This document shows positions 1 through 64,000 of a stretch of DNA of 64,000 nt, piece after piece. Numbering within the stretch: the stretch's first letter is position 1; each line of letters begins with the position of its first letter. The notes below the pieces were generated by a model. The model was not told the DNA's origin. It saw nothing but the letters and a program-made list of their open reading frames with translations, and did not search any database. This stretch comes from Tubulanus polymorphus (lineage: Eukaryota > Nemertea > Palaeonemertea > Tubulaniformes > Tubulanidae). The translations under genes were made by a program, and so were the position numbers. The stretch lies in contig NC_134025.1 of the NCBI RefSeq assembly GCF_964204645.1, forward strand, positions 31,526,001-31,590,000. Reading direction: 5' to 3'.

Positions 1-319
1 AGCGAGTATGAAAAGTTGTTAACTAAACAAACAAATCATCTTTGGGATTTTATAATTTTTGGGAATTCTTTGAATAAAGGGTTTGTTCTTTTTCATTCGA
101 CCCAAACTATAAATATTTCACGGGCTAATTGGGTTAAAGAAAATATATCTATTAGTGTTGAGTATGAAAGAAAACTTAGAATTATATTCGTTTAAAAAAT
201 TTCAATTATTGGGGTTGCCAAATGCTTCCGTTATTAATCATTTGACAGAAATTAATCATTTGAAAAAATGCTTGAAAATTACCCCGAAATCAAAGAATTC
301 TGGTTGAAATTAGAAAATC
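1..319 (+). pseudogene. Decayed 3' part of an unidentified ORF, copy 1
   Basis: A plus-strand frame is open from the window edge to a stop near position 195, and then continues in other frames to about 319. It includes residues such as NHLWDFIIFGNS, NWVKEN and EYERKLR, and ends near EIKEFWLKLENPNDDL. The same segments recur at 796-1187 in the same order, so this is a real sequence family and not a chance ORF. At least two frameshifts are needed to read it through, so it is called a pseudogene. The 5' part lies outside the window. I do not recognise the family. The A/T-rich codons and an ending in EFW-x-KL are the only handles. Confidence 0.4.
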
Positions 320-467
320 CCAATGATGATTTGTAACAGCAGTTGTTTTTCATACTATATAGATTTTTTAATGTATTATATTTACCCTAATTGCATTTTT
401 CTATGTTCAGCTTTTGTTAATGTGGCAGTTGTTGTATTATATACTTTATTGATTCCTGCATTCCTCG

Positions 468-504
468 CATTCCTCACCGGGCCTCAGAGGCCTGGTGAGG
501 AATG
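468..504. repeat. Near-perfect palindrome (18-bp arms)
   Basis: Left arm 468-485 and right arm 487-504 are reverse complements at 17 of 18 positions, with a one-base centre. The arms begin CATTCCTCACC and end GGTGAGGAATG. It sits in AT-rich DNA between the two decayed ORF copies, and its high GC content makes it stand out. It could form a cruciform, or an RNA hairpin if transcribed. Confidence 0.7.
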
Positions 505-795
505 TGGAAATCGATACTGACTGTAGAATAAAATATATGTGTTTATGAAATAGTAATTCCACCAGGCGTTTCTTTGAATTGATATTCAGTTTGAGGATTT
601 ATTATCGAGGATCCGAAATGACTTATCTGGACAGTTATAATTACTGCTCCTAATAGATAGACAATAGTAGTGAGATATTAAATCCTAATTTAAATAAAAA
701 GTATTTAAAAAACAATAACTTCAACTAGCTAGTTAATTCTATTATATTTTTTTCAAAATCTAATATTTCTTTAAAAAAATTAATCTAAATTAATT

Positions 796-1187
796 ATTGA
801 AACAGAACATTTAAACTTTCCAGAAATACGAAGTGAAGAAGTTATTTCATTTGATAAAATTACTAATATATTAAAAATAAGTTATAATACAATATTCAAA
901 AGAAAAGCAAATCACTTATGGGATCACATCATTTTTGAGAGTTTTGAATATAGGGTTTGAAATGTTCGATAAAGAAACTGAGGGGATTTCTTGGGGGGCT
1001 TGGGTTAAAAAGAACATAGAAATCACCATGTTATGAAAGAAAACTGAGAAGAGTAGGAAGATTGATAAAATATGAAAAATTCCGATTACTAAGTTTAACA
1101 TTTAGTGAAGTTGTCAACTATTTGCGAGAAATTGAAGAAATGATTGAAAACGATTCAGTCATTAAAGAATTCTGGACGAAATTATAA
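796..1187 (+). pseudogene. Decayed unidentified ORF, copy 2
   Basis: This is a second, longer copy of the sequence at 1-319. In three alternating frames it reads pieces such as VISFDKITNILKISYN, KANHLWDHIIF, GISWGAWVKKNIEIT, YERKLRRVGRLIKYEKF and FSEVVNYLREIEEMI, and it ends EFWTKL followed by TAA near 1187. Frameshifts and in-frame stops near 950-1035 break it. The two copies share the order of every block, which points to a tandem duplication followed by decay. The function is unknown. It may be the C-terminal end of a mobile-element or multigene-family protein, but no catalytic motif is visible. Confidence 0.4.
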
Positions 1188-1373
1188 ATTTTAACACTGA
1201 AGATCTTTGCATATTGATATAAAAAATGTAATCTCGATTGTGTAAATCTGCTTTAATATTGTATTGTTATTCATTAGTCGTTCGGTTGTTGTTAATGGTG
1301 ACATCTGTTCTGTGTATTGATTGGTTACTGTTAATGTAATATGTATGATACTTAATGTTTGTCTTTTTTCCAG

Positions 1374-2030
1374 ATTAAGAAATATATTTAAGGAGTCATC
1401 AAAAAAAGATCGGTCTAAGGCCATTCGCCTGCAAAGCCCTTCCAGTATTGGAAAACATACATCAAAATCATTCCACCTTTCGAGTTGGTTCCTATGCAGG
1501 AGGTGGACCCTGCTTCTCCCGTAAATGTGGAGCAGGAGGTCGCCCCTGCAGTGGTGACCCCGACAGAGGCGCCACAGCTTCAGACGCCTTCACTGCGTCG
1601 GTCGCCCCGTCGTAAGACAAAAGAGATAAATTACACAATAGGTACGGGGCGTCCGAAATCCAAAAAAAAAGGCAAACGTGCAGCTCGTCCTCCCCCACAG
1701 AGACAACCAAATTTTGAGGAGAGCAGTGATGAGGATGAATTCGTCAATCCTGGAGCGCAACAACCAAGACCTGCATCACCAATATCATTGACAGCGCCAA
1801 CATCAGACACGCGAGGATCTACAAGGGCTTAAAGAATGGAAAATGAAGCCAGCTCAGACATCAACACCGGGCGCTCCAGTGGGGGCGACACCCTCCCCGC
1901 ACCATTCTCCATCGCACGTGGCCCTGGGTGGTCTAGAAATAACGGTGAGTCTGTTCCTTACGCAATAGGTTCAGGACGTCAGGAAACAAAATATTCTAAT
2001 CCTCCTCCCGCTAAGACAACCAATTTTTGA
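1374..2030 (+). pseudogene. Frameshifted copy of the last exon of the 322-aa gene at 29.4-36.2 kb
   Basis: An acceptor-like tract (tcttttttccag) ends at about 1373. The following sequence matches exon 3 of the minus-strand gene at 29421-30289 across three frames: ALPVLENIHQ near 1436; PPFELVPMQEVDPASPVNV to FEESSDEDEF in one clean frame (about 1478-1740); PAQTSTPGAPVGATPSP in another; and IARGPGWSRN near 1911-1942. A stop at 1830-1832 and several frameshifts break it. From about 1955 to 2030 a second partial copy of the YTIG-GRPK to RPPP-QPNF block follows (YAIGSGRQ, PPPAKTTNF), so the copy also carries an internal duplication. The clean 115-residue stretch could still be translated, but the whole is best read as a relic. 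Confidence 0.6.
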
Positions 2031-2036
2031 TTTTCA

Positions 2037-2462
2037 TACTTTTCATGCAGTGAAAGTTGTTGGTTGGCGGTTGTTTAGGGTTACTCCTTGATAACCTTCT
2101 TTAGCTCATCATCCGTACTGACAGTATTAGCTTCCTTAGCCAGAGTTACCCTATTTCTGGCTTGTTATTTATCTTATGATTTTAATACTTTACACGCAGT
2201 GAAAGTTGTTGGTTGGCGGTTGTTTAGGGTTACTCCTTGATAACCTTCTTTAGCTCATCATCCGTACTGACAGTATTAGCTTCCTTAGCCAGTTTTACCC
2301 TATTTCTGGCTTGTTTATTTATCTTATGATTTTAATACTTTTCATGCAGTGAAAGTTGTTGGTTGGCGCTTGTTTAGGGTTACTCCTTGATAACCTTCTT
2401 TAGCTCATCATCCGTGCTGGCAGTATTTACTTCGTCAGCCATTTCTGGCTTGTTTATTTATC
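2037..2462. repeat. Tandem repeat, about 150 bp x 2.8
   Basis: The landmark gcagtgaaagttgttgg recurs at about 2047, 2196 and 2346, giving a period of 149-150 bp. Each unit also contains ttagggttactcc and ctttagctcatcatccgt. The third copy is truncated. No long ORF. Confidence 0.85.
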
Positions 2463-2559
2463 CATAAAAAATGTGATGATAGTTCTTTATTCTATTATTC
2501 TATTTATTTTCAGATTTTCCATTTAATACAGTTCAGCCCCCGGACTCGGGCAGTGGAGA

Positions 2560-3368
2560 CAATGTCACCAGTACAATCAGTCTGTAAGGGGATATGTTTG
2601 AGGGTACAGTACAATCAGTCTGCAAGGAGAGATGACTGAGGGTACAGTACAATCAGTCTGTAAGGGGAGATGACTGAGGGTACAGTACAATCAGTCTGTA
2701 AGGGGAGATGACTGAGGGTACAGTACAATCAGTCTGTAAGGGGAGATGACTGAGGGTACAGTACAATCAGTCTGTAAGGGGAGATGACTGAGGGTACAGT
2801 ACAATCAGTCTGTAAGGGGAGATGACTGAGGGTACAGTACAATCAGTCTGTAAGGGGAGATGACTGAGGGTACAGTACAATCAGTCTGTAAGGGGAGATG
2901 ACTGAGGGAACAGTACAATCAGTCTGTAAGGGGAGATGACTGAGGGTACAGTACAATCAGTCTGTAAGGGGAGATGACTGAGGGTACAGTACAATCAGTC
3001 TGTAAGGGGAGATGACTGAGGGTACAGTACAATCAGTCTGTAAGGGGAGATGACTGAGGGTACAGTACAATCAGTCTGTAGGGGGAGATGACTGAGGGTA
3101 CAGTACAATCAGTCTGTAAGGGGAGATGACTGAGGGTACAGTACAATCAGTCTGTAAGGAGAGATGACTGAGGGTACAGTACAATCAGTCTGTAAGGGGA
3201 GATGACTGAGGGTACAGTACAATCAGTCTATAAGGGGAGATGACTGAGGGTACAGTACAATCAGTCTGCAAGGAGAGATGACTGAGGGAACAGTACAATC
3301 AGTCTGTAAGGGGAGATGACTGAGGGTACAGTACAATCAGTCTGCAAGGAGAGATGACTGAGGGAACA
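2560..3368. repeat. 38-bp minisatellite, about 21 copies
   Basis: The 38-bp unit is built on acagtacaatcagtctg followed by taaggggagatgactgag. The copies are almost identical, with a few having caaggag in place of taagggg, which implies recent expansion. It separates two fragments of the same pseudogene exon. Confidence 0.95.
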
Positions 3369-3466
3369 GGACCCTGCTTCTCTCGTAAATGTGGAGCAGG
3401 AGGTCATCCCTGCAGTGGTGACCCCGGCAGAGGCGCCACAGTTTCAGACGCCTTCACTGCGTCGGT
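3369..3466 (+). pseudogene. Third fragment of the 322-aa gene's last exon
   Basis: It starts at the last minisatellite unit and reads DPASLVNVEQEVIPAVV, then TPAEAPQFQTPSLRRS, a close match to the central part of exon 3 of the gene at 29.4-36.2 kb and to the copy at 1.5 kb. It ends abruptly inside the LRRSP block at about 3466, where unrelated LTR-like sequence begins. Confidence 0.6.
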
Positions 3467-4250
3467 CAGTAATTGTAGATACTAGTAGAATCAGTCGAAC
3501 TTTCAAGGAGTCGTCTCGGTCGATGGCTTCCTTTTTCATCAGATGACGTGACTCTGTGTATAGTATTGATATAAGATTTATTATCCTTCATTTCCATGTT
3601 TTATTTGAGATCTTGCAAGATCAGTCATACTTAGAGGCTGTGGGACTGTGTGTCTAACTTGATTGTGTGTCACCTGCCGTCCTTTTTCTTTTGTGAAACA
3701 TTATTTCTTAAAGACATCGTATATAGCTTGTAAATCCATCCTTTTTGTTATAATTAAATCCACTATCGTGGACCTATGAACATATATATACATCTCTCAA
3801 TTTCGTTCTTTGGGTTTTCGTCCACTTTCTAAGGCATCCTGACCACTCCCTAGATTTCAACTTTTTCCGCGTGAGGAGAGGCGCCACGAGGATTCGATCG
3901 ACGATTTAGCCACTCATGAGGATGATAATCTCCCTGACGGAACATATAAACTCGTCGTTGTTAACGCGTACATCAACGCCCGTCCCCGAGGACGCGGTCA
4001 CCGCGGAAACCACTGCCTCCGTAGTGGTTGAATCTACTGTTCCGGCGTTTTCGAAGGAGCCATCCAACGTCGCTGATATGAACGGTCCCGGCTCCGTCCG
4101 ACACACGATCCACCCCTTTTCGGATTCCCTCTCAGAGTCCGCTCGACATCAGCGAACTTTCCCCCTCGTCGTTTATGCTACCACGAGGAACTCGGGGAAT
4201 CACATGACCGGAAGAATAAAATATCAAATAAATATCAAAGGAACTTGAAA
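3467..4250 (+). mobile_element. Possible LTR-retroelement remnant (weak)
   Basis: The sequence changes sharply at 3467, inside a pseudogene fragment, and opens tgtagatactagtag. A roughly 330-bp non-coding stretch with a tataatt-like motif near 3749 is followed by a GC-richer block (about 3850-4210). That block has a plus-strand frame (EERRHEDSIDDLATHEDD, then YKLVVVNAYINARPRGRG) and an overlapping 110-residue frame (3916-4248). The breakpoint and the shift in composition suggest an insertion with a decayed gag-like region. No protease, reverse transcriptase or second LTR is present, so the call is tentative. Confidence 0.2.
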
Positions 4251-4679
4251 TTTATTGAAACGTCAATAATCTAATGCTCAATAATGGATAAAGAAATCCT
4301 TCAAATGTCACGTGATTCAGCCATTCACCGAGCGGCCATATTCCATTTGTCCTATTATCATGTTTTTATGGAGAATTATTATAAGAATGCTTTGCTAACA
4401 AAGCTTATATCTATAACCCAACAGTTAGTTCAAAATTGAAAAAAAATTAAATTAATCCTACTTTATACAAAATGTTGACTGTTGTTTGTAGAGTTCAGTC
4501 TCTCTCTCTTTCCAAGTTCATCTCTTCCTGTTTTCTCTTTCTCCTGGGTTTTTTTTTTCTCACTGGAGATTTCTGAAATTCAAAGAAAGAGATTTATATC
4601 AATTCTTCTATCATGAGTGAAATGCTCGGTGAATGGGGTGACCTCACAACTGACACCACACTGAGCAGTCATGTTTACA

Positions 4680-4800
4680 AATTGGCCTGGGTGGTCTAGT
4701 GGTTAGGACAGGCGACTGGCAAGTGAGAGACCCAGGTTCAAATCCCGGTGGGGCTAGGGTTAGGGTTGACGAGGGGTTTGGGTTAACATGGTGCTAATGT
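4680..4800 (+). mobile_element. tRNA-Glu-derived SINE with TTAGGG-like tail
   Basis: A tRNA-like head carries an A box (tggtctagtggttagga, close to tRNA-Glu) and a B box (ggttcaaatcc), 38 bases apart. It runs straight into ggggctagggttagggtt. The acceptor stem does not pair properly and there is no plausible anticodon arm, so this is a SINE head and not a working tRNA gene. The same arrangement, with the same tail, recurs at 44400-44560. Confidence 0.6.
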
Positions 4801-5470
4801 TAGGGTCACAGTGCTGTAGTTTTGGCAGATTTATTGAGTACAATAGAACAGAAGTACAGTAAACAATAGTCTATAATAGAGGCTATATATATCTGAATTT
4901 CTCAAAGAGCAAGTTTTTTCAAAGATGTTTAAATCTTTCCTCTAGCAAAAATATCACGATATATAACCTGAACAATTAGAATGAACTCTGAAATTATTCA
5001 AGTTTACAGATAATTAGAGATAAGGAGACTTCGGTTTCATTCAACATTTGTTTTTCTACGTTTTCTTCCTAATTTTTCGGTAAAAACGATTCTTGATTTC
5101 TACAAACTTTATTGACAACCCTGCACCAATGTTCTTAAACAATTACAATAAAACGTGTTCATTAAAATCTAGATAGGAACCAGATGAGAAAGAATGCGCG
5201 TCAAAGCAAAGTGAAGTTCAAAGGGCGTCTCCTCAGACGGGTCCAAAAAATTTGAAGATCAAGTAATTCAAGTATTCAAGATGGCCGACCACCCACGAAT
5301 TTTTAATTCTAGTAGGCCTAACAAACTTATTATATCACCACTAGCAACAAGTCAGACAAGTGACAGATGCGCGTCTGTTACTGACTGTATGCCAAACATA
5401 TTACTCATTTAACCCGACCCCCGCTAGCCGCTAAACGCGATTTTTAAGAGTTTTTATCAGTAATGCTTAC

Positions 5471-5488
5471 CTCCTCGATCGCCACCAT
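5471..5488 (-). CDS. Candidate first coding exon (MVAIEE) of an unseen gene
   Basis: On the minus strand an ATG in good context (aagATGG, 5488-5486) opens six codons, MVAIEE, that end exactly at a strong splice donor, GAG|GTAAGC (donor at 5470-5469), phase 0. Two ACTTCCGGT elements lie 5-30 bases upstream. I could not find the following exon among the decayed sequences at lower coordinates, so the gene's identity is unknown. The short exon alone is weak evidence, but the combination of start context, donor and promoter motifs is unlikely to be chance. Confidence 0.35.
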
Positions 5489-5489
5489 C

Positions 5490-5530
5490 TTTACCGGAAG
5501 TGAGAACCGGAAGTGAGAAACAGCGCCGTC
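5490..5530 (-). promoter_or_regulatory. Paired ETS sites next to a YY1-like start (housekeeping-type promoter)
   Basis: ACCGGAAGT occurs at 5493-5501 and again at 5506-5514 (ACTTCCGGT on the minus strand). It lies directly upstream of AAGATGGTGGCG, which resembles a YY1 site overlapping a start codon. No TATA box is seen. The next 80 bases are GC-rich. This layout is typical of TATA-less housekeeping promoters in animals. Here it would drive minus-strand transcription into the exon at 5471-5488. Confidence 0.4.
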
Positions 5531-5920
5531 TAGCGGGCTGGTCGCCTGCCACAGCGACTACCGGAGCGCGGCCCACGTGCGGCTCCCACCCCCCCAGGGC
5601 CCAAAACTAGAACCACAGTGAGAGTTGTTTGGAGCCGCGTGACCCATACTGATGTCCGCGTATACAAAAAGTGAAACGGTTAAAATTCTTATTCACTCTT
5701 AATCAGCAGCTGTAAAATTCATGGGCCACGGGGCCCTGCGTCGTGTAAATGTTTGAACTCGCCGGGTATCCTAGGCACTAGGCCTATAGGTAAAAACTCT
5801 TTTTTTATACAGTACAGGATACTGGGGTCAAAAGGTCCCTGTGCTTCGGGAGTCCGGCAAAATCGCGGCCGGGCGTCACGTTGACAAAGTACTGACTGAA
5901 CTGCGTAAATTTCTTATCAT

Positions 5921-6312
5921 TAATTCAATTTTGATCAAAATAATCATCATACTTGTCTATTTATTAATTGATGAGACCTGTTTTTCTGGGATATTTTGCT
6001 TACTTTTTGGGGTACATACCTCATTTATGTCTTAACAGAATGCCAAAAATCGCGGACAACAACTGAATATCTGATATATTTCCAGTTCTGTACCAATTAG
6101 ATGCATTGGCAAAAAGACTCCTTAAGTCCAGTTTAATGAGAGAGAAAATCCTCCATTTTGTCAAATTTCTTGGATTTGAACATTGTTACCATGCCTACGC
6201 CACCCTGATTTAGTTGTTGAGACCCCACAAGAAAAATAACTTCATTTCGTAGGCATGGTGACAATGTAAAAATTAATTAATTCAATTTTGATCAAAATAA
6301 TCATCATACTTA
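5921..6312. repeat. 34-bp direct repeats flanking a hairpin-bearing insert
   Basis: A 34-bp sequence (beginning taattcaattttgatc) at 5921-5954 is repeated exactly at about 6278-6311. Between them lies an inverted repeat: 6181-6199 and 6248-6266 match at 18 of 19 positions (core catgcctacg). It may be a duplicated segment or a small non-autonomous element. No ORF inside has support. Confidence 0.55.
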
Positions 6313-7480
6313 CCTCCAGTTTCACAAGACTAGTCGCTCCTAAGCCCACACCACAAGACAAACCTCACTACAAGACAAACCTCACTGCGACGACGCAACC
6401 ACCAAAAACCCGTGTCGAAACCCGGTTCTGAACGAAAATTCTCAGAATTTCCTATCATTCCGGATATTTAGCCTGGAACGAGTGACCCCCCCCCCCCCAT
6501 AAACCGTTTTTAATCCTCTTAAATATGCGTCACCGCATTCCATTTTACGTAATATAGATAAAAGAACTCTTTTATTGATTTACATGTATATTACTAAATG
6601 CACCGTGCTGTAATCAACACCAAGAAACCTTCAATGCACAACGTTTTTAGCGACCAGTACGCGCCGGTGTGGTAAATCTGTGGTGGTATTTATAGCAGAG
6701 ATAAAACGTTACCGTAGCTTACATTAAAACAAACGCCTAATTTCCACAATCCAATTATCAATTTATGCAGTGAAAACTAATCGTTTGCGAATAAATCTCC
6801 GTCACTTCATTAGATGACTCACATTTGACCCCGATTATACTGAGTTTTACCAGCGCCAATGTAGAAACACTGATCGAGTTTATCTATATTCAAAAATGTA
6901 AATATGACCACCAGATTTCGCACCATGATCTCTCCTCCTCCCAATCTGCGGCGCGTTTTCTTATCGGTACTCGCCTCCTTTCTGAACTGTTCGGATCACA
7001 AACGCGACGCGTGGTCCTTCAACGGCCATATTTGAACATCGTATTCGCGGATGTTATCCGTTCATTGTAAGATATTGTCTAATATAAAGTATTATACGTC
7101 TCGAACGGTAACCAATCCATGAATACGAGTACTGAGAGAAGTTACCGGTTGCCTTCCACAACCACCCGGCTAATTCTCGGGGCCCGCGTATCTGAATCAT
7201 TAAACATTGCATGTCGTATCATAGCGAGCAGTTTTCAGAAAGTTAAAATGTTTAAGGTAAATTTTAAGTAAATCTAAAGTCATGTTAAGATTTTTAATCA
7301 GAAAATGGACCTCGGGAGAAGGGTATTAAATCTTATTACTCACATGCCACAGTTGGAATAACGATATGAGACAGATCCTTACCGTCACGTGCTGCCTCAT
7401 CGACGACGAATCTGGGTTATCAACCGGTGTAATTCGATAGCACAAATGTACGATAGCAGGAATGCTCCGCCCAGGTTTCC
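6313..7480. other. Gene-poor unique DNA
   Basis: Mostly unique sequence. A 12-base C run lies near 6487. A GC-richer island at about 6900-7050 contains an 81-codon plus-strand frame without splice or homology support. The minus strand near 6310 has a donor-like GAG|GTAAGT after a stop-rich stretch. I see no feature I can name. Confidence 0.3.
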
Positions 7481-7815
7481 GGGATCGCCGGTAACTGCAA
7501 GGTATCGTGGGTATCCTCGGTACCATGGTTGTCGGAGACTCACGGGCCGTGACACAGGTATCCTCGGTATCGTTGGTATCGCAGGTAACCGTAGGTATCG
7601 TAGGTAACCTGGAGTCTCACGGGCCGTGACACGGGTATCATCGGTATCGTTGGTATCACAGGTAACCTTTGGTCTCACAGGCCGTGAGACGGGTATCCTC
7701 GGTATCGACGCAGGTAACTGGGAGGATGACACGCCCTGAGACAGGTATCCTCGGTATCAACGGTAACCTGGGTTCGCGCAGAGGCAGTGCCCTGGTATCG
7801 TTGGTATCTCGTAGC
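7480..7815 (+). repeat. GGTATC/GGTAACC repeat cluster, plus orientation
   Basis: Short motifs (ggtatcctcggtatcg, ggtaacctgg, ctcacgggccgtgac) repeat irregularly about every 60 bp. A related cluster lies inverted at 37900-38300, together with part of its left flank (aatctgggtt, cgatagc, gaatgctccgcccag). This marks a dispersed repeat family. The overlapping ORFs on both strands are by-products of the repeats. Confidence 0.75.
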
Positions 7816-8074
7816 AACATGGATGACTCCGACTATCAGTAATGTACGTAAAAAGTGAAGCTGAAGACAAATGATAATCCTTCGATTTAATTCATTCAAT
7901 TAATCGTTATTCAGTTTTTCATTCTATTTCAGATTCAATATAATATCAATTGATAACCAATTTTCTTTTATTGACCCCTTCGAAACCACCCAGAATCAGT
8001 AGCCAATATCCAAATCAGGACCGAGTCTGGGACAATCCTGCCTATCCAATGCACCTATCAGATGATGAATGCAG

Positions 8075-8460
8075 CACGCCCCGTCACTCAGAACCAATAG
8101 ACCGAGTTCAAACCCGGGATACCCTCGTTTAGTATCTAACAGTATCCAGTTCACTCAGAATCAGTACCAATAGACCGGACTCGAGCCCAGGAATCCCCCG
8201 TTTATCATATATTCAATATCTAGGTCACTCAGAATCAGTAAATAGATCACCTGCACATCCTCTATTCTGCATCATGACCACTCTGAATCATTATCAGTAA
8301 TTACTGGTTTCGAACCCGGGACACCCCTGTACATCGTTTATTCAGCTTCAGTTCGACTCTGAATCAGTATCAGTAATAACCGGGTTTGAACCTGGGACAC
8401 CCCTCAACATACTCTATTTCAGCATCAGAAGTAATTACTGATGAATTGTACCTGCGACAC
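8075..8460. repeat. Diverged about 70-bp repeats with B-box-like cores
   Basis: Four to five degraded units carry cagaatcagta followed by a B-box-like segment (gttcaaacccggg, tttcgaacccgggac, gtttgaacctgggac) and a cacccctgta-like end. They look like a tandemly amplified tRNA-derived fragment. No intact A box is visible. Confidence 0.5.
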
Positions 8461-8464
8461 CTAT

Positions 8465-9613
8465 TTTCAGTATTCCACCATTGATGGAATCAGTGTCCAC
8501 TGCAGATTGATACTGCTAAATGAAATTCTTTAAGACTGATGGGACCCTAATAATTAAGTAAATAGAGTCTCATTACTCTAAGTCGGCGAGTTGCAGTAAA
8601 AGGTAGCTCATGCAGGTTTTAATCTGCTGCATGCCGTACCACAGACCTTGAAAGTCTCTACCACATTGAGAGTGGTTTGAAACTCTCATTGTACAATGGA
8701 ACCTTCCTGTTAACCACAAATCTTAAGGGGCAAAAGTGAAATTGCCATACATGTAATAACCAGGTTTCAGATTATCCAAATCTGGATTGATATAGATATT
8801 TTAGCTGGGACAAGCTACTAACAGAATCGTATTAATGAGGTTCAACTGTACTCTAATTTCATTTAATTCACTTCCGGAGCAAAAATAATCCAAGTACAAT
8901 AGACTTCTAACTGGAATCAATTAAGACAAGGTGATAGTTCTAGTCACCTGTAGACAATAGAACTTCAATGCAATAGTTCAATGTGTTTATGTCTGGGTTG
9001 GTGTTTGGAGAATGACTACTCCAAGATGTAAGTAACTAGACTTGAAATTAGTCGAATGAAACACTCTAATCCGTGTCTTAAGGATTAGATAGTCTTAATT
9101 AGACTTGAAATGATTCCAGTTAACAGAGAGTCACTGTACATTATATGAAGAAAAAGCAACACATATAATATGTAGCGAACAACTGACCACTAGTGATGCT
9201 GATGTTAAAACAACTAGTGGTTAGTAGTTCAATATGTATTGATAAACAATAGTTCAACCAATATTCAAACACCATAAAATCAATGTATTGATCAAACCAA
9301 CAAACCAACATCCTCAGAACACAACAACTATCATTTTAAAGAAATGAGTATTTACAAACGCAGTCACAAGTACAAAATCTCCACATATACAGCACATACA
9401 ACTATATTTCAGAAATCATTTAACAAGCACAAAAACAAGCAAGAGAAGCCCCTTGAAACATTTACACTCAAAACGCAAAGTCGCAGCAAATCAGTAATTA
9501 ATAACCCACAATCAGATTCAACAACAAACCAGCCAATCAAACCATCAATTCATATTTATTTTTCAATAAATGTACAATGTGTATCTACATTCAACTTATA
9601 CTGAAGCTATCAG
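8465..9613. other. AT-rich DNA with one 18-bp hairpin
   Basis: No coding signal is convincing. A stem at 9177-9194 and 9213-9230 pairs GAACAACTGACCACTAGT with its near reverse complement around an 18-base loop. An 86-codon frame at 9344-9604 is low-complexity and unsupported. Confidence 0.4.
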
Positions 9614-10262
9614 CCTCAGAGAAATTGCTCGGCATCTCTGGAACTAGGCTAACTCGCGGTAACAAACACTGAAAGTCCTGATTTGATGGAGAAATTGGTC
9701 GGCATCTCTGGAACTATGATAACTCGCGGTAACAAACACTGAAAGTCCCGAATTGACGGAGAAATTGGTCGGCATCTCTGGAACTACGATAACTCGCGGT
9801 AACAAACACTGAAAGTCCTGATTTGATGGAGAAATTGGTCGGCATCTCTGGAACTATGATAACTCGCGGTAACAAACACTGAAAGTCCCGAATTGACGGA
9901 GAAATTGGTCGGCATCTCTGGAACTACGATAACTCGCGGTAACAATCACTGAAAGTCCCGATTTGATGGAGAAATTGGTCGGCATCTCTGGAACTACGAT
10001 AACTCGCGGTAACAAACACTGAAAGTCCCGATTTGACGGAGAAATTGGTCGGCATCTCTGGAACTGCGATAACTCGCGGTAACAAACACTGAAAGTCCCG
10101 ATTTGATGGAGAAATTGGTCGGCATCTCTGGAACTACGATAACTCGCGGTAACAAACACTGAAAGTCCCGATTTGAAGGAGAAATTGGTCGGCATCTCTG
10201 GAACTACGATAACTCGCGGTAACAAACACTGAGTCCCGATTTGACGGAGAAATTGGTCGGCA
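9614..10262. repeat. 70-bp minisatellite, about 9 copies
   Basis: The unit gaaattggtcggcatctctg, followed by gaact-cgataactcgcggt and aacaaacactgaaagtcc, recurs every 70 bp. On the minus strand the unit begins GATGCCGACCAATTTCTCCG, which is also found singly in the module at about 10940-10965, so the array arose by amplifying part of that module. As 70 is not a multiple of 3, the 161-residue minus-strand frame cycles through three phases. Confidence 0.9.
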
Positions 10263-11700
10263 TCTCTGATTTGATTTTTTCCTGTTGTCTGATATTCTAC
10301 AGCCAAGCTCAATACATGTACTACAATGTGAAAACACAAAATATGAATAATGATATCATTTTTGAGACTTCTTCAAAATAAATTTCAATTATACCTGCTT
10401 ATTAGTAGATTCTGACACGTGACTCTTAGGTTTTTCATGAGGAAATTTATCTGCATCATCAGTATCGTTTCCATCTTGATATCTGGTATTGTGTGACGAT
10501 TAACTCAATACTAACTACAACAACAATCTACTAAATAAACTTTTTTCAATCATAAGACTCTTCATAAAAACAAAATTCATCTAATTTCAATTTTACCTGC
10601 TTTATAGTCAATTCAGATTCATGACTCGGACCTTGAGGAATTAGCTCAATTCTCCCTGAACTCTGATGTTTTCCTTTCCTCTGGTTTTGAGCGTCTCTTA
10701 CAACAACAGTCCACTAGCTACAACAAAAATACATAAAAGTAACCAGTTTCATTGAGTCGACTGTTCCTGCAAAGAAATTCATGAGTTCAATTTACCTGAT
10801 TCATAGTCAATTTAGACACATGAGTTAGAAGAGAAAATTGCTCAGAACTTCAGTAACTTTTCGTATCTTCTTGAACTTTCTGTTTGATGTGGAGATTCCC
10901 CAGAGTACTTCGATTTCTGCGTACAGACACTGAAAGAAGTCCCGGATTGACGGAGAAATTTGTCGGCATCTCTGATCTGATCTTTTCCTGTCGTCTGATA
11001 TTTTACGGCCAACCACAAGCTCGATACTACAATGATAAAACACAAATATGAATAATGATATCATTTTTGAGACTCTTCTTCAAAATAAATTTAAATTATA
11101 CCTGCTTTATAGTCAATTCAGATTCATGACTCGGACCTTGAGGAATTTGCTCAACACTTCCTGAACTCTGATGTTTCCTTTCCTCTGTTTTGAGCGTCTC
11201 TCACAACAACAGTCCACTGGCTACGACAAAAATACATAAAATAAACATAACCATCTTCTTTAAGTCGACTGTTCCTGCAAAGAAGTTCATATCAAGTATA
11301 ATTTTACCTGATTTATAGTCAATTCAGACTCATGACACCTTAAATATTTCTAAACGACAACTGGAACAATCCTGAATGTTTCCTGTCGATCGTTTGGTAT
11401 TTTGTACTAGCCAACCAAATCAATACACGCTACAACAGGGAAATATGAAATACACGTAATACTAACTTACCGTCCTAGTTGAGAACATTCTTAGCTATAA
11501 CGAAATTCATAGCAATTTATACTATACCTGATTTATAGTCTTTACTAAGTGAAATTTCTCAGAACCTCAGGAACTTTTAGTATCACCTTGAACTTTCTGT
11601 TTGGGGGGTGGCGTGGAGATTCCTCAGTAGAGTACCTCAGATTTCTGCTGACAACAGACACCAATCCAACACTTCTCTTTCTGGTACTTTCATCTTTCTT
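10263..11700 (-). repeat. Six diverged 200-300-bp modules with exon-like edges
   Basis: A landmark tacctg-tttatagtcaattcaga-tcatgac recurs near 10391, 10597, 10795, 11100, 11308 and 11527. On the minus strand each module ends in a splice-donor-like CAG|GTAAA or CAG|GTATA, and several begin after an acceptor-like tract (tcacattgtag, atcattgtag). Near the 3' edges the frame is open (QGPSHESELTIKQ; THVSKLTMNQ; SHVSESTNKQ), but stops or small indels lie upstream in every module. This looks like a tandemly duplicated exon plus intron unit of an unknown, now decayed, gene. It could equally be a repeat that resembles one. Confidence 0.45.
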
Positions 11701-11984
11701 TTTCCTCTTGTTTTACAAATTGATATTTAACTATTTGACATTTTGATTTTTTTACCATCATAAAATTGATATTGTTTTACATCATAGTTATTTGAGATTG
11801 TACAAGGAATAATACATTCCTTAACGTTCCTTAATTTTAAACTTACAGCTGTTTGTAAATTCTTTCCACACACAAAGATGGCATGCTGCATGCTGATCAA
11901 TTTGTTTACCATGCGCATGGACACGCGGGTGTGCCAGTGCTGTTTAGTGCAATTGATGCGTTGGTGCAAGTGCATAGTGAGACA

Positions 11985-12120
11985 ACAAGTGCAGAGTGAG
12001 ACGTCAAGTGCGAAGTGGGACGTCAAGTGCAAATTTGGACGTCAAGTGCAAAGTGGGACGTCAAGTGCAGTGTGAGACGTCAAGTGCGAAGTGGGACGTC
12101 AAGTGCAAATTGAGATGTCA
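11985..12120. repeat. 20-bp minisatellite (gacgtcaagtgcaaagtggg)
   Basis: About seven imperfect 20-bp units with cores gacgtcaagtgc. Each unit contains a GACGTCA half-palindrome. Confidence 0.8.
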
Positions 12121-12539
12121 ACTGTTTTCACCAGTGTTTACGATGATCAACCATCTTTCTGAAGATGTTTAAAGCAATTTGAATTCTAACAGTTTTTTTA
12201 CACTGTCAGCTCACAACTTAGAAACTGGTTTACCTCATCATCAGAGTTTAGATGCTGACAATTTTATCACTGCTTAAGTGGAGTAATATAATCAAGTCAC
12301 TAACAATTCAGTTTATGTCACTATTTAATTGTCAATTCAAGAAGGGAAAGGGGGAAGGCATTAAACCTCAATATCACCCCAGCCTTAGGTCACTTACAAT
12401 TCAGTTTATGTCACAATTAACTTGACAATTCAAGAGGGGAAGGGAGGGATCACTAAATCTATATTTTAACACTAAACTTTCATCACAACCAATTGTTTTA
12501 GCAGTAATTTACCAACAGTGTTTTGTAAAATATAAATTT

Positions 12540-13125
12540 CATCAACACATTTTGAAGGTCATCAGTGTTGTAACACACTGACAATTCTGTTTATTAGTCA
12601 CGTTTCTACATGACAGTTGAAGAAGGAAGGAGGAGACTCCTAAACTAAATATCACTCCAAAACAGAGTGTATTAATCAACATGGCACAGCAAGCAGCAGT
12701 ATTAAAGGAGGTCATCAGTGTTGTAACACACTGACAATTCAGTTTGTTTGTCACGGTTCTACATGACAGTTGAAGAAGGAAGGAGGAGACTCTTGAACTA
12801 AATATCACTCCAAAACAGAGTGTATTAATTAACAACCAGGAGCAAGCAGCAGTATTAAAGGAGGTCATCAGTGTTGTAACACACTGTCAATTCGGTTTGT
12901 TTGTCACGTTTCTACATGACAGTTGAAGCAGGAAGGAGGAGACTCCTGAACTAAATATCACCCCAAAACAGAGTGTATCAATTAACACCCAGCAACATGC
13001 AGCAGTATTAAAGGAGGTCATCAGTCTTGTAACACACTGACAATTCAGTTTGTTTGTCACGTTTCTACATGACAGTTCACAACCTTCAGGTGCAAGGAAC
13101 CAAAGTGAAGCTATCAAACAATAGC
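12540..13125. repeat. Satellite S1 block, 153-bp monomer, about 4 copies
   Basis: This is the first block of the 153-bp monomer (landmarks gtgttgtaacacactgac, ttctacatgacagttgaag, gcagcagtattaaagg). It ends in a junction segment (acaaccttcaggtgcaagg onward) that recurs at about 16130 and 16970. More diverged relatives (cacttacaattcag, ttcaagaggggaagg) precede it at 12290-12450. Confidence 0.9.
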
Positions 13126-14545
13126 ATCTTTGAGTATAACACTTTTAAAATCCGTAATGTGATAATAATTTGCTGATACAATATATACAGAGAACCAACA
13201 CCAGCATTATTTCAATGATTCAACCACCACAAAGCTATCGATGGATAGCTGTTTTGAATATTTATACATTTAAAACGTAAAGTCGCAATAAGGACGATCA
13301 GGAAACATGATCAATCCCAATTCACCATTACAATATATACAAAGTACCAACACCAGCGACATTTCAAAGATTCAACCACCACAAAGCTATCAATGGATAG
13401 CTGTTTTGAATATTTTTATATTTAAAACGTAAAGTCGCAATAAGGACGATCAGGAAACATGATCAATCCCATTTCACCATTACAATATATACAAAGTACC
13501 AACACCAGCGACATTTCAAAGATTCAACCACCACAAAGCTATCAATGGATAGCTGTTTTGAATATTTTTATATTTAAAACGTAAAGTCGCAATAAGGACG
13601 ATCAGGAAACATGATCAATCCCATTTCACCGACATATATTACAATATATACAAAGTACCAACACCAGCGACATTTCAATGATTCAACCACCACAAAGCTA
13701 TCGATGGATAGCTGTTTTAGATATTTATACATTTAAAACGTAAAGTCGCAATAAGGACGATCAGGAAACATAATCAATCCCATTTCACCATTACAATATA
13801 TACAAAGTACCAACACCAGCGACATTTCAATGATTCAACCACCACAAAGCTATCGATGGATAGCTGCTTTGAATATTTTTATATTTAAAACGTAAAGTCG
13901 CAATAAGGACGATCAGGAAACATGATCAATCCCAATTCACCAATATTACAATATATACAAAGAACCAACACCAGCGACATTTCGAAGATTCAACCACCAC
14001 AAAGCTATCGATGGATAGCTGTTTTAAATATTTATACATTTAAAACGTAAAGTCGCAATGAGGACGATCAGGAAACATGATCAATCCCAATGACCGACAT
14101 ATATTACAATATATACAAAGTACCAACATCAGCGACATTTCAATGATTCAACCACCACTAAGCTATCGATGGATAGCTGCTTTGAATATTTTTATATTTA
14201 AAACGTAAAGTCGCAATAAGGACGATCAGGAAACATGATCAATCCCAATGACCGACATATATTACAATATATACAAAGTACCAACATCAGCGACATTTCA
14301 ATGATTCAACCACCACTAAGCTATCGATGGATAGCCGTTTTGAATATTTATACATTTAAAACGTAAAGTTGTAATGAGGACGATCAGGAAACATGATCAA
14401 TCCCAATGACCGACATATATTACAATATATACAAAGTACCAACACCAGCGACATTTCAATGATTTAACCACCACAAAGCTATCGATGGATAGCTGTTTTA
14501 AATATTTATACAATTAAAACGTAAAGTCGTAATGAGGACGATCAG
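13126..14545. repeat. Satellite S2 block, about 160-bp monomer, 9 copies
   Basis: The landmark agctatcgatggatagct, a near-palindrome, recurs about every 155-160 bp, together with acaatatatacaaagtacc and aaaacgtaaagtcgcaat. Copies differ by point changes and a variable gaccgacatatatt insert. Further S2 copies lie at 16200-16830 (four) and 17050-17345 (two). Confidence 0.9.
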
Positions 14546-16130
14546 GAAGCAAAACTCGCCAAAACTCAATATCACCCCATAACAGAGTGTATTAATTAAC
14601 ACGCAGCAGCAAGCAGCAGTATTAAAGGAGGCCATCAGTGTTGTAACACACTGACAATTCAGTTTGTTTGTCACGTTTCTACATGACAGTTGAAGAAGGA
14701 AGGAGGAGACTCCTGCACTCAATATCACCCCAAAACAGAGTGTATTAATTAACACGCAGCAGCAAGCAGCAGTATTAAAGGAGGCCATCAGTGTTGTAAC
14801 ACACTGACAATTCAGTTTGTTTGTCACGTTTCTACATGACAGTTGAAGAAGGAAGGAGGAGACTCCTGCACTCAATATCACCCCAAAACAGAGTGTATTA
14901 ATTAACACGCAGCAGCAAGCAGCAGTATTAAAGGAGGCCATCAGTGTTGTAACACACTGACAATTCAGTTCGTTTGTCACGTTTCTACATGACAGTTGAA
15001 GAAGGAAGGAGGAGACTCCTGAACTCAATATCACCCCAAAACAGAGCCAGCAGCAAGCAGCAGTATTTAAGGAGAATGATTCTTGATGTTATAATGTTTA
15101 ATGTGATAATTTTTATTATAATAATGTTTAATGTAATAATTCAAGAAGTTCATGGAAGGTGGTAAGAATTAACACGCAGCAGCAAGCAGCAGTATTAAAG
15201 GAGGTCATCAGTGTTGTAACGCACTGACAATTCAGTTTGTTTGTCACGGTTCTACATGACTGTTGAAGAAGGAAGGAGGAGACTCCCGCACTCAATATCA
15301 CCCCAAAACAGAGCCAGCAGCAAGCAGCAGTATTAAAGGAGGTCATCAGTGTTGTAACGCACTGACAATTCAGTTTGTTTGTCACGTTTCTACATGACCG
15401 TTGAAGAAGGAAGGAGGAGACTCCTGCACTCAATATCACCCCAATACAGAGTGTATTAATTAACACCCAGCAGCAAGCAGCAGTATTAAAGGAGGCCATC
15501 AGTGATGTAACACACTGACAATTCAGTTTGTTTGTCACGTTTCTACATGACAGTTGAAGAAGGAAGGAGAAGACTCCTGAACTCAATATCACCCAAAAAC
15601 AGAGCCAGCAGCAAGCAGCAGTATTTAAGGAGAATGATTCTTGATGTTATAATGTTTAATGTGATAATTTTTATTATAATAATGTTTAATGTAATAATTC
15701 AAGAAGTTCATGGAAGGTGGTAAGAATTAACACGCAGCAGCAAGCAGCAGTATTAAAGGAGGTCATCAGTGTTGTAACGCACTGACAATTCAGTTTGTTT
15801 GTCACGGTTCTACATGACCGTTGAAGAAGGAAGGAGGAGACTCCCGCACTCAATATCACCCCAAAACAGAGTGTATCAATTAACACCCAGCAGCAAGCAG
15901 CAGTATTAAAGGAGGTCATCAGTCTTGTAACACACTGACAATTCAGTTTGTTAGTCACGTTTCTACATGACAGTTGAAGAAGGAAGGAGGAGACTCCTGC
16001 ACTCGATATCACCCCAAAACAGAGTGTATCAATTAACACCCAGCAGCAAGCAGCAGTATTAAAGGAGGTCATCAGTCTTGTAACACACTGACAATTCAGT
16101 TTGTTTGTCACGTTTCTACATGACAGTTCA
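14546..16130. repeat. Satellite S1 block with higher-order structure
   Basis: About ten S1 monomers of 153 bp (51 codons). Two monomers carry a nearly identical, roughly 100-bp AT-rich insert (about 15072-15170 and 15629-15725) in place of the usual gtgtattaatt segment, giving a 557-bp higher-order repeat. Minus-strand frames of 154-178 residues run through because 153 is divisible by 3. Confidence 0.9.
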
Positions 16131-17345
16131 CAACCTTCAGGCGCAAGGAACCAAAGTGAAGCTATCAAACAATAGCATCTTTGAGTATAACACTTTTAAA
16201 ATCCGTAATGTGATAATAATTTGCTGATACAATATATACAGAGAACCAACACCAGCATTATTTCAATGATTCAACCACCACAAAGCTATCGATGGATAGC
16301 TGTTTTGAATATTTATACATTTAAAACGTAAAGTCGCAATAAGGACGATCAGGAAACATGATCAATCCCAATTCACCATTACAATATATACAAAGTACCA
16401 ACACCAGCAACATTTCAAAGATTCAACCACCACAAAGCTATCGATGGATAGCTGTTTTGAATATTTTTATATTTAAAACGTAAAGTCGCAATAAGGACGA
16501 TCAGGAAACATGATCATTCCCAATTCACCGATATATATTACAATATATACAAAGAACCAACACCAACGACATTTCAAAGATTCAACCACCACAAAGCTAT
16601 CGATGGATAGCTGTTTTGAATATTTATACATTTAAAACGTAAAGTCGCAATAAGGACGATCAGGAAACATAATCAATCCCAATTCACCGACATATATTAC
16701 AATATATACAAAGTACCAACACCAGCGACATTTCAATGATTTAACCACCACTAAGCTATCGATGGATAGCTGTTTTGAATATTTATACAATTAAAACGTA
16801 AAGTCGTAATGAGGACGATGAGGAAGCAAAACTCGCCAAAACTCAATATCACTACAAAACAGAGTGTATTAATTAACACCCAGCAGCAAGCAGCAGTATT
16901 AAAGGAGGCCATCAGTGTTGTAACACACTGACAATTCAGTTTGTTTGTCACGTTTCTACATGACAGTTCACAACCTTCAGGTGCAAGGAACCAAAGTGAA
17001 GCTATCAAACAATAGCATCTTTGAGTATAACACTTTTAAAATCCGTAATGTGATAATAATTTGCAGATACAGTATATACAGAGAACCAACACCAGCATTA
17101 TTTCAATGATACAACCACCACAAAGCTATCGATGGATAGCTGTTTTGAATATTTATACATTCAAAACGTAAAGTCGCAATGAGGACTATCAGGAAACATA
17201 ATCAATCCCATTTCACCGACATATATTACTATATATACAAAGTACCAACACCAGCGACATTTCAATGATACAACCACCACAAAGCTATCGATGGATAGCT
17301 GTTTTGAATATTTATATATTTAAAACGTTAAGTCGCAATAAGGAC
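16131..17345. repeat. Mixed junction, S2 and single S1 satellite block
   Basis: Order: junction segment, four S2 copies, one S1 copy (about 16840-16965), junction segment again, then two S2 copies. The repeated junction-S2-S1 order shows that the composite unit duplicated as a whole. Confidence 0.85.
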
Positions 17346-19395
17346 GATCAGGAAGCAAAACTCGCCAAAACTCAATATCACCCCAATACAGAGTGTATCA
17401 ATTAACACCCAGCAGCAAGCAGCAGTATTAAAGGAGGCCATCAGTGTTGTAACACACTGACAATTCAGTTTGTTTGTCACTTTTCTACATGACAGTTGAA
17501 GAAAGAAGGAGGAGACTCCTGCACTCAATATCACTCCAAAACAGAGTGTATCAATTAACACCCAGCAGCAAGCAGCAGTGTTAAAGGAGGCCATCAGTGT
17601 TGTAACACACTGAAAATTCAGTTTGTTTGTCACGTTTCTACATGACAGTTGAAGAAGGAAGGAGGAGACTCCTGCACTCAATATCACCCCATAACAGAGT
17701 GTATTAATTAACACCCAGCAGCAAGCAGCAGTATTAAAGGGGGTCATCAGTGTTGTAACACACTGACAATTCTGTTTGTTTGTCACGTTTCTACACGACA
17801 GTTGAAGAAGGAAGGAGGAGACTCCTGAACTCAATATCACCCCAAAACAGAGTGTATCAATTAACACGCAGCAGCAAGCAGCAGTATTAAAGGAGGCCAT
17901 CAGTGTTGTAACACACTGACAATTCAGTTTGTTTGTCATGTTTCTACATGACAGTTGAAAAAAGAAGGAGGAGACTCCTGCACTCAATATCACTCCAAAA
18001 CAGAGTGTATTAATTAACACGCAGCAGCAAGCAGCAGTATTAAAGGAGGTCATCAGTCTTGTAACACACTGACAATTCAGTTTGTTTGTCACGTTTCTAC
18101 ATGACAGTTGAAGAAAGAAGGAGGAGACTCCTGCACTCAATATCACCCCAAAACAGAGCCAGCAGCAAGCAGCAGTATTTAAGGAGAATGATTCTTGATG
18201 TTATAATGTTTAATGTAATAATTTTTATTATAATAATGTTTAATGTAATAATTCAAGAAGTTCATGGAAGGTGGTAAGAATTAACACCCAGCAGCAAGCA
18301 GCAGTATTAAAGGAGGACATCAGTGTTGTAACGCACTGATAATTCAGTTCATTTGTTACGTTTCTACATGACAGTTGAAGAAGGAAGGAGGAGACTCCTG
18401 CACTCAATACCACCCCAAAACAGAGTGTATTAATTAACATGCAGCAGCAAGCAGCAGTATTAAAGGAGGTTATCAGTGTTGTAACACACTGACAATTCAG
18501 TTCATTTGTCACGTTTCTACATGACAGTTGAAGAAGGAAGGAGGAGACTCCTGAACTCAATACCACCCCAAAACAGAGTGTATTAATTAACATGCAGCAG
18601 CAAGCAGCAGTATTAAAGGAGGTCATCAGTGTTGTAACACACTGACAATTCAGTTCATTTGTCACGTTTCTACATGACAGTTGAAGAAGGAAGGAGGAGA
18701 CTCCTGAACTCAATACCACCCCAAAACAGAGTGTATTAATTAACACCCAGCAGCAAGCAGCAGTATTAAAGGAGGCCATCAGTGTTGTAACACACTGACA
18801 ATTTTGTTCGTTTGTCACGTTTCTACATGACAGTTGAAGAAGGAAGGAGGAGACTCCTGCACTCAATACCACCCCAAAACAGAGTGTATTAATTAACATG
18901 CAGCAGCAAGCAGCAGTATTAAAGGAGGTTATCAGTGTTGTAACACACTGACAATTCAGTTCATTTGTCACGTTTCTACATGACAGTTGAAGAAGGAAGG
19001 AGGAGACTCCTGCACTCAATACCACCCCAAAACAGAGTGTATTAATTAACATGCAGCAGCAAGCAGCAGTATTAAAGGAGGTCATCAGTGTTGTAACACA
19101 CTGACAATTCAGTTCATTTGTCACGTTTCTACATGACAGTTGAAGAAGGAAGGAGGAGACTCCTGAACTCAATATCACCCCAAAACAGAGTGTATTAATT
19201 AACACGCAGCAGCAAGCAGCAGTATTAATGGAGCCCATCAGTGTTGTAACACACTGACAATTCAGTTTGTTTTTCACGTTTCTACATGACAATTGAAGAA
19301 GGAAGGAGGAAACTCCTGAACTAAATAACACCCCATAACAGAGTGTATTAATTAACACCCAGCAGCAAGCAGCAGTATTAAAGGAGGTCATCAGT
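17346..19395. repeat. Satellite S1 block, about 13 copies
   Basis: This is the longest S1 run, with a third copy of the AT-rich insert at about 18186-18282. On the minus strand it gives frames of 272 and 383 residues made of a 51-residue unit (core NCQCVTTLM, FNTAACC, LLQLSCR). The changes between copies alter amino acids freely (W/C/M, K/E, A/T), there is no start or splice context, and the other strand is also partly open, so I do not call it coding. Confidence 0.9.
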
Positions 19396-20505
19396 GATTT
19401 TTAGCAGTAACTGACCAACAGTGTTTTGTAACACTTAACTTTCATCGCCACCAATTGATTTAGCAGTAATTGATCCACTTTCACTTCACTTTTATCATAG
19501 TTTGTAATTCGCTGCATTCAATGAGCAATTTCAATTTTTTTTCTATTGAGGAAACCACAGCAAAAAACTAAATGTATACAAACAATGAGTGTCTTATTTA
19601 ATTGTTGATGAGAGAGGAGAGAGAGGAGGCATGTACACCTAACACAACGTTTAAAACTCAATATCACAACCAAAACAGAGTTGAATGATAGCAAGCATCA
19701 GCAACATCAAGTTTTCAAATAAGGAAGTAATCAGTATTGTAAGTCACATCTATTTGACAATTCAAGAAGGCAAGGGAAGGAGAAGAGACTCCAAAACTCA
19801 ATATCACCCCTAGAACAGAGTGGAATGAGCAACATGCAGTAGCAAACAACAGTATTTGCCGTAGTAGCAAACAACAGTATTTGCCGTTTTTAAAGGAGAA
19901 GAAAGGAGTATCTTCTGTATTTGATACTCGTTTGATGTCATAGCAAGGCCATTACCGGGAGTTATAGAGAACAAAAGGAGAAGCCATGCAACCAGAAGAT
20001 TTTAATTGTCTATGATTTTGATATTGTATATAAAAATGGCACGATATATCACCTCGTAGCAGAGGAAGGAGGTAGAACAACCGCAAGATCAGTACATCTA
20101 TCAATGTTTCATTACATGTATCATTGTTTCAAGACACCAACTTTCAGTGTTTTGTAAGACTTAACTTTCATTACCACCAATTGATTTAGCAGTAATTCAT
20201 CCACAGTGTTTTGAAACTCGTAACCTTCAGATTTGTGTCTTACTTATTTCGTGATGAGAGAGGAGAGAGAGGAGTCTTGTAGGAAATGTAGCCATACACC
20301 TATCAAAGCTTTTTTACAAATGCAAATCAGTTTGTTCGAGACTATGGACGTTTGTTGCTGGAGGAGACAAACTGTATTCCAAATTGAAACCCTTTTAGTT
20401 TTTAGCTTTTTCTCAGAGAGATCGAACCCACACGACGTCTGGCAAAGGCTTCAAACATTTTGATAACTGTTCGCGTAGAGCCAATGATAAAACCAGCATT
20501 TATCA
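19396..20505. other. Degenerate satellite edge
   Basis: Diverged pieces of S1 continue (aacaacagtatttgccg twice, ctcaatatcac, gagagaggagagagagga twice, ccaattgatttagcagtaat twice) and then fade. A 76-codon plus frame at 20233-20463 has no support. Confidence 0.5.
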
Positions 20506-21500
20506 TCATCAAACCAGAGCTGAAAACTGCAAACCAGTGAGGGGAAGTATGCACAATCATTGAGATGATTGTTCATAGCTGCAACCAATGGAGTGAACTG
20601 TGACCAGTGAGGGGAAATTAATTTTCAAACCAGTGAGGGGAAATGAGCTCAACCAATGAGATGATTGTTCATAGCTGCAACCAATGGAGAGAACTGCAAC
20701 CAGTGAGGGGAAAGTATGCACAATCAATGAGATGATTGTTCATAGCTGCAACCAATCAAGTGAACTGCAACCAGTGAGAGGAAATTAATTTTCAAACCAG
20801 TGAGGGGAAATTAGCTCAACCAATGAGATGATTGTTCATAGCTGCAACCAATGGAGAGAACTGCAACCAGTGAGGGGAAGTATGCACAATCAATGAGATG
20901 ATTGTTCATAGCTGCAACCAATCAAGTGAACTGCAACCAGTGAGAGGAAATTATTTTTCAAACCAGTGAGGGGAAATTAGCTCAACCAATGAGATGATTG
21001 TTCATAGCTGCACAACCAATCAAGTGACAACCAGTGATGGGAAAGTATGTACAATCAATGAGATGATTGTTCATAGCTGCAACCAATGGAGTGAACTGCA
21101 ACAAGTGAGGGGAAAGTATGCACAATCATTGAGATGATTGTTCGTAGCTGCAACCAATCAAGTGACAACCAGTGATGGGAAAGTATGTACAATCAATGAG
21201 ATGATTGTTCATAGCTGCAACCAATGGAGTGAATTGCAACCAGTGAGGGGAAAGTATGCACAATCGATGAGATGATTGTTCGTAGCTGCAACCAATCAAG
21301 TGAACAGCGACCAATGAGGGGAAATTATATCTCAAACCAGTGCACAATCAATGGGATGATTGTTTTTGGCTGCAACCAATGGAGTGAACTGCAACCAGTG
21401 AGGGGGAAGTATGCACAATCAATGAGATGTTTGTTCATAACTGCAACCAATGATGGTCAAGCATATTGCAAACCAGTAATGGTAAAGTTTACTCAATCAT
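20506..21500. repeat. Tandem array of 70-100-bp units (caaccagtgaggggaaa)
   Basis: Alternating modules recur about ten to twelve times with variable spacing: caaccagtgaggggaaa, gtatgcacaatcaatgagatg and attgttcatagctgcaacc. Some units carry an extra ttaattttcaaaccagtg module, which makes the array composite. Confidence 0.9.
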
Positions 21501-21970
21501 TTACAAACAAGTGATAGTTAAATACACTTGCAAGCTAACAGATCAGAGATCTCAGGAAGCAACGTCAATCCAATCCTTATTTCTTGACATATGATATAAA
21601 ATGCTCTTCAGCCTGTGACAAAATGTCTTCGATGTTATATGCTTATTACTATATGCTTAACTAGAATCTTCTTTCAAATATCAATTCAAAATGAGGAGGG
21701 ACTTATCTAATGTAATGGTATCAATGCTACGAATGTATGTGAAAAGTGAAAAGTAATAGTTTGAAACTAAGATTGAATGCATTCATTCTGTTGTATTGAA
21801 TAAAGTGAGATCCGATGAAAATTATGAAAAAAAGAAAAAAACAAACTATCTACAAATTTACAATATTTACAGAAAATTAAAAAGAGAAATAAAAACTACT
21901 ATTTACAAATTTACAATATTTACAAGAGAAATAAAAACTACTATTTACAAATTTACAATATTTACAAGAT

Positions 21971-22001
<31 letters not shown>

Positions 22002-23290
22002 GGAGAGTGAGGAGAGAGAGAGGAGGGAGAGGAGGAAGGATGAAGGAGAGGGGTGAGAGGAAGAAAGGAGAGAGGGGAGAGAGTTAGTGGGTTAGAGAAA
22101 GAGGAAGAGAGAGTTAGTGGGTTAGAGAAAGAGGGAGAGAGTTAGTGGGTTTGAGAAAGAGGAAGAGAGTTAGTGGGTTAGAGAGAGAGAGGGAAAGGAT
22201 AGAGAGAGGGAAAGGATAGAGAGAGGAGAGGGAAAGGATAGAGACAGAGAGGGATAGAATAGAGACAGAGAGGGAAAGGATAGAGAAAGGTAGAAAAAGA
22301 AGGGGTGATAAAAATGATAAAACATATGATAAAAACAATAAAACATATGGGTAAAAACGGTTAAAAAGAGGCAGTTTAACGTCATACCACAGGACAAATA
22401 GATAAAAATCACTGATAAAATGTATCGATAAAACGTATTGTTTCAAAGAGGCAGTTTCACGTCGTACCACAGGACAACTTGTAAATAGAGGAACACTAGC
22501 TATACTACTTATATGTTACTAGGTACAGTATTTTAGACAATTCTATAAAATTGTATAATTATTTCAACCTCTTCAATACCAAATATCAATTCGACAAAAA
22601 GTCATCTTTGAAAACGTTCGTATGAAATAAAACAACAAAACATAACGTAGCATTGAATTAATATTAATGTTATCAGAAGCTGAAAATCTGAAATCAACCA
22701 TCAGCCATAAATGAGGAGGCGGGACTAATGCAATGAAATAATATCAATGCTCCAAACTTATAGGTTAAAATCTTGTTAAAACAAAAGATGCAACAAGTGA
22801 TATCAGGATCAAACTTAGATTAAATGCATTCATTCTGTTGTTTTGAATATTGAAATTATTCAATAGAAATAAAAATATTGATTATCAATTAAATCTATAT
22901 GAAAATCTGCACTAAAATAGTTCGATTTGATGTATAGATTTTATGAAGTTTAGAAAATCAAAAACATTTAAGATTATATTTGAAATGTATAAATAATCAT
23001 TAAAATCCAAAGTTAAAGAGATATCTCAAAGATAATTTACAAGTAGAAATCAAAATCAATAAAAGAATCTAAAAAGAAAGATAATATATATGATATATAC
23101 AAATAAAAAGCTATTTAAAAATTTACAACATGTACAAGTACGGATAAAATTTGTCGATCAATTTGATGAAATATTCTATATTTGTCAATCATAATCGGAA
23201 CCCAAGTGATTTCAGAATGGAATAACTGGGCCAGGCCAATCACTCACTCGATGATCATCAATTACTGGTACTACACAAAATAATAATGCC
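21501..23290. other. AT-rich intergenic DNA with a GA-rich tract
   Basis: The region is AT-rich with small local duplications (ctatttacaaatttacaata twice or more at 21845-21965). A purine-rich tract runs from 21965 to 22290 and includes gttagtgggtttgagaaag-like repeats. The minus-strand ORFs over the GA tract are low-complexity artefacts. The segments at about 21640-21800 and 22690-22850 (atgaggaggg, tgcattcattctgttgt) are diverged copies of each other. Confidence 0.6.
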
Positions 23291-23299
23291 GCCTATTAT

Positions 23300-23705
23300 G
23301 TTTGGCTTTTTGAGTGTTGATATGTACATCGATACATCCTCAATCACCAGGGTTTTATTGCCGCCCACCGGCACTCACGCTTACACAAACTCTGGTCACA
23401 AACCCTTCATTGGTCTCTTACATTGTCCAAGATATCTCGTGTCGACAGGTTGCTGCTAAGCGGCCACCAGTCTTTACATCTAGTCAATCAGATGTGTAGC
23501 GAATCTGCGAAAAACAATGCATCTCATTGACTTAACACATAGACTGGTGACCGCTCAGTGGTAACCTGTCTAACCAAGGAATCTTGAGCAATGAAGTAGA
23601 CCACTGAAGAATTGGCAGCCGGGATTTATGTTGGCATGAGCTTCGGCAGACGACAATTAAAACCTGGCAAGTGAGGATGATATTGACATTGAATGAAAAA
23701 GCTGC
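23300..23705. repeat. Long imperfect foldback (about 190-bp arms)
   Basis: The left half (about 23306-23495) pairs with the right half (about 23520-23700) as an imperfect inverted repeat. Paired blocks include ggctttttgagtgttg with the complement of the sequence at 23675-23692; gggttttattgccg with the complement of cgacaattaaaacc; ccaagatatct with aggaatcttgag; and caggttgctgctaagcggcc with the complement of ctcagtggtaacctg. The loop is about 25 bases around 23500-23520. It could be a foldback element or MITE, or a transcript hairpin. Confidence 0.65.
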
Positions 23706-23959
23706 ATGAAATGTGTACGAGAACCTTGATAGCAGTGAAAAAAGATAAAAACAAGGGGTGCAGGAAGACCATGCCCTGGATCCTTAAAATTAAAATTAAC
23801 ATTATGTTTCAATAACTTGAGAGTAAATTCATTACTAATTAATCTAATTAAGTGCAAGTTCATCTAGAATTTAAATCATCTATTCTATAACCCGTGATGT
23901 AATTATCAATAACAAGAAAACAGGGGGTAATTAAAACTGGTGTTAACGCTAAAATATTT

Positions 23960-24860
23960 TAAACAAATGACGAATTTACCCTCAGTTCATTCATTGTTTT
24001 AATGATGATCCTGAGAGTGATTTCAACAATGATGAATTTACCTTCAGTTCATTCATTGTTTTAATGATGATCCTGAGAGTAATTTCAACAATGATTAATT
24101 TACCCTCATTTCATTCATTGTTGTAATGATGATCCAGGGAGTGATTTCAACAATGATGAATTCACCCTCAGTTCATTCATTGTTTTAATGATGATCCTGA
24201 GAGTAATTTCAACAATGATTAATTTACCCTCATTTCATTCATTGTTGTTATGATGATCCAGGGAGTGATTTCAACAATGATGAATTTACCCTCAGTTCAT
24301 TCATTGTTTAATGATGATCCTGAGAGTGATTTCAACAATGATGAATTTACCCTCAGTTCATTCATTGTTTAATGATGATCCTGAGAGTGATTTCAACAAT
24401 GATGAATTTACCCTCAGTTCATTCATTGTTTAATGATGATCCTGAGAGTGATTTCAACAATGATGAATTTACCCTCAGTTCATTCATTGTTTAATGATGA
24501 TCCTGAGAGTGATTTCAACAATGATGAATTTACCCTCAGTTCATTCATTGTTTAATGATGATCCTGAGAGTGATTTCAACAATGATGAATTCACCCTCAG
24601 TTCATTCATTGTTTAATGATGATCCTGAGAGTGATTTCAACAATGATGAATTTACCCTCAGTTCATTCATTGTTTAATGATGATCCTGAGAGTGATTTCA
24701 ACAATGATGAATTTACCCTCAGTTCATTCATTGTTTAATGATGATCCTGAGAGTGATTTCAACAATGATGAATTTACCCTCAGTTCATTCGTTGTTTTAA
24801 TGATGATCCTGAGAGTAATTTCAACAATGATGAATTTACCCTCAGTTCATCACATTCTAA
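23960..24860. repeat. 61-bp minisatellite, about 14 copies
   Basis: The unit is ttcattcattgtttaatgat, gatcctgagagtgatttcaa, caatgatgaatttaccctcag. Early copies are 61-62 bp with a ttttaatg or ttgtaatg variant. Later copies are nearly identical. Confidence 0.95.
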
Positions 24861-25390
24861 GATGTTACTATTTTATTCAGTGAAAATCTCTGAACTGCAT
24901 AAAATAATGAGATCTTAAACGGGATTATTAATTAATAACCTGAGTGTAACTTATCATAAGATAAATTGACCCTCAGTTTATCAGAGGTTTATACGTACTT
25001 TAAGTTAACAACAATAGTTACTACTTGATCAACTTGACCTAAACGAACTTAAACTTAAACTAAACTTGACTTAAATCAACTGGAACGAATTAAATTTAAA
25101 ACAGCGAAAATTATTAAAATGACTTAACAAAAACTAACTAATCTAAACTAAGGCTAACTTGAAACACACTAGTGATTAAATATTAAACATCATGCTCACA
25201 ATTTAACAAATCCCAGTTCAACAGTTGTGCAATTGTATGTATTTAAATTCTTGTATCCAAATCCAACTGTGGAACTGAGTACGGTTTTGTATGGAACGAA
25301 ATAAATAAAATAAAAAAATATTGAGTGTATTTTTTATATGATGTTTTCAGCGACATATTTTGTTATGATGACAACAAATTAGCTTTGATT
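24861..25390. other. AT-rich unique DNA
   Basis: No gene or clear repeat is seen. Short aactta-type reiterations at 25020-25100 are low complexity. Confidence 0.4.
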
Positions 25391-25409
25391 TATTTCATTT
25401 CCAAAAATA

Positions 25410-25610
25410 CTATAGATTATCATTACGTTCAAAGACCAATAAAAATAATAACATGACTGCTAGCATTAAGGCTAGAGGAAGTTCTGATTCAAAGATAGTA
25501 TGGACGTAACTACTATTTGTATATTGTGCAGGAAAATAAAGTTTGTTGTTACTGTTTGTACTACAAGTGGTTGTATTATTATATCTATCTGATGTCATTG
25601 AACTAATAAT
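25410..25610 (-). CDS. Candidate last exon: short ectodomain plus one transmembrane helix
   Basis: On the minus strand a splice acceptor (gcgtttcag, ending at 25611) opens 66 codons to a TAG at 25410. They read an Asn/Ser/Thr-rich segment with NNTT and TNSS glycosylation sequons and then a hydrophobic stretch (LPLALMLAVMLLFLLVF) with a short charged end (ERNDNL). An AATAAA poly(A) signal follows 16 bases after the stop (25394-25389). This has the layout of the C-terminal exon of a type I membrane protein. No upstream exon was found and the sequence is AT-rich, so it may be chance. Confidence 0.3.
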   Translation of the reverse strand: MISSMTSDRYNNTTTCSTNSNNKLYFPAQYTNSSYVHTIFESELPLALMLAVMLLFLLVFERNDNL

Positions 25611-25623
25611 CTGAAACGCCACC

Positions 25624-26100
25624 TAGTAGTGATTTTCTGAATCTACGCTTCAATAATCTACGTCAATATCATACGTCGAGATGCTGAAAATATCATATGA
25701 AAAATACACTTGCACTTTTTTTTTTATTTGTTGCATTCCATTATTGTGAAACACCGACTGAAAATGAGTGCATTTTCTGTTGTTAGTAGAAAACTGAAAA
25801 TAAAACTATAAGAAAAAAGGTAAAGAAAGTATGAGAAAAAGTTCTCAATCACATTTCATATTTACTAAGCCTATATCAACTACGAGTAAAAGCTCTTTAT
25901 GCGTGCACTATATACAGCATGGGCCTTTTATATAACCACTATTTATATCTGTGTTGTGGACCACGTAATTGTGTCAAAGAGTATTCAGTGATAAAACCTG
26001 GACCTTCAGTTATTCCATTCTCATGAAATCACTGGGGTTCGAATATACACAGTGATAGTCGAATATAGAATATTTCATCAAATTGATCTTTTAGTTTGTA
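25624..26100. other. AT-rich unique DNA
   Basis: Nothing supportable was seen. Confidence 0.4.
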
Positions 26101-26545
26101 TCAAAATACAAATAAAACATTGTTCTAAAAGAATATATACACATTACATAGTTTTAAAATATATACAAATTGAATAGTTTTTAAAATATATAGAAATGAA
26201 ATAGTGTTTAAAATTTAAACAAATAAAAAGATACTTTTAGATAAAATATAACAGTTTAAAACAGTTTAAAAAGATACTTTGAGATAAAATATATACAAAT
26301 AGAATAATATTCACATAAAATTGTTTTTAGATATCATAGGTATTTTAAAATTCAGATATAAAATAGTCACTTTAATGGATTAAAATTCAAATAAAATAGT
26401 TTTTAGATATCATAGGTATTTTAAAATTCAGATATAAAATAGTAACTTTAATAGATTAAAATTCAGATAAAAAAGTTAAATTAAAATTGAAATAATTTAA
26501 AATCGTTTCTAGAATAGTCTTAAGATACGTGTAAAATTGTTTTTA
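26100..26545. repeat. Degenerate A/T-rich repeats
   Basis: Units such as aaaatatatacaaat and tagatatcataggtatttta recur. The segment at 26328-26395 is repeated at 26401-26465 with few changes. Confidence 0.6.
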
Positions 26546-27404
26546 GAATTATTTTAGAATTACTAGTTTAGAAGTATCAATGAAATTGTTTTCAGATATG
26601 AATATTTCAAAAATTAATACAAGAATAGTTTTAGATGGATCACCTCGATCAATCACAATATCGAACCAAACCCCACAAGACCTGTAATCAATCAGTGAAA
26701 GAATCAAATAATAGTAATAATAATTCATATGAGATATGATTTTGGGCAATAGTAAAAACGAAACCAGGAAAATAATTGATCATATAATTGATGAGACATG
26801 TATTCCAAAAACCGCAAATAATTTTGAGAACGGGAATGAAATCTTTGACAAGAAATGGAATAGGAAAAGTTCAAACTGAAGGACTCAAAATTTAGGAATT
26901 TAAAATCTAAAACTGGAACCACAAAAATTACAATATTAACTGTCTTAGAAATCTATTAATGATGCTGGTAGGATTTTGTGACCTCTTAACAACAATAATT
27001 GCAAAGTGGCTGAGAAACTACAAGTAGCCTCTTAGCATGTAATAAATTAGTAGGTTACTGGTATGTCACATACTTTGATACAACTTATGCCGTTTTTGGG
27101 GACCAAGGAAGCACCTGAGAACCTGATCTGATTAACTGCAATATGAATGATAGACCTCTTGAAAACAACTTCATCCTCGATTTCTTAAATCTATTGATAA
27201 TTCACTCTCAACAGCCTTAATCTGACGTGTGTTTTATGCATTGCTCGCCTACATGGAAACAATTCCACGCTCTATCAACCATATTTCAATTGCTAAACGC
27301 AATTCCTGCAATTTAGACCCCAATCGAGGACCAGGAGTTACTTTATCAGAGCGGTGTCTATTACTGAGTTGCTCGATTGTTATGTACTTAACAACTTTCC
27401 TTTT
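26546..27404. other. Unique AT-rich DNA
   Basis: Short ORFs on both strands lack splice, start or homology support. No feature is called. Confidence 0.4.
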
Positions 27405-27590
27405 AGACCATCTCCTCTATCATATCTCTCTAAACTCCTCTCTCTCATATCTCTCTAAACTCCTCTATCATATCTACCTAAACTCCTCTCTCATATCTCC
27501 ATAAACTCCTCTATCATATCTCCATAAACTCCTCTATCATATCTCCATAAACTCTCATACCTCCCTGAACCTCCTCTCTCATATGCCTTA
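27405..27590. repeat. About 24-bp CT-rich minisatellite
   Basis: Seven to eight imperfect units of ctcctctatcatatctccataaa. The stretch is pyrimidine-rich on the plus strand. Confidence 0.8.
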
Positions 27591-28214
27591 TTGATTTCAA
27601 CAAGAGATGCAGATTAATCTAACAAGAGTCTTAAAATCAAATCTTCATCCTGGTGGTCGTTAGGATAAGTAGAGATCAATATCAATCAATAAAACCTGAT
27701 CATTGAAGTGATTACGACTAATTCTCTAGTCCAAGATCTTTATTTTATTCTTTTTTTATCAAAGATTTGGATTTATCATTGCATTTTTGCAGATTTTAGC
27801 ATGTTCAATTAAGAACTCGTAAATTCATGGATTGATCACTGATCCAGTGAACTTTCACACCCAAGAAATGTAATGAAATTGATTACCGTAGTCTTTGCTG
27901 TGGTTTCCTTTCTTGTGCAATTTTTAATCCAGACAATCTCACGTATATAAATATATATTCCTTTTCCTTATGAGTAAACATTTTAAATCCCTCCGATCAC
28001 ATGTGAAGGATTTCCCTCCGTTGTTGAGCATTAGATATTAACATTTCAATCATTCAAGTTTTCGCGTCATATTAAATTAATCTTTAATTCTGTAATTAGA
28101 AAAACAAATTTGTTAATAATGATATAATGGTTTTACACTTGACGTATAAACGTCATAGTATTTGTGGGGAGGGGGCAACATGGAACATTGAACAATCTGT
28201 TTCAATGTAGTTTC
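27591..28214. other. Unique AT-rich DNA
   Basis: Nothing supportable was seen. Confidence 0.4.
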
Positions 28215-28375
28215 CTAAGGAATCGCATTATGTGAAACATAGCTGTTCCTTCTCCATGTTATTTTCAGCTTCATAAGGAAATGCATTATGTGTGAAACAT
28301 AGCTATTCCTTCTCCATGTTCCGGTAAAGTTCGATAAGGAATCACATGTGAATCATAGCTGTTCCTTTTGATTTG
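28215..28375. repeat. Three-copy repeat, about 60 bp
   Basis: The block ataaggaat-gcattatgtgaa, acatagctgttccttctcca and tgtt recurs three times. The third copy is shortened. Confidence 0.7.
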
Positions 28376-28534
28376 AAAAATCCACCTTTTTCAAACTCCA
28401 TAGGAGTTATTGTAGGAATTGATTCCCTGAATATCCCAAAAGAGATTTACAACGGCCGACCATAGCATTAGAATAGATGTCTCCTAAGAAGGCTACTGCC
28501 ACAATCAGGTGGTATGGATGGTTATTGCTGCAAA

Positions 28535-28975
28535 GTAGTGGCAAGGATGGTAAATGCTTCAGCATCGTGAGAAGCAAAATGAACCTTAATGATTAAGGTA
28601 TTGTAATGGAAGTAGTAGCAAGGATGGTAAATGCTTCAGCATCGTGAGAAGCAAAATCAACCTTAATGATTAAGGTATTGTAATGGAAGTAGTAGCAAGG
28701 ATGGTAACTGCTTCAGCATCGTGAGAAGCAAAATCAACCTTAATGATTAAGGTATTGTAATGGAAGTAGTAGCAAGGATGGTAACTGCTTCAGCATCGTG
28801 AGAAGCAAAATCAACCTTAATGATTAAGGTATTGTAATGGAAGTAGTAGCAAGGATGGTAACTGCTTCAGCATCGTGAGAAGCAAAATCAACCTTAATGA
28901 TTAAGGTATTGTAATGGAAGTAGTAGCAAGGATGGTAACTGCTTCAGCATCGTGAGAAGCAAAATGAATCTTAAT
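28535..28975. repeat. 77-bp minisatellite, about 6 copies
   Basis: The core gcaaggatggtaactgcttc recurs at 28541, 28618, 28695, 28772 and onwards, with a perfect period of 77 bp. Each unit contains the self-complementary ccttaatgattaagg. Confidence 0.95.
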
Positions 28976-29210
28976 GAATATGGGGTGGAACAAAAATGGT
29001 GTGGAACACAGTGGGATGTACAGTCAAAAAAAAGAAATAAATAAATGATATAAAATGTATATGAATGAGATGATGGATAAAAATTCCTTTCATCCAAAAA
29101 ATAAATAAATTGATGAAATGATAATGAATTTTTTTTTAATTTTTATCTTTTTGAATTTTTTTGGAGATAAACCGTAAAACTCCATAAAATCCATATTTAC
29201 AAGGCTGGTT

Positions 29211-29216
29211 TTTATT
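29211..29216 (-). terminator. Poly(A) signal of the 322-aa gene
   Basis: AATAAA on the minus strand, about 205 bases after the stop codon at 29421, followed by A/T-rich sequence. It would give a short 3' UTR. Confidence 0.45.
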
Positions 29217-29420
29217 TTTTTTCATATTTTTTTTCAAATAAAAATAAGGAAGGACTGCACGCCCACTGGTTCAAGGAGTGTTGACAGATATTTAACACTG
29301 CGCAACCTGCAGATCGACGAAGGAGGAAGGGAAAACTGAGTTTCAAGAAGTGCCGATCTGCAGACGTGCTGGGCTGATGTTGTTGCCCGGGTGATGGCGA
29401 GTGAAGGGGCTGATATTATA

Positions 29421-32400
29421 TTATTGTGTTCGCCGACGTTTTACAAATTGATATTTTCCTTTAAAGGCCCCTTCAACATCGCGGAGCATTCTTATTGGAT
29501 CTTTATACTCGATGTTTCTTGACCAACCAGGGCCGCGCGCGATGAGCTCGACAGCGGGGGAAGGTGGTGGCCCCGCTGGAGCGCCCGATGTCGATGCCTG
29601 GGCGGGCGTATTATCATTTTCGTAATCATCATCACTTTCTTCATCTTCAAGTCTTCTTTTTCTATTTCTTGTATTATTTGATCTAGTTGTCGAAGTTGTA
29701 GTAGTACTAGTCGCAGTTGAAGTAGGTGGTCGTGGTCGTCTTTTCTTAGTAGTGGTAGTAGTGGTAGTAGTAGTAGAATTAGTAGTAGTTGCAGGTGGTT
29801 GTCGTGGTCGTCGTGGTGGTCTTATATCATCGCGAGGTGGTGGTGTTGCGGGCCCTGGTGGTGTCGCTCCAGGAGTGGCGAATTCCTCCTCATCACTGCT
29901 CGCCTCCTCAAAATTTGGTTGCGGAAGTGGGGGAGGACGAGCTGCACGTTTGCCTTTTTTTTTTGATTTCGGACGCCCCGAACCTATTGTGTAATCTATA
30001 TCTCTTGTCTTTTGACGGGGCGACCGACGCAGTGAAGGCGTCTGAAGCTGTGGCGCCTCTGTCGGGGTCACCACTGCAGGGGCGACCTCCTGCTCCACAT
30101 TTACGGGAGAAGCAGGGTCCACCTCCTGCAAAGGAACCAACTCAAATGGTGGAATTATTTTAGGAGGAGTTGGCTCCTTAGGCCCGCAGATATTTGCAAC
30201 GCACCTTTTGTAAACGTTTTTCAATCCCGGAAGTGCTCTGCGGGCTGCTTCAGACTGGTCTTTCATCATATTTTCAATTATATCCAAATCTGGAATGAAA
30301 AAAAAAAACATTAAGGATCATGCATATTACACATAAATGACATGTTCGCATATAATTATCATATTTGTAAATAGTAACCTATAAAATAATGCAGTTATCC
30401 AATAGTTGAATGTGATGTGATGGAAAAAACGAAGAGAGTTGGGTAAGAAGGGTCATTTGAACGTTTGGAAGCGATCGTAAGCTTATTTTGCGAGAAGTGA
30501 TCATGTCACTGGTTGTACGATACGGTTGTACAACTAACTCCGTTGTAACTACACTTTTAACCGCTTTCATGATTTGCATCATCCATTACATAATAACGAT
30601 AAGTCGACAGTATCTCTGAATCTTTCAATACACATTTTATAAAGGTATTTTTATGTCTTATATACTTACATATTTCAGAACCAACCCTGTACGTGGACGG
30701 GTACACTTTTGTTAATTCATTAATGGAACTACTGATTGTAATAAATTACATCCTACCATTACCTTGACAATCAATTTTGGTAGCAAATCATGAATCAAAA
30801 ATACACTTGATTTTTTTTTCTGGGGTGATGACGTACCAGGTTCCAGGTGACAAAAACTATACATTATAATGAATGGAATTGTTACCCATGACCCTGGTTT
30901 CAAAATCTGGGAACCTCTTTGGAATAACACGCATGATAACTTTTCATCTATCAACCAATTGAAATGGAAACTTTGCAACGATAAAAGATCTAATTTAAAA
31001 CAACAGATGTCGCGCTGTATCAACAAAAAATTAATCGATAATTCCTTTTATTCAGTAATTACTTTTCGAATGGACGAGTGAAAAATGTGTCCAAACTTCA
31101 GAAATGTATTCAATTATTTTGCAGAACACTTTTTTATTGCATACAGGGCCACACTCCATCCACGGTAAGTGGGAGAACTTGCATTTCATTTCCTCTGAAC
31201 ATGAGGCAAGTGTGTACATATTATATTTTCTTCTGAATTTTCTCAAAAATGAAGATAAAAATATGACTGATTTTTTAATATTTTATTGTTTAAACTATTT
31301 ACAGCATGAATTAAAACAGAAAAACGACACAAATAATTTCACTTCGCTGAATCTAAAACCAGTAAAAACCATTTCACACAATACTGCCCGCTACTGCACC
31401 TTCAGAAACAACACTCACTACAAATAAAAAACATTCATTTTGAAGAACAATATTTAACTATAACCATAAATGGCTGTAATTCATTATTCCCAATAGAATA
31501 TTCATTGTCAGCAATAGGCCTATCGGTACTCCACATATTCATTATATAACTCACCTAGAATGTATAATTCATCGTACAGCAGCCATTCATTTATTCAGAT
31601 CAACAAAATTCCATGCACAACCATTTCAGCTGATATTCATCATACAGTAGCCTCCGCCTAATCCGCTACAGTTTGGCACCTTCTATTTTTTACCTTATTA
31701 GGCACCGGTTTTTAAGAATTGCAAAAATCAATTGATGAAAAGATTTATTGAGCCTAATAGCGGTCAAAATTATCAAGTTCTTTGTATTTTATACAATCTG
31801 ATTAGATTTTAGATTTTTAATTATTAGCTCATTTTCTAATTATAATTACCCATATAATTCATATTTCTGACCGTAGACATAGAATATTCCATTGTCAGCT
31901 TTTAGCTGAGGGGTATATACCCGATTTGTTCATTTTGATACAAGAAATTTAGGGGGTTATCAAATAAATAGGTCACCGATTATAATTTATGCAAATTAGC
32001 TCATTTCCATAGGACGTCACTTTCAGTAAGAAAAATTACCACCAAAATTTTCCAAGGGTCAAACCCTACAAACTTCATGTTTCTTTATCCCGCAACATTT
32101 TCCTCCGATTCAGTTCACTTGTGATGTCCTTGCATAATGGAAATTATGACCAGTCATGCGTGTGCATTAATAGAACATAAGGCCTAATCACGAACAGTTA
32201 AAATACATAAAGATGTTCTTATGTTTTTATGTATTTTTCCTAACAGAGATAGAAGGTTGATAGTACATACACGTATTCTATAATATAGGCGAACAGCCGT
32301 TACAGTTTACCGGTTCAGGCAGAGAACAAACGGAAATGAAGTGAACATTTATGGGATATGGGAAGCGTTCTGGGAAATCAGGTCGTCATGGATTCGAACC

Positions 32401-35400
32401 TGTACATTACCATTGTGTCCCCGGCAAGACACTTATCCTCATTTCCTCTCTCCACCCAGAAGTAAATTGGTACCTGGCCCGATAGAGGACCCCTGAGCGC
32501 CTAGCGGCTGCTCGGATGTTACTTCACCCCGGAGACTATTAAATGGCTGCGGCAATAAAACCGAAAATGTAAAGCGCTCTGAGCAGCATCTGGATTTAGG
32601 GCTTTATTAGACACATAATATTATTATTTTTATTATCATCGAACAGAGCAATACCATAAAAGGCAAAACATAAAAACAACATTTCATCTTTATTTCATCG
32701 AATTGAACAGATTATACCAGATATAGACCATCTACCAGTTTAAGCGAAGTCTACAGTATCATTAAGGGCAAAAAATCCAATAAAATGCGATACATTTGAA
32801 AATATGTTTTTGTAAAATGAATTTTAACCGAATTTTAGTTCGAAAAATTGTGATATTTCCTTCGAGTACTGTACATTTCCCTATATGGTTTTTGCTAAGT
32901 AAGTCTAATTCATTTTCATTTCATCACAAACAGAAAATGGACACGAAAAATTTCATTCAAATTTCTTCTGTATTTTCTGTATTTTCATCATCAATCAAAA
33001 AAACTTAAACTTTTACTTTCAGAAACAACCGCCAGGGGTAAGATCCATTTCACTCGACACTACCCGCACCTGTACCTTCAGAAACAACCGCCAGGGGTAA
33101 GATCCATTTCACTCGACACTACCCGCACCTGTACCTTCAGAAACAACCGCCGGGGTAAGATCCATTTCACTCGACACTACCCGCACCTGTACCTTCAGAA
33201 ACAACCGCCAGGGGTAAGATCCATTTCACTCGACACTACCCGCACCTGTACCTTCAGAAACAACCACCAGGGGTAAAAACCATTTCACGTGACACTGTCC
33301 ACTACTGTACCTTCAGAAACAACCATCAGGGGTAAAAACCATTTCAGACGACACTGTTCACTACTGTACCTTCAGAAACAACCATCAGGGGTAAAAACCA
33401 TTTCAGACGACACTGTTCACTACTGCAACTTCATACAATCAAATCCATTCACTACAAATTACAGTAAGATTTCTATCTATAAAAATCAAACATCATTAAA
33501 CAGCGAACAATAAACGATATTTAGAATTAGGCCTATTTCACATGAATTCATTAAGTATTTCAAATAAGTCACTACTTACCCTTCAAGTATAGAATTATTC
33601 AGTGGAATAATTCACTATAAATACAGCTGCAGCCGTTTACAGAAAAAACAATATGAAATGTTGCCGTCGAACTTGTAAGGTGTAAAACAGGATAGACCTA
33701 GATAAATGTCAGGCCTGGATAACGGTAGAGGAAATACTTTTTACTTTAAGAAAATAAAAGAATTCTGAAAAATAAAACATTAAGTCAAAGGGTAGGCCTA
33801 TCTGAAGACATCCTCGCTTGCCAGGGGTCCGGTATCACTCCCGAACTCGCTTCCACCAGCGCTCCCTGGCCTCACGACGCGTGATTTCATTACTGGCGCC
33901 GTTGCGCATGACGTCATATATCGATTTGCAAAATACTTCCTTGTTCGGAAAAACGTTCGCTGATTGGTCCATTTAAATGGAAAACCAACAGAAGTCTACT
34001 GTCGTTTGTTACAAGCGCTGTGATTGGTACGACCGGATTCTGGTCGGCTAGTAACGACTCCAACGACTCGTGAGGTCAAGGGGTTCGGGGAACAGCTTTA
34101 GCTTAGTAGGTTCGAATCCCTTGACGGGTGAAGATGATCTGAAGAAAAGCTAGGAAATTTAATAAAATCTGGTCTCAGAACAAAATGAATCACACAGTTC
34201 CGTTACTGAGTAAACTGTCATCCGGATACTGAGTAAACTGTGGTCCGGATGCTGAGTAAACTGTCATCCGGATACTGAGTAAACTGTGGTCCGGATGCTG
34301 AGTAAACTGTGGTCCGGATACTGAGTAAACTGTGGTCCGGATGCTGAGTACACTGTGGTCCGGATACTGAGTAAACTGTGGTCCGGATGCTGAGTAAACT
34401 GTGGTCCGGATACTGAGTAAACTGTGGTCGGGATGCTGAGTAAACTGTGGTCCGGATACTGAGTAAACTGTGGTCCGGATGCTGAGTAAACTGTGGTCCG
34501 GATACTGAGTAAACTGTGGTCCCGACACTGAGTAAACTGTGGTCCGGATGCTGAGTAAACTGTGGTCCGGATACTGAGTAAACTGTGGTCCCGGCACTGA
34601 GTAAACTGTGGTCCCGACACTGAGTAAACTGTAGTCCGGATGCTGAGTAAACTGTGGTCCGGATACTGAGTTAACTGTGGTCCGGATACTGAGTAAACTG
34701 TGGTCGGGATACTGAGTAAACTGTGGTCCGGATACTGAGTAAACTCACTGTATAAGACTCAGTACCTAACGAGGCACCAACCATTGACCGTAATAATGAA
34801 TCCGTTAGAAATAAATCGTGTGTAAACTGTATTTGCCGCACGGCCGCAATATCTAGGATTCGCCAACAATTAGACGATGAAGATTCGGACTATGAGCCGA
34901 GCTAGTGTATGACATTCGTATCAAACATCATATCCTTAGTTTAGATCTAGTATAAACATTGAGTGGGTGTGGCTTTAGAATAGTTAGCTGAATGATAGCA
35001 GTTGCGAGGTATACCTCCTTCCTGCCATAATCTCCGGATCTCAAACTGTTTTGAGCAACTACCTTGAGATACGAGGAACAAAGTTTAACCAATAAATCAA
35101 AAATAGTGATCCTGAATTTCCTGACGATTGATGAACGATTAATAAAAAAAGAAAATCACATGTTTTCGGATCCTGGAGTCGCAGAGAAAAACAAAAGTAA
35201 CGTAAATACTAGTTCTACTTTTCAGCGGTATCTAAAATGTTGGTCCCATAATGTGACGGGTATCTGGGACTTAACAGCTATCCGGTTCCTGTCTAAACTA
35301 TCAACTAAACCCGGTCCAGTTATTGACTAAAATATGGACTAAACCGTAGTCCACTAAAATATGGACTACACCGCAGTCCAGTTAGTGACTAAAATATGGA

Positions 35401-36155
35401 CTAAACGGTAGTCCAGTTATTGACTAAAATATGGACTACACCGCAGTCCAGTTACTGATAAAAATAAGGACTAAACTGCAGTCTGCTTCCTGACTAAATG
35501 GACTGAACCGCGCAGTCCAATTACTTGATTTATTAAACATAAATCAGGATTTTCTATGAAATGCATTGGTCTGGAGGCCTACACAGTTTAAATTATTTAT
35601 GTTGTAACTTATCTCTATTGACTGGAATATGAATAACATGATGAACATTTCACAATTTGGACAATATTTGGAACCGAAACCAGGAAATGAAGTTACTTCC
35701 TCGAGTTAATTCTCATCCACCAGAGCCTCTACTCACTATTCAATTCAATTCAATTCAAACTTAATTCACCATAGATTCGATAGCAAATTCAATTAAGTTT
35801 AAGAGTTTTCCAAAATTAAAAAGAGAATCAAAGAAATTGACATTAGATGATATTAGATTTTTTAATTGATGATATTCGAAATAATTGAGATTTAGACAAT
35901 TTGAGATTTAGGAAATCAAATAATGCGGAGATTTGAGATCAAATAATTTCAGATGTTGGAAATCAAATAATTTGAGATGTTCATCAAAAATAATCGAGAA
36001 TTTGAGATACCCAAGATGAACTAATTGAGATTGATGAAGTAGACTTTGTACTTACTCAAATCAAAAAACGCGCCGAGGGTTTCAGGGTCTAGAGTCAGCA
36101 CCTCGGCGCGAACCAGCTTCAACAGTCCCGAAAAAAGGTCATATTTTGTAGACAT
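29421..36155 (-). CDS. Uncharacterised 322-aa basic, low-complexity nuclear-type protein (two coding exons)
   Basis: I assembled this from splice signals. Coding exon 2 runs 36155-36056: it begins MSTKYDLFSGLLKLVRAEVL and ends FFDL plus one base at donor A|GTAAGT. The last exon is 30289-29421, after a poly-T acceptor ending cattccag, and starts with the two bases that complete an Asn codon. The join is in phase and gives 969 nt including TAA. The N-terminal ~75 residues are predicted helical (ending near RRALPGLKNVYKRC). Then come a proline- and acid-rich stretch, basic clusters (RRSPRQK, KSKKKGKRAARPPP), a Thr/Arg tract, KKRRPRPP, RNRKRRLEDEESDDD, a conserved GPGWSRN block and a C-terminal KRRRTQ. 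The basic clusters look like nuclear-localisation signals, which suggests a DNA- or chromatin-associated role. I recognise no family. The C-terminal GPGWSRN and LRRSP blocks are preserved in relics at 1.4-3.5 kb. Confidence 0.6.
30300..32285. other. Intron of the 322-aa gene, unique part
   Basis: This AT-rich part of the 5.8-kb intron has no supported exon. Plus-strand frames at 30869-31081 and 31104-31427 lack homology and splice context. Short repeats of tattcattgtcagc and aggcctat occur at 31480-31900. Confidence 0.4.
32285..32640 (+). mobile_element. tRNA-derived SINE with the widespread marine-invertebrate tail
   Basis: A B box (ggattcgaacctg, about 32391) is followed by the conserved body seen in many marine-invertebrate SINEs: gtgtccccggcaagacactt, ctctccacccag, ggtacctggc, gcggctgctcggatgtt, aagcgctctgagcagcat. 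It ends in an ATT-type microsatellite (attattattttattat). The A-box half is degraded. The recognition of the body is from memory of such elements, not from a search. Confidence 0.6.
33014..33430. repeat. 59-bp minisatellite, 7 copies
   Basis: The unit accttcagaaacaaccgcca, ggggtaagatccatttcac, tcgacactacccgcacctgt has a period of 59 bp. The last three copies carry linked changes (ggtaaaaacc, gttcactactg). An isolated diverged relative lies at 31367-31412 (accatttcacacaatactg, ccttcagaaacaac). Confidence 0.95.
33790..34140. promoter_or_regulatory. GC-rich island with CRE, CCAAT boxes and a B-box hairpin
   Basis: Within an AT-rich intron this block holds a CRE (tgacgtca, about 33909), two gattgg/CCAAT motifs (about 33961 and 34021) and GC-rich sequence. 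At 34076-34126, gtcaaggg and cccttgac form an 8-bp stem enclosing a perfect tRNA B box (ggttcgaatcc). It could be a promoter for plus-strand transcription or a SINE pair. The evidence does not decide. Confidence 0.3.
34196..34748. repeat. 23-bp minisatellite, about 24 copies
   Basis: The unit is tactgagtaaactgtggtccgga with tac/tgc and cgga/ccga variants alternating, so a two-unit (46-bp) higher-order pattern is visible. The minus-strand frames of 118 and 135 residues are artefacts. Confidence 0.95.
34759..34905 (+). CDS. Candidate last coding exon with acidic C-terminus
   Basis: After an AG at 34755-34756 a plus-strand frame is open for 48 codons to TAG at 34903-34905. It reads SVPNEAPTIDRNNESVRNK, a cysteine cluster (CVNCICR) and the acidic end RIRQQLDDEDSDYEPS. 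The charged, low-hydrophobic composition and balanced codons differ from the minisatellite DNA beside it. It lies in the intron of the minus-strand gene, on the opposite strand. No upstream exon was found because the preceding 550 bp is a minisatellite. Possible AATAAA signals follow at about 35090 and 35142. Confidence 0.25.
   Translation, partial: SVPNEAPTIDRNNESVRNKSCVNCICRTAAISRIRQQLDDEDSDYEPS
35300..35530. repeat. About 60-bp repeats with self-complementary motif
   Basis: Units of gactaaaatatggactacac plus cgcagtccagttattgact recur four times. ggact and agtcc alternate within each unit, so the units could pair with each other. Confidence 0.8.
35531..36050. other. Intronic AT-rich DNA with tttgagat reiterations
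   Basis: Short reiterations (aatttgagatt, tcaaataatt) occur at 35870-36010. No exon is supported. Confidence 0.4.
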
Positions 36156-36279
36156 ATTCAAAGTTGAAGTTCAAGTTTTAATTGTTGAAGTTGTAATTGT
36201 TGTAGTTGTCGTTGTACTGCTGCTGTTGCTTTTATAACTGTTGCTTTTTTAACTGCTGCTGTTGATGCTGCTGCTGCTA
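36056..36279 (-). other. Exon 2 of the 322-aa gene (5' UTR plus 33 codons)
   Basis: The acceptor ttacattgcag ends at 36280. A CAG/CAA-rich 5' UTR of 124 nt runs to the ATG at 36155. The donor is at 36055. Within the coding part a perfect 10-bp inverted repeat (36069-36078 and 36101-36110, CGCGCCGAGG with CCTCGGCGCG) could form a stem of 10 GC-rich pairs around a 22-nt loop. The exon is far more GC-rich than its surroundings. Confidence 0.55.
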
Positions 36280-36877
36280 CTGCAATGTAAAAACAATCTT
36301 ATTAAAATCAAGAAAATCGAAAATTATTGACTCTAAGAAATAGCTAAATCGAGTTTCTATTAAGTAATAATAATAATTAACGTTAAATTATTGGGTGTCA
36401 TAATTTTCTAAATATTAAATATAGAAGCCACCAGAATTAAGTTGAACGACGCTTCGAATGAAAGGTTTCTATGGATTCGAGTCATGGTTGAATAGACTGA
36501 GCTGTCTGTGTATTACACCTAGGCATGTCAACTAGCCGCTTTAGCGCGTAGATCTGAACAGCAGAAAAACTGCTTCCGAAAATTTCATAAATAAATTTTA
36601 TCAATTTCCATTTCCTCAATAAAATCACAATAACGTCTTCATTATTTACTTCTAAATATTTGAAACGCCATTTGGGCAATTTTGAGCAAAAAGAACGTCA
36701 AAATGGAAATGTCATAATTAAACACCTATATAATATAATCCGAACTTTCGGAACTTTGGAAATTGTCTTACGTAAAACCGTATGCGAAACCTAAGGGGTA
36801 TGTATGCAATTTACAAGTAAGATTAATAAATAAATTCCATCGAAAGAAATAAAATAAAATGGATGACGTTCGCTTAC

Positions 36878-36960
36878 CTGAAAAATGGCCGAACTGGAAG
36901 GAGGGATCAGCTGACCTGGGTTTTTATACTGACAGTGTGACGTCATTATCCTGACCAATG
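36878..36960 (-). promoter_or_regulatory. TATA/CRE/CCAAT promoter and non-coding exon 1 of the 322-aa gene
   Basis: Reading the minus strand: a CCAAT box in reverse (ATTGG, 36959-36955), a perfect palindromic CRE TGACGTCA (36945-36938), a TATA box TATAAAA (36928-36922) and an initiator-like CCAGTTC (A at 36895), 33 bases from the TATA box. A consensus donor CAG|GTAAGC follows, with the exon ending at 36878. Order and spacing are those of a regulated RNA polymerase II core promoter. The CRE suggests cAMP/CREB-family or ATF control, which is inference. Confidence 0.6.
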
Positions 36961-36984
36961 AAAAGTGCTGATATTCGCGCCCAG

Positions 36985-37320
36985 TGTAGAAAGTCAAAAT
37001 TTTCTAATGGGATTCGAACCCGATTAACGCTACCAAAAGTATTTCGATCAAATCGACGAATTAAATAAAATTTATAATCATTATGATGTGTCCTCAGTAA
37101 ACCCGACTAGAGCTGTTGTTTGCTCATCCGTTTGAAAAACTGTTGGCGATTTATTCTGAAAATCGCAGACCCATACAAAGTTGCATAGCCAACACTAAAC
37201 TTAAAATCCTCTGCGAGTACCACGGGTCTATGGTCCAGTGGTTAGTGAGCTCGTCTGAAGAACTGACGGTCGCGGTCTCGAACCCGGCTGGAAACAATCA
37301 TTCTGTTTTGGCCAAGTATT
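36985..37320. mobile_element. Two tRNA-derived SINE heads
   Basis: On the minus strand a B box (gggttcgaatccc) lies at about 37009-37022. On the plus strand at about 37226-37300 an A-box-like tggtccagtggttagtgag is followed by a B-box-like cggtctcgaaccc. Neither folds into a complete tRNA. The pair flank 200 bp of unique sequence next to the promoter at 36.9 kb. Confidence 0.45.
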
Positions 37321-37389
37321 TTATTCTTTTTTATGTTTCAGATTGTAATGCGGGGGTGGCTTCAGGATGGCTAGAAAATACGGATTAGA

Positions 37390-37895
37390 CATTCTACGGG
37401 ACTGTATCCATGGTGCATTCCAAAAGGGCAGAGTGACGTCCTTTCTTTCTTTCTAATCTTTCTTCGTATCTTCGGCTTAATAGGCAGCCAACCAATAAGT
37501 ATTCGTACTTATTGTAGGTATATGCCGAGTTGGTACTCTTAAGGTTAAAACTTTTAAAAACTTTAAAAAGTTTGATCAAAACTAAATGACAACACTATTC
37601 AAAAGCGTGACTTTTAACCAACAGTTTTTTCACTCTTTCTCGATGATGCCTAGGTCATTGATCCACATAATTTCCTTGATTTTTCGGCTGCAGATACCTG
37701 CTATCACTGCTGCAGTTTTCTCTAGTTAGTGTCCTCTTCGTATTAGTTAAATACTGTTGTTAACTAGTTAACCTATTGAGTAATATATGTTCTACGTTTT
37801 ACTAAGCTCGGTGATGATAATGATTTAGAATGTCTATCTTTCGTCTGGGATCACTTTTTTTAGATATCTCGCTTAATCTATTGAAATTGCCCTCG
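37390..37895. other. Unique intergenic DNA
   Basis: No supported feature. Confidence 0.4.
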
Positions 37896-38310
37896 CCGAA
37901 TTCGGTCTTAATACGTCACCTGCTCACGACCTGCGAGCCTCCAGGTTACCCCCTGCGATACCTACGTTACCGAGGATACCTGTTTCGCGGCCTGTGAGCC
38001 GGTTACGCGCGGAGCCCTCGATACCAACACTGATACCGAGAGATACCGAGGATACCTGTCAGTCTCACGGCCTGTTGTGAGCCTCCAGGTTACCTGCGAT
38101 ACTGAAGATACCGAGGATACGTCCTGTCTCACGGCTTGTAAGCCTCTGGCTACCTAACCACGATACCAAGGATACCCACGATACCTTGGAGTTACCGGCG
38201 GTCTCCGAAATCTGGACGGAGCACTCCTGATGTCGTACGTTTGTGAAGCTATCGTATTGTGACGACCTCCTGTAGAGACACCATCTTGAATCTGGGTTGC
38301 TTTACACCGG
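37896..38310 (-). repeat. GATACC repeat cluster, inverted relative of 7.4-7.8 kb
   Basis: On the minus strand it reads the same blocks in the same order as 7400-7815 on the plus strand: aatctgggtt / gatagc / agtgctccgtccag / ccgccggtaact / ggtatcgtgggtatcc / gtgagac-ggtatcc. The two clusters are therefore inverted copies of one dispersed element about 30 kb apart. Confidence 0.75.
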
Positions 38311-39335
38311 CTTACAACCCAAATCTGTGATCTAACCTAGTACTCGCATGCCACAGTTAACAAGTTCCCTCTCGGGTTTAGTTCTGATATTCTCCGTCAA
38401 TGTTATGTATAGAGGCAGCACCTAACGGTCATTATTTTACACCACTGGTGGCGGGCCGGGGCCAGCGCAACGGCTCAGAATTAGTGACATTTTCTGAATC
38501 TTCAAAGATCTGTAGCTTTCGGGGTTCATGTAAACGGCCAATGGCAGAATCTTATCTTAATTATCAGATCAGACTAGCCTCAGTACGCCCTTTAGTGTCA
38601 GGAGATAATCGGTCCGACTTCATTCGTGTCCCCCTCCCAACCTAAGTCACATCCTGGATCCGACTAACCACCCTTTTAAGTTTCCTCTTTAAAGTCTAAT
38701 CGACTCATGATAAAAGTGAACAATAATGATATAAGGTTAAAAGTCACATTGAACCAAGAACTGCGGAGTCTGGGACAGTGGGACAGCGGGGGTTGATGAC
38801 AAACTGCAACGTACAATCTGTCAAAATGTTTAACTAACATAATTAAATCGACCAGTGTAATGATTACCCAGCAACCTAGGTGAGTTTTAATGCAATTTGC
38901 ATGTTTTTTGTCCCTCGAATCCTAGCAGACCGCCGAAAATATTAAATAAAAAGAAAAAACTGTATATTGTGTATTTTATGTACATAATAGTTTTATTCAT
39001 TAAGATCTGCCTTTGCATATTAATTATTTAACCTACAAGAAATAATAGAAATAATTCACAAGTTTTTATGCGAAGGTTGTGAAACATAGAACATACAGAC
39101 AAGCGATAATAATCAATCAGAGTCACCTGCCACAGCTAGACTCACTCTACGCTATGTGGTTAGTGATTTTTAAAACTGAATATTTCAGTATCTTATTATT
39201 TTTCCGACAAAATAAATTCTTAAGTTATATAATCACACACTAGAGGGCGTTAAAGATGGTTCACACTAAATCAATTATATATAAATACAATACATTTACA
39301 AACATTATTTACAAGAATAATGAATCACCCACTGA
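38311..39335. other. Unique intergenic DNA
   Basis: No supported gene. An 81-codon frame at 38400-38645 lacks homology or splice context. The distal 3' UTR of BIRC6 could reach here (AATAAA on the minus strand near 38995), but that is not shown. Confidence 0.35.
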
Positions 39336-40040
39336 ACCCCCCAAGCCCCTGACCCCTCCTCCCTAAACCCCCTGATCCCTCCTCCCTAACCCTCTCAACC
39401 CTCCTCCCTAAACCCTCCTCCCTAAACCCCTTCAACTCCAATTTTATATGATTTACCACAAAATATTTCTGGCTGAACAATATTTCAATATCTTTCACAG
39501 ATTAAAAATATACAACACAAGAAATCATTCTAATAAAATAATATAACATCATCTTACAATGTTTCATCTTACTATGTTTCATCTGAAACAAGCTTACAAT
39601 GTTTCAACTGAAACAAACTTACAATGTTTCAACTGAAACAGGCTTACAATGTTTCAACTGAAACAAGCTTACAATGTTTCAACTGAAACAAGCTTACAAT
39701 GTTTCAACTGAAACAAGCTTACAATGTTTCAACTGAAAAACAAGCTTACAATGTTTCAACTGAAAAACAAAATCCAATTCATTTTTTTCATTTCATTCAT
39801 TTCTTATTTTTTCTCAAATAAAAATCAGTCAAGAAAATTTTACTGATTCTTGAAAATCAAACATTCTTTTAATTTCAATCGAAACTGAAAGAATCTTATA
39901 TATCAAATGAAAGAGGGAATATAAATCAGACCCCTGTTTAATATGGATCAAACCCCTGCATCAGACCGGGTTTAATATGGATCAAACTCCTGCATCAGAC
40001 CGGGTTTAATATGGATCAGACTCCTGCATCAGATCCAGGG
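39336..40040. repeat. Three adjacent small minisatellites
   Basis: There are C-rich ccctcctccctaaa units at 39340-39430. About eight 25-bp units of acaatgtttcaactgaaacaa lie at 39560-39770, containing the palindrome tgtttcaactgaaaca. About 33-bp units of ggatcaaactcctgcatcag and accgggtttaatat lie at 39940-40040. Confidence 0.85.
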
Positions 40041-40046
40041 TTTATT
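40041..40046 (-). terminator. Candidate poly(A) signal of BIRC6
   Basis: AATAAA on the minus strand, about 172 bases after the BIRC6 stop. Others exist further downstream, so the 3' end is uncertain. Confidence 0.35.
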
Positions 40047-40217
40047 GTAAATCTAAACATCTTTCAAAATACACAATCAATATTAAAGTACCGGTAATAG
40101 ATTTCACAATGAAAACTCGAATGACGGCAAAAATCTGACGACAATATCTCAACAATTGAAAACCGTAACTATGGCTACAATAGAGAATAATTAACAGATA
40201 CCTAACTCAGCTGTCTG

Positions 40218-40697
40218 TCAGCAAAAATCCACCTCATCGTAACCGATATCATTAGATACGGGTAAAACATCGGGGGGTAGCGTAGAGTTCATTAAATAAC
40301 TCTCAGCGGTCGTCGAGACTTTAGGAGTCGCTGTCGATGAATCACTAAAATCAGAACTAGTCGGACTATCGTCGTTACTCGTGTCTAAAGACTGTCCGAT
40401 AGCCGGTCCGGGTGGAGGCGGGGGAGGTGGTCCGGGAGGAGGAACGGGAGGTAACTCGTTCCAATTACTCATCTCATCCCAATCCTCGTCCTCGTATTGA
40501 TCGAGATGATTCTCCTGTGGCGCCACCACGCCGTACGATGGATGAACTACGAGTGACGGTTTCGGCGGGTTGGCCTCGTGAATCGTAGCGTTACTAGTGC
40601 TGCCACCTGCTGGCTCATCTAGATCTATATCACAATCCTCTAAATCTGATGGAGTTTTCATCTTGGCGAATTCCTCCTTCAGTTGATTATAATGTCG
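40218..40697 (-). other. BIRC6: BIRC6 last exon, lineage-specific tail
   Basis: The acceptor is ttttcag at 40698. 159 codons read [18 protein letters not shown], an acidic part ([20 protein letters not shown]), a polyproline run ([16 protein letters not shown]), a Ser/Thr-rich stretch and the end GYDEVDFC, then TGA. Only the first ~15 residues align with the short human tail. The rest is longer and different, and the polyproline might bind SH3, WW or profilin domains (inference). Confidence 0.85.
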
Positions 40698-43600
40698 CTG
40701 AAAATTAACATTAATCCGTTTAATATTAGTTAATTAATTGGTTAATTAGAGAAATACAGTCAAACTTGTGAAGTAAAGTCGTTATCTGATAAGTCCTTCA
40801 TAAAACTGAATCATCTCTATTTTTTAGTCCAATTTGTATTTCTAATTCAATTTACTTATCGTAAGTCATCAACTGTAAAGAGTTCAGCAGTAAGGCTGTA
40901 CAGCTCGGTTGTGCAGTGAGTTTAGGTAACTTACTTTCAGAGCTAAACAGCTGTGGTTAATAGTTCTACCGAATCGTTTATCACCGGTATGCTGTTCTAA
41001 ATCAGAGATCCAATCATCTATTTGATGAATTATCTCGTGTCGTTTTAACCAGAAATGTTTATGAATCACCTACAGAAACAAGATACAACAATTCATTTAA
41101 ATCATGAATTCATTAAGAATGATCTGGAATACAGATTAAGAGACGAGAGGGAGAGAGAGGGAGAGAGGAGAGGGAGAGAGAGGGAGAGAGGAGAGGGAGA
41201 GAGAGAGGGAGAGAGGAGAGGGAGAGAGGAGAGGGAGAGGGAGAGAGAGAGGAGAGGGAGAGAGAGGGAGAGAGAGGGAGAGAGGAGAGGGAGAGAGAGG
41301 GAGAGAGGAGAGGGAGAGAGAGAGGAGAGGGAGAGAAGTGGGGAGAGGAGAGAGTGGAGAGAGAGGGGAGCAGAGAGCAGAGAGTATAGGAGAGAGGGAG
41401 AGAAATGGAGGAGGAGAGGAGAGAAATGGGGGGAGATGGAGAAGAGAGGGGGAGAGATGGAGAAGAGAGGGGGAGAGATGGAGAAGAGAGGGGCAGAGAG
41501 GGAGGAGAGAGTGTAGAGAGGGAGAGGGGAGAGATGGAGAAGAGAGGGGGAGAGATGGAGAAGAGAGGGGCAGAGAGGGAGGAGAGAGTGTAGAGAGGGA
41601 GAGGGGAGAGATGGAGGAGAGGAGAGAGGAAGGGGAGAGGAGAGAGAGTGGAGAGTACAGGAGAGAGAGAGAGGGGGAGAGATAGATGCAAATACAAACC
41701 TGTTTAAAACATGGATCTGGATTTCTCAACATTTCTAACATTGCCCATTTCACAGTTGCTTGTTTAATATTAGCGTCGTATTCTCGTGAACTCGCCGTGC
41801 CAGATAACGTACCTCTAGAACGCTCATAACCGGGTTCATTAAAATACGGTTCAGAAACTAAAATCAGTGACTGAACAGATACTAACACCTACAAAATAAT
41901 AACAATACTGAGTATGAATTTGTAAAATACAGTAGACTCTGTCTCTTACTGCGGTAAAGTTGAAACCGGTAAAATTCTACCCCGAGTTGGTGTCAAATAC
42001 TGAGTAAGAGTTTGTGAAATACAGTAGACTCTGTCTCTTACTGGAGTAAAGTTGAGACCGGTAAAATTCTACCCAGAGTCGGTGTCAAATACTGAGAGTT
42101 TGTGAAATACAGAAGACTCTGTCTCTTACTGCGGTAAAGTCGAAACCGGTAAAATTCTACCCCGAGTTGGTGTCAAATACTGAGTAAGAGTTTGTGAAAT
42201 ACTGTAGACTCTTGTCTCTTACTGCGGTAAAGTTGAGACCGGTAAAATTCTACCCCGAGTTGGTGTCAAATACTGAGTAAGAGTTTGTGAAATACAGTAG
42301 ACTCTGTCTCTTACTGCGGTAAAGTTGAGACCGGTAAAATTCTACCCCGAGTTGGTGTCAAATACTGAGTAAGAGTTTGTGAAATACAGTAGACTCTGTC
42401 TCTTACTGCGGTAAAGTTGAGACCGGTAAAATTCTACCCCGAGTTGGTATCAAATACTGAGTAAGAGTTTGTGAAATACAGTAGTCTCTGTCATGTCTCT
42501 TACTGCGGTTAAGTTGAGACCGGTAAAATTCTACCCGGAGTTGGTGTCAAATACTGAGTAAGAGTTTGTGAAATACAGTAGACTCTGTCTCTTACTGCGG
42601 TAAAATTGAGACCGGTAAAATTCTACCCCGAGTTGGTGTCAAATACTGAGTAAGAGTTTGTGAAATACAGTAGACTCTGTCTCTTACTGCGGTAAAGTTG
42701 AGACCGGTAAAATTCTACCCCGAGTTGGTGTCAAATACTGAGTAAGAGTTTGTGAAATACAGTAGACTCTGTCTCTTACTGCGGTAAAGTTGAGACCGGT
42801 AAAATTCTACCCCGAGTTGGTGTCAAATACTGAGTAAGAGTTTGTGAAATACAGTAGACTCTGTCTCTTACTGCGGTAAAGTTGAGACCGGTAAAATTCT
42901 ACCCCGAGTTGGTGTCAAATACTGAGTAAGAGTTTGTGAAATACAGTAGACTCTGTCTCTTACTGCGGTAAAGTTGAGACTGGTAAAATTCTACCCAGAG
43001 TTGGTGTCAACTACTGAGTAAGAGTTTGTGAAATAAGTAGACTCTGTCTCTTACTGGAGCAAATTTGAGACCGGTAAAATTCTACCCCGGGTTTGTGTCA
43101 AATACTGAGAGTTTGTGAAATACAGTAGACTCAAATACCAAGTCTATTTGAGAATTCAGCTCAGAATATTGAGATGTGTTTTAAATACCTGAAGGAAGCT
43201 TGATGTTTGTGAATTCCATTTCTCTTCCGGACGGCCGTGCCATGTGTTCAGTATACTCAAACAAACCTACAACAATAATTCATACCCGTATAAAACATTT
43301 CTCAGAACGAACTATAAGAAAACAATGTCTGAATAGAAACCGGTCTCTCTTACCTTGCCATCATTGTATAAATTAGGATTGAATCTAACTGTATGATTAC
43401 CGGTAGTTTCTAGATTCACAAGTGGTGGAGAATTTGGGTAATCATGAGGAAAATAGACGTCTAATATAAAACATCCGTTAGCGTACGGTGTATCAGACGG
43501 TCCCGTTATCAATACCTAGAAATATGAAATATAAAACATCCGTTAGCGTATGGTGTATCAGACGGTCCCGTTATCAATACCTGGAAATATGAAATATAAA

Positions 43601-46600
43601 ACATCCGTTAGCGTACGGTGTATCAGACGGTCCCGTTATCAATACCTAGAAATATGAAATATAAAACATCCGTTAGCGTACGGTGTATCAGACGGTCCCG
43701 TTATCAATACCCGGAAATATGAAATATAAAACATCCGTTAGCGTACGGTGTATCAGACGGTCCCGTTATCAATACCTGGAAATATGAAATATAAAACATC
43801 CGTTAGCGTATGGTGTATCAGACGGTCCCGTTATCAATACCTAGAAATATGAAATACAAAACATCCGTTAGCGTATGGTGTATCAGACGGTCCCGTTATC
43901 AATACCTAGAAATATGAAATACAAAACATCCGTTAGCGTATGGTGTATCAGACGGTCCCGTTATCAATACCTAGAAATATGAAATATAAAACATCCGTTA
44001 GCGTACGGTGTATCAGACGGTCCCGTTATCAATACCTAGAAATATGAAATATAAAATATCCGTTAGCGTACGGTGTATCAGACGGTCCCGTTATCAATAC
44101 CTGGAAATATGAAATACAAAACATAACCCTTCAAACACAATCAATAATAAATGTTTTGTAATTAAATTGACTTCGACATTGTTTGTCAATACAAATGAAG
44201 TCATAAAGACAAAATGAATAACTATCTGGCAGGAGTCGCTTCTTTCAGTTTAATCAGTGCAGTTTACAATATGGCTAGTATTGTCTAGTAGAGATTTGAA
44301 TAGAGCATTTGATTAACAATCACCTCACAGCTGACTGGTCACCATACCTGAATAGTAACCACCACACTGACCAGACAAACATACAAACCATATAAATCAG
44401 TTGAGCTCAATGGTCTAGTGGTTAGGACTGAGGGCTGGCAAATGAGAGACCCAGGTTCAAATCCCACTGGGGGCTAGGGTTAGGGTTAGGAGCTAGGGTT
44501 AGGGTTATAACCGGACGAGCTAGGGTTAGGGTTTGGTAGGAGCTAGAGTTGGGGTTAGGACCGATTTTGGAAGGAAGGGCAGTGATCATATGATATTACA
44601 ACGCCCATGAAAACCTCTTTTTCATACATCTTTAGATTTTAAGCTTGAATAATGATAGATTTGTATTTTACCTTCATTACGTCGAGTCTCTCCTCATCAC
44701 ATCTGACAAACACACTACTGCTAGCCGATAGAGGTAGTGATGTAGATAGAGTGACCGCTTCCTGCGCCAGACGCCTCGCTCTAGGTGCATTATTCACCTC
44801 TCCGGCCGCTATTATATTAGACTCATAATGATGTGGACATTTAAATCTAAACAAACTGTCTTCTTCTTCAATCATCTCAAACGTATCTACAAAATATACC
44901 CAGAAATATTACACATTTTTACAGGTTCTAAAAATGTTAAATACCACAAGAATCAGTTATCAATAATGTTCGAATTTACAATTTTAAATTGTTAAAGAGG
45001 TAAAAGAAAGAATCCTATGAAATGTTACAATACAGTTTCATTAGGAAAATCAGGATTAATTTGAATATATATCAAGTCATTGAAACTGAGTCAGTACTTA
45101 GCTTAGTAAATAACTCAGTACTTAGCTCAGTATTTAACTCAGTAATTAGTTCAGTATTTAACTCAGTAATTAGTTCAGTATTTAACTCAGTAATTAGTTC
45201 ACTATTAAGTTCAGTATTTAGCTGAAGAGGCGGAGAGGAAACACTGACCGAACTGTAATTCTTTCATAGTCGACATGTAGAGATCATCGAGAGATTTATC
45301 TGCGTGTGAAGCTGTGGATTTGTGTGAGTGAGGTTTACTATCAACATTTGAATCTACAAAACAAAATACATTTCATAGAAACATGACAATACACATTCAG
45401 GGGAGTAGGGAGTTTAAGGGAGGGGAGTACAGAGTTCAGGGGAGGGGGGTGTTATAGACATACTGAGTGAATCCTGACGTAGTTTAAGCGTTGCTGTTTC
45501 TACTAAACTCGCTGATTTCTGTATCATACTGAGAGGGGGAGTAGGGAGTTTAGGGGAGGGGGAGAAGGGAGTTTAAGGGAGGGGGTGTTATACATACTAA
45601 GTGAATCCTGACGTAGTTTAAGCGTTGCTGTTTCTACTAAACTCGCTGATTTCTGTATGTCCGGTATCAATAAAGCTAATCCTTCACATTCATCATCTTC
45701 CTCTTTTGTTTGAGGTGTTTTACTGCTTTTACTGTTCGTCCTAAAAATACATTTCAAACTCACATTCAATAAATACCCCACCTATAGTTTATCAGCGGTA
45801 TTAACCACCCAGACCCAGGCCTGCCAACTTCTGAAAAGTGCTATCAGTAACAAGTTGTGGGAAAATTTCATTGAAATTAATCAGTAATCAATGGTTTAGA
45901 CACTCAGTAAGATCTTCCACATTTCTGTACACATCAAACAGATGATAATCAGGAACAGTTGTGTTTGTTTGATTCTTGAACTCACTTCAATCTACTGGCG
46001 TATGTATCGACACATGATTTCATCTTGGATAATAATGAACTGAGACAAGCAGATTCTACAGTTCCATCCTCTTTATCAATCGGCATCAATAATGGAACTA
46101 GTACTGGACAGATAGCGATTCCTCGTAGCAGTTCTAACAGTGCTTTATACAGCGGTACATGACGAGCCATATCTAATACTACAATATAGAAAATACACTT
46201 AGTCAATCAGTTTAACAGTGGATCCAGTTACATAGTTGTGTGAGTTCATCCAGATTCGCTACAGGATGAAATCGAATTATTTGATTTGCGATGAAACGAA
46301 CCTGAATCATTTCTGAGATAAGATGAAATTGCTGGAACTAAACACGATTGACAGAGTAACTCGGGTAGGATTAACGGTAAACAATGTTTCTCCGTGTGAC
46401 CGTCACAAGCGCTTGTTTCGGTTTCAAATAATTCTGGTACATTTCCACCAGGGTTTATGTAACTAGCTAAAACCTACAGTTCAATAGAAAATAAAACAGT
46501 CAATCAGTATTGAAATACCGTAGAGGGGGAGGGGGAGGGAGGAGAGGAGAGAGGGGAGGTAGGCGTAAGAGGGGAGGGAGGGGAGAGGGGAGGAGATGGG

Positions 46601-47901
46601 AGGGAGGAGAGGGAGTGGGAGAGGGGAAGGGTGTGGGAGAGGGAAAGGGTGTGGGAGAGGGGAGGGGAGCAGGAGAGGGAGCGGGAGGAGGGGGAAGGGG
46701 AGAGGGAGTGGGAGAGGGGAAGGGTGTGGGAGAGGGAAAGGGTGTGGGAGAGGGGAGGGGAGCAGGAGAGGGAGCGGGAGGAGGGGGAAGGGGAGAGGGA
46801 GTGGGAGAGAGGGATTTGATGGGTTGACTCTAACCTGCAGTTCAATAGAAAATAAAACAGTTAATCAGTATTGAAATACCGTAGAGGGGAGGGAGAGGGA
46901 GAGAGGGGAGGGAGGGGAGAGGGAGGGAGGAGATGAGGGGGAAGGAGAGGGAGGGGAGAGGGAGCAGTAGGGGAAGGGGAGAGAGGGGAGGGAGAGGGGA
47001 AGGCGAGGGAGAGGTTAAGGGAGAGGGAGGGGAAGGGGAGAGGGAGGGGAAGGGGAGAGAGGGAGGAGGAGAGGGGAGGGATTTGATGGGTTGACTCTAA
47101 CCTGCAGTAAACACGTCACATGTTCCTCTTCACTTTTTTGTCTAAGTAAAGCCTGTTCCGCGTCCCAACTAGAAGTGAACGACCCAGTCCCGAATCCTGT
47201 TCCTTTCGCCCAGTAATGTTGTGATTTATCGTTTGTTGGTTTCTCCGTGGTAACGGTAGGTGTTTGCGACACCTGCATCGCGGCCATTATTATCTACAAA
47301 CAATATAAACAACATTCAGTATTGATTTAGAAACGTATATTTTCACTTCCAGTTTTGCGGAGGAGATAAATCTAACCTCGTGATGGAATCCAGGTATAGA
47401 TACTCTCGGAGCGTGATGACTCAGTACCGATAAACACGCTAATATCAGCTGAATAGCTCCGATATCTAACATCATTCTACGCAACAATACACCATCATCG
47501 GTCGTCAACGGCGACTGATCGAATAAACTCTTTAATACAGAGAACGGTAACGTGGGTAGCGAGCTAGCGACCGGTGACGTTAGGATATGACCTATAAATA
47601 TATATCATATATCAGTTATCATCTGGTTTAATTCGATATATCAATATCATAAAATGGAACGGAGTATAATAAAGATGAATACCTCCGTCTCCGTCGTCTG
47701 TCACACCGAGAACTAATCGTAACAAACACTGAGCTTTCTTACGTTCCGTCAACAATACCTCGGCGTATCCCGGCAACCGTAGGAATAAACCGAACGCGAC
47801 CAGTGAATGCGGAGGAATGCTGGGTAATGTGGTGTTTGATTGACGGTTAGAAGGTTGAGTTGAAGTCCCAGCAGTCGTCGACTCTATATCCTAGAAAATC
47901 A

Positions 47902-47935
<34 letters not shown>

Positions 47936-48386
47936 CAATCAATCAATCAATCAATCAAGCAGCAGGTACTCAGAGTGTAATAGAAATAATTTCTTACCAG
48001 TTCAAAAATATCAGCTTCATATTCGACTGTGACCCAGTCATCTTTCATACCGAGTAGATTCATATCTCTAGCGCCCTCTGGTGGTCCGACTTGTCGAGTT
48101 ATTTCCGGGTATAACAGAGGTAGATGTTCGGCGAGTAAAGCGAGACCTCCGATACTGGCGAACACGTGAAGAGCTGACGGAAAACTGCGAGTTTCGAGTA
48201 GAATTGATTCAGGAATATTTGTATCCTCCAAACATTCATCTACAAATCAATCAGCAATTTTATTCTTAAACCTTTTCATGATGAGATTTTTGAAAACTTC
48301 AAATAAAATTCTTAAACCGAATATTTTTGAAAGAATAAAAAGAAAAAGAATTTATCTAAACTTAATGATTTTTATACCTGTAAGAT

Positions 48387-48419
<33 letters not shown>

Positions 48420-51400
48420 ATGATGAAGCTCCATTACTAGATGATGTTTTAGGTGTTGGTTTGATAACAAACTCAATGGATGATTGACCTTGAGGTAAAC
48501 CACGTTCATGTAATAAAACTAACACTTGAGTTAATGTCATATCAGTCGGTAGAGCTTGACCTGGAAATAATGAAAATCATACAGTGAACTATTGATAGGT
48601 CGGATTGAACTATAGGGATAAAAGTATCGATAGGTACCTGGTATCAACGCATGATATATCGATAATGAAGTATTATTGGTCGAGAATAGATCATCTCTAG
48701 TAGCAGGGCGCCCTCTACGTGTCGGAGGTCTCTGCATTGTAGGCATGCTACCTCCGTGTTTATACAGATCACGTTTCTCTTTGGCAGACATTCCACTAGA
48801 CTGTATTATACCTGTTAAACATCAAACACACATATATCACTGAGACTGAGTCATTGACTATCACTGAGACTCTGTCAGTATCTAATAACACAGATGTGAA
48901 ATCTCATTGACAACTGACAGATTTAACTACCAGTCTCACTACAGATTAACTCTTACTGACACAACAGTGGAACTGTGGATCCTGTGGAATCTCTCCTCCC
49001 CCTCAGTGGAACTATGGATCCTGTGGTATCTCCACCCTCTCCCCTCCCCTTGGATCCTGTGGTATCTCCACCCACTTCCCTCCCGCTCAGTGGAACTGTT
49101 TATCCTGTGGTATCTCCCCTCCCCCTCAGTGGAACTGTTTATCCTGTGGTATCTCCCCTCCCCCTCAGTGGAACTGTTTATCCTGTGGTATCTCCCCTCC
49201 CCCTCAGTGGAACTGTTTATCCTGTGGTATCTCCCCTCCCGCTCAGTGGAACTGTTTATCCTGTGGTATCTCCCCTCCCCCTCAGTGGAACTGTTTATCC
49301 TGTGGTATCTCCCTCTCCCCTCCCCCTCAGTGAAACTGTTTATCCTGTGGTATCTCCCCTCCCCCTCAGTGGAACTGTTTATCCTGTGGTATCTCCCCTC
49401 CCCCTCAGTGGAACTGTTTATCCTGTGGTATCTCCCCTCCCCCTCAGTGGAACTGTTTATCCTGTGGTATCTCCCCTCCCCCTCAGTGGAACTGTTTATC
49501 CTGTGGTATCTCCCCTCCCCCTCAGTGGAACTGTTTATCCTGTGGTATCTCCCCTCCCCCTCAGTGGAACTGTTTATCCTGTGGTATCTCTCCTCCCCCT
49601 CAGTGGAACTGTTGATCCCATGTTCCCCCCTCAGTGGAACTGTCACTTACCGGAAGCGCTAGATATCTGATCTACGACTTCTATTCCTAGTTCACTCGCA
49701 TCCTTCTTTTCATCTTTATCATCATCGTTATTATCGGATAATCTCGTAGAGTTAATGGATGCCGATGTATCAGCGATCATCTGAATAATATCAGCACATG
49801 TTGTCTGTAAACCGACTGTTATCACTTGATGTTTGTGGCCGGCTCCGAATTTCGGGTGATGAATTTGACTGATTCCGGACGGCCCTTTATGAAGCGGGAC
49901 GCTCGATTTGAAAGCTAATTGTATTTTTTCATCTTCGAGAAGAACTTGTAGGAAAAGACGTCTGGTGAATCCTGATAACGGCAGACTATTGAATACTATC
50001 GCTGAACCTGTCAAATATATAAAACATCTCAATTATTCATACAGTTACAACTGTGAATTAGAAACAGACTCAAGGGTCAAGTCTCAATCGACTACTGTAG
50101 ACTCAACCTGCTCGAGGCAGCTAGTTAATTCCCGGGCAGTTTGATGGCTGTTATCACAAGAAGGCAACTATCTCCACGGCAAACACAGTATTTAAACTCT
50201 ATTAACTATAATCTAACTCAAAACTGTAGAAATCCCTGTTTAACAAAAATATGATTTATAATTCTGAGTAATATGTAATAGTAGCACCAGGGGGCGTTAT
50301 ACGTACCAGGTTGGGTTATACCCTGTTCTTTAACGACATTACACAGCACCTGCGCGAACAGATGCTGAGCTATTGAATGTCCGGCGGTAACGTTAGTGAA
50401 GAACGCGACCGTAGCCGTCTCTACCGCTGCCCTCTGTTGGCCGCTGAGTAGTTTATGAGAGTGGAATATAGGTGGCGTACATGTAGTAGATTGTAGAGGA
50501 TTCGTACACAACATCGTCATCAAAACCGGCCAGAAAATATTAGCGTAATCGCTGACTAACCAATCCTTCATCACCGGTTCACGGGAAACATCAGATAGGA
50601 AATTCAATATGGCCGCTACTAAATCTACCGTTATACTAACTCCTTTATCTATAGAGAATTAAAGAATCAATTAATTCATTTCATTCGAAATAACATCGAA
50701 ATACTAACTCCTTTATCTATAGAGAATTAAAGAATTAATTAATTCATTTCATACAAAATAACATTGAAATATAGATGTTCAGATGTATTTTTACCTGATG
50801 AAACTGAAGTGACTGAAACCGATCTTGTTTTACGTTTTAACGATTCAGTTTTTGCTGAATCAGTTTCAGCGATTGATTCGCTCATATAACCGAGCTGTCG
50901 CGTACAGAACTCCAGTAAACTCTGACACAATATCTCCGGGAATCCCGAATCTAATAACTGATGAATGGCGGCCTCTGATTGACACGCTACGGCTAACGTC
51001 ATCAAATGACAGTCGTTCAGGACGATATTCCCGATATCGAACATCTCAGAGTTTGACGATGAATTTTGACAAGCTTCTTTAGAATCGTCGGTCATTGATT
51101 GTAGTTGGGCGTTGATGTCGTTAGATAACGGTGCTGGACCGTGTGTTAGACTGATTCCCATCCATTCCATCAGTAATGATAGATAGTAAGGTTGTATGTG
51201 ACACATCGATGATATAACGCTGTCTACCGCTTGTTTTAATGTAGCGTTTTGTAAAACTGTCGACCATTCGTACATTGAACTGTAAATAATCATGTACAAT
51301 AAATATCACCAGGGTTCGGTTTCATGTAGCTTAAATCAGTTAAGTTTGAATTGTTGTCCTCATTGAAAACATGAAGTAACCAATGGTGATTACACAAAAA

Positions 51401-54400
51401 ATTTGAGTTAACTTATTTGTGAAACTGGGCCCGGAGGAAAAGGTTTACAGCGGACCTCTTAAACCCCTGCTCAAACCAGATTCGATAAATCTGATCATTC
51501 AACTCACTCAATTAACACTCTCAAGTCACACTAAACTGAGTTGAGTCTAATCTATATTTAACTTGCCTTTATTCAATCTTAATTTAAAGATTTGTTCCTT
51601 TTTCTAAGGAGAAAGTCTGAGATCTCACCTGAATAAATCTCTAGTAATCACGCCCTGTAGGTCGTAGGTAACCGGTAGTTCTTGACTTTGCCACAAGATG
51701 GCGGCGACGCAGTGAACGTGACTGGACGATGGATTAGGTAAACCCTCGTCTAACAGAGTGGAGTAAGGTGGAAGTGGAGTGGAATCTCTCGAGAACGATG
51801 TATTCCGCTGTAAGGCTTTACGCGCGTTGTCGCCGAGCCATTCCATTAAACACTGAACTCTAGTCGCTGTTCCCTCGTCCTGTGTCATTCCTAACTGATA
51901 CAGTATATCTACAGTAGCCTCGTTAGAAATTCCATTCATTTTACCGTAAAGTGGAAGCATTGAATCTGACGCAACTGAAATAGAAATAATACAGTTAGGA
52001 AATTTATCATCGTATTAACACAGAAGGATCTTTTCTGAGATGTAGTTGAAACTCAGTTCTCATTTAGATTCGACTCTAAATCAGTTCATCGCTGATGTTT
52101 TTACTTTTCTTGTGTCAAATCCAATTGACAACTGTGAAACTGAACCCAGTCCCACAGTTGTGAGTTACTGTTAAAATCAGTTCATTTCCAAAGTTTTAAC
52201 TCTTGAGTCAAATCCAATGGACAACCGTTGAACTGGATTGTAATAAATATTCATTCCTCTAGATCCAGTTCCACAACTCGGTTTAGATTTAACTGTTGAG
52301 TGGAATTTAGTTCATTTTCAATGTATTAACTCAGAGTGAACAGTGGAACAGTGGAACAGTGGAACAGTGGAACCGGCTGCAGGTAAACGTAGATCTAACT
52401 CATACCTGATTCAGATGATGGATTCCTCAGTAGATTATCGATCAATGTAAGTCCTGTTTGTGTAGAATGTAATCCTAGTTTTAGTAAAACGGTTTCTAGA
52501 TGTGTAGAGAATGTATTGGCTACTGTAGATACGAGCATCGCGCTACACGTGTGTAACAGACTCGCGCTAGGAGCGGCACGTTCCGCAACCCGGTTACTCA
52601 TCTCAACAGGCTGCATTAAACAATGATGTAACAATCGTAACCAACACATACTGAAAATACACAACAATCACATCAGTTAAATCACTAGCAAATTCAAATT
52701 CGTTTTTTTAAAAATTTCTACAACTTCAAACGATATGTACCTAGTTTTAGCGAGTTCGTCCGACGAGTTCGAACTGTTCCCATTGTTGTGTCTCATCGCC
52801 ATTGACGACGAACTTAAATCGCCGAAAGCCGTGCTGCCTAGCAACATAATCTGAGATAATCCGAGAGTATTAGAATCTCTAGGTTTATGTAATCTCAGCG
52901 TAACGATACTAGCGACCTCGGGCCGGTGTAACTGTAGTTTGATTAGCATGAGACCGCTGGTGACTTGCGGAGGACAGATCGGTATAAAACTGATTCCATC
53001 TCGACTGATCTCTAGACTTACACTCGACGGACAAGCTACAAATAAAACACATCACACACTCAGTGAACAGTGACTGTATTATCAGTGCAGAATTGTCAAT
53101 GAATTATCCTGCAGTAGATGATATTTCAAAGTTTAACATATCAATTTTGAGATTTATCTAAATCTGATCATCAGACAGACAGTTATCTGAAGATGGAAGA
53201 TGAAACTATCTGATGATAACTTTGAAATATCATCAGATGCAGGATTATTCATTTTCTACCTCACTCATAATCATATGGTATAATTCAACAACATAAGAAT
53301 GAATTTGAATGCGTGAGGTATGAGATACTTACTCGCTAATGAGGTTAAATGAGGTCTAATATGAACCTCCTTAAGCAGTACAGCACACGACAGTTGAATG
53401 TGTAAATCGACCCAGGCCTCGTCCGGGTAGAAATGATACGACCAGGCGGCGCTACGAGCTCGTCTGTGCGGTAAGAATGATTGGATTAATACGTCTGCTG
53501 GTCCGGCGCTCGGGTTGCTAGACGATATCGTACCTATAAATACAATACACGATACAATCACCATCCAGATCTACAGTTGTGTAAGATGAGAGTTTAAACC
53601 TTAGTAATGAACTAACTTTAACTGTTACGTCAAATTAAACTGAGACCTGTGGAACTGAGTCCAGAACTGTGGAACTGAGTCCAGAACTGTGGAACTGAGT
53701 CCAGAACTGTGGAACTGGCTCCAGAATTGTGGAACTGAGTCCAGAACTGTGGAACTGAGTCCAGAACTTAGATCTGAGTCCAGAACTGTGGAACTGAGTC
53801 CAGAACTGTGGAACTGAGTCCAGAACTGTGGAACTGAGTCCAGAACTGTGGAACTGAGTCCAGAACTTAGATCTGAGTCCAGTTACTAGTGAGTCCAGGG
53901 CATCAGTTCCACAGATGGTGGTAAACATTTGACTTGTGAATTGAAAGTGAACTAATTTTAACCCTTATTCGCTACTGTGGAACTGAAATATCTGAGATTC
54001 AACATGAATCAGTTTGTAAAGTGGGTTGTACTACTTACTTTGAGGAGCGAAGTTAGTGAGACCCTCTCCTGTATCATCGGTAGCTGAATTCTGTTGTTGC
54101 TGCTGTTGTTTGGAAGTAGTTGTTGGTTTAGTAGCGCACAGATACGGCATTATACCGGAGATAAAACTAGGAGTAGTACTAATCAACTGTTTACTACTCC
54201 ACACCATATTATTACAGATTACTTCAATTCCTCCTGTAAAATAATCAATCAATCAGTCAGATAACCCGGTAACCAGTCCGCGAGCAAACAGGTGACCAGT
54301 CAACTTACCGAGCTCGATGAATGTCTCAAACGCAGGTTTACAATCCAACACTCCGACTAGTATCCATAGAAACGGTTCCGATAAATGACATCCGGTTTGT

Positions 54401-57400
54401 AGCCGCGAGTTTTGACTCGTGAAATAATCGAATATTGAACGAATGATTAATTTTAAATCAGTCGATTTACGATTTAAAGTGCTCAATATTTGAAATATAC
54501 AATCACCGACGGAGATAGGATCTAATTCTGAGCACGCCTGTTGAGCGTTACACCCTAGCGACCCGGTTCCCATTAGTAACGCTATCGTGTTACTGTTACA
54601 TCTGTTTAACGAATGAATTAAATCATTCATAATTTGACCGTGAGTCAGAATTATATCGGAGATCGTCGGTTCTTTTGTTTCCGTCTCCGGGCGATCGATA
54701 TCGCTATAATGTGAACACGATCGTCGTGACGATATCTCGCATTTTTGTTCGTCCGTTTCCGCCGGTCCGAGCTGTGATTGGTTGATTTTACTCGAGTCGG
54801 TCATCGCCGATAACTCGACGCCGTTAGCTCCGCCCCCAGCCGTAGCCGCGGATACTAATGAAGCGATCGCATTGGCTCGACTGCTGCGATGCGGTAACGC
54901 GACTTGGATCAGAGAATTGACGAGTTTCAGTAAATTACAGACGAGAACATCTCGCGTGGCTTCACCCTGCATCACTCGAGCATCTCCTGGACATAACATC
55001 GACGCAAATAATCTACGAATGTAACAAATAATACACAGTGAAAATATACTGAAATTATTGAAATGAAGCGGAAATTATTGAAATTATCTATAATTATTGA
55101 TTTGCTTATTTTAGAAATAAACAGTGATCACTTTAAAGAAATGAAGATATTGAAATAAATAAGATATACTGACCCTCCGAAGCATGATTTCGGGTTGACA
55201 CTGTTCTCTAATGAACTATTACAGGTCACTCTCTCCTGACTCAGAATGTGCTGTTTAGTTAACGTACAGATTGAAGTGATCACACTAATAGCATTATTGA
55301 TGTCGACTCCTTCAAAATCCTGTTCTAAAATGTGTTCTAGCAGTCGATACTGGGCGTCTAATGGACCCAAACCACATTGAAACGGTCCTCTGAAATCAAT
55401 CAGTAAATCTCAGGGTTAAATTTGAGTTCATAGAAACTGATATCATGAATTAAACTCTATGACTTTTGAGTCCTTGTTTGACTCTATAGAAAGAACTGGT
55501 TAATTTCAAATCTCAACTGATATTATCCCTTACCTTTCAGCAGTCAATGTATAAACAAGTCTGAGTAAAAGTTCCCTGAGATGAGTTTCATTCTCTGTGG
55601 AACATCGTGCGTTTAATCTTAACAGGAAACTCTGGAACACTTGAGTCGTAGTCGGTCCAACCTTTAATACATTATCAATATTACAGTCACTCCCGATGAC
55701 TCTAGAGTCAATAAACTACTAATTACTCAATAATCGAGAATGTAGATATTTTATACATTACCTGTGAAGTTTGATTTGTAGGAGTTGATCCCGATAAGAA
55801 TTTAATGAGTACCGGAACCAGATAACTGTCGGCCATGATAACAGACGCCATAGGTCTATCAGACGGGTCCTGACACCTGGTGTTCGTTAACCATGTCAGA
55901 GCCTGAAACGCTAGAGTCCACGTTCTTACCGAGATATTCGGGACGATCGTCAGCGTGTGAAATAATGAATTAACGGCGACTGGAGTTAAAGGAATTAACG
56001 GAATTCGACTTGAATCGAACGTTATTTCCTCACAGTTACTGTCATCATTCATAGTTAACCACAGCGAGAGGAGAGTATCTAAATCTACTCTATACGTCGG
56101 TAACTGTAGAACCAAGTGATTAAAACAAGTACTTAACATTTCATACGACGATATCTGACTCTGAAATTAAATAAACACAATACATTATACTTAATACTGT
56201 ACATAGAAATATACATTTTTCATGTGTCCTCAATAATTGAAGGGGACATAATCGGCATATTCCTTAACCCGGTTTCATAGACTCAAAGTAACCACTAGTG
56301 GTCTCAGGATTCCTCAGTGGTCTCAGGATTCCTGAGGGTCTCTTTGATTCTAATACGAACCTCATGAGTTGCATTGAACAATCCAGCATCATTTATCTGT
56401 TCATCATCTGTAACTGTTGACGACTGATAATACATCGATTCTACCGCACTCGGTAACCCAGGTAACGGAGACAATAACGCATTGTTGAATATTTCGACCT
56501 CCATCGATATCATCATTTTCAGCCGGAGTTCGGTGGTTAATTCAATACCGAACTCCAACCTTGAATCCATAGCGATAGAAGTACCTGAACTGTTCGCTCC
56601 AGAAATACGGTTTATCAGTAAATGATCGGCGATACTTTTCTTCAGTCGATTTAAACGATCGATTTTAGTTTGTTGCGTCTCACATTTTTCAGCTCTGAAA
56701 ATAGAATTGAAATTATAACTGGTAAGCCGATATTTCAAGCAGAGACGCAGGGTCATAGATAGTGGAACTGGGATCTCGTGGATTGTGGAACCGAAGTCTC
56801 CTGGATTGTGGAAGTGGAATTATTTTTACTCACTGTATATTAAGTGCGTTCTCGTTGATGATTTTAGAGACGCCCGACGTTGATTGAACGACGTTCATTA
56901 TTGGGTAGTTGTTATTGACGACAGACGCTGCTGTATTTTCATCCGTTAACAGTATATCCATTAACTGATAACCGGAGGAAGCAGATGGCTCCTCCGACAC
57001 CGGAGTCACCCCAGTCATCTGCTCCAACACCGGAGCAACCCCAGTCATCTCCTCCAACACCGGAGCCACCCCTGCCATCTCCTCCAACTGCGAGTTGTCT
57101 CCGGAGTGATTATTTTCCGCTGAACTATTCTCCTCGCTGTTGTTACCTTGACCTCCTCCGATACTGTCGTCTGTCTCCGATAGCGACGCCGTGATATCAT
57201 CGTCTGTTATCACGTCACTAACGGTTACCATCGGATACAGACGCTCACCTACAATCAATCGTTAATCATTAATTCATATAGTTGATTTTAATCGTGGATT
57301 AGAATTAAACCGGCGTCAATAAATAAACTTACTCTCTAGTATATCTAGTAGTAGACAGGTAACTGAGTGTACGGCCCACGGTCCGCCCCAAGCGTTACCA

Positions 57401-60400
57401 GTATTACTGTGTTCAATACTAGAACACAACATTATAAACTGTTCCAACTGATCTTGAGTCATCGCTTCAGAGAGTGAAATAGCAGGACGCGTTGTACTGA
57501 CTATACGTGCCAGAACCTACAATATATCATCATTATACACGTGTGTATCAGCAGCCATAACACTAACAACATTGGGTTTTTATGAGGTAGGGTTAAATCA
57601 TTTAAACATTACAAGATTTGATGAGTAATAATATTACTTGGAGGGGTCCATTGAGGGAGAGGGGTTACTGGTATTCGTTGGAGGGTTCAGATGAAAATGA
57701 AATAGATATTGTATCAAACTAGGAGGCGGAGTTATTGAAATAATGATTGACACTTACTTTACATGTAATCAGGAATAAGTCTGTACTACAAGTGAAATCC
57801 ATGGATAGAAGTAAAGAGACTAAACCTCTAACGACCGGGATACATCTGTCACGTGGTAACACAATCACTGTATCTGTATCAATATCACATAATGAATCCT
57901 TATCTCCGTTTGTGAGATTCCCTGAATTCATGTCTTTCGGTATTTTACGTAGAATCTCCGCGTCTGTTCGTCTGATGTGCATTATATCTTTAAAATGCTG
58001 CAAATAATCAATAGAAATTTGAAAATCTGGGATCAGTATTAAAACTAACATTTTATAAAATACAATACTGGGGCCAATTAGTCAAAAAGGTTGGCTAGAG
58101 TTAACCAGTGGATAGTTGACATAGTGACAATTAAAAGTTCATTTTTACTATGCTCATCTTTAACCAACTTTTGAGCAACTGGCCCCGGATCTGCGATAAC
58201 TTTGGAATGAAATACTGAAATAACCAATGAAATTCCACATAAAATCAGGGTCTGGTTTCATGAAAAAGTTGAAGTCGCAAGTTTTTGGTGTAATTGCTGT
58301 TGGTCTCATTCATGTTTACAATGAGGACAACGATTTAAAGCTGAAACCCTGGACCTGGTTCCACTACTATTCTCAATCAGAAACAGAATTACGAGATTCT
58401 TACCTTTGATGTATATTGTTTGAGTTGTTTTTTAAACAGATGTTCCTGTTGTTTCATGATCACCTCGGTCTCTTTACTCAGAGAAGACCCGACGAGTTTC
58501 TCTTTCTGTGTGTTGAAGAATATTTTCTTTGCTTGTTGTAAATCGAGAAGTTGTTGTTTATGATGCATTAGTCGTTTGTGAAGTTTACGTCGATACATTT
58601 TAGTCGATGACTTCGCGTTTGATTTACTGTTATGAATCGCGGAATCACCGAGCAGGAAATCCCAGTGATTGTTGCCCGGTTGCGCGTCGTTGCTACGGTG
58701 ATTATTACCGGTTTTTTTACCGTCGCCGTCCGAGTCGGTGTTATTGTTGTTGAGGGTAAGGTCGAGTGTTTTGGTGAGGAACACCAGCAGACGACTGATT
58801 AACGGTAAATCTATAGCTGCTGAAATTTAAAATACTCCCGTAGTGATTACCATAGAAACTAAATCAAATTCCTAATAATCTCAACAGTTGTTTCAATAAT
58901 ATTTAAACAAAATGCCCCAGCTCCACAGCTGTGGGTTGATAATTGATGAGTTGTCATAGCGATGTATCATACTTACACATTGATTGTTGACCGTTTGACC
59001 GGTGTCCAGTGTGACCAGTAGTGGACAGCGGTACGAGTAATCTCGCTAACAGTGATAATAAACTCTGTAGTATTCGACTAGCGTTGCTGCACATCAGTGA
59101 TTTCTGTCCAAGAGTCGTCAATAACACAAACACTCTATAAAATAATACACATTCAAATAAACAATCTTTACTTCAGGATCCAGTCTAAACTTCAGGATCC
59201 AATCTAAACTTCAGGATCCAGTCTTAACTTCAGGATCCAGTCTTAACTTCAGGATCCAATCTTAACTTCAGGATCCAGTCTTAACTTCAGGATCCAGTCT
59301 TAACTTCAGGATCCAATCTTATCTTCAGGATCCAGTCTAAACTTCAGGATCCAGTCTAAACTTCAGGATCCAGTCTAAACTTCAGGATCCAATCTTATCT
59401 TCAGGATCCAATCTAAACTTCAGGATCCAATCAAAACTTCAGGATCCAGTCTTAACTTCAGGATCCAATCTTAACTTCAGGATCCAGTCTAAACTTCAGG
59501 ATCCAGTCTTAACTTCAGGATCCAATCTAAACTTCAGGATCCAATCAAAACTTCAGGATCCAGTCTTAACTTCAGGATCCAATCTTAACTTCAGGATCCA
59601 GTCTAAACTTCAGGATCCAGTCTTAACTTCAGGATCCAATCTAAACTTCAGGATCCAATCAAAACTTCAGGATCCAGTCTTAACTTCAGGATCCAATCTT
59701 AACTTCAGGATCCAATCTAAACTTCAGGATCCAATCTAAATTCAGGATCCAATCTAAACTTCAGGATCCAGTCTTAACTTCAGGATCCAGTCTTAACTTC
59801 AGGATCCAGTCTTAACTTCAGGATCCAGTCTAAACTTCAGGATCCAATCTTAACTTCAGGATCCAATCTAAACTTCAGGACCCAATCTTAACTTCAGGAT
59901 CCAGTCTAAACTTCAGGATCCAGTCTTAACTTCAGGATCCAGTCTAAACTTCAGGATCCAATCTTAACTTCAGGATCCAATCTAAACTTCAGGACCCAAT
60001 CTAAACTTCAGGATCCAATCTAAACTTCAGGATCCAATCTAAACTTCAGGATCCAATCTAAACTTCAGGATCCAGTCTAAACTTCAGGATCCAATCTTAA
60101 CTTCAGGATCCAATCTAAACTTCAGGACCCAATCTTAACTTCAGGATCCAATCTAAACTTCAGGATCCAATCTAAACTTCAGGACCCAGTTCTAAAGTTT
60201 CCAGTTAAAGTTTCACAGGATGCAGCAATCACAATAATCAGGACCCAGTTCCACAGTTGTGAGTTAACTCTGAGTTATAGTTAGTTCATTTTCAATGAGT
60301 TAGCTCTAAGTCAAATCTTAACTCTTAGGTTTAGAGTCTAACAAGATCTTAGTTCCATAGATCATCTAACAATTTAACACCAGTCTAAAGATTTAAGATC

Positions 60401-63400
60401 ACTTTTGGACTGAAATCATGACGTTGAAACTGGACCTGGAATTTTTAGAACAAGTTCTCGACATAGATAGATGTAACGTACCTTTCTTGAGGAATAATTC
60501 GTACTTGATGCGAGCCGAATAAATCATTGATAGCATTACCGAGGAAATCTCCCCACCACGGCTGCCGCCCACACATTCTAACCAGTAACATACCGCCGGT
60601 AAGCTGCATGTGTTTAGTTCCGTGGATACAGAGATTTTGGAAGAGAGTTTGACAGACGTTAGGATCGAACAGTGAATAAAGCGATGCCGGTAGATTAGGT
60701 ATCGCGGTAGATGCAGCTGTCATACTCAATAATGACTTCAACAGATACTCGGATAAAACTCTCAGTTTGTCTAACGACGCTTGTTTTAGAGCTATTTCCG
60801 AGTCATCCGATGCGTTAGTTCCGTCGATACCCAGCGATCTCTGTAATCTATTTACAGCTTTCTGAGCGAGATTCAGCTGCAGCTGCAGCTGCGAACAGTC
60901 GTTATACGTCTGCACTACTTTCTGATCACCGGGACGTTTTATATTACTGTTCCATTTAGTTTGAACGGACTGATTTACAGACTGATCCAATCCTTTTAAT
61001 AGTGATTCCAATCTGTGTCTGGCGAGACTATATCTACACAGAATATCCTCCTGCAGTGATAGCAACACGCTCATATGCGACATTATCGCCGGTCTCGTCA
61101 CTGTAGAGGGAGCCACCGGTACCGTTTCCCCGTCCAGTCCTTGCATTCCTAACATTCCATTGTCGTGTTCCCACGGCAATATGAACGTGTGACCGTAGAA
61201 TGAACCAATCGGGATGCGGGATCGAGTTGTACTGGCGCCATAGCGACCAATTGTTGTCATCTACAAAAGAATGGTTTAATTGGAAACTTATTTACAAAAT
61301 CAACGATGAGTTTAATTTTACAGTACACTCCGCTTGAGTCTGATCTTTCTAGATAAAATTTGTCAGAATCGAGAATGATATTCGAGTCTGATGGTTTATG
61401 CCATCAGTTAGAGGGGTAGAAAAATTCCTATTTTCTCTGAGCTCAACCCAATACCTCCTGAGTTTACCAGGCAGGGAAACCAATTTCCCCATTCACTAAT
61501 TCCTTGAGTTTCCCTGAATTCCTTGTAAATCTTTCTGATACCCAGTTTTCCAGTGCCCCCCACCCTCCATCAGGCTGAGCGAAATCTACTGAAACCGAGT
61601 GACAATTAAAGAAACAAACCTTTAAATATCTGCAGATCGGAGCCGGTGTTAAATCATTCATGACTAGAGGGCGCAGTCCGATATCTGAAGCTACGATCAG
61701 TCGTCTGCCATCGATCTCTTCTCCTCTCTCCCAAACATCAATAGATAACGAAGCTAAATCATTGCACGTAGGAATGAGAATATCAGTGAGTAGAATAGAT
61801 TTACCGAAATCTAAAACTACAAAACGTCGCGCTCCAGAATGCATTCTCTCTACGACCAGTACGTGAGGGGGCGGGGGTTGTAGAATAGTCTGCGATTGAG
61901 ATATAGATGGCACCACCGGTACGCTAACAGGCGTCGATTTCTCGATCTTATTACTGCCAGTCTGAAATATCAATCAATAATATCAATTAATGACCCATCA
62001 ATCAACAATGACCTGTCAATCAAACACAGATTGATCTAAGTTCCCCTCGTGGTGTGGAACTAACCTTGATCATTTTAACTTTAGCCCCGAGCGGGTCGAG
62101 GTCAGGATTGTAACCTTCGTTAGGCGGAGTCATCGGAGGAGTCATAAATAGCGGAGTCGTTTTTGGAGTCGGAGGGAATAGTTCCGATGAACTACCGTAG
62201 CTGTATTGTAATACAGGTGGCGCTGGTGTTTGAGAACTCTCCGCTAGTTTCTGTTCTAATTTTGCTTTCTGCGCCTGGAAACATTCAACAATGAAATCAG
62301 TTTGAATCATTTGAATATTCTACGTATAATTAATTTCAACGAGAAAGTAAATTATGTAAAATTATTTTGACTACATGAAATGTAATATGAAAATTAAATG
62401 TTAATGTACAATGAGGGAGACTAGGGGGGAGGGGAGGATCAGTTTGGGGGGAGGGGGATCAGTTCAGAGGGAGGGGATTCTATCTGTAGATATCTATTCT
62501 AAAGTGTCAGTTGTTAATTGTTGTGAAAGGTATCAAGCTGGTATTTGGTATCCAGAAAACAGATACTGAGTATCAATAGCTGTTTGTATGTAATATATAA
62601 ACTCCATTATAGGAATTCATCGATCTAAAGGTCCGTAGTTTAACTGATTCACAAGTTTATCATCACATTTCAAACCCCTTTGTGTCCTGACAATGCAATT
62701 CTTGGCTAGGAAGTCACACTTGGTCACACACCAATCAGCTAGGGTTAGGGTTAGAGGAACTCCTTACTGGGGACACCACTGGTTGCCCAATGCTGGATGT
62801 TCACCAACCAGCTAGGGTTAGGGTTAGGGTTAGGATCAGAGGAACTCCTGACTGGGGACACCAATTGGTTGCCCAATGCTGGACATACACCAGGCATTCA
62901 GTCAGTCTCGCCAGTGAGGTGGTGTCACACCTGGTAAACTCTATTGTGTCTATAGGAGTGCAATCACCCATAGTAGTACAGATCAACTCAATTCATAGAT
63001 TACCAAGAATTATTCAAATTGGACAGTAGAAATGATTTCATAATAATTATCATAATAATCATTATATATAGGATATAATCATATAGTATTAGAATTTAAA
63101 ACCTACCAAAGTAAACAAAAGTTTGCTCTTCAAAGACTTGTCGCCGGGCCCGAGTTTTTTCTGAAGAGAAACGCAGTATAATTTGTTCTAATCGGGGATT
63201 CAAATATAACATTAAGAGAATTCACACACAGAGGGGGGAGGGGGAGGGGGGTGTTGTTAGAGGGGGGTGTGAGTGAGTCAGAGAGATAGAGGGGGGGCGG
63301 CTGGTAGAACAGAGACTGTATGAGCTAGAAATGAGTGACGCCAACTAAAACATGGTACACAGAAAATGATATGATACAAACTAAACCCCCACACCCCATC

Positions 63401-64000
63401 CCTTCTCGCTAAACCCCCTATCCCTTCTCGCTAAACCCCCCTCTTCCTCCATCCCTTCTCCCTAAACCCCCCTCTTCCTCCCTCCCCCTAAAACAAAATC
63501 ACAAACGATGCCTCGTACACAGATAACAGTTACACTCATAATCACCGATTGTTTATTCTTAGTTACCTGTAATTTCAGTAATTGTTGTTGTTTATTTTGT
63601 AACAGTTGTAATTGTTGTTCGGCAGACGCCATCGCCGATGACAACGACGCTAACGCTACACCGGTCGCCGAGGGAACGGTTGCCGCGAGACCTTCACCGA
63701 AATTTACGGAACTCTGTAAACTGGGGTGAGTTACGTTGGAGAAAATATTGATTCCTAAAAAAACAACAAACATCGAATATAAATAGATCGAATCATGTGA
63801 CGGATTGTTTGTTGCTATAGTAACACGTACCGGTATCCATACGTTCCATTCTAGTTCCATCACTCGTAGCGTGACACGTAAAATGTAACGGTTCTACCTC
63901 CAGTAAACCAAACATCTGTTCCGTTATAAACTGCTGTTCTGTATTCTGATTGGCTGCTTTCTGTTTATCAGTGTTAATCAGCGCGAGCAGATCGTTAAAA
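40218..64000 (-). CDS. BIRC6: BIRC6 (BRUCE/Apollon), giant IAP with E2/E3 ubiquitin-ligase activity; C-terminal 40 exons, 5' part beyond the window
   Basis: BIRC6 is a very large cytosolic/Golgi-associated inhibitor-of-apoptosis protein. It works with UBA6 as a combined ubiquitin-conjugating enzyme and ligase, and modifies caspases, SMAC, HTRA2 and LC3. Here 40 exons with GT-AG edges join in phase throughout and give about 3,495 residues ending at TGA (40220-40218). Exon by exon they match human BIRC6 (about 4,857 aa): the jelly-roll-like VLDFGK / LTDILIPTC / [10 protein letters not shown] region, the helical scaffold, [40 protein letters not shown], and a full UBC domain. Roughly 1,350 N-terminal residues, including the beta-propeller and BIR domain, lie to the right. 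No frameshift or stop breaks the reading frame, so the gene looks functional. Introns are short (mostly 100-1,300 bp) but packed with minisatellites. Confidence 0.95.
41135..41690. repeat. 555-bp homopurine (GA)n tract in a BIRC6 intron
   Basis: It is almost uninterrupted purine on the plus strand (gagagagggagag with variants), polypyrimidine in the transcript, and lies within 70 bases of the acceptor of exon 39. Its mirror-like structure could form triplex (H-) DNA. The long ORFs on both strands (up to 250 residues) are artefacts, apart from the real exon 38 at the end of one. Confidence 0.9.
41925..43135. repeat. 92-bp minisatellite, about 13 copies, BIRC6 intron 37
   Basis: The unit gtttgtgaaatacagtagac, tctgtctcttactgcggtaa, agttgagaccggtaaaattc, taccccgagttggtgtcaaa has a period of 92 bp. 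The outermost copies have small deletions. Confidence 0.95.
43516..44120. repeat. 65-bp array of BIRC6 UBC-exon acceptor copies, 9 extra copies
   Basis: The marker tcccgttatcaatacc lies in the true exon at 43501 and recurs at 43566, 43631, 43696, 43761, 43826, 43891, 43956, 44021 and 44086. Each unit carries, on the minus strand, an acceptor (ttctag or ttccag) followed by about 50 bp of coding sequence for [16 protein letters not shown]. Only the copy nearest the exon is continuous with the rest of it. The units end without a good donor except AG|GTATTG at the next unit's start. Confidence 0.95.
44400..44560 (+). mobile_element. tRNA-Glu-derived SINE, second copy, with TTAGGG-rich tail
   Basis: A box tggtctagtggttagga, then ggctggcaaatgagagaccc, B box ggttcaaatcc, then several gggctagggttagggttagg units to about 44550. 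It is nearly identical over 75 bp to the copy at 4.7 kb and lies in a BIRC6 intron, antisense to the gene. Confidence 0.65.
45100..45225. repeat. 24-bp repeat (ttcagtatttaactcagtaattag)
   Basis: Four to five copies inside a BIRC6 intron. The plus-strand frame through it is not coding. Confidence 0.8.
45430..45597 (-). repeat. Partial duplication of BIRC6 exon 33 in the next intron
   Basis: About 62 bp (45464-45525) repeat the 3' end of exon 33 (45598 onwards), coding [20 protein letters not shown] with its donor (A|GTATGT becomes A|GTATGTC). They are flanked by G-rich gggagtttaggggagggg copies. The duplicate has no good acceptor, so it is probably a dead exon fragment. Confidence 0.75.
46500..47095. 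repeat. Purine-rich G-run repeats in a BIRC6 intron, with duplicated splice junction
   Basis: The intron between exons 31 and 30 is purine-rich on the plus strand, with many GGGG runs (G-quadruplex potential) and a duplicated ~106-bp block (46613-46710 and 46720-46815). The junction segment gatttgatgggttgactc / taacctgcagttcaatagaa occurs at 46811-46845, joining copies of both intron ends. Confidence 0.85.
47893..47960. repeat. (AATC)n microsatellite
   Basis: About 16 units of aatc with one interruption, immediately upstream of the acceptor of the 47683-47890 exon. Confidence 0.95.
48378..48811 (-). other. BIRC6: BIRC6 ubiquitin-like region, exons 25-26
   Basis: Exons 48638-48811 and 48378-48560. 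They read [18 protein letters not shown], then [40 protein letters not shown] and IEFVIKP, matching the ubiquitin-like fold of BIRC6 (human equivalents end in PAEMTLAQLLTLLYDRKLPQG). The linker contains a polyalanine run of about nine residues encoded by a pure (GCT)n / (CAG)n tract at about 48389-48417, which is likely to vary in length between individuals. Confidence 0.85.
48955..49640. repeat. 36-bp minisatellite, about 18 copies, BIRC6 intron 24
   Basis: The unit gtggaactgtttatcctgtg, gtatctcccctccccctca has a period of 36 bp. As this is a multiple of three, frames on both strands stay open for 230-250 codons. The array ends about 10 bp from the donor of exon 24. It is intronic and not coding. 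Confidence 0.95.
50636..50775. repeat. Tandem duplication of the acceptor of BIRC6 exon 23
   Basis: About 66 bp (ctaactcctttatctatagag, aattaaagaat-aattaattc, atttcat, aaataacat) occurs twice, at about 50637-50702 and 50703-50769. Each copy holds the acceptor ctctatag and the first codons of exon 23 (ATAAAGGAGTTAG). The proximal copy is the functional one. Confidence 0.85.
53640..53890. repeat. 20-bp minisatellite in BIRC6 intron 17
   Basis: About 12 units of gtggaactgagtccagaact, with a few gaacttagatctgagtcc variants. A related gtggaactg-type motif appears in several other BIRC6 introns (52330, 56760, 48960). Confidence 0.9.
55174..59134 (-). other. BIRC6: BIRC6 helical scaffold, exons 7-15
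   Basis: Exons: 58977-59134, 58404-58819, 57758-57997, 57333-57516, 56834-57248, 56361-56694, 55762-56160, 55534-55661 and 55174-55389. Matches to the family include [130 protein letters not shown], and [19 protein letters not shown]. Exon 11 (56834-57248) is the most divergent: it is Ser/Asn/Asp-rich and carries three in-frame 11-residue repeats (EEM-GVAPVL), encoded by a 33-bp tandem repeat at about 56985-57085. Confidence 0.9.
59165..60195. repeat. 19-bp minisatellite, about 54 copies, BIRC6 intron 6
   Basis: The unit is cttcaggatccagtctaaa, with g/a at the cagtct/caatct position and taa/aaa variants distributed in blocks. It contains a BamHI site (ggatcc) in nearly every unit. Confidence 0.97.
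60482..61961 (-). other. BIRC6: BIRC6 jelly-roll-like region, exons 5-6
   Basis: Exons 61620-61961 and 60482-61260. The first reads [20 protein letters not shown], then [20 protein letters not shown], the beta-sandwich (discoidin/carbohydrate-binding-like) fold known from BIRC6 structures. The second continues [30 protein letters not shown], then a long helical part ([31 protein letters not shown]) and [18 protein letters not shown]. This 779-nt exon is the largest in the window. Confidence 0.9.
62690..62930. repeat. Duplicated segment with interstitial TTAGGG repeats
   Basis: Two roughly 80-bp copies (cagctagggttagggtta, gaggaactcc-tactggggac, accactggttgcccaatgct, ggatgttcacca) lie in tandem. 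The second has four consecutive ttaggg-type units (about 62813-62838). It lies in a BIRC6 intron and shares the gctagggttagggtta motif with the SINE tails at 4.7 and 44.5 kb. Confidence 0.8.
63225..63490. repeat. G-rich then C-rich simple repeats in a BIRC6 intron
   Basis: G-runs (ggggggagggggagggggg) at 63230-63300 are followed by aaaccccc-tcccttctcgct units at 63384-63490. The two could pair in the transcript. Confidence 0.7.

Follow-up and report, generated by a model that had tools for sequence, protein, structure and literature searches.

A BIRC6 intron in the window (the whole stretch of DNA analyzed, 64,000 nucleotides) contains nine extra 65-bp copies of its own 3' boundary. We consider, with a probability of roughly two in three, that this array is a minisatellite of the mirage type, born from one BIRC6 intron/exon boundary in the array-rich region at the end of contig C1, and that it would lie passively in the intron while the nearest acceptor is used.

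Structure of the BIRC6 boundary array

The gene was assigned as BIRC6 by collinear homology to human BIRC6, the UBC domain included; four parts of it gave E values of 4e-269, 5e-75, 1e-199 and 9e-187. On the minus strand, phmmer comparison to human BIRC6 and spliced alignment placed a 162 nt, phase 0 exon at 43354–43515, within the UBC domain (...NDGK). Spliced alignment also placed an upstream exon at 44672–44886 and, between the two, an intron of 1156 nt (43516–44671), 585 nt of which are the nine extra units. In this gene model the intron runs from donor ATGAAG|GTAAAATAC at 44671 to acceptor TTTCTAG|GTATTG at 43516, and all the extra copies sit within it.

The array is real: TRF reported it at 43463–44124 with a period of 65, 10.2 copies, 97% matches and a score of 1233, and direct reading resolved it on the minus strand into the genuine edge, nine extra units and, distally, a partial unit. 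The extra units occupy 43516–44100 and precede the genuine acceptor (43516|43515); their exon-side ends fall at 43580, 43645 and so on up to 44100, and the genuine edge at 43515. Each unit comprises 53 bases identical to the exon and 12 intron-side bases, and thus spans the intron-exon boundary. A preliminary description of this DNA had claimed nine extra 65-bp copies of the UBC-exon edge in a BIRC6 intron, which TRF, the direct read and the human homology bore out. Its statement that every copy keeps the 16-residue exon peptide stood for eight of the nine extra copies; the most distal one reads ...YANGYF. A 65-base query taken at the genuine edge was compared with the 267.8-Mb assembly in a search that passes over very common words; it gave ten matches, all inside the BIRC6 array.

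The nine units vary at five columns, in an order that is mixed and not simply periodic; column 44 is altered in the most distal unit alone, and the inner units share variants in mixed order. Two of the five variable columns lie inside the three-base YAG, one of them destroying the AG, where evenly distributed hits would predict 0.23. The extra acceptors therefore show, as read from the units themselves, no sign of constraint. Beyond the array is a distal flank (44101–44130, minus strand; TTATGTTTTGTATTTCATATTTCCAG) that we presume to be the original 3' end of the intron, and its ATGTTTTGTATT matches the exon's ATGTTTTATATT at 11 of 12 positions.

Splice signals within the array

AG is kept at nine of ten acceptors (eight of the nine extra boundaries), and these nine score 8.5–9.1 bits, where 28 real sites have a median of 7.9; five of the 33 modelled introns were omitted from the splice-site statistics as doubtful joins. 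The earlier view that near-identical acceptors compete is in agreement with these scores, and its claim that every copy retains an AG acceptor fails at a single site (43711–43713, minus strand), found by direct reading and splice-site scoring to be CGG within the boundary TTCCGG|GTATTG.

At the same nine boundaries the AG directly precedes GT (YAG|GTATTG, spaced 65 nt apart), and each extra unit closes with the next AG|GTATTG (in one case GG|GTATTG), a donor of similarly weak score. As donors the array junctions reach 2.8–5.3 bits, compared with a median of 7.9 for real donors, and so fall short of a strong regenerated donor. CAG|GTATTG scores 5.3 bits, near the lower quartile of the real donors, and TAG|GTATTG, found at six of the nine YAG boundaries including the genuine one, scores 3.3 bits and exceeds only 5 of 28. 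Most of the other GTs in introns score below both values (median 0.3, 90th percentile 3.8, 95th percentile 5.3). The proposal that the junctions serve as donors for 65-nt microexons is weakened by these scores, and a 65-nt unit included in this way would read the same truncated text as is described below for distal acceptors.

A branch-site-like motif, CTAAC, is present in the nearest extra unit at 43542–43546 (minus strand); it stands 27 nt ahead of the genuine acceptor and is part of the duplicated codons GCT AAC (Ala-Asn). Boundaries 0–8 all have CTAAC 27 nt and CTGAT 42 nt upstream, at least 63 nt free of any other AG, and a pyrimidine tract; both the CTAAC and the tract are built largely from duplicated codons. 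For the most distal boundary, the 70 nt upstream contain no CTRAY motif, and only 26 nt are free of AG. Based on this arrangement, the genuine acceptor probably uses a branch site made of copied exon. The CTAAC itself is suggestive and not required, since a CTRAY motif occurs 15–45 nt upstream in only 7 of 27 other introns scored, and the old branch site could have had another form.

Predicted effect of distal acceptor choice

Each of the nine distal acceptor choices leads to a stop at the 24th codon, giving a product of 23 residues or a one-residue variant of it, and these stops precede the last modelled junction by 236–756 nt. It had been suggested that adding three units would save the reading frame; 3 × 65 preserves frame length only, as each added unit brings two in-frame stops, and frame-preserving use of three units was rejected because the stop was found in all nine cases. 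The related suggestion, that distal acceptors would alter the catalytic domain, is likewise not sustained: as read from the predicted messages, distal use would yield only truncated, presumably NMD-targeted messages. Since messages that retain a copy run into a stop codon, the array probably leaves the protein unchanged.

Other boundary duplications

BIRC6 holds three further boundary duplications, all on the minus strand. TRF and spliced alignment showed that the exon ending at 45598 has a duplicated donor edge (45400–45658; 134 bp × 1.9), with an extra donor CACTCA|GTATGT at 45463, and that the one starting at 50648 has a duplicated acceptor edge (50633–50771; 68 bp × 2), with an extra acceptor at 50717. 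Between these lies an intron that has both its ends present twice by spliced alignment (46474–47101), in which the inner fusion AACTGCAG|GTTAGAGTC at 46835|46834 forms a back-to-back acceptor and donor. The arrays in the BIRC6 part of the window at 56297, 53643, 48965, 59162 and 41904 were judged to carry no exon edge. Arrays at 28533 and 33014, where there is no gene model, have AG|GT-like junctions.

Elsewhere in the assembly, one boundary duplication was found among 142 exon matches tested, namely those inside the extracted loci (38 of the 91 matches for myosin; 104 of the 223 for HECT and kinesin). Edges were those of the family-model matches, with 15 bases allowed as margin, and not those of gene models. 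The duplication is in a kinesin gene on another contig (L053), where 78 bp at a donor are present twice. Two of the 38 myosin matches were near a repeat and neither was a boundary duplication on inspection: the candidate at L001/L018, which are the same place, pairs with a 73% copy, and the one in L007 is not within the visible exon. Two of the 104 HECT and kinesin matches were near a repeat, and L043 was dropped as a distant 78% match, leaving L053. The other boundary duplications found have about two copies, far below the array of nine extra units.

Repeat-rich setting

Tandem repeats cover 30% of the window, which is situated some 0.47 Mb from the C1 end, compared with 2.3% of ten pieces from contig interiors; nine pieces taken 0.47 Mb from contig ends had a mean of 19%. 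Array density is thus higher near the sampled contig ends. The array-rich end belt is patchy, as tandem repeats make up 21% of one of the ten interior pieces, and on C1 they account for 1.8% and 0% of the pieces lying 0.76 and 1.06 Mb, respectively, from the end. Exon edges are spared: 2 of 56 fall in a duplicated 24-mer versus 139 of 440 intronic points.

Origin and fate of the array

We propose that the array arose by slipped replication or unequal exchange at the boundary of one BIRC6 exon. Its starting points may have been two nearly identical 12-mers at a distance of one unit, ATGTTTTGTATT in the pyrimidine tract and ATGTTTTATATT in the exon, and growth and homogenization by unequal exchange would have followed. 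The array would since have been passive in its intron, with the nearest acceptor, 43516|43515, alone giving the protein. That acceptor is expected to be favored, as pairing it with the donor GTAAGAGAG at 43353 makes for the shortest exon. Because eight intact AGs and one CGG separate it from the old branch site beyond the array, it could hardly use that site, and most likely relies on the CTAAC at 43546–43542, a duplicated piece of coding sequence. Counted against the passive reading are the oddity of nine near-equal acceptors in a conserved gene and the fact that the upstream acceptors are transcribed first.

An unlikely, though not negligible, alternative is that distal acceptors are used in a regulated manner, with the resulting early stops tuning BIRC6 output through unproductive splicing. 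The stop at the 24th codon behind all nine distal boundaries, well before the last junction modelled, and the eight retained AGs with their high scores are what such a device would have. Against it are the variation within YAG and the lost AG, which give no sign that the extra acceptors are constrained, and a surrounding region full of other arrays. Less likely again is a fuller role, in which the array took over the 3' splice site of the catalytic-domain exon: its branch point and much of its pyrimidine tract would be duplicated codons, the row of AG|GT would buffer mis-splices by re-splicing to the genuine edge, and copy number, free to vary between individuals, would set the level of productive BIRC6 message. 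We find it slightly more doubtful still that splicing goes first to a distal acceptor and then stepwise to the genuine edge, as units opening with GTATTG after AG could in principle permit. The regular 65-nt spacing of nine YAG|GTATTG boundaries, the 5.3 bits of CAG|GTATTG and a similar real donor, CTTCAG|GTATTTAAA at 43188, are consistent with such a ladder, but six of the nine boundaries are of the 3.3-bit form and an intron of 1156 nt is not long, whereas Drosophila ratchet points are described as lying mostly in long introns, with regenerated donors that tend to be strong (PMC8605326).

Two further explanations concern where the copies came from. It is very unlikely that the assembler inflated or collapsed the copy number, because the units differ at five columns in mixed order and an array of 662 bp is small for long reads, which the assembly, with 97.7% of its length in twelve contigs, suggests were used. 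We give almost no credence to a mobile repeat brought from elsewhere. The next intron does carry an array of that kind (41904–43132), whose 92-bp unit is dispersed, with at least 215 matches on several contigs; the 65-bp unit consists mostly of codons of its own exon, and its mobile origin was rejected because the assembly search, skipping common words, matched only the BIRC6 array.

Comparison with known systems

The mirage-type reading fits a known kind of structure, of which the BIRC6 array would be a further case; the preliminary description had linked the array neither to mirages nor to the array-rich contig end. Amphioxus mirages are minisatellites that repeat an intron-exon boundary, described in Adh3, the globins BflGb6 and BflGb9, and TnC, with similar duplications in PGBD5; they are reported not to disturb regular splicing and to show length instability (PMC3087553; PMC3902484), and it has been proposed that new introns could arise from them (PMC3087553). 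At 65 bp the BIRC6 unit is within the reported 10–160 bp range (PMC3087553), and as in the BflGb6 mirage the 3' end of an intron is repeated together with the 5' part of an exon (PMC3087553; PMC3902484). Many but not all mirage copies are described as keeping AG/GT signals, as do eight of nine extra boundaries here, and the two BflGb6 haplotypes have six and three units compared with nine extra ones in BIRC6 (PMC3087553; PMC3902484). The BIRC6 array differs further in occurring in probably another phylum, at an array-rich contig end, and in having a branch-site motif within duplicated codons. As to the phylum, a COX1 search for mitochondrial sequence found nothing, and a search with an arthropod cuticle family had no match, nor did its control. 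In a partial literature search, "mirage" in the sense of a boundary repeat was found in use for amphioxus only.

Related structures share some of these features. The duplicate in a potato RdRp gene is described as spanning the 3' side of an intron and the 5' side of an exon, with a putative branch site, pyrimidine tract and 3' splice site, and there a single duplication made a new intron (PMC4974935); the BIRC6 copies lie in one intron of our model and we infer no new one. Ratchet points of recursive splicing likewise juxtapose AG and GT, and the short stretch behind them, closing in another donor (PMC8605326), may have a counterpart in each extra unit; the BIRC6 array, known here from sequence alone, differs in its weak regenerated donor, short intron and tandem origin. 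In human segmental-duplication genes, variable internal tandem repeats at exon-intron boundaries are reported as able to change gene structure, modifying or creating exons and introns in paralogs (PMC2812944), while BIRC6 is one conserved gene whose array is intronic in our model.

For annotation the array is a warning, as methods based on protein similarity would see the same exon begin at ten places. With its ten near-identical boundaries, the intron also forms a natural ladder, on which splice-site choice and the use of coding-derived branch points would be readable from RNA. If confirmed, the BIRC6 array would extend the mirage phenomenon to another animal group and tie it to array-rich chromosome ends.

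Results

A BIRC6 gene lies on the minus strand of the window. Its translated open frames have four stretches of similarity to human BIRC6 (E values of 4e-269, 5e-75, 1e-199 and 9e-187), which with some gaps cover approximately residues 1556–4755 of the solved chains. A purpose-written spliced alignment gave 33 introns, including a phase 0 intron of 1156 nt (44671-43516, minus strand) that bears a tandem array ahead of the exon opening the UBC domain; the exon after this one carries the peptide that presumably includes the catalytic cysteine. TRF analysis of the window placed the array at 43463-44124 (period 65, 10.2 copies, 97% matches), and a direct read upward from the genuine edge at 43515 found nine extra unit ends, from 43580 to 44100, these units making up 585 nt of the intron. 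Each 65-bp unit consists of 12 intron-side bases and 53 bases identical to the start of the BIRC6 exon. The window occupies C1:31526001-31590000 of an assembly of 267.8 Mb in 77 contigs (261.7 Mb of it in twelve contigs). A 65-base query from the genuine edge, in a search that passes over very frequent words, had ten matches in this assembly, every one inside the array. The array of the preliminary description is real and rightly placed, but had been slightly over-read. Each copy was credited there with an AG acceptor and the exon codons. YAG|GTATTG is present at nine of the ten boundaries and CGG|GTATTG at the remaining one, 43711, while the exon-start peptide is unchanged in eight of the nine extra copies, with Y replacing C in the most distal.

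At each boundary from 0 (the genuine acceptor, 43516|43515) to 8, CTAAC places a branch A 27 nt upstream, CTGAT lies 42 nt upstream, and other AGs are absent for at least 63 nt. No CTRAY motif was found in the 70 nt upstream of the most distal boundary, where the AG-free stretch is just 26 nt and the sequence is presumed to be the original intron end. The CTAAC of the unit falls within the codons GCT AAC (Ala-Asn), and its pyrimidine tract contains TGTTTTATATT, derived from Cys-Phe-Ile codons. The first suitable AG past a branch site is usually the one used. By this rule the genuine acceptor should use a branch site that now lies inside the nearest extra unit, and we infer from the sequence that former coding sequence, once duplicated, would serve it in this role. 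In the other introns scored, CTRAY was present 15–45 nt upstream in 7 of 27 and the looser YTNAY in 21 of 27, which suggests that the motif is helpful rather than required.

Splice-site strength was scored with small, rough weight matrices built on 28 of the 33 BIRC6 introns, after exclusion of five doubtful joins. The nine intact boundaries scored 8.5–9.1 bits as acceptors and the CGG boundary 3.6. For real BIRC6 acceptors the leave-one-out median was 7.9, and for 604 other intronic AGs, a background that takes in the array's own boundaries, the 99th percentile was 9.1. The proposal of near-identical competing acceptors therefore holds for the intact boundaries, whose scores are near-equal. 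It had also been proposed that the junctions act as donors, giving 65-nt microexons. AG|GTATTG scored 3.3 (TAG), 5.3 (CAG) and 2.8 bits (CGG). The median for real BIRC6 donors was 7.9 and their lower quartile 5.1; for 524 intronic GTs, array included, the median was 0.3, the 90th percentile 3.8 and the 95th 5.3. By these scores the junctions would be weak yet not absurd donors.

When the upstream exon was joined to each boundary, a stop was the 24th codon past the junction for every choice of one to nine extra units, 236–756 nt ahead of the last modelled junction, and the resulting peptide was in all nine cases one 23-letter text or a one-residue variant. Protein is expected from zero added units only. 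The idea that three units would keep the frame is not borne out: 65 is 2 modulo 3, so that 195 added nt restore the frame length but not the open frame. A 65-nt internal microexon would read the same stop-containing text. Messages with such early stops are removed by NMD, and this would apply to the distal-acceptor products.

Three further boundary duplications were found in BIRC6, all on the minus strand: a donor-edge duplication (134 bp x 1.9, 45400-45658), an acceptor-edge duplication (68 bp x 2, 50633-50771) and an intron with both ends present twice (46474-47101), whose inner back-to-back junction is AACTGCAG|GTTAGAGTC at 46835|46834. The internal AG|GT fusion resembles a zero-length exon. 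This intron is a cleaner candidate for recursive splicing than the 65-bp array. Among exon matches of the myosin, HECT and kinesin families at 62 loci, 4 of 142 tested (38 + 104) were near a repeat; on inspection one of the four held up, a kinesin exon ending in SKLTRLLQ| on contig C3 (locus L053, 78 bp x 2). This test relies on family-match edges, and cases will be missed. Units of two other arrays in the window, at 28533-28977 (77 bp x 5.8) and 33014-33414 (59 bp x 6.8), hold AG|GT-like junctions and may represent additional boundary arrays, in a gene without a model.

The share of tandem repeats (period of at least 10) is 30% in the window as a whole and 24% in the BIRC6 part. It is 3.3% for the 62 gene loci, with overlaps left unmerged, and 2.3% for ten interior pieces of 4 kb at hand-chosen positions (nine at 0–1.2%, one on C10 at 21%). 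Nine 3-kb pieces 0.47 Mb from contig ends had 6.7–52%, with a mean of 19% (Mann-Whitney p = 0.002). On C1, the contig of the window, the pieces 0.76, 1.06 and 1.56 Mb from its end had 1.8, 0 and 15.5%, and two pieces at 31.7 and 31.9 Mb, closer to the end, had 33 and 100%. These shares indicate that the window sits in an end belt that is rich in arrays and patchy; the boundary arrays look like what this belt does to a gene within it. Despite this setting, exon edges are spared by duplication, as a duplicated 24-mer holds 2 of 56 exon edges, compared with 139 of 440 points in introns and 3 of 220 in exons. Because the intronic points are clustered, the Fisher value of 1e-6 is only indicative. 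The strict 24-mer test missed the donor duplication at 45597, where the copies differ by an indel.

Several other repeats were observed. The 4 kb at C1:31900001-31904000 (L074) are in full a 102-bp satellite of 39 copies. In the BIRC6 intron following the one with the 65-bp array, a 92-bp array (41904-43132) is part of a dispersed family, for which scoring 40 of 313 candidates gave at least 215 matches; those listed are on C1, C3, C6, C8, C9, C10, C11 and C12, and most lie no more than ~2 Mb from a contig end. A myosin locus on C9 (L011) has an 87-bp array (535-1268) that resembles this family by eye. At 12556-19396, blocks of ~153-bp and 152–159-bp units alternate across 7 kb as a higher-order tandem structure, and the minus strand there has long open frames. 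A 30-bp tandem repeat in a BIRC6-region open frame (56989-57088, minus strand) is perhaps a coding repeat. On C4 (4125126-4126944, G000), four tandem matches ~555–590 bases apart cover nearly the same part of the myosin head (119-152, 121-152, 112-152) and may represent mutually exclusive exons in a muscle myosin gene.

Discussion

A near-repeat, ATGTTTTRTATT (11 of 12 bases), is found one unit apart in the distal flank (...TTATGTTTTGTATTTCATATTTCCAG|) and in the exon (...GGATGTTTTATATTAGACG), and the first duplication may have arisen by slippage or unequal exchange between the two copies. When the nine extra units are aligned, transitions account for all the variation, which is confined to 5 of 65 columns. 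Two of the five are in the three-base YAG (probability ~0.02 under even hits to columns), which speaks against selective maintenance of the extra acceptors, albeit on a very small count. Most likely, the array is passive in the intron.

The BIRC6 array has the structural features of the amphioxus mirage, a minisatellite that repeats an intron-exon boundary, and is a many-copy case of this known kind. Mirages in amphioxus are reported to be unstable in length and to leave regular splicing undisturbed, and PGBD5 has duplications like them, less perfect ones (PMC3087553, PMC3902484). A potato gene gained an intron via a duplication of the same make-up as the 65-bp unit (PMC4974935). In our literature search "mirage" in the sense of a boundary repeat was found for amphioxus only, and other literature may differ; in the other papers with the word "mirages" it occurs just in reference titles on unrelated matters. 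A muscle myosin from C4 has its best matches in chains 1dfk, 1dfl and 1b7t (514 bits) and 3i5f (509), from scallop and squid, with Myosin-7 (497) behind them; the source is likely a lophotrochozoan. The lineage of the BIRC6 array is probably new for mirages, and an interesting corollary of the array would be branch sites made from coding sequence.
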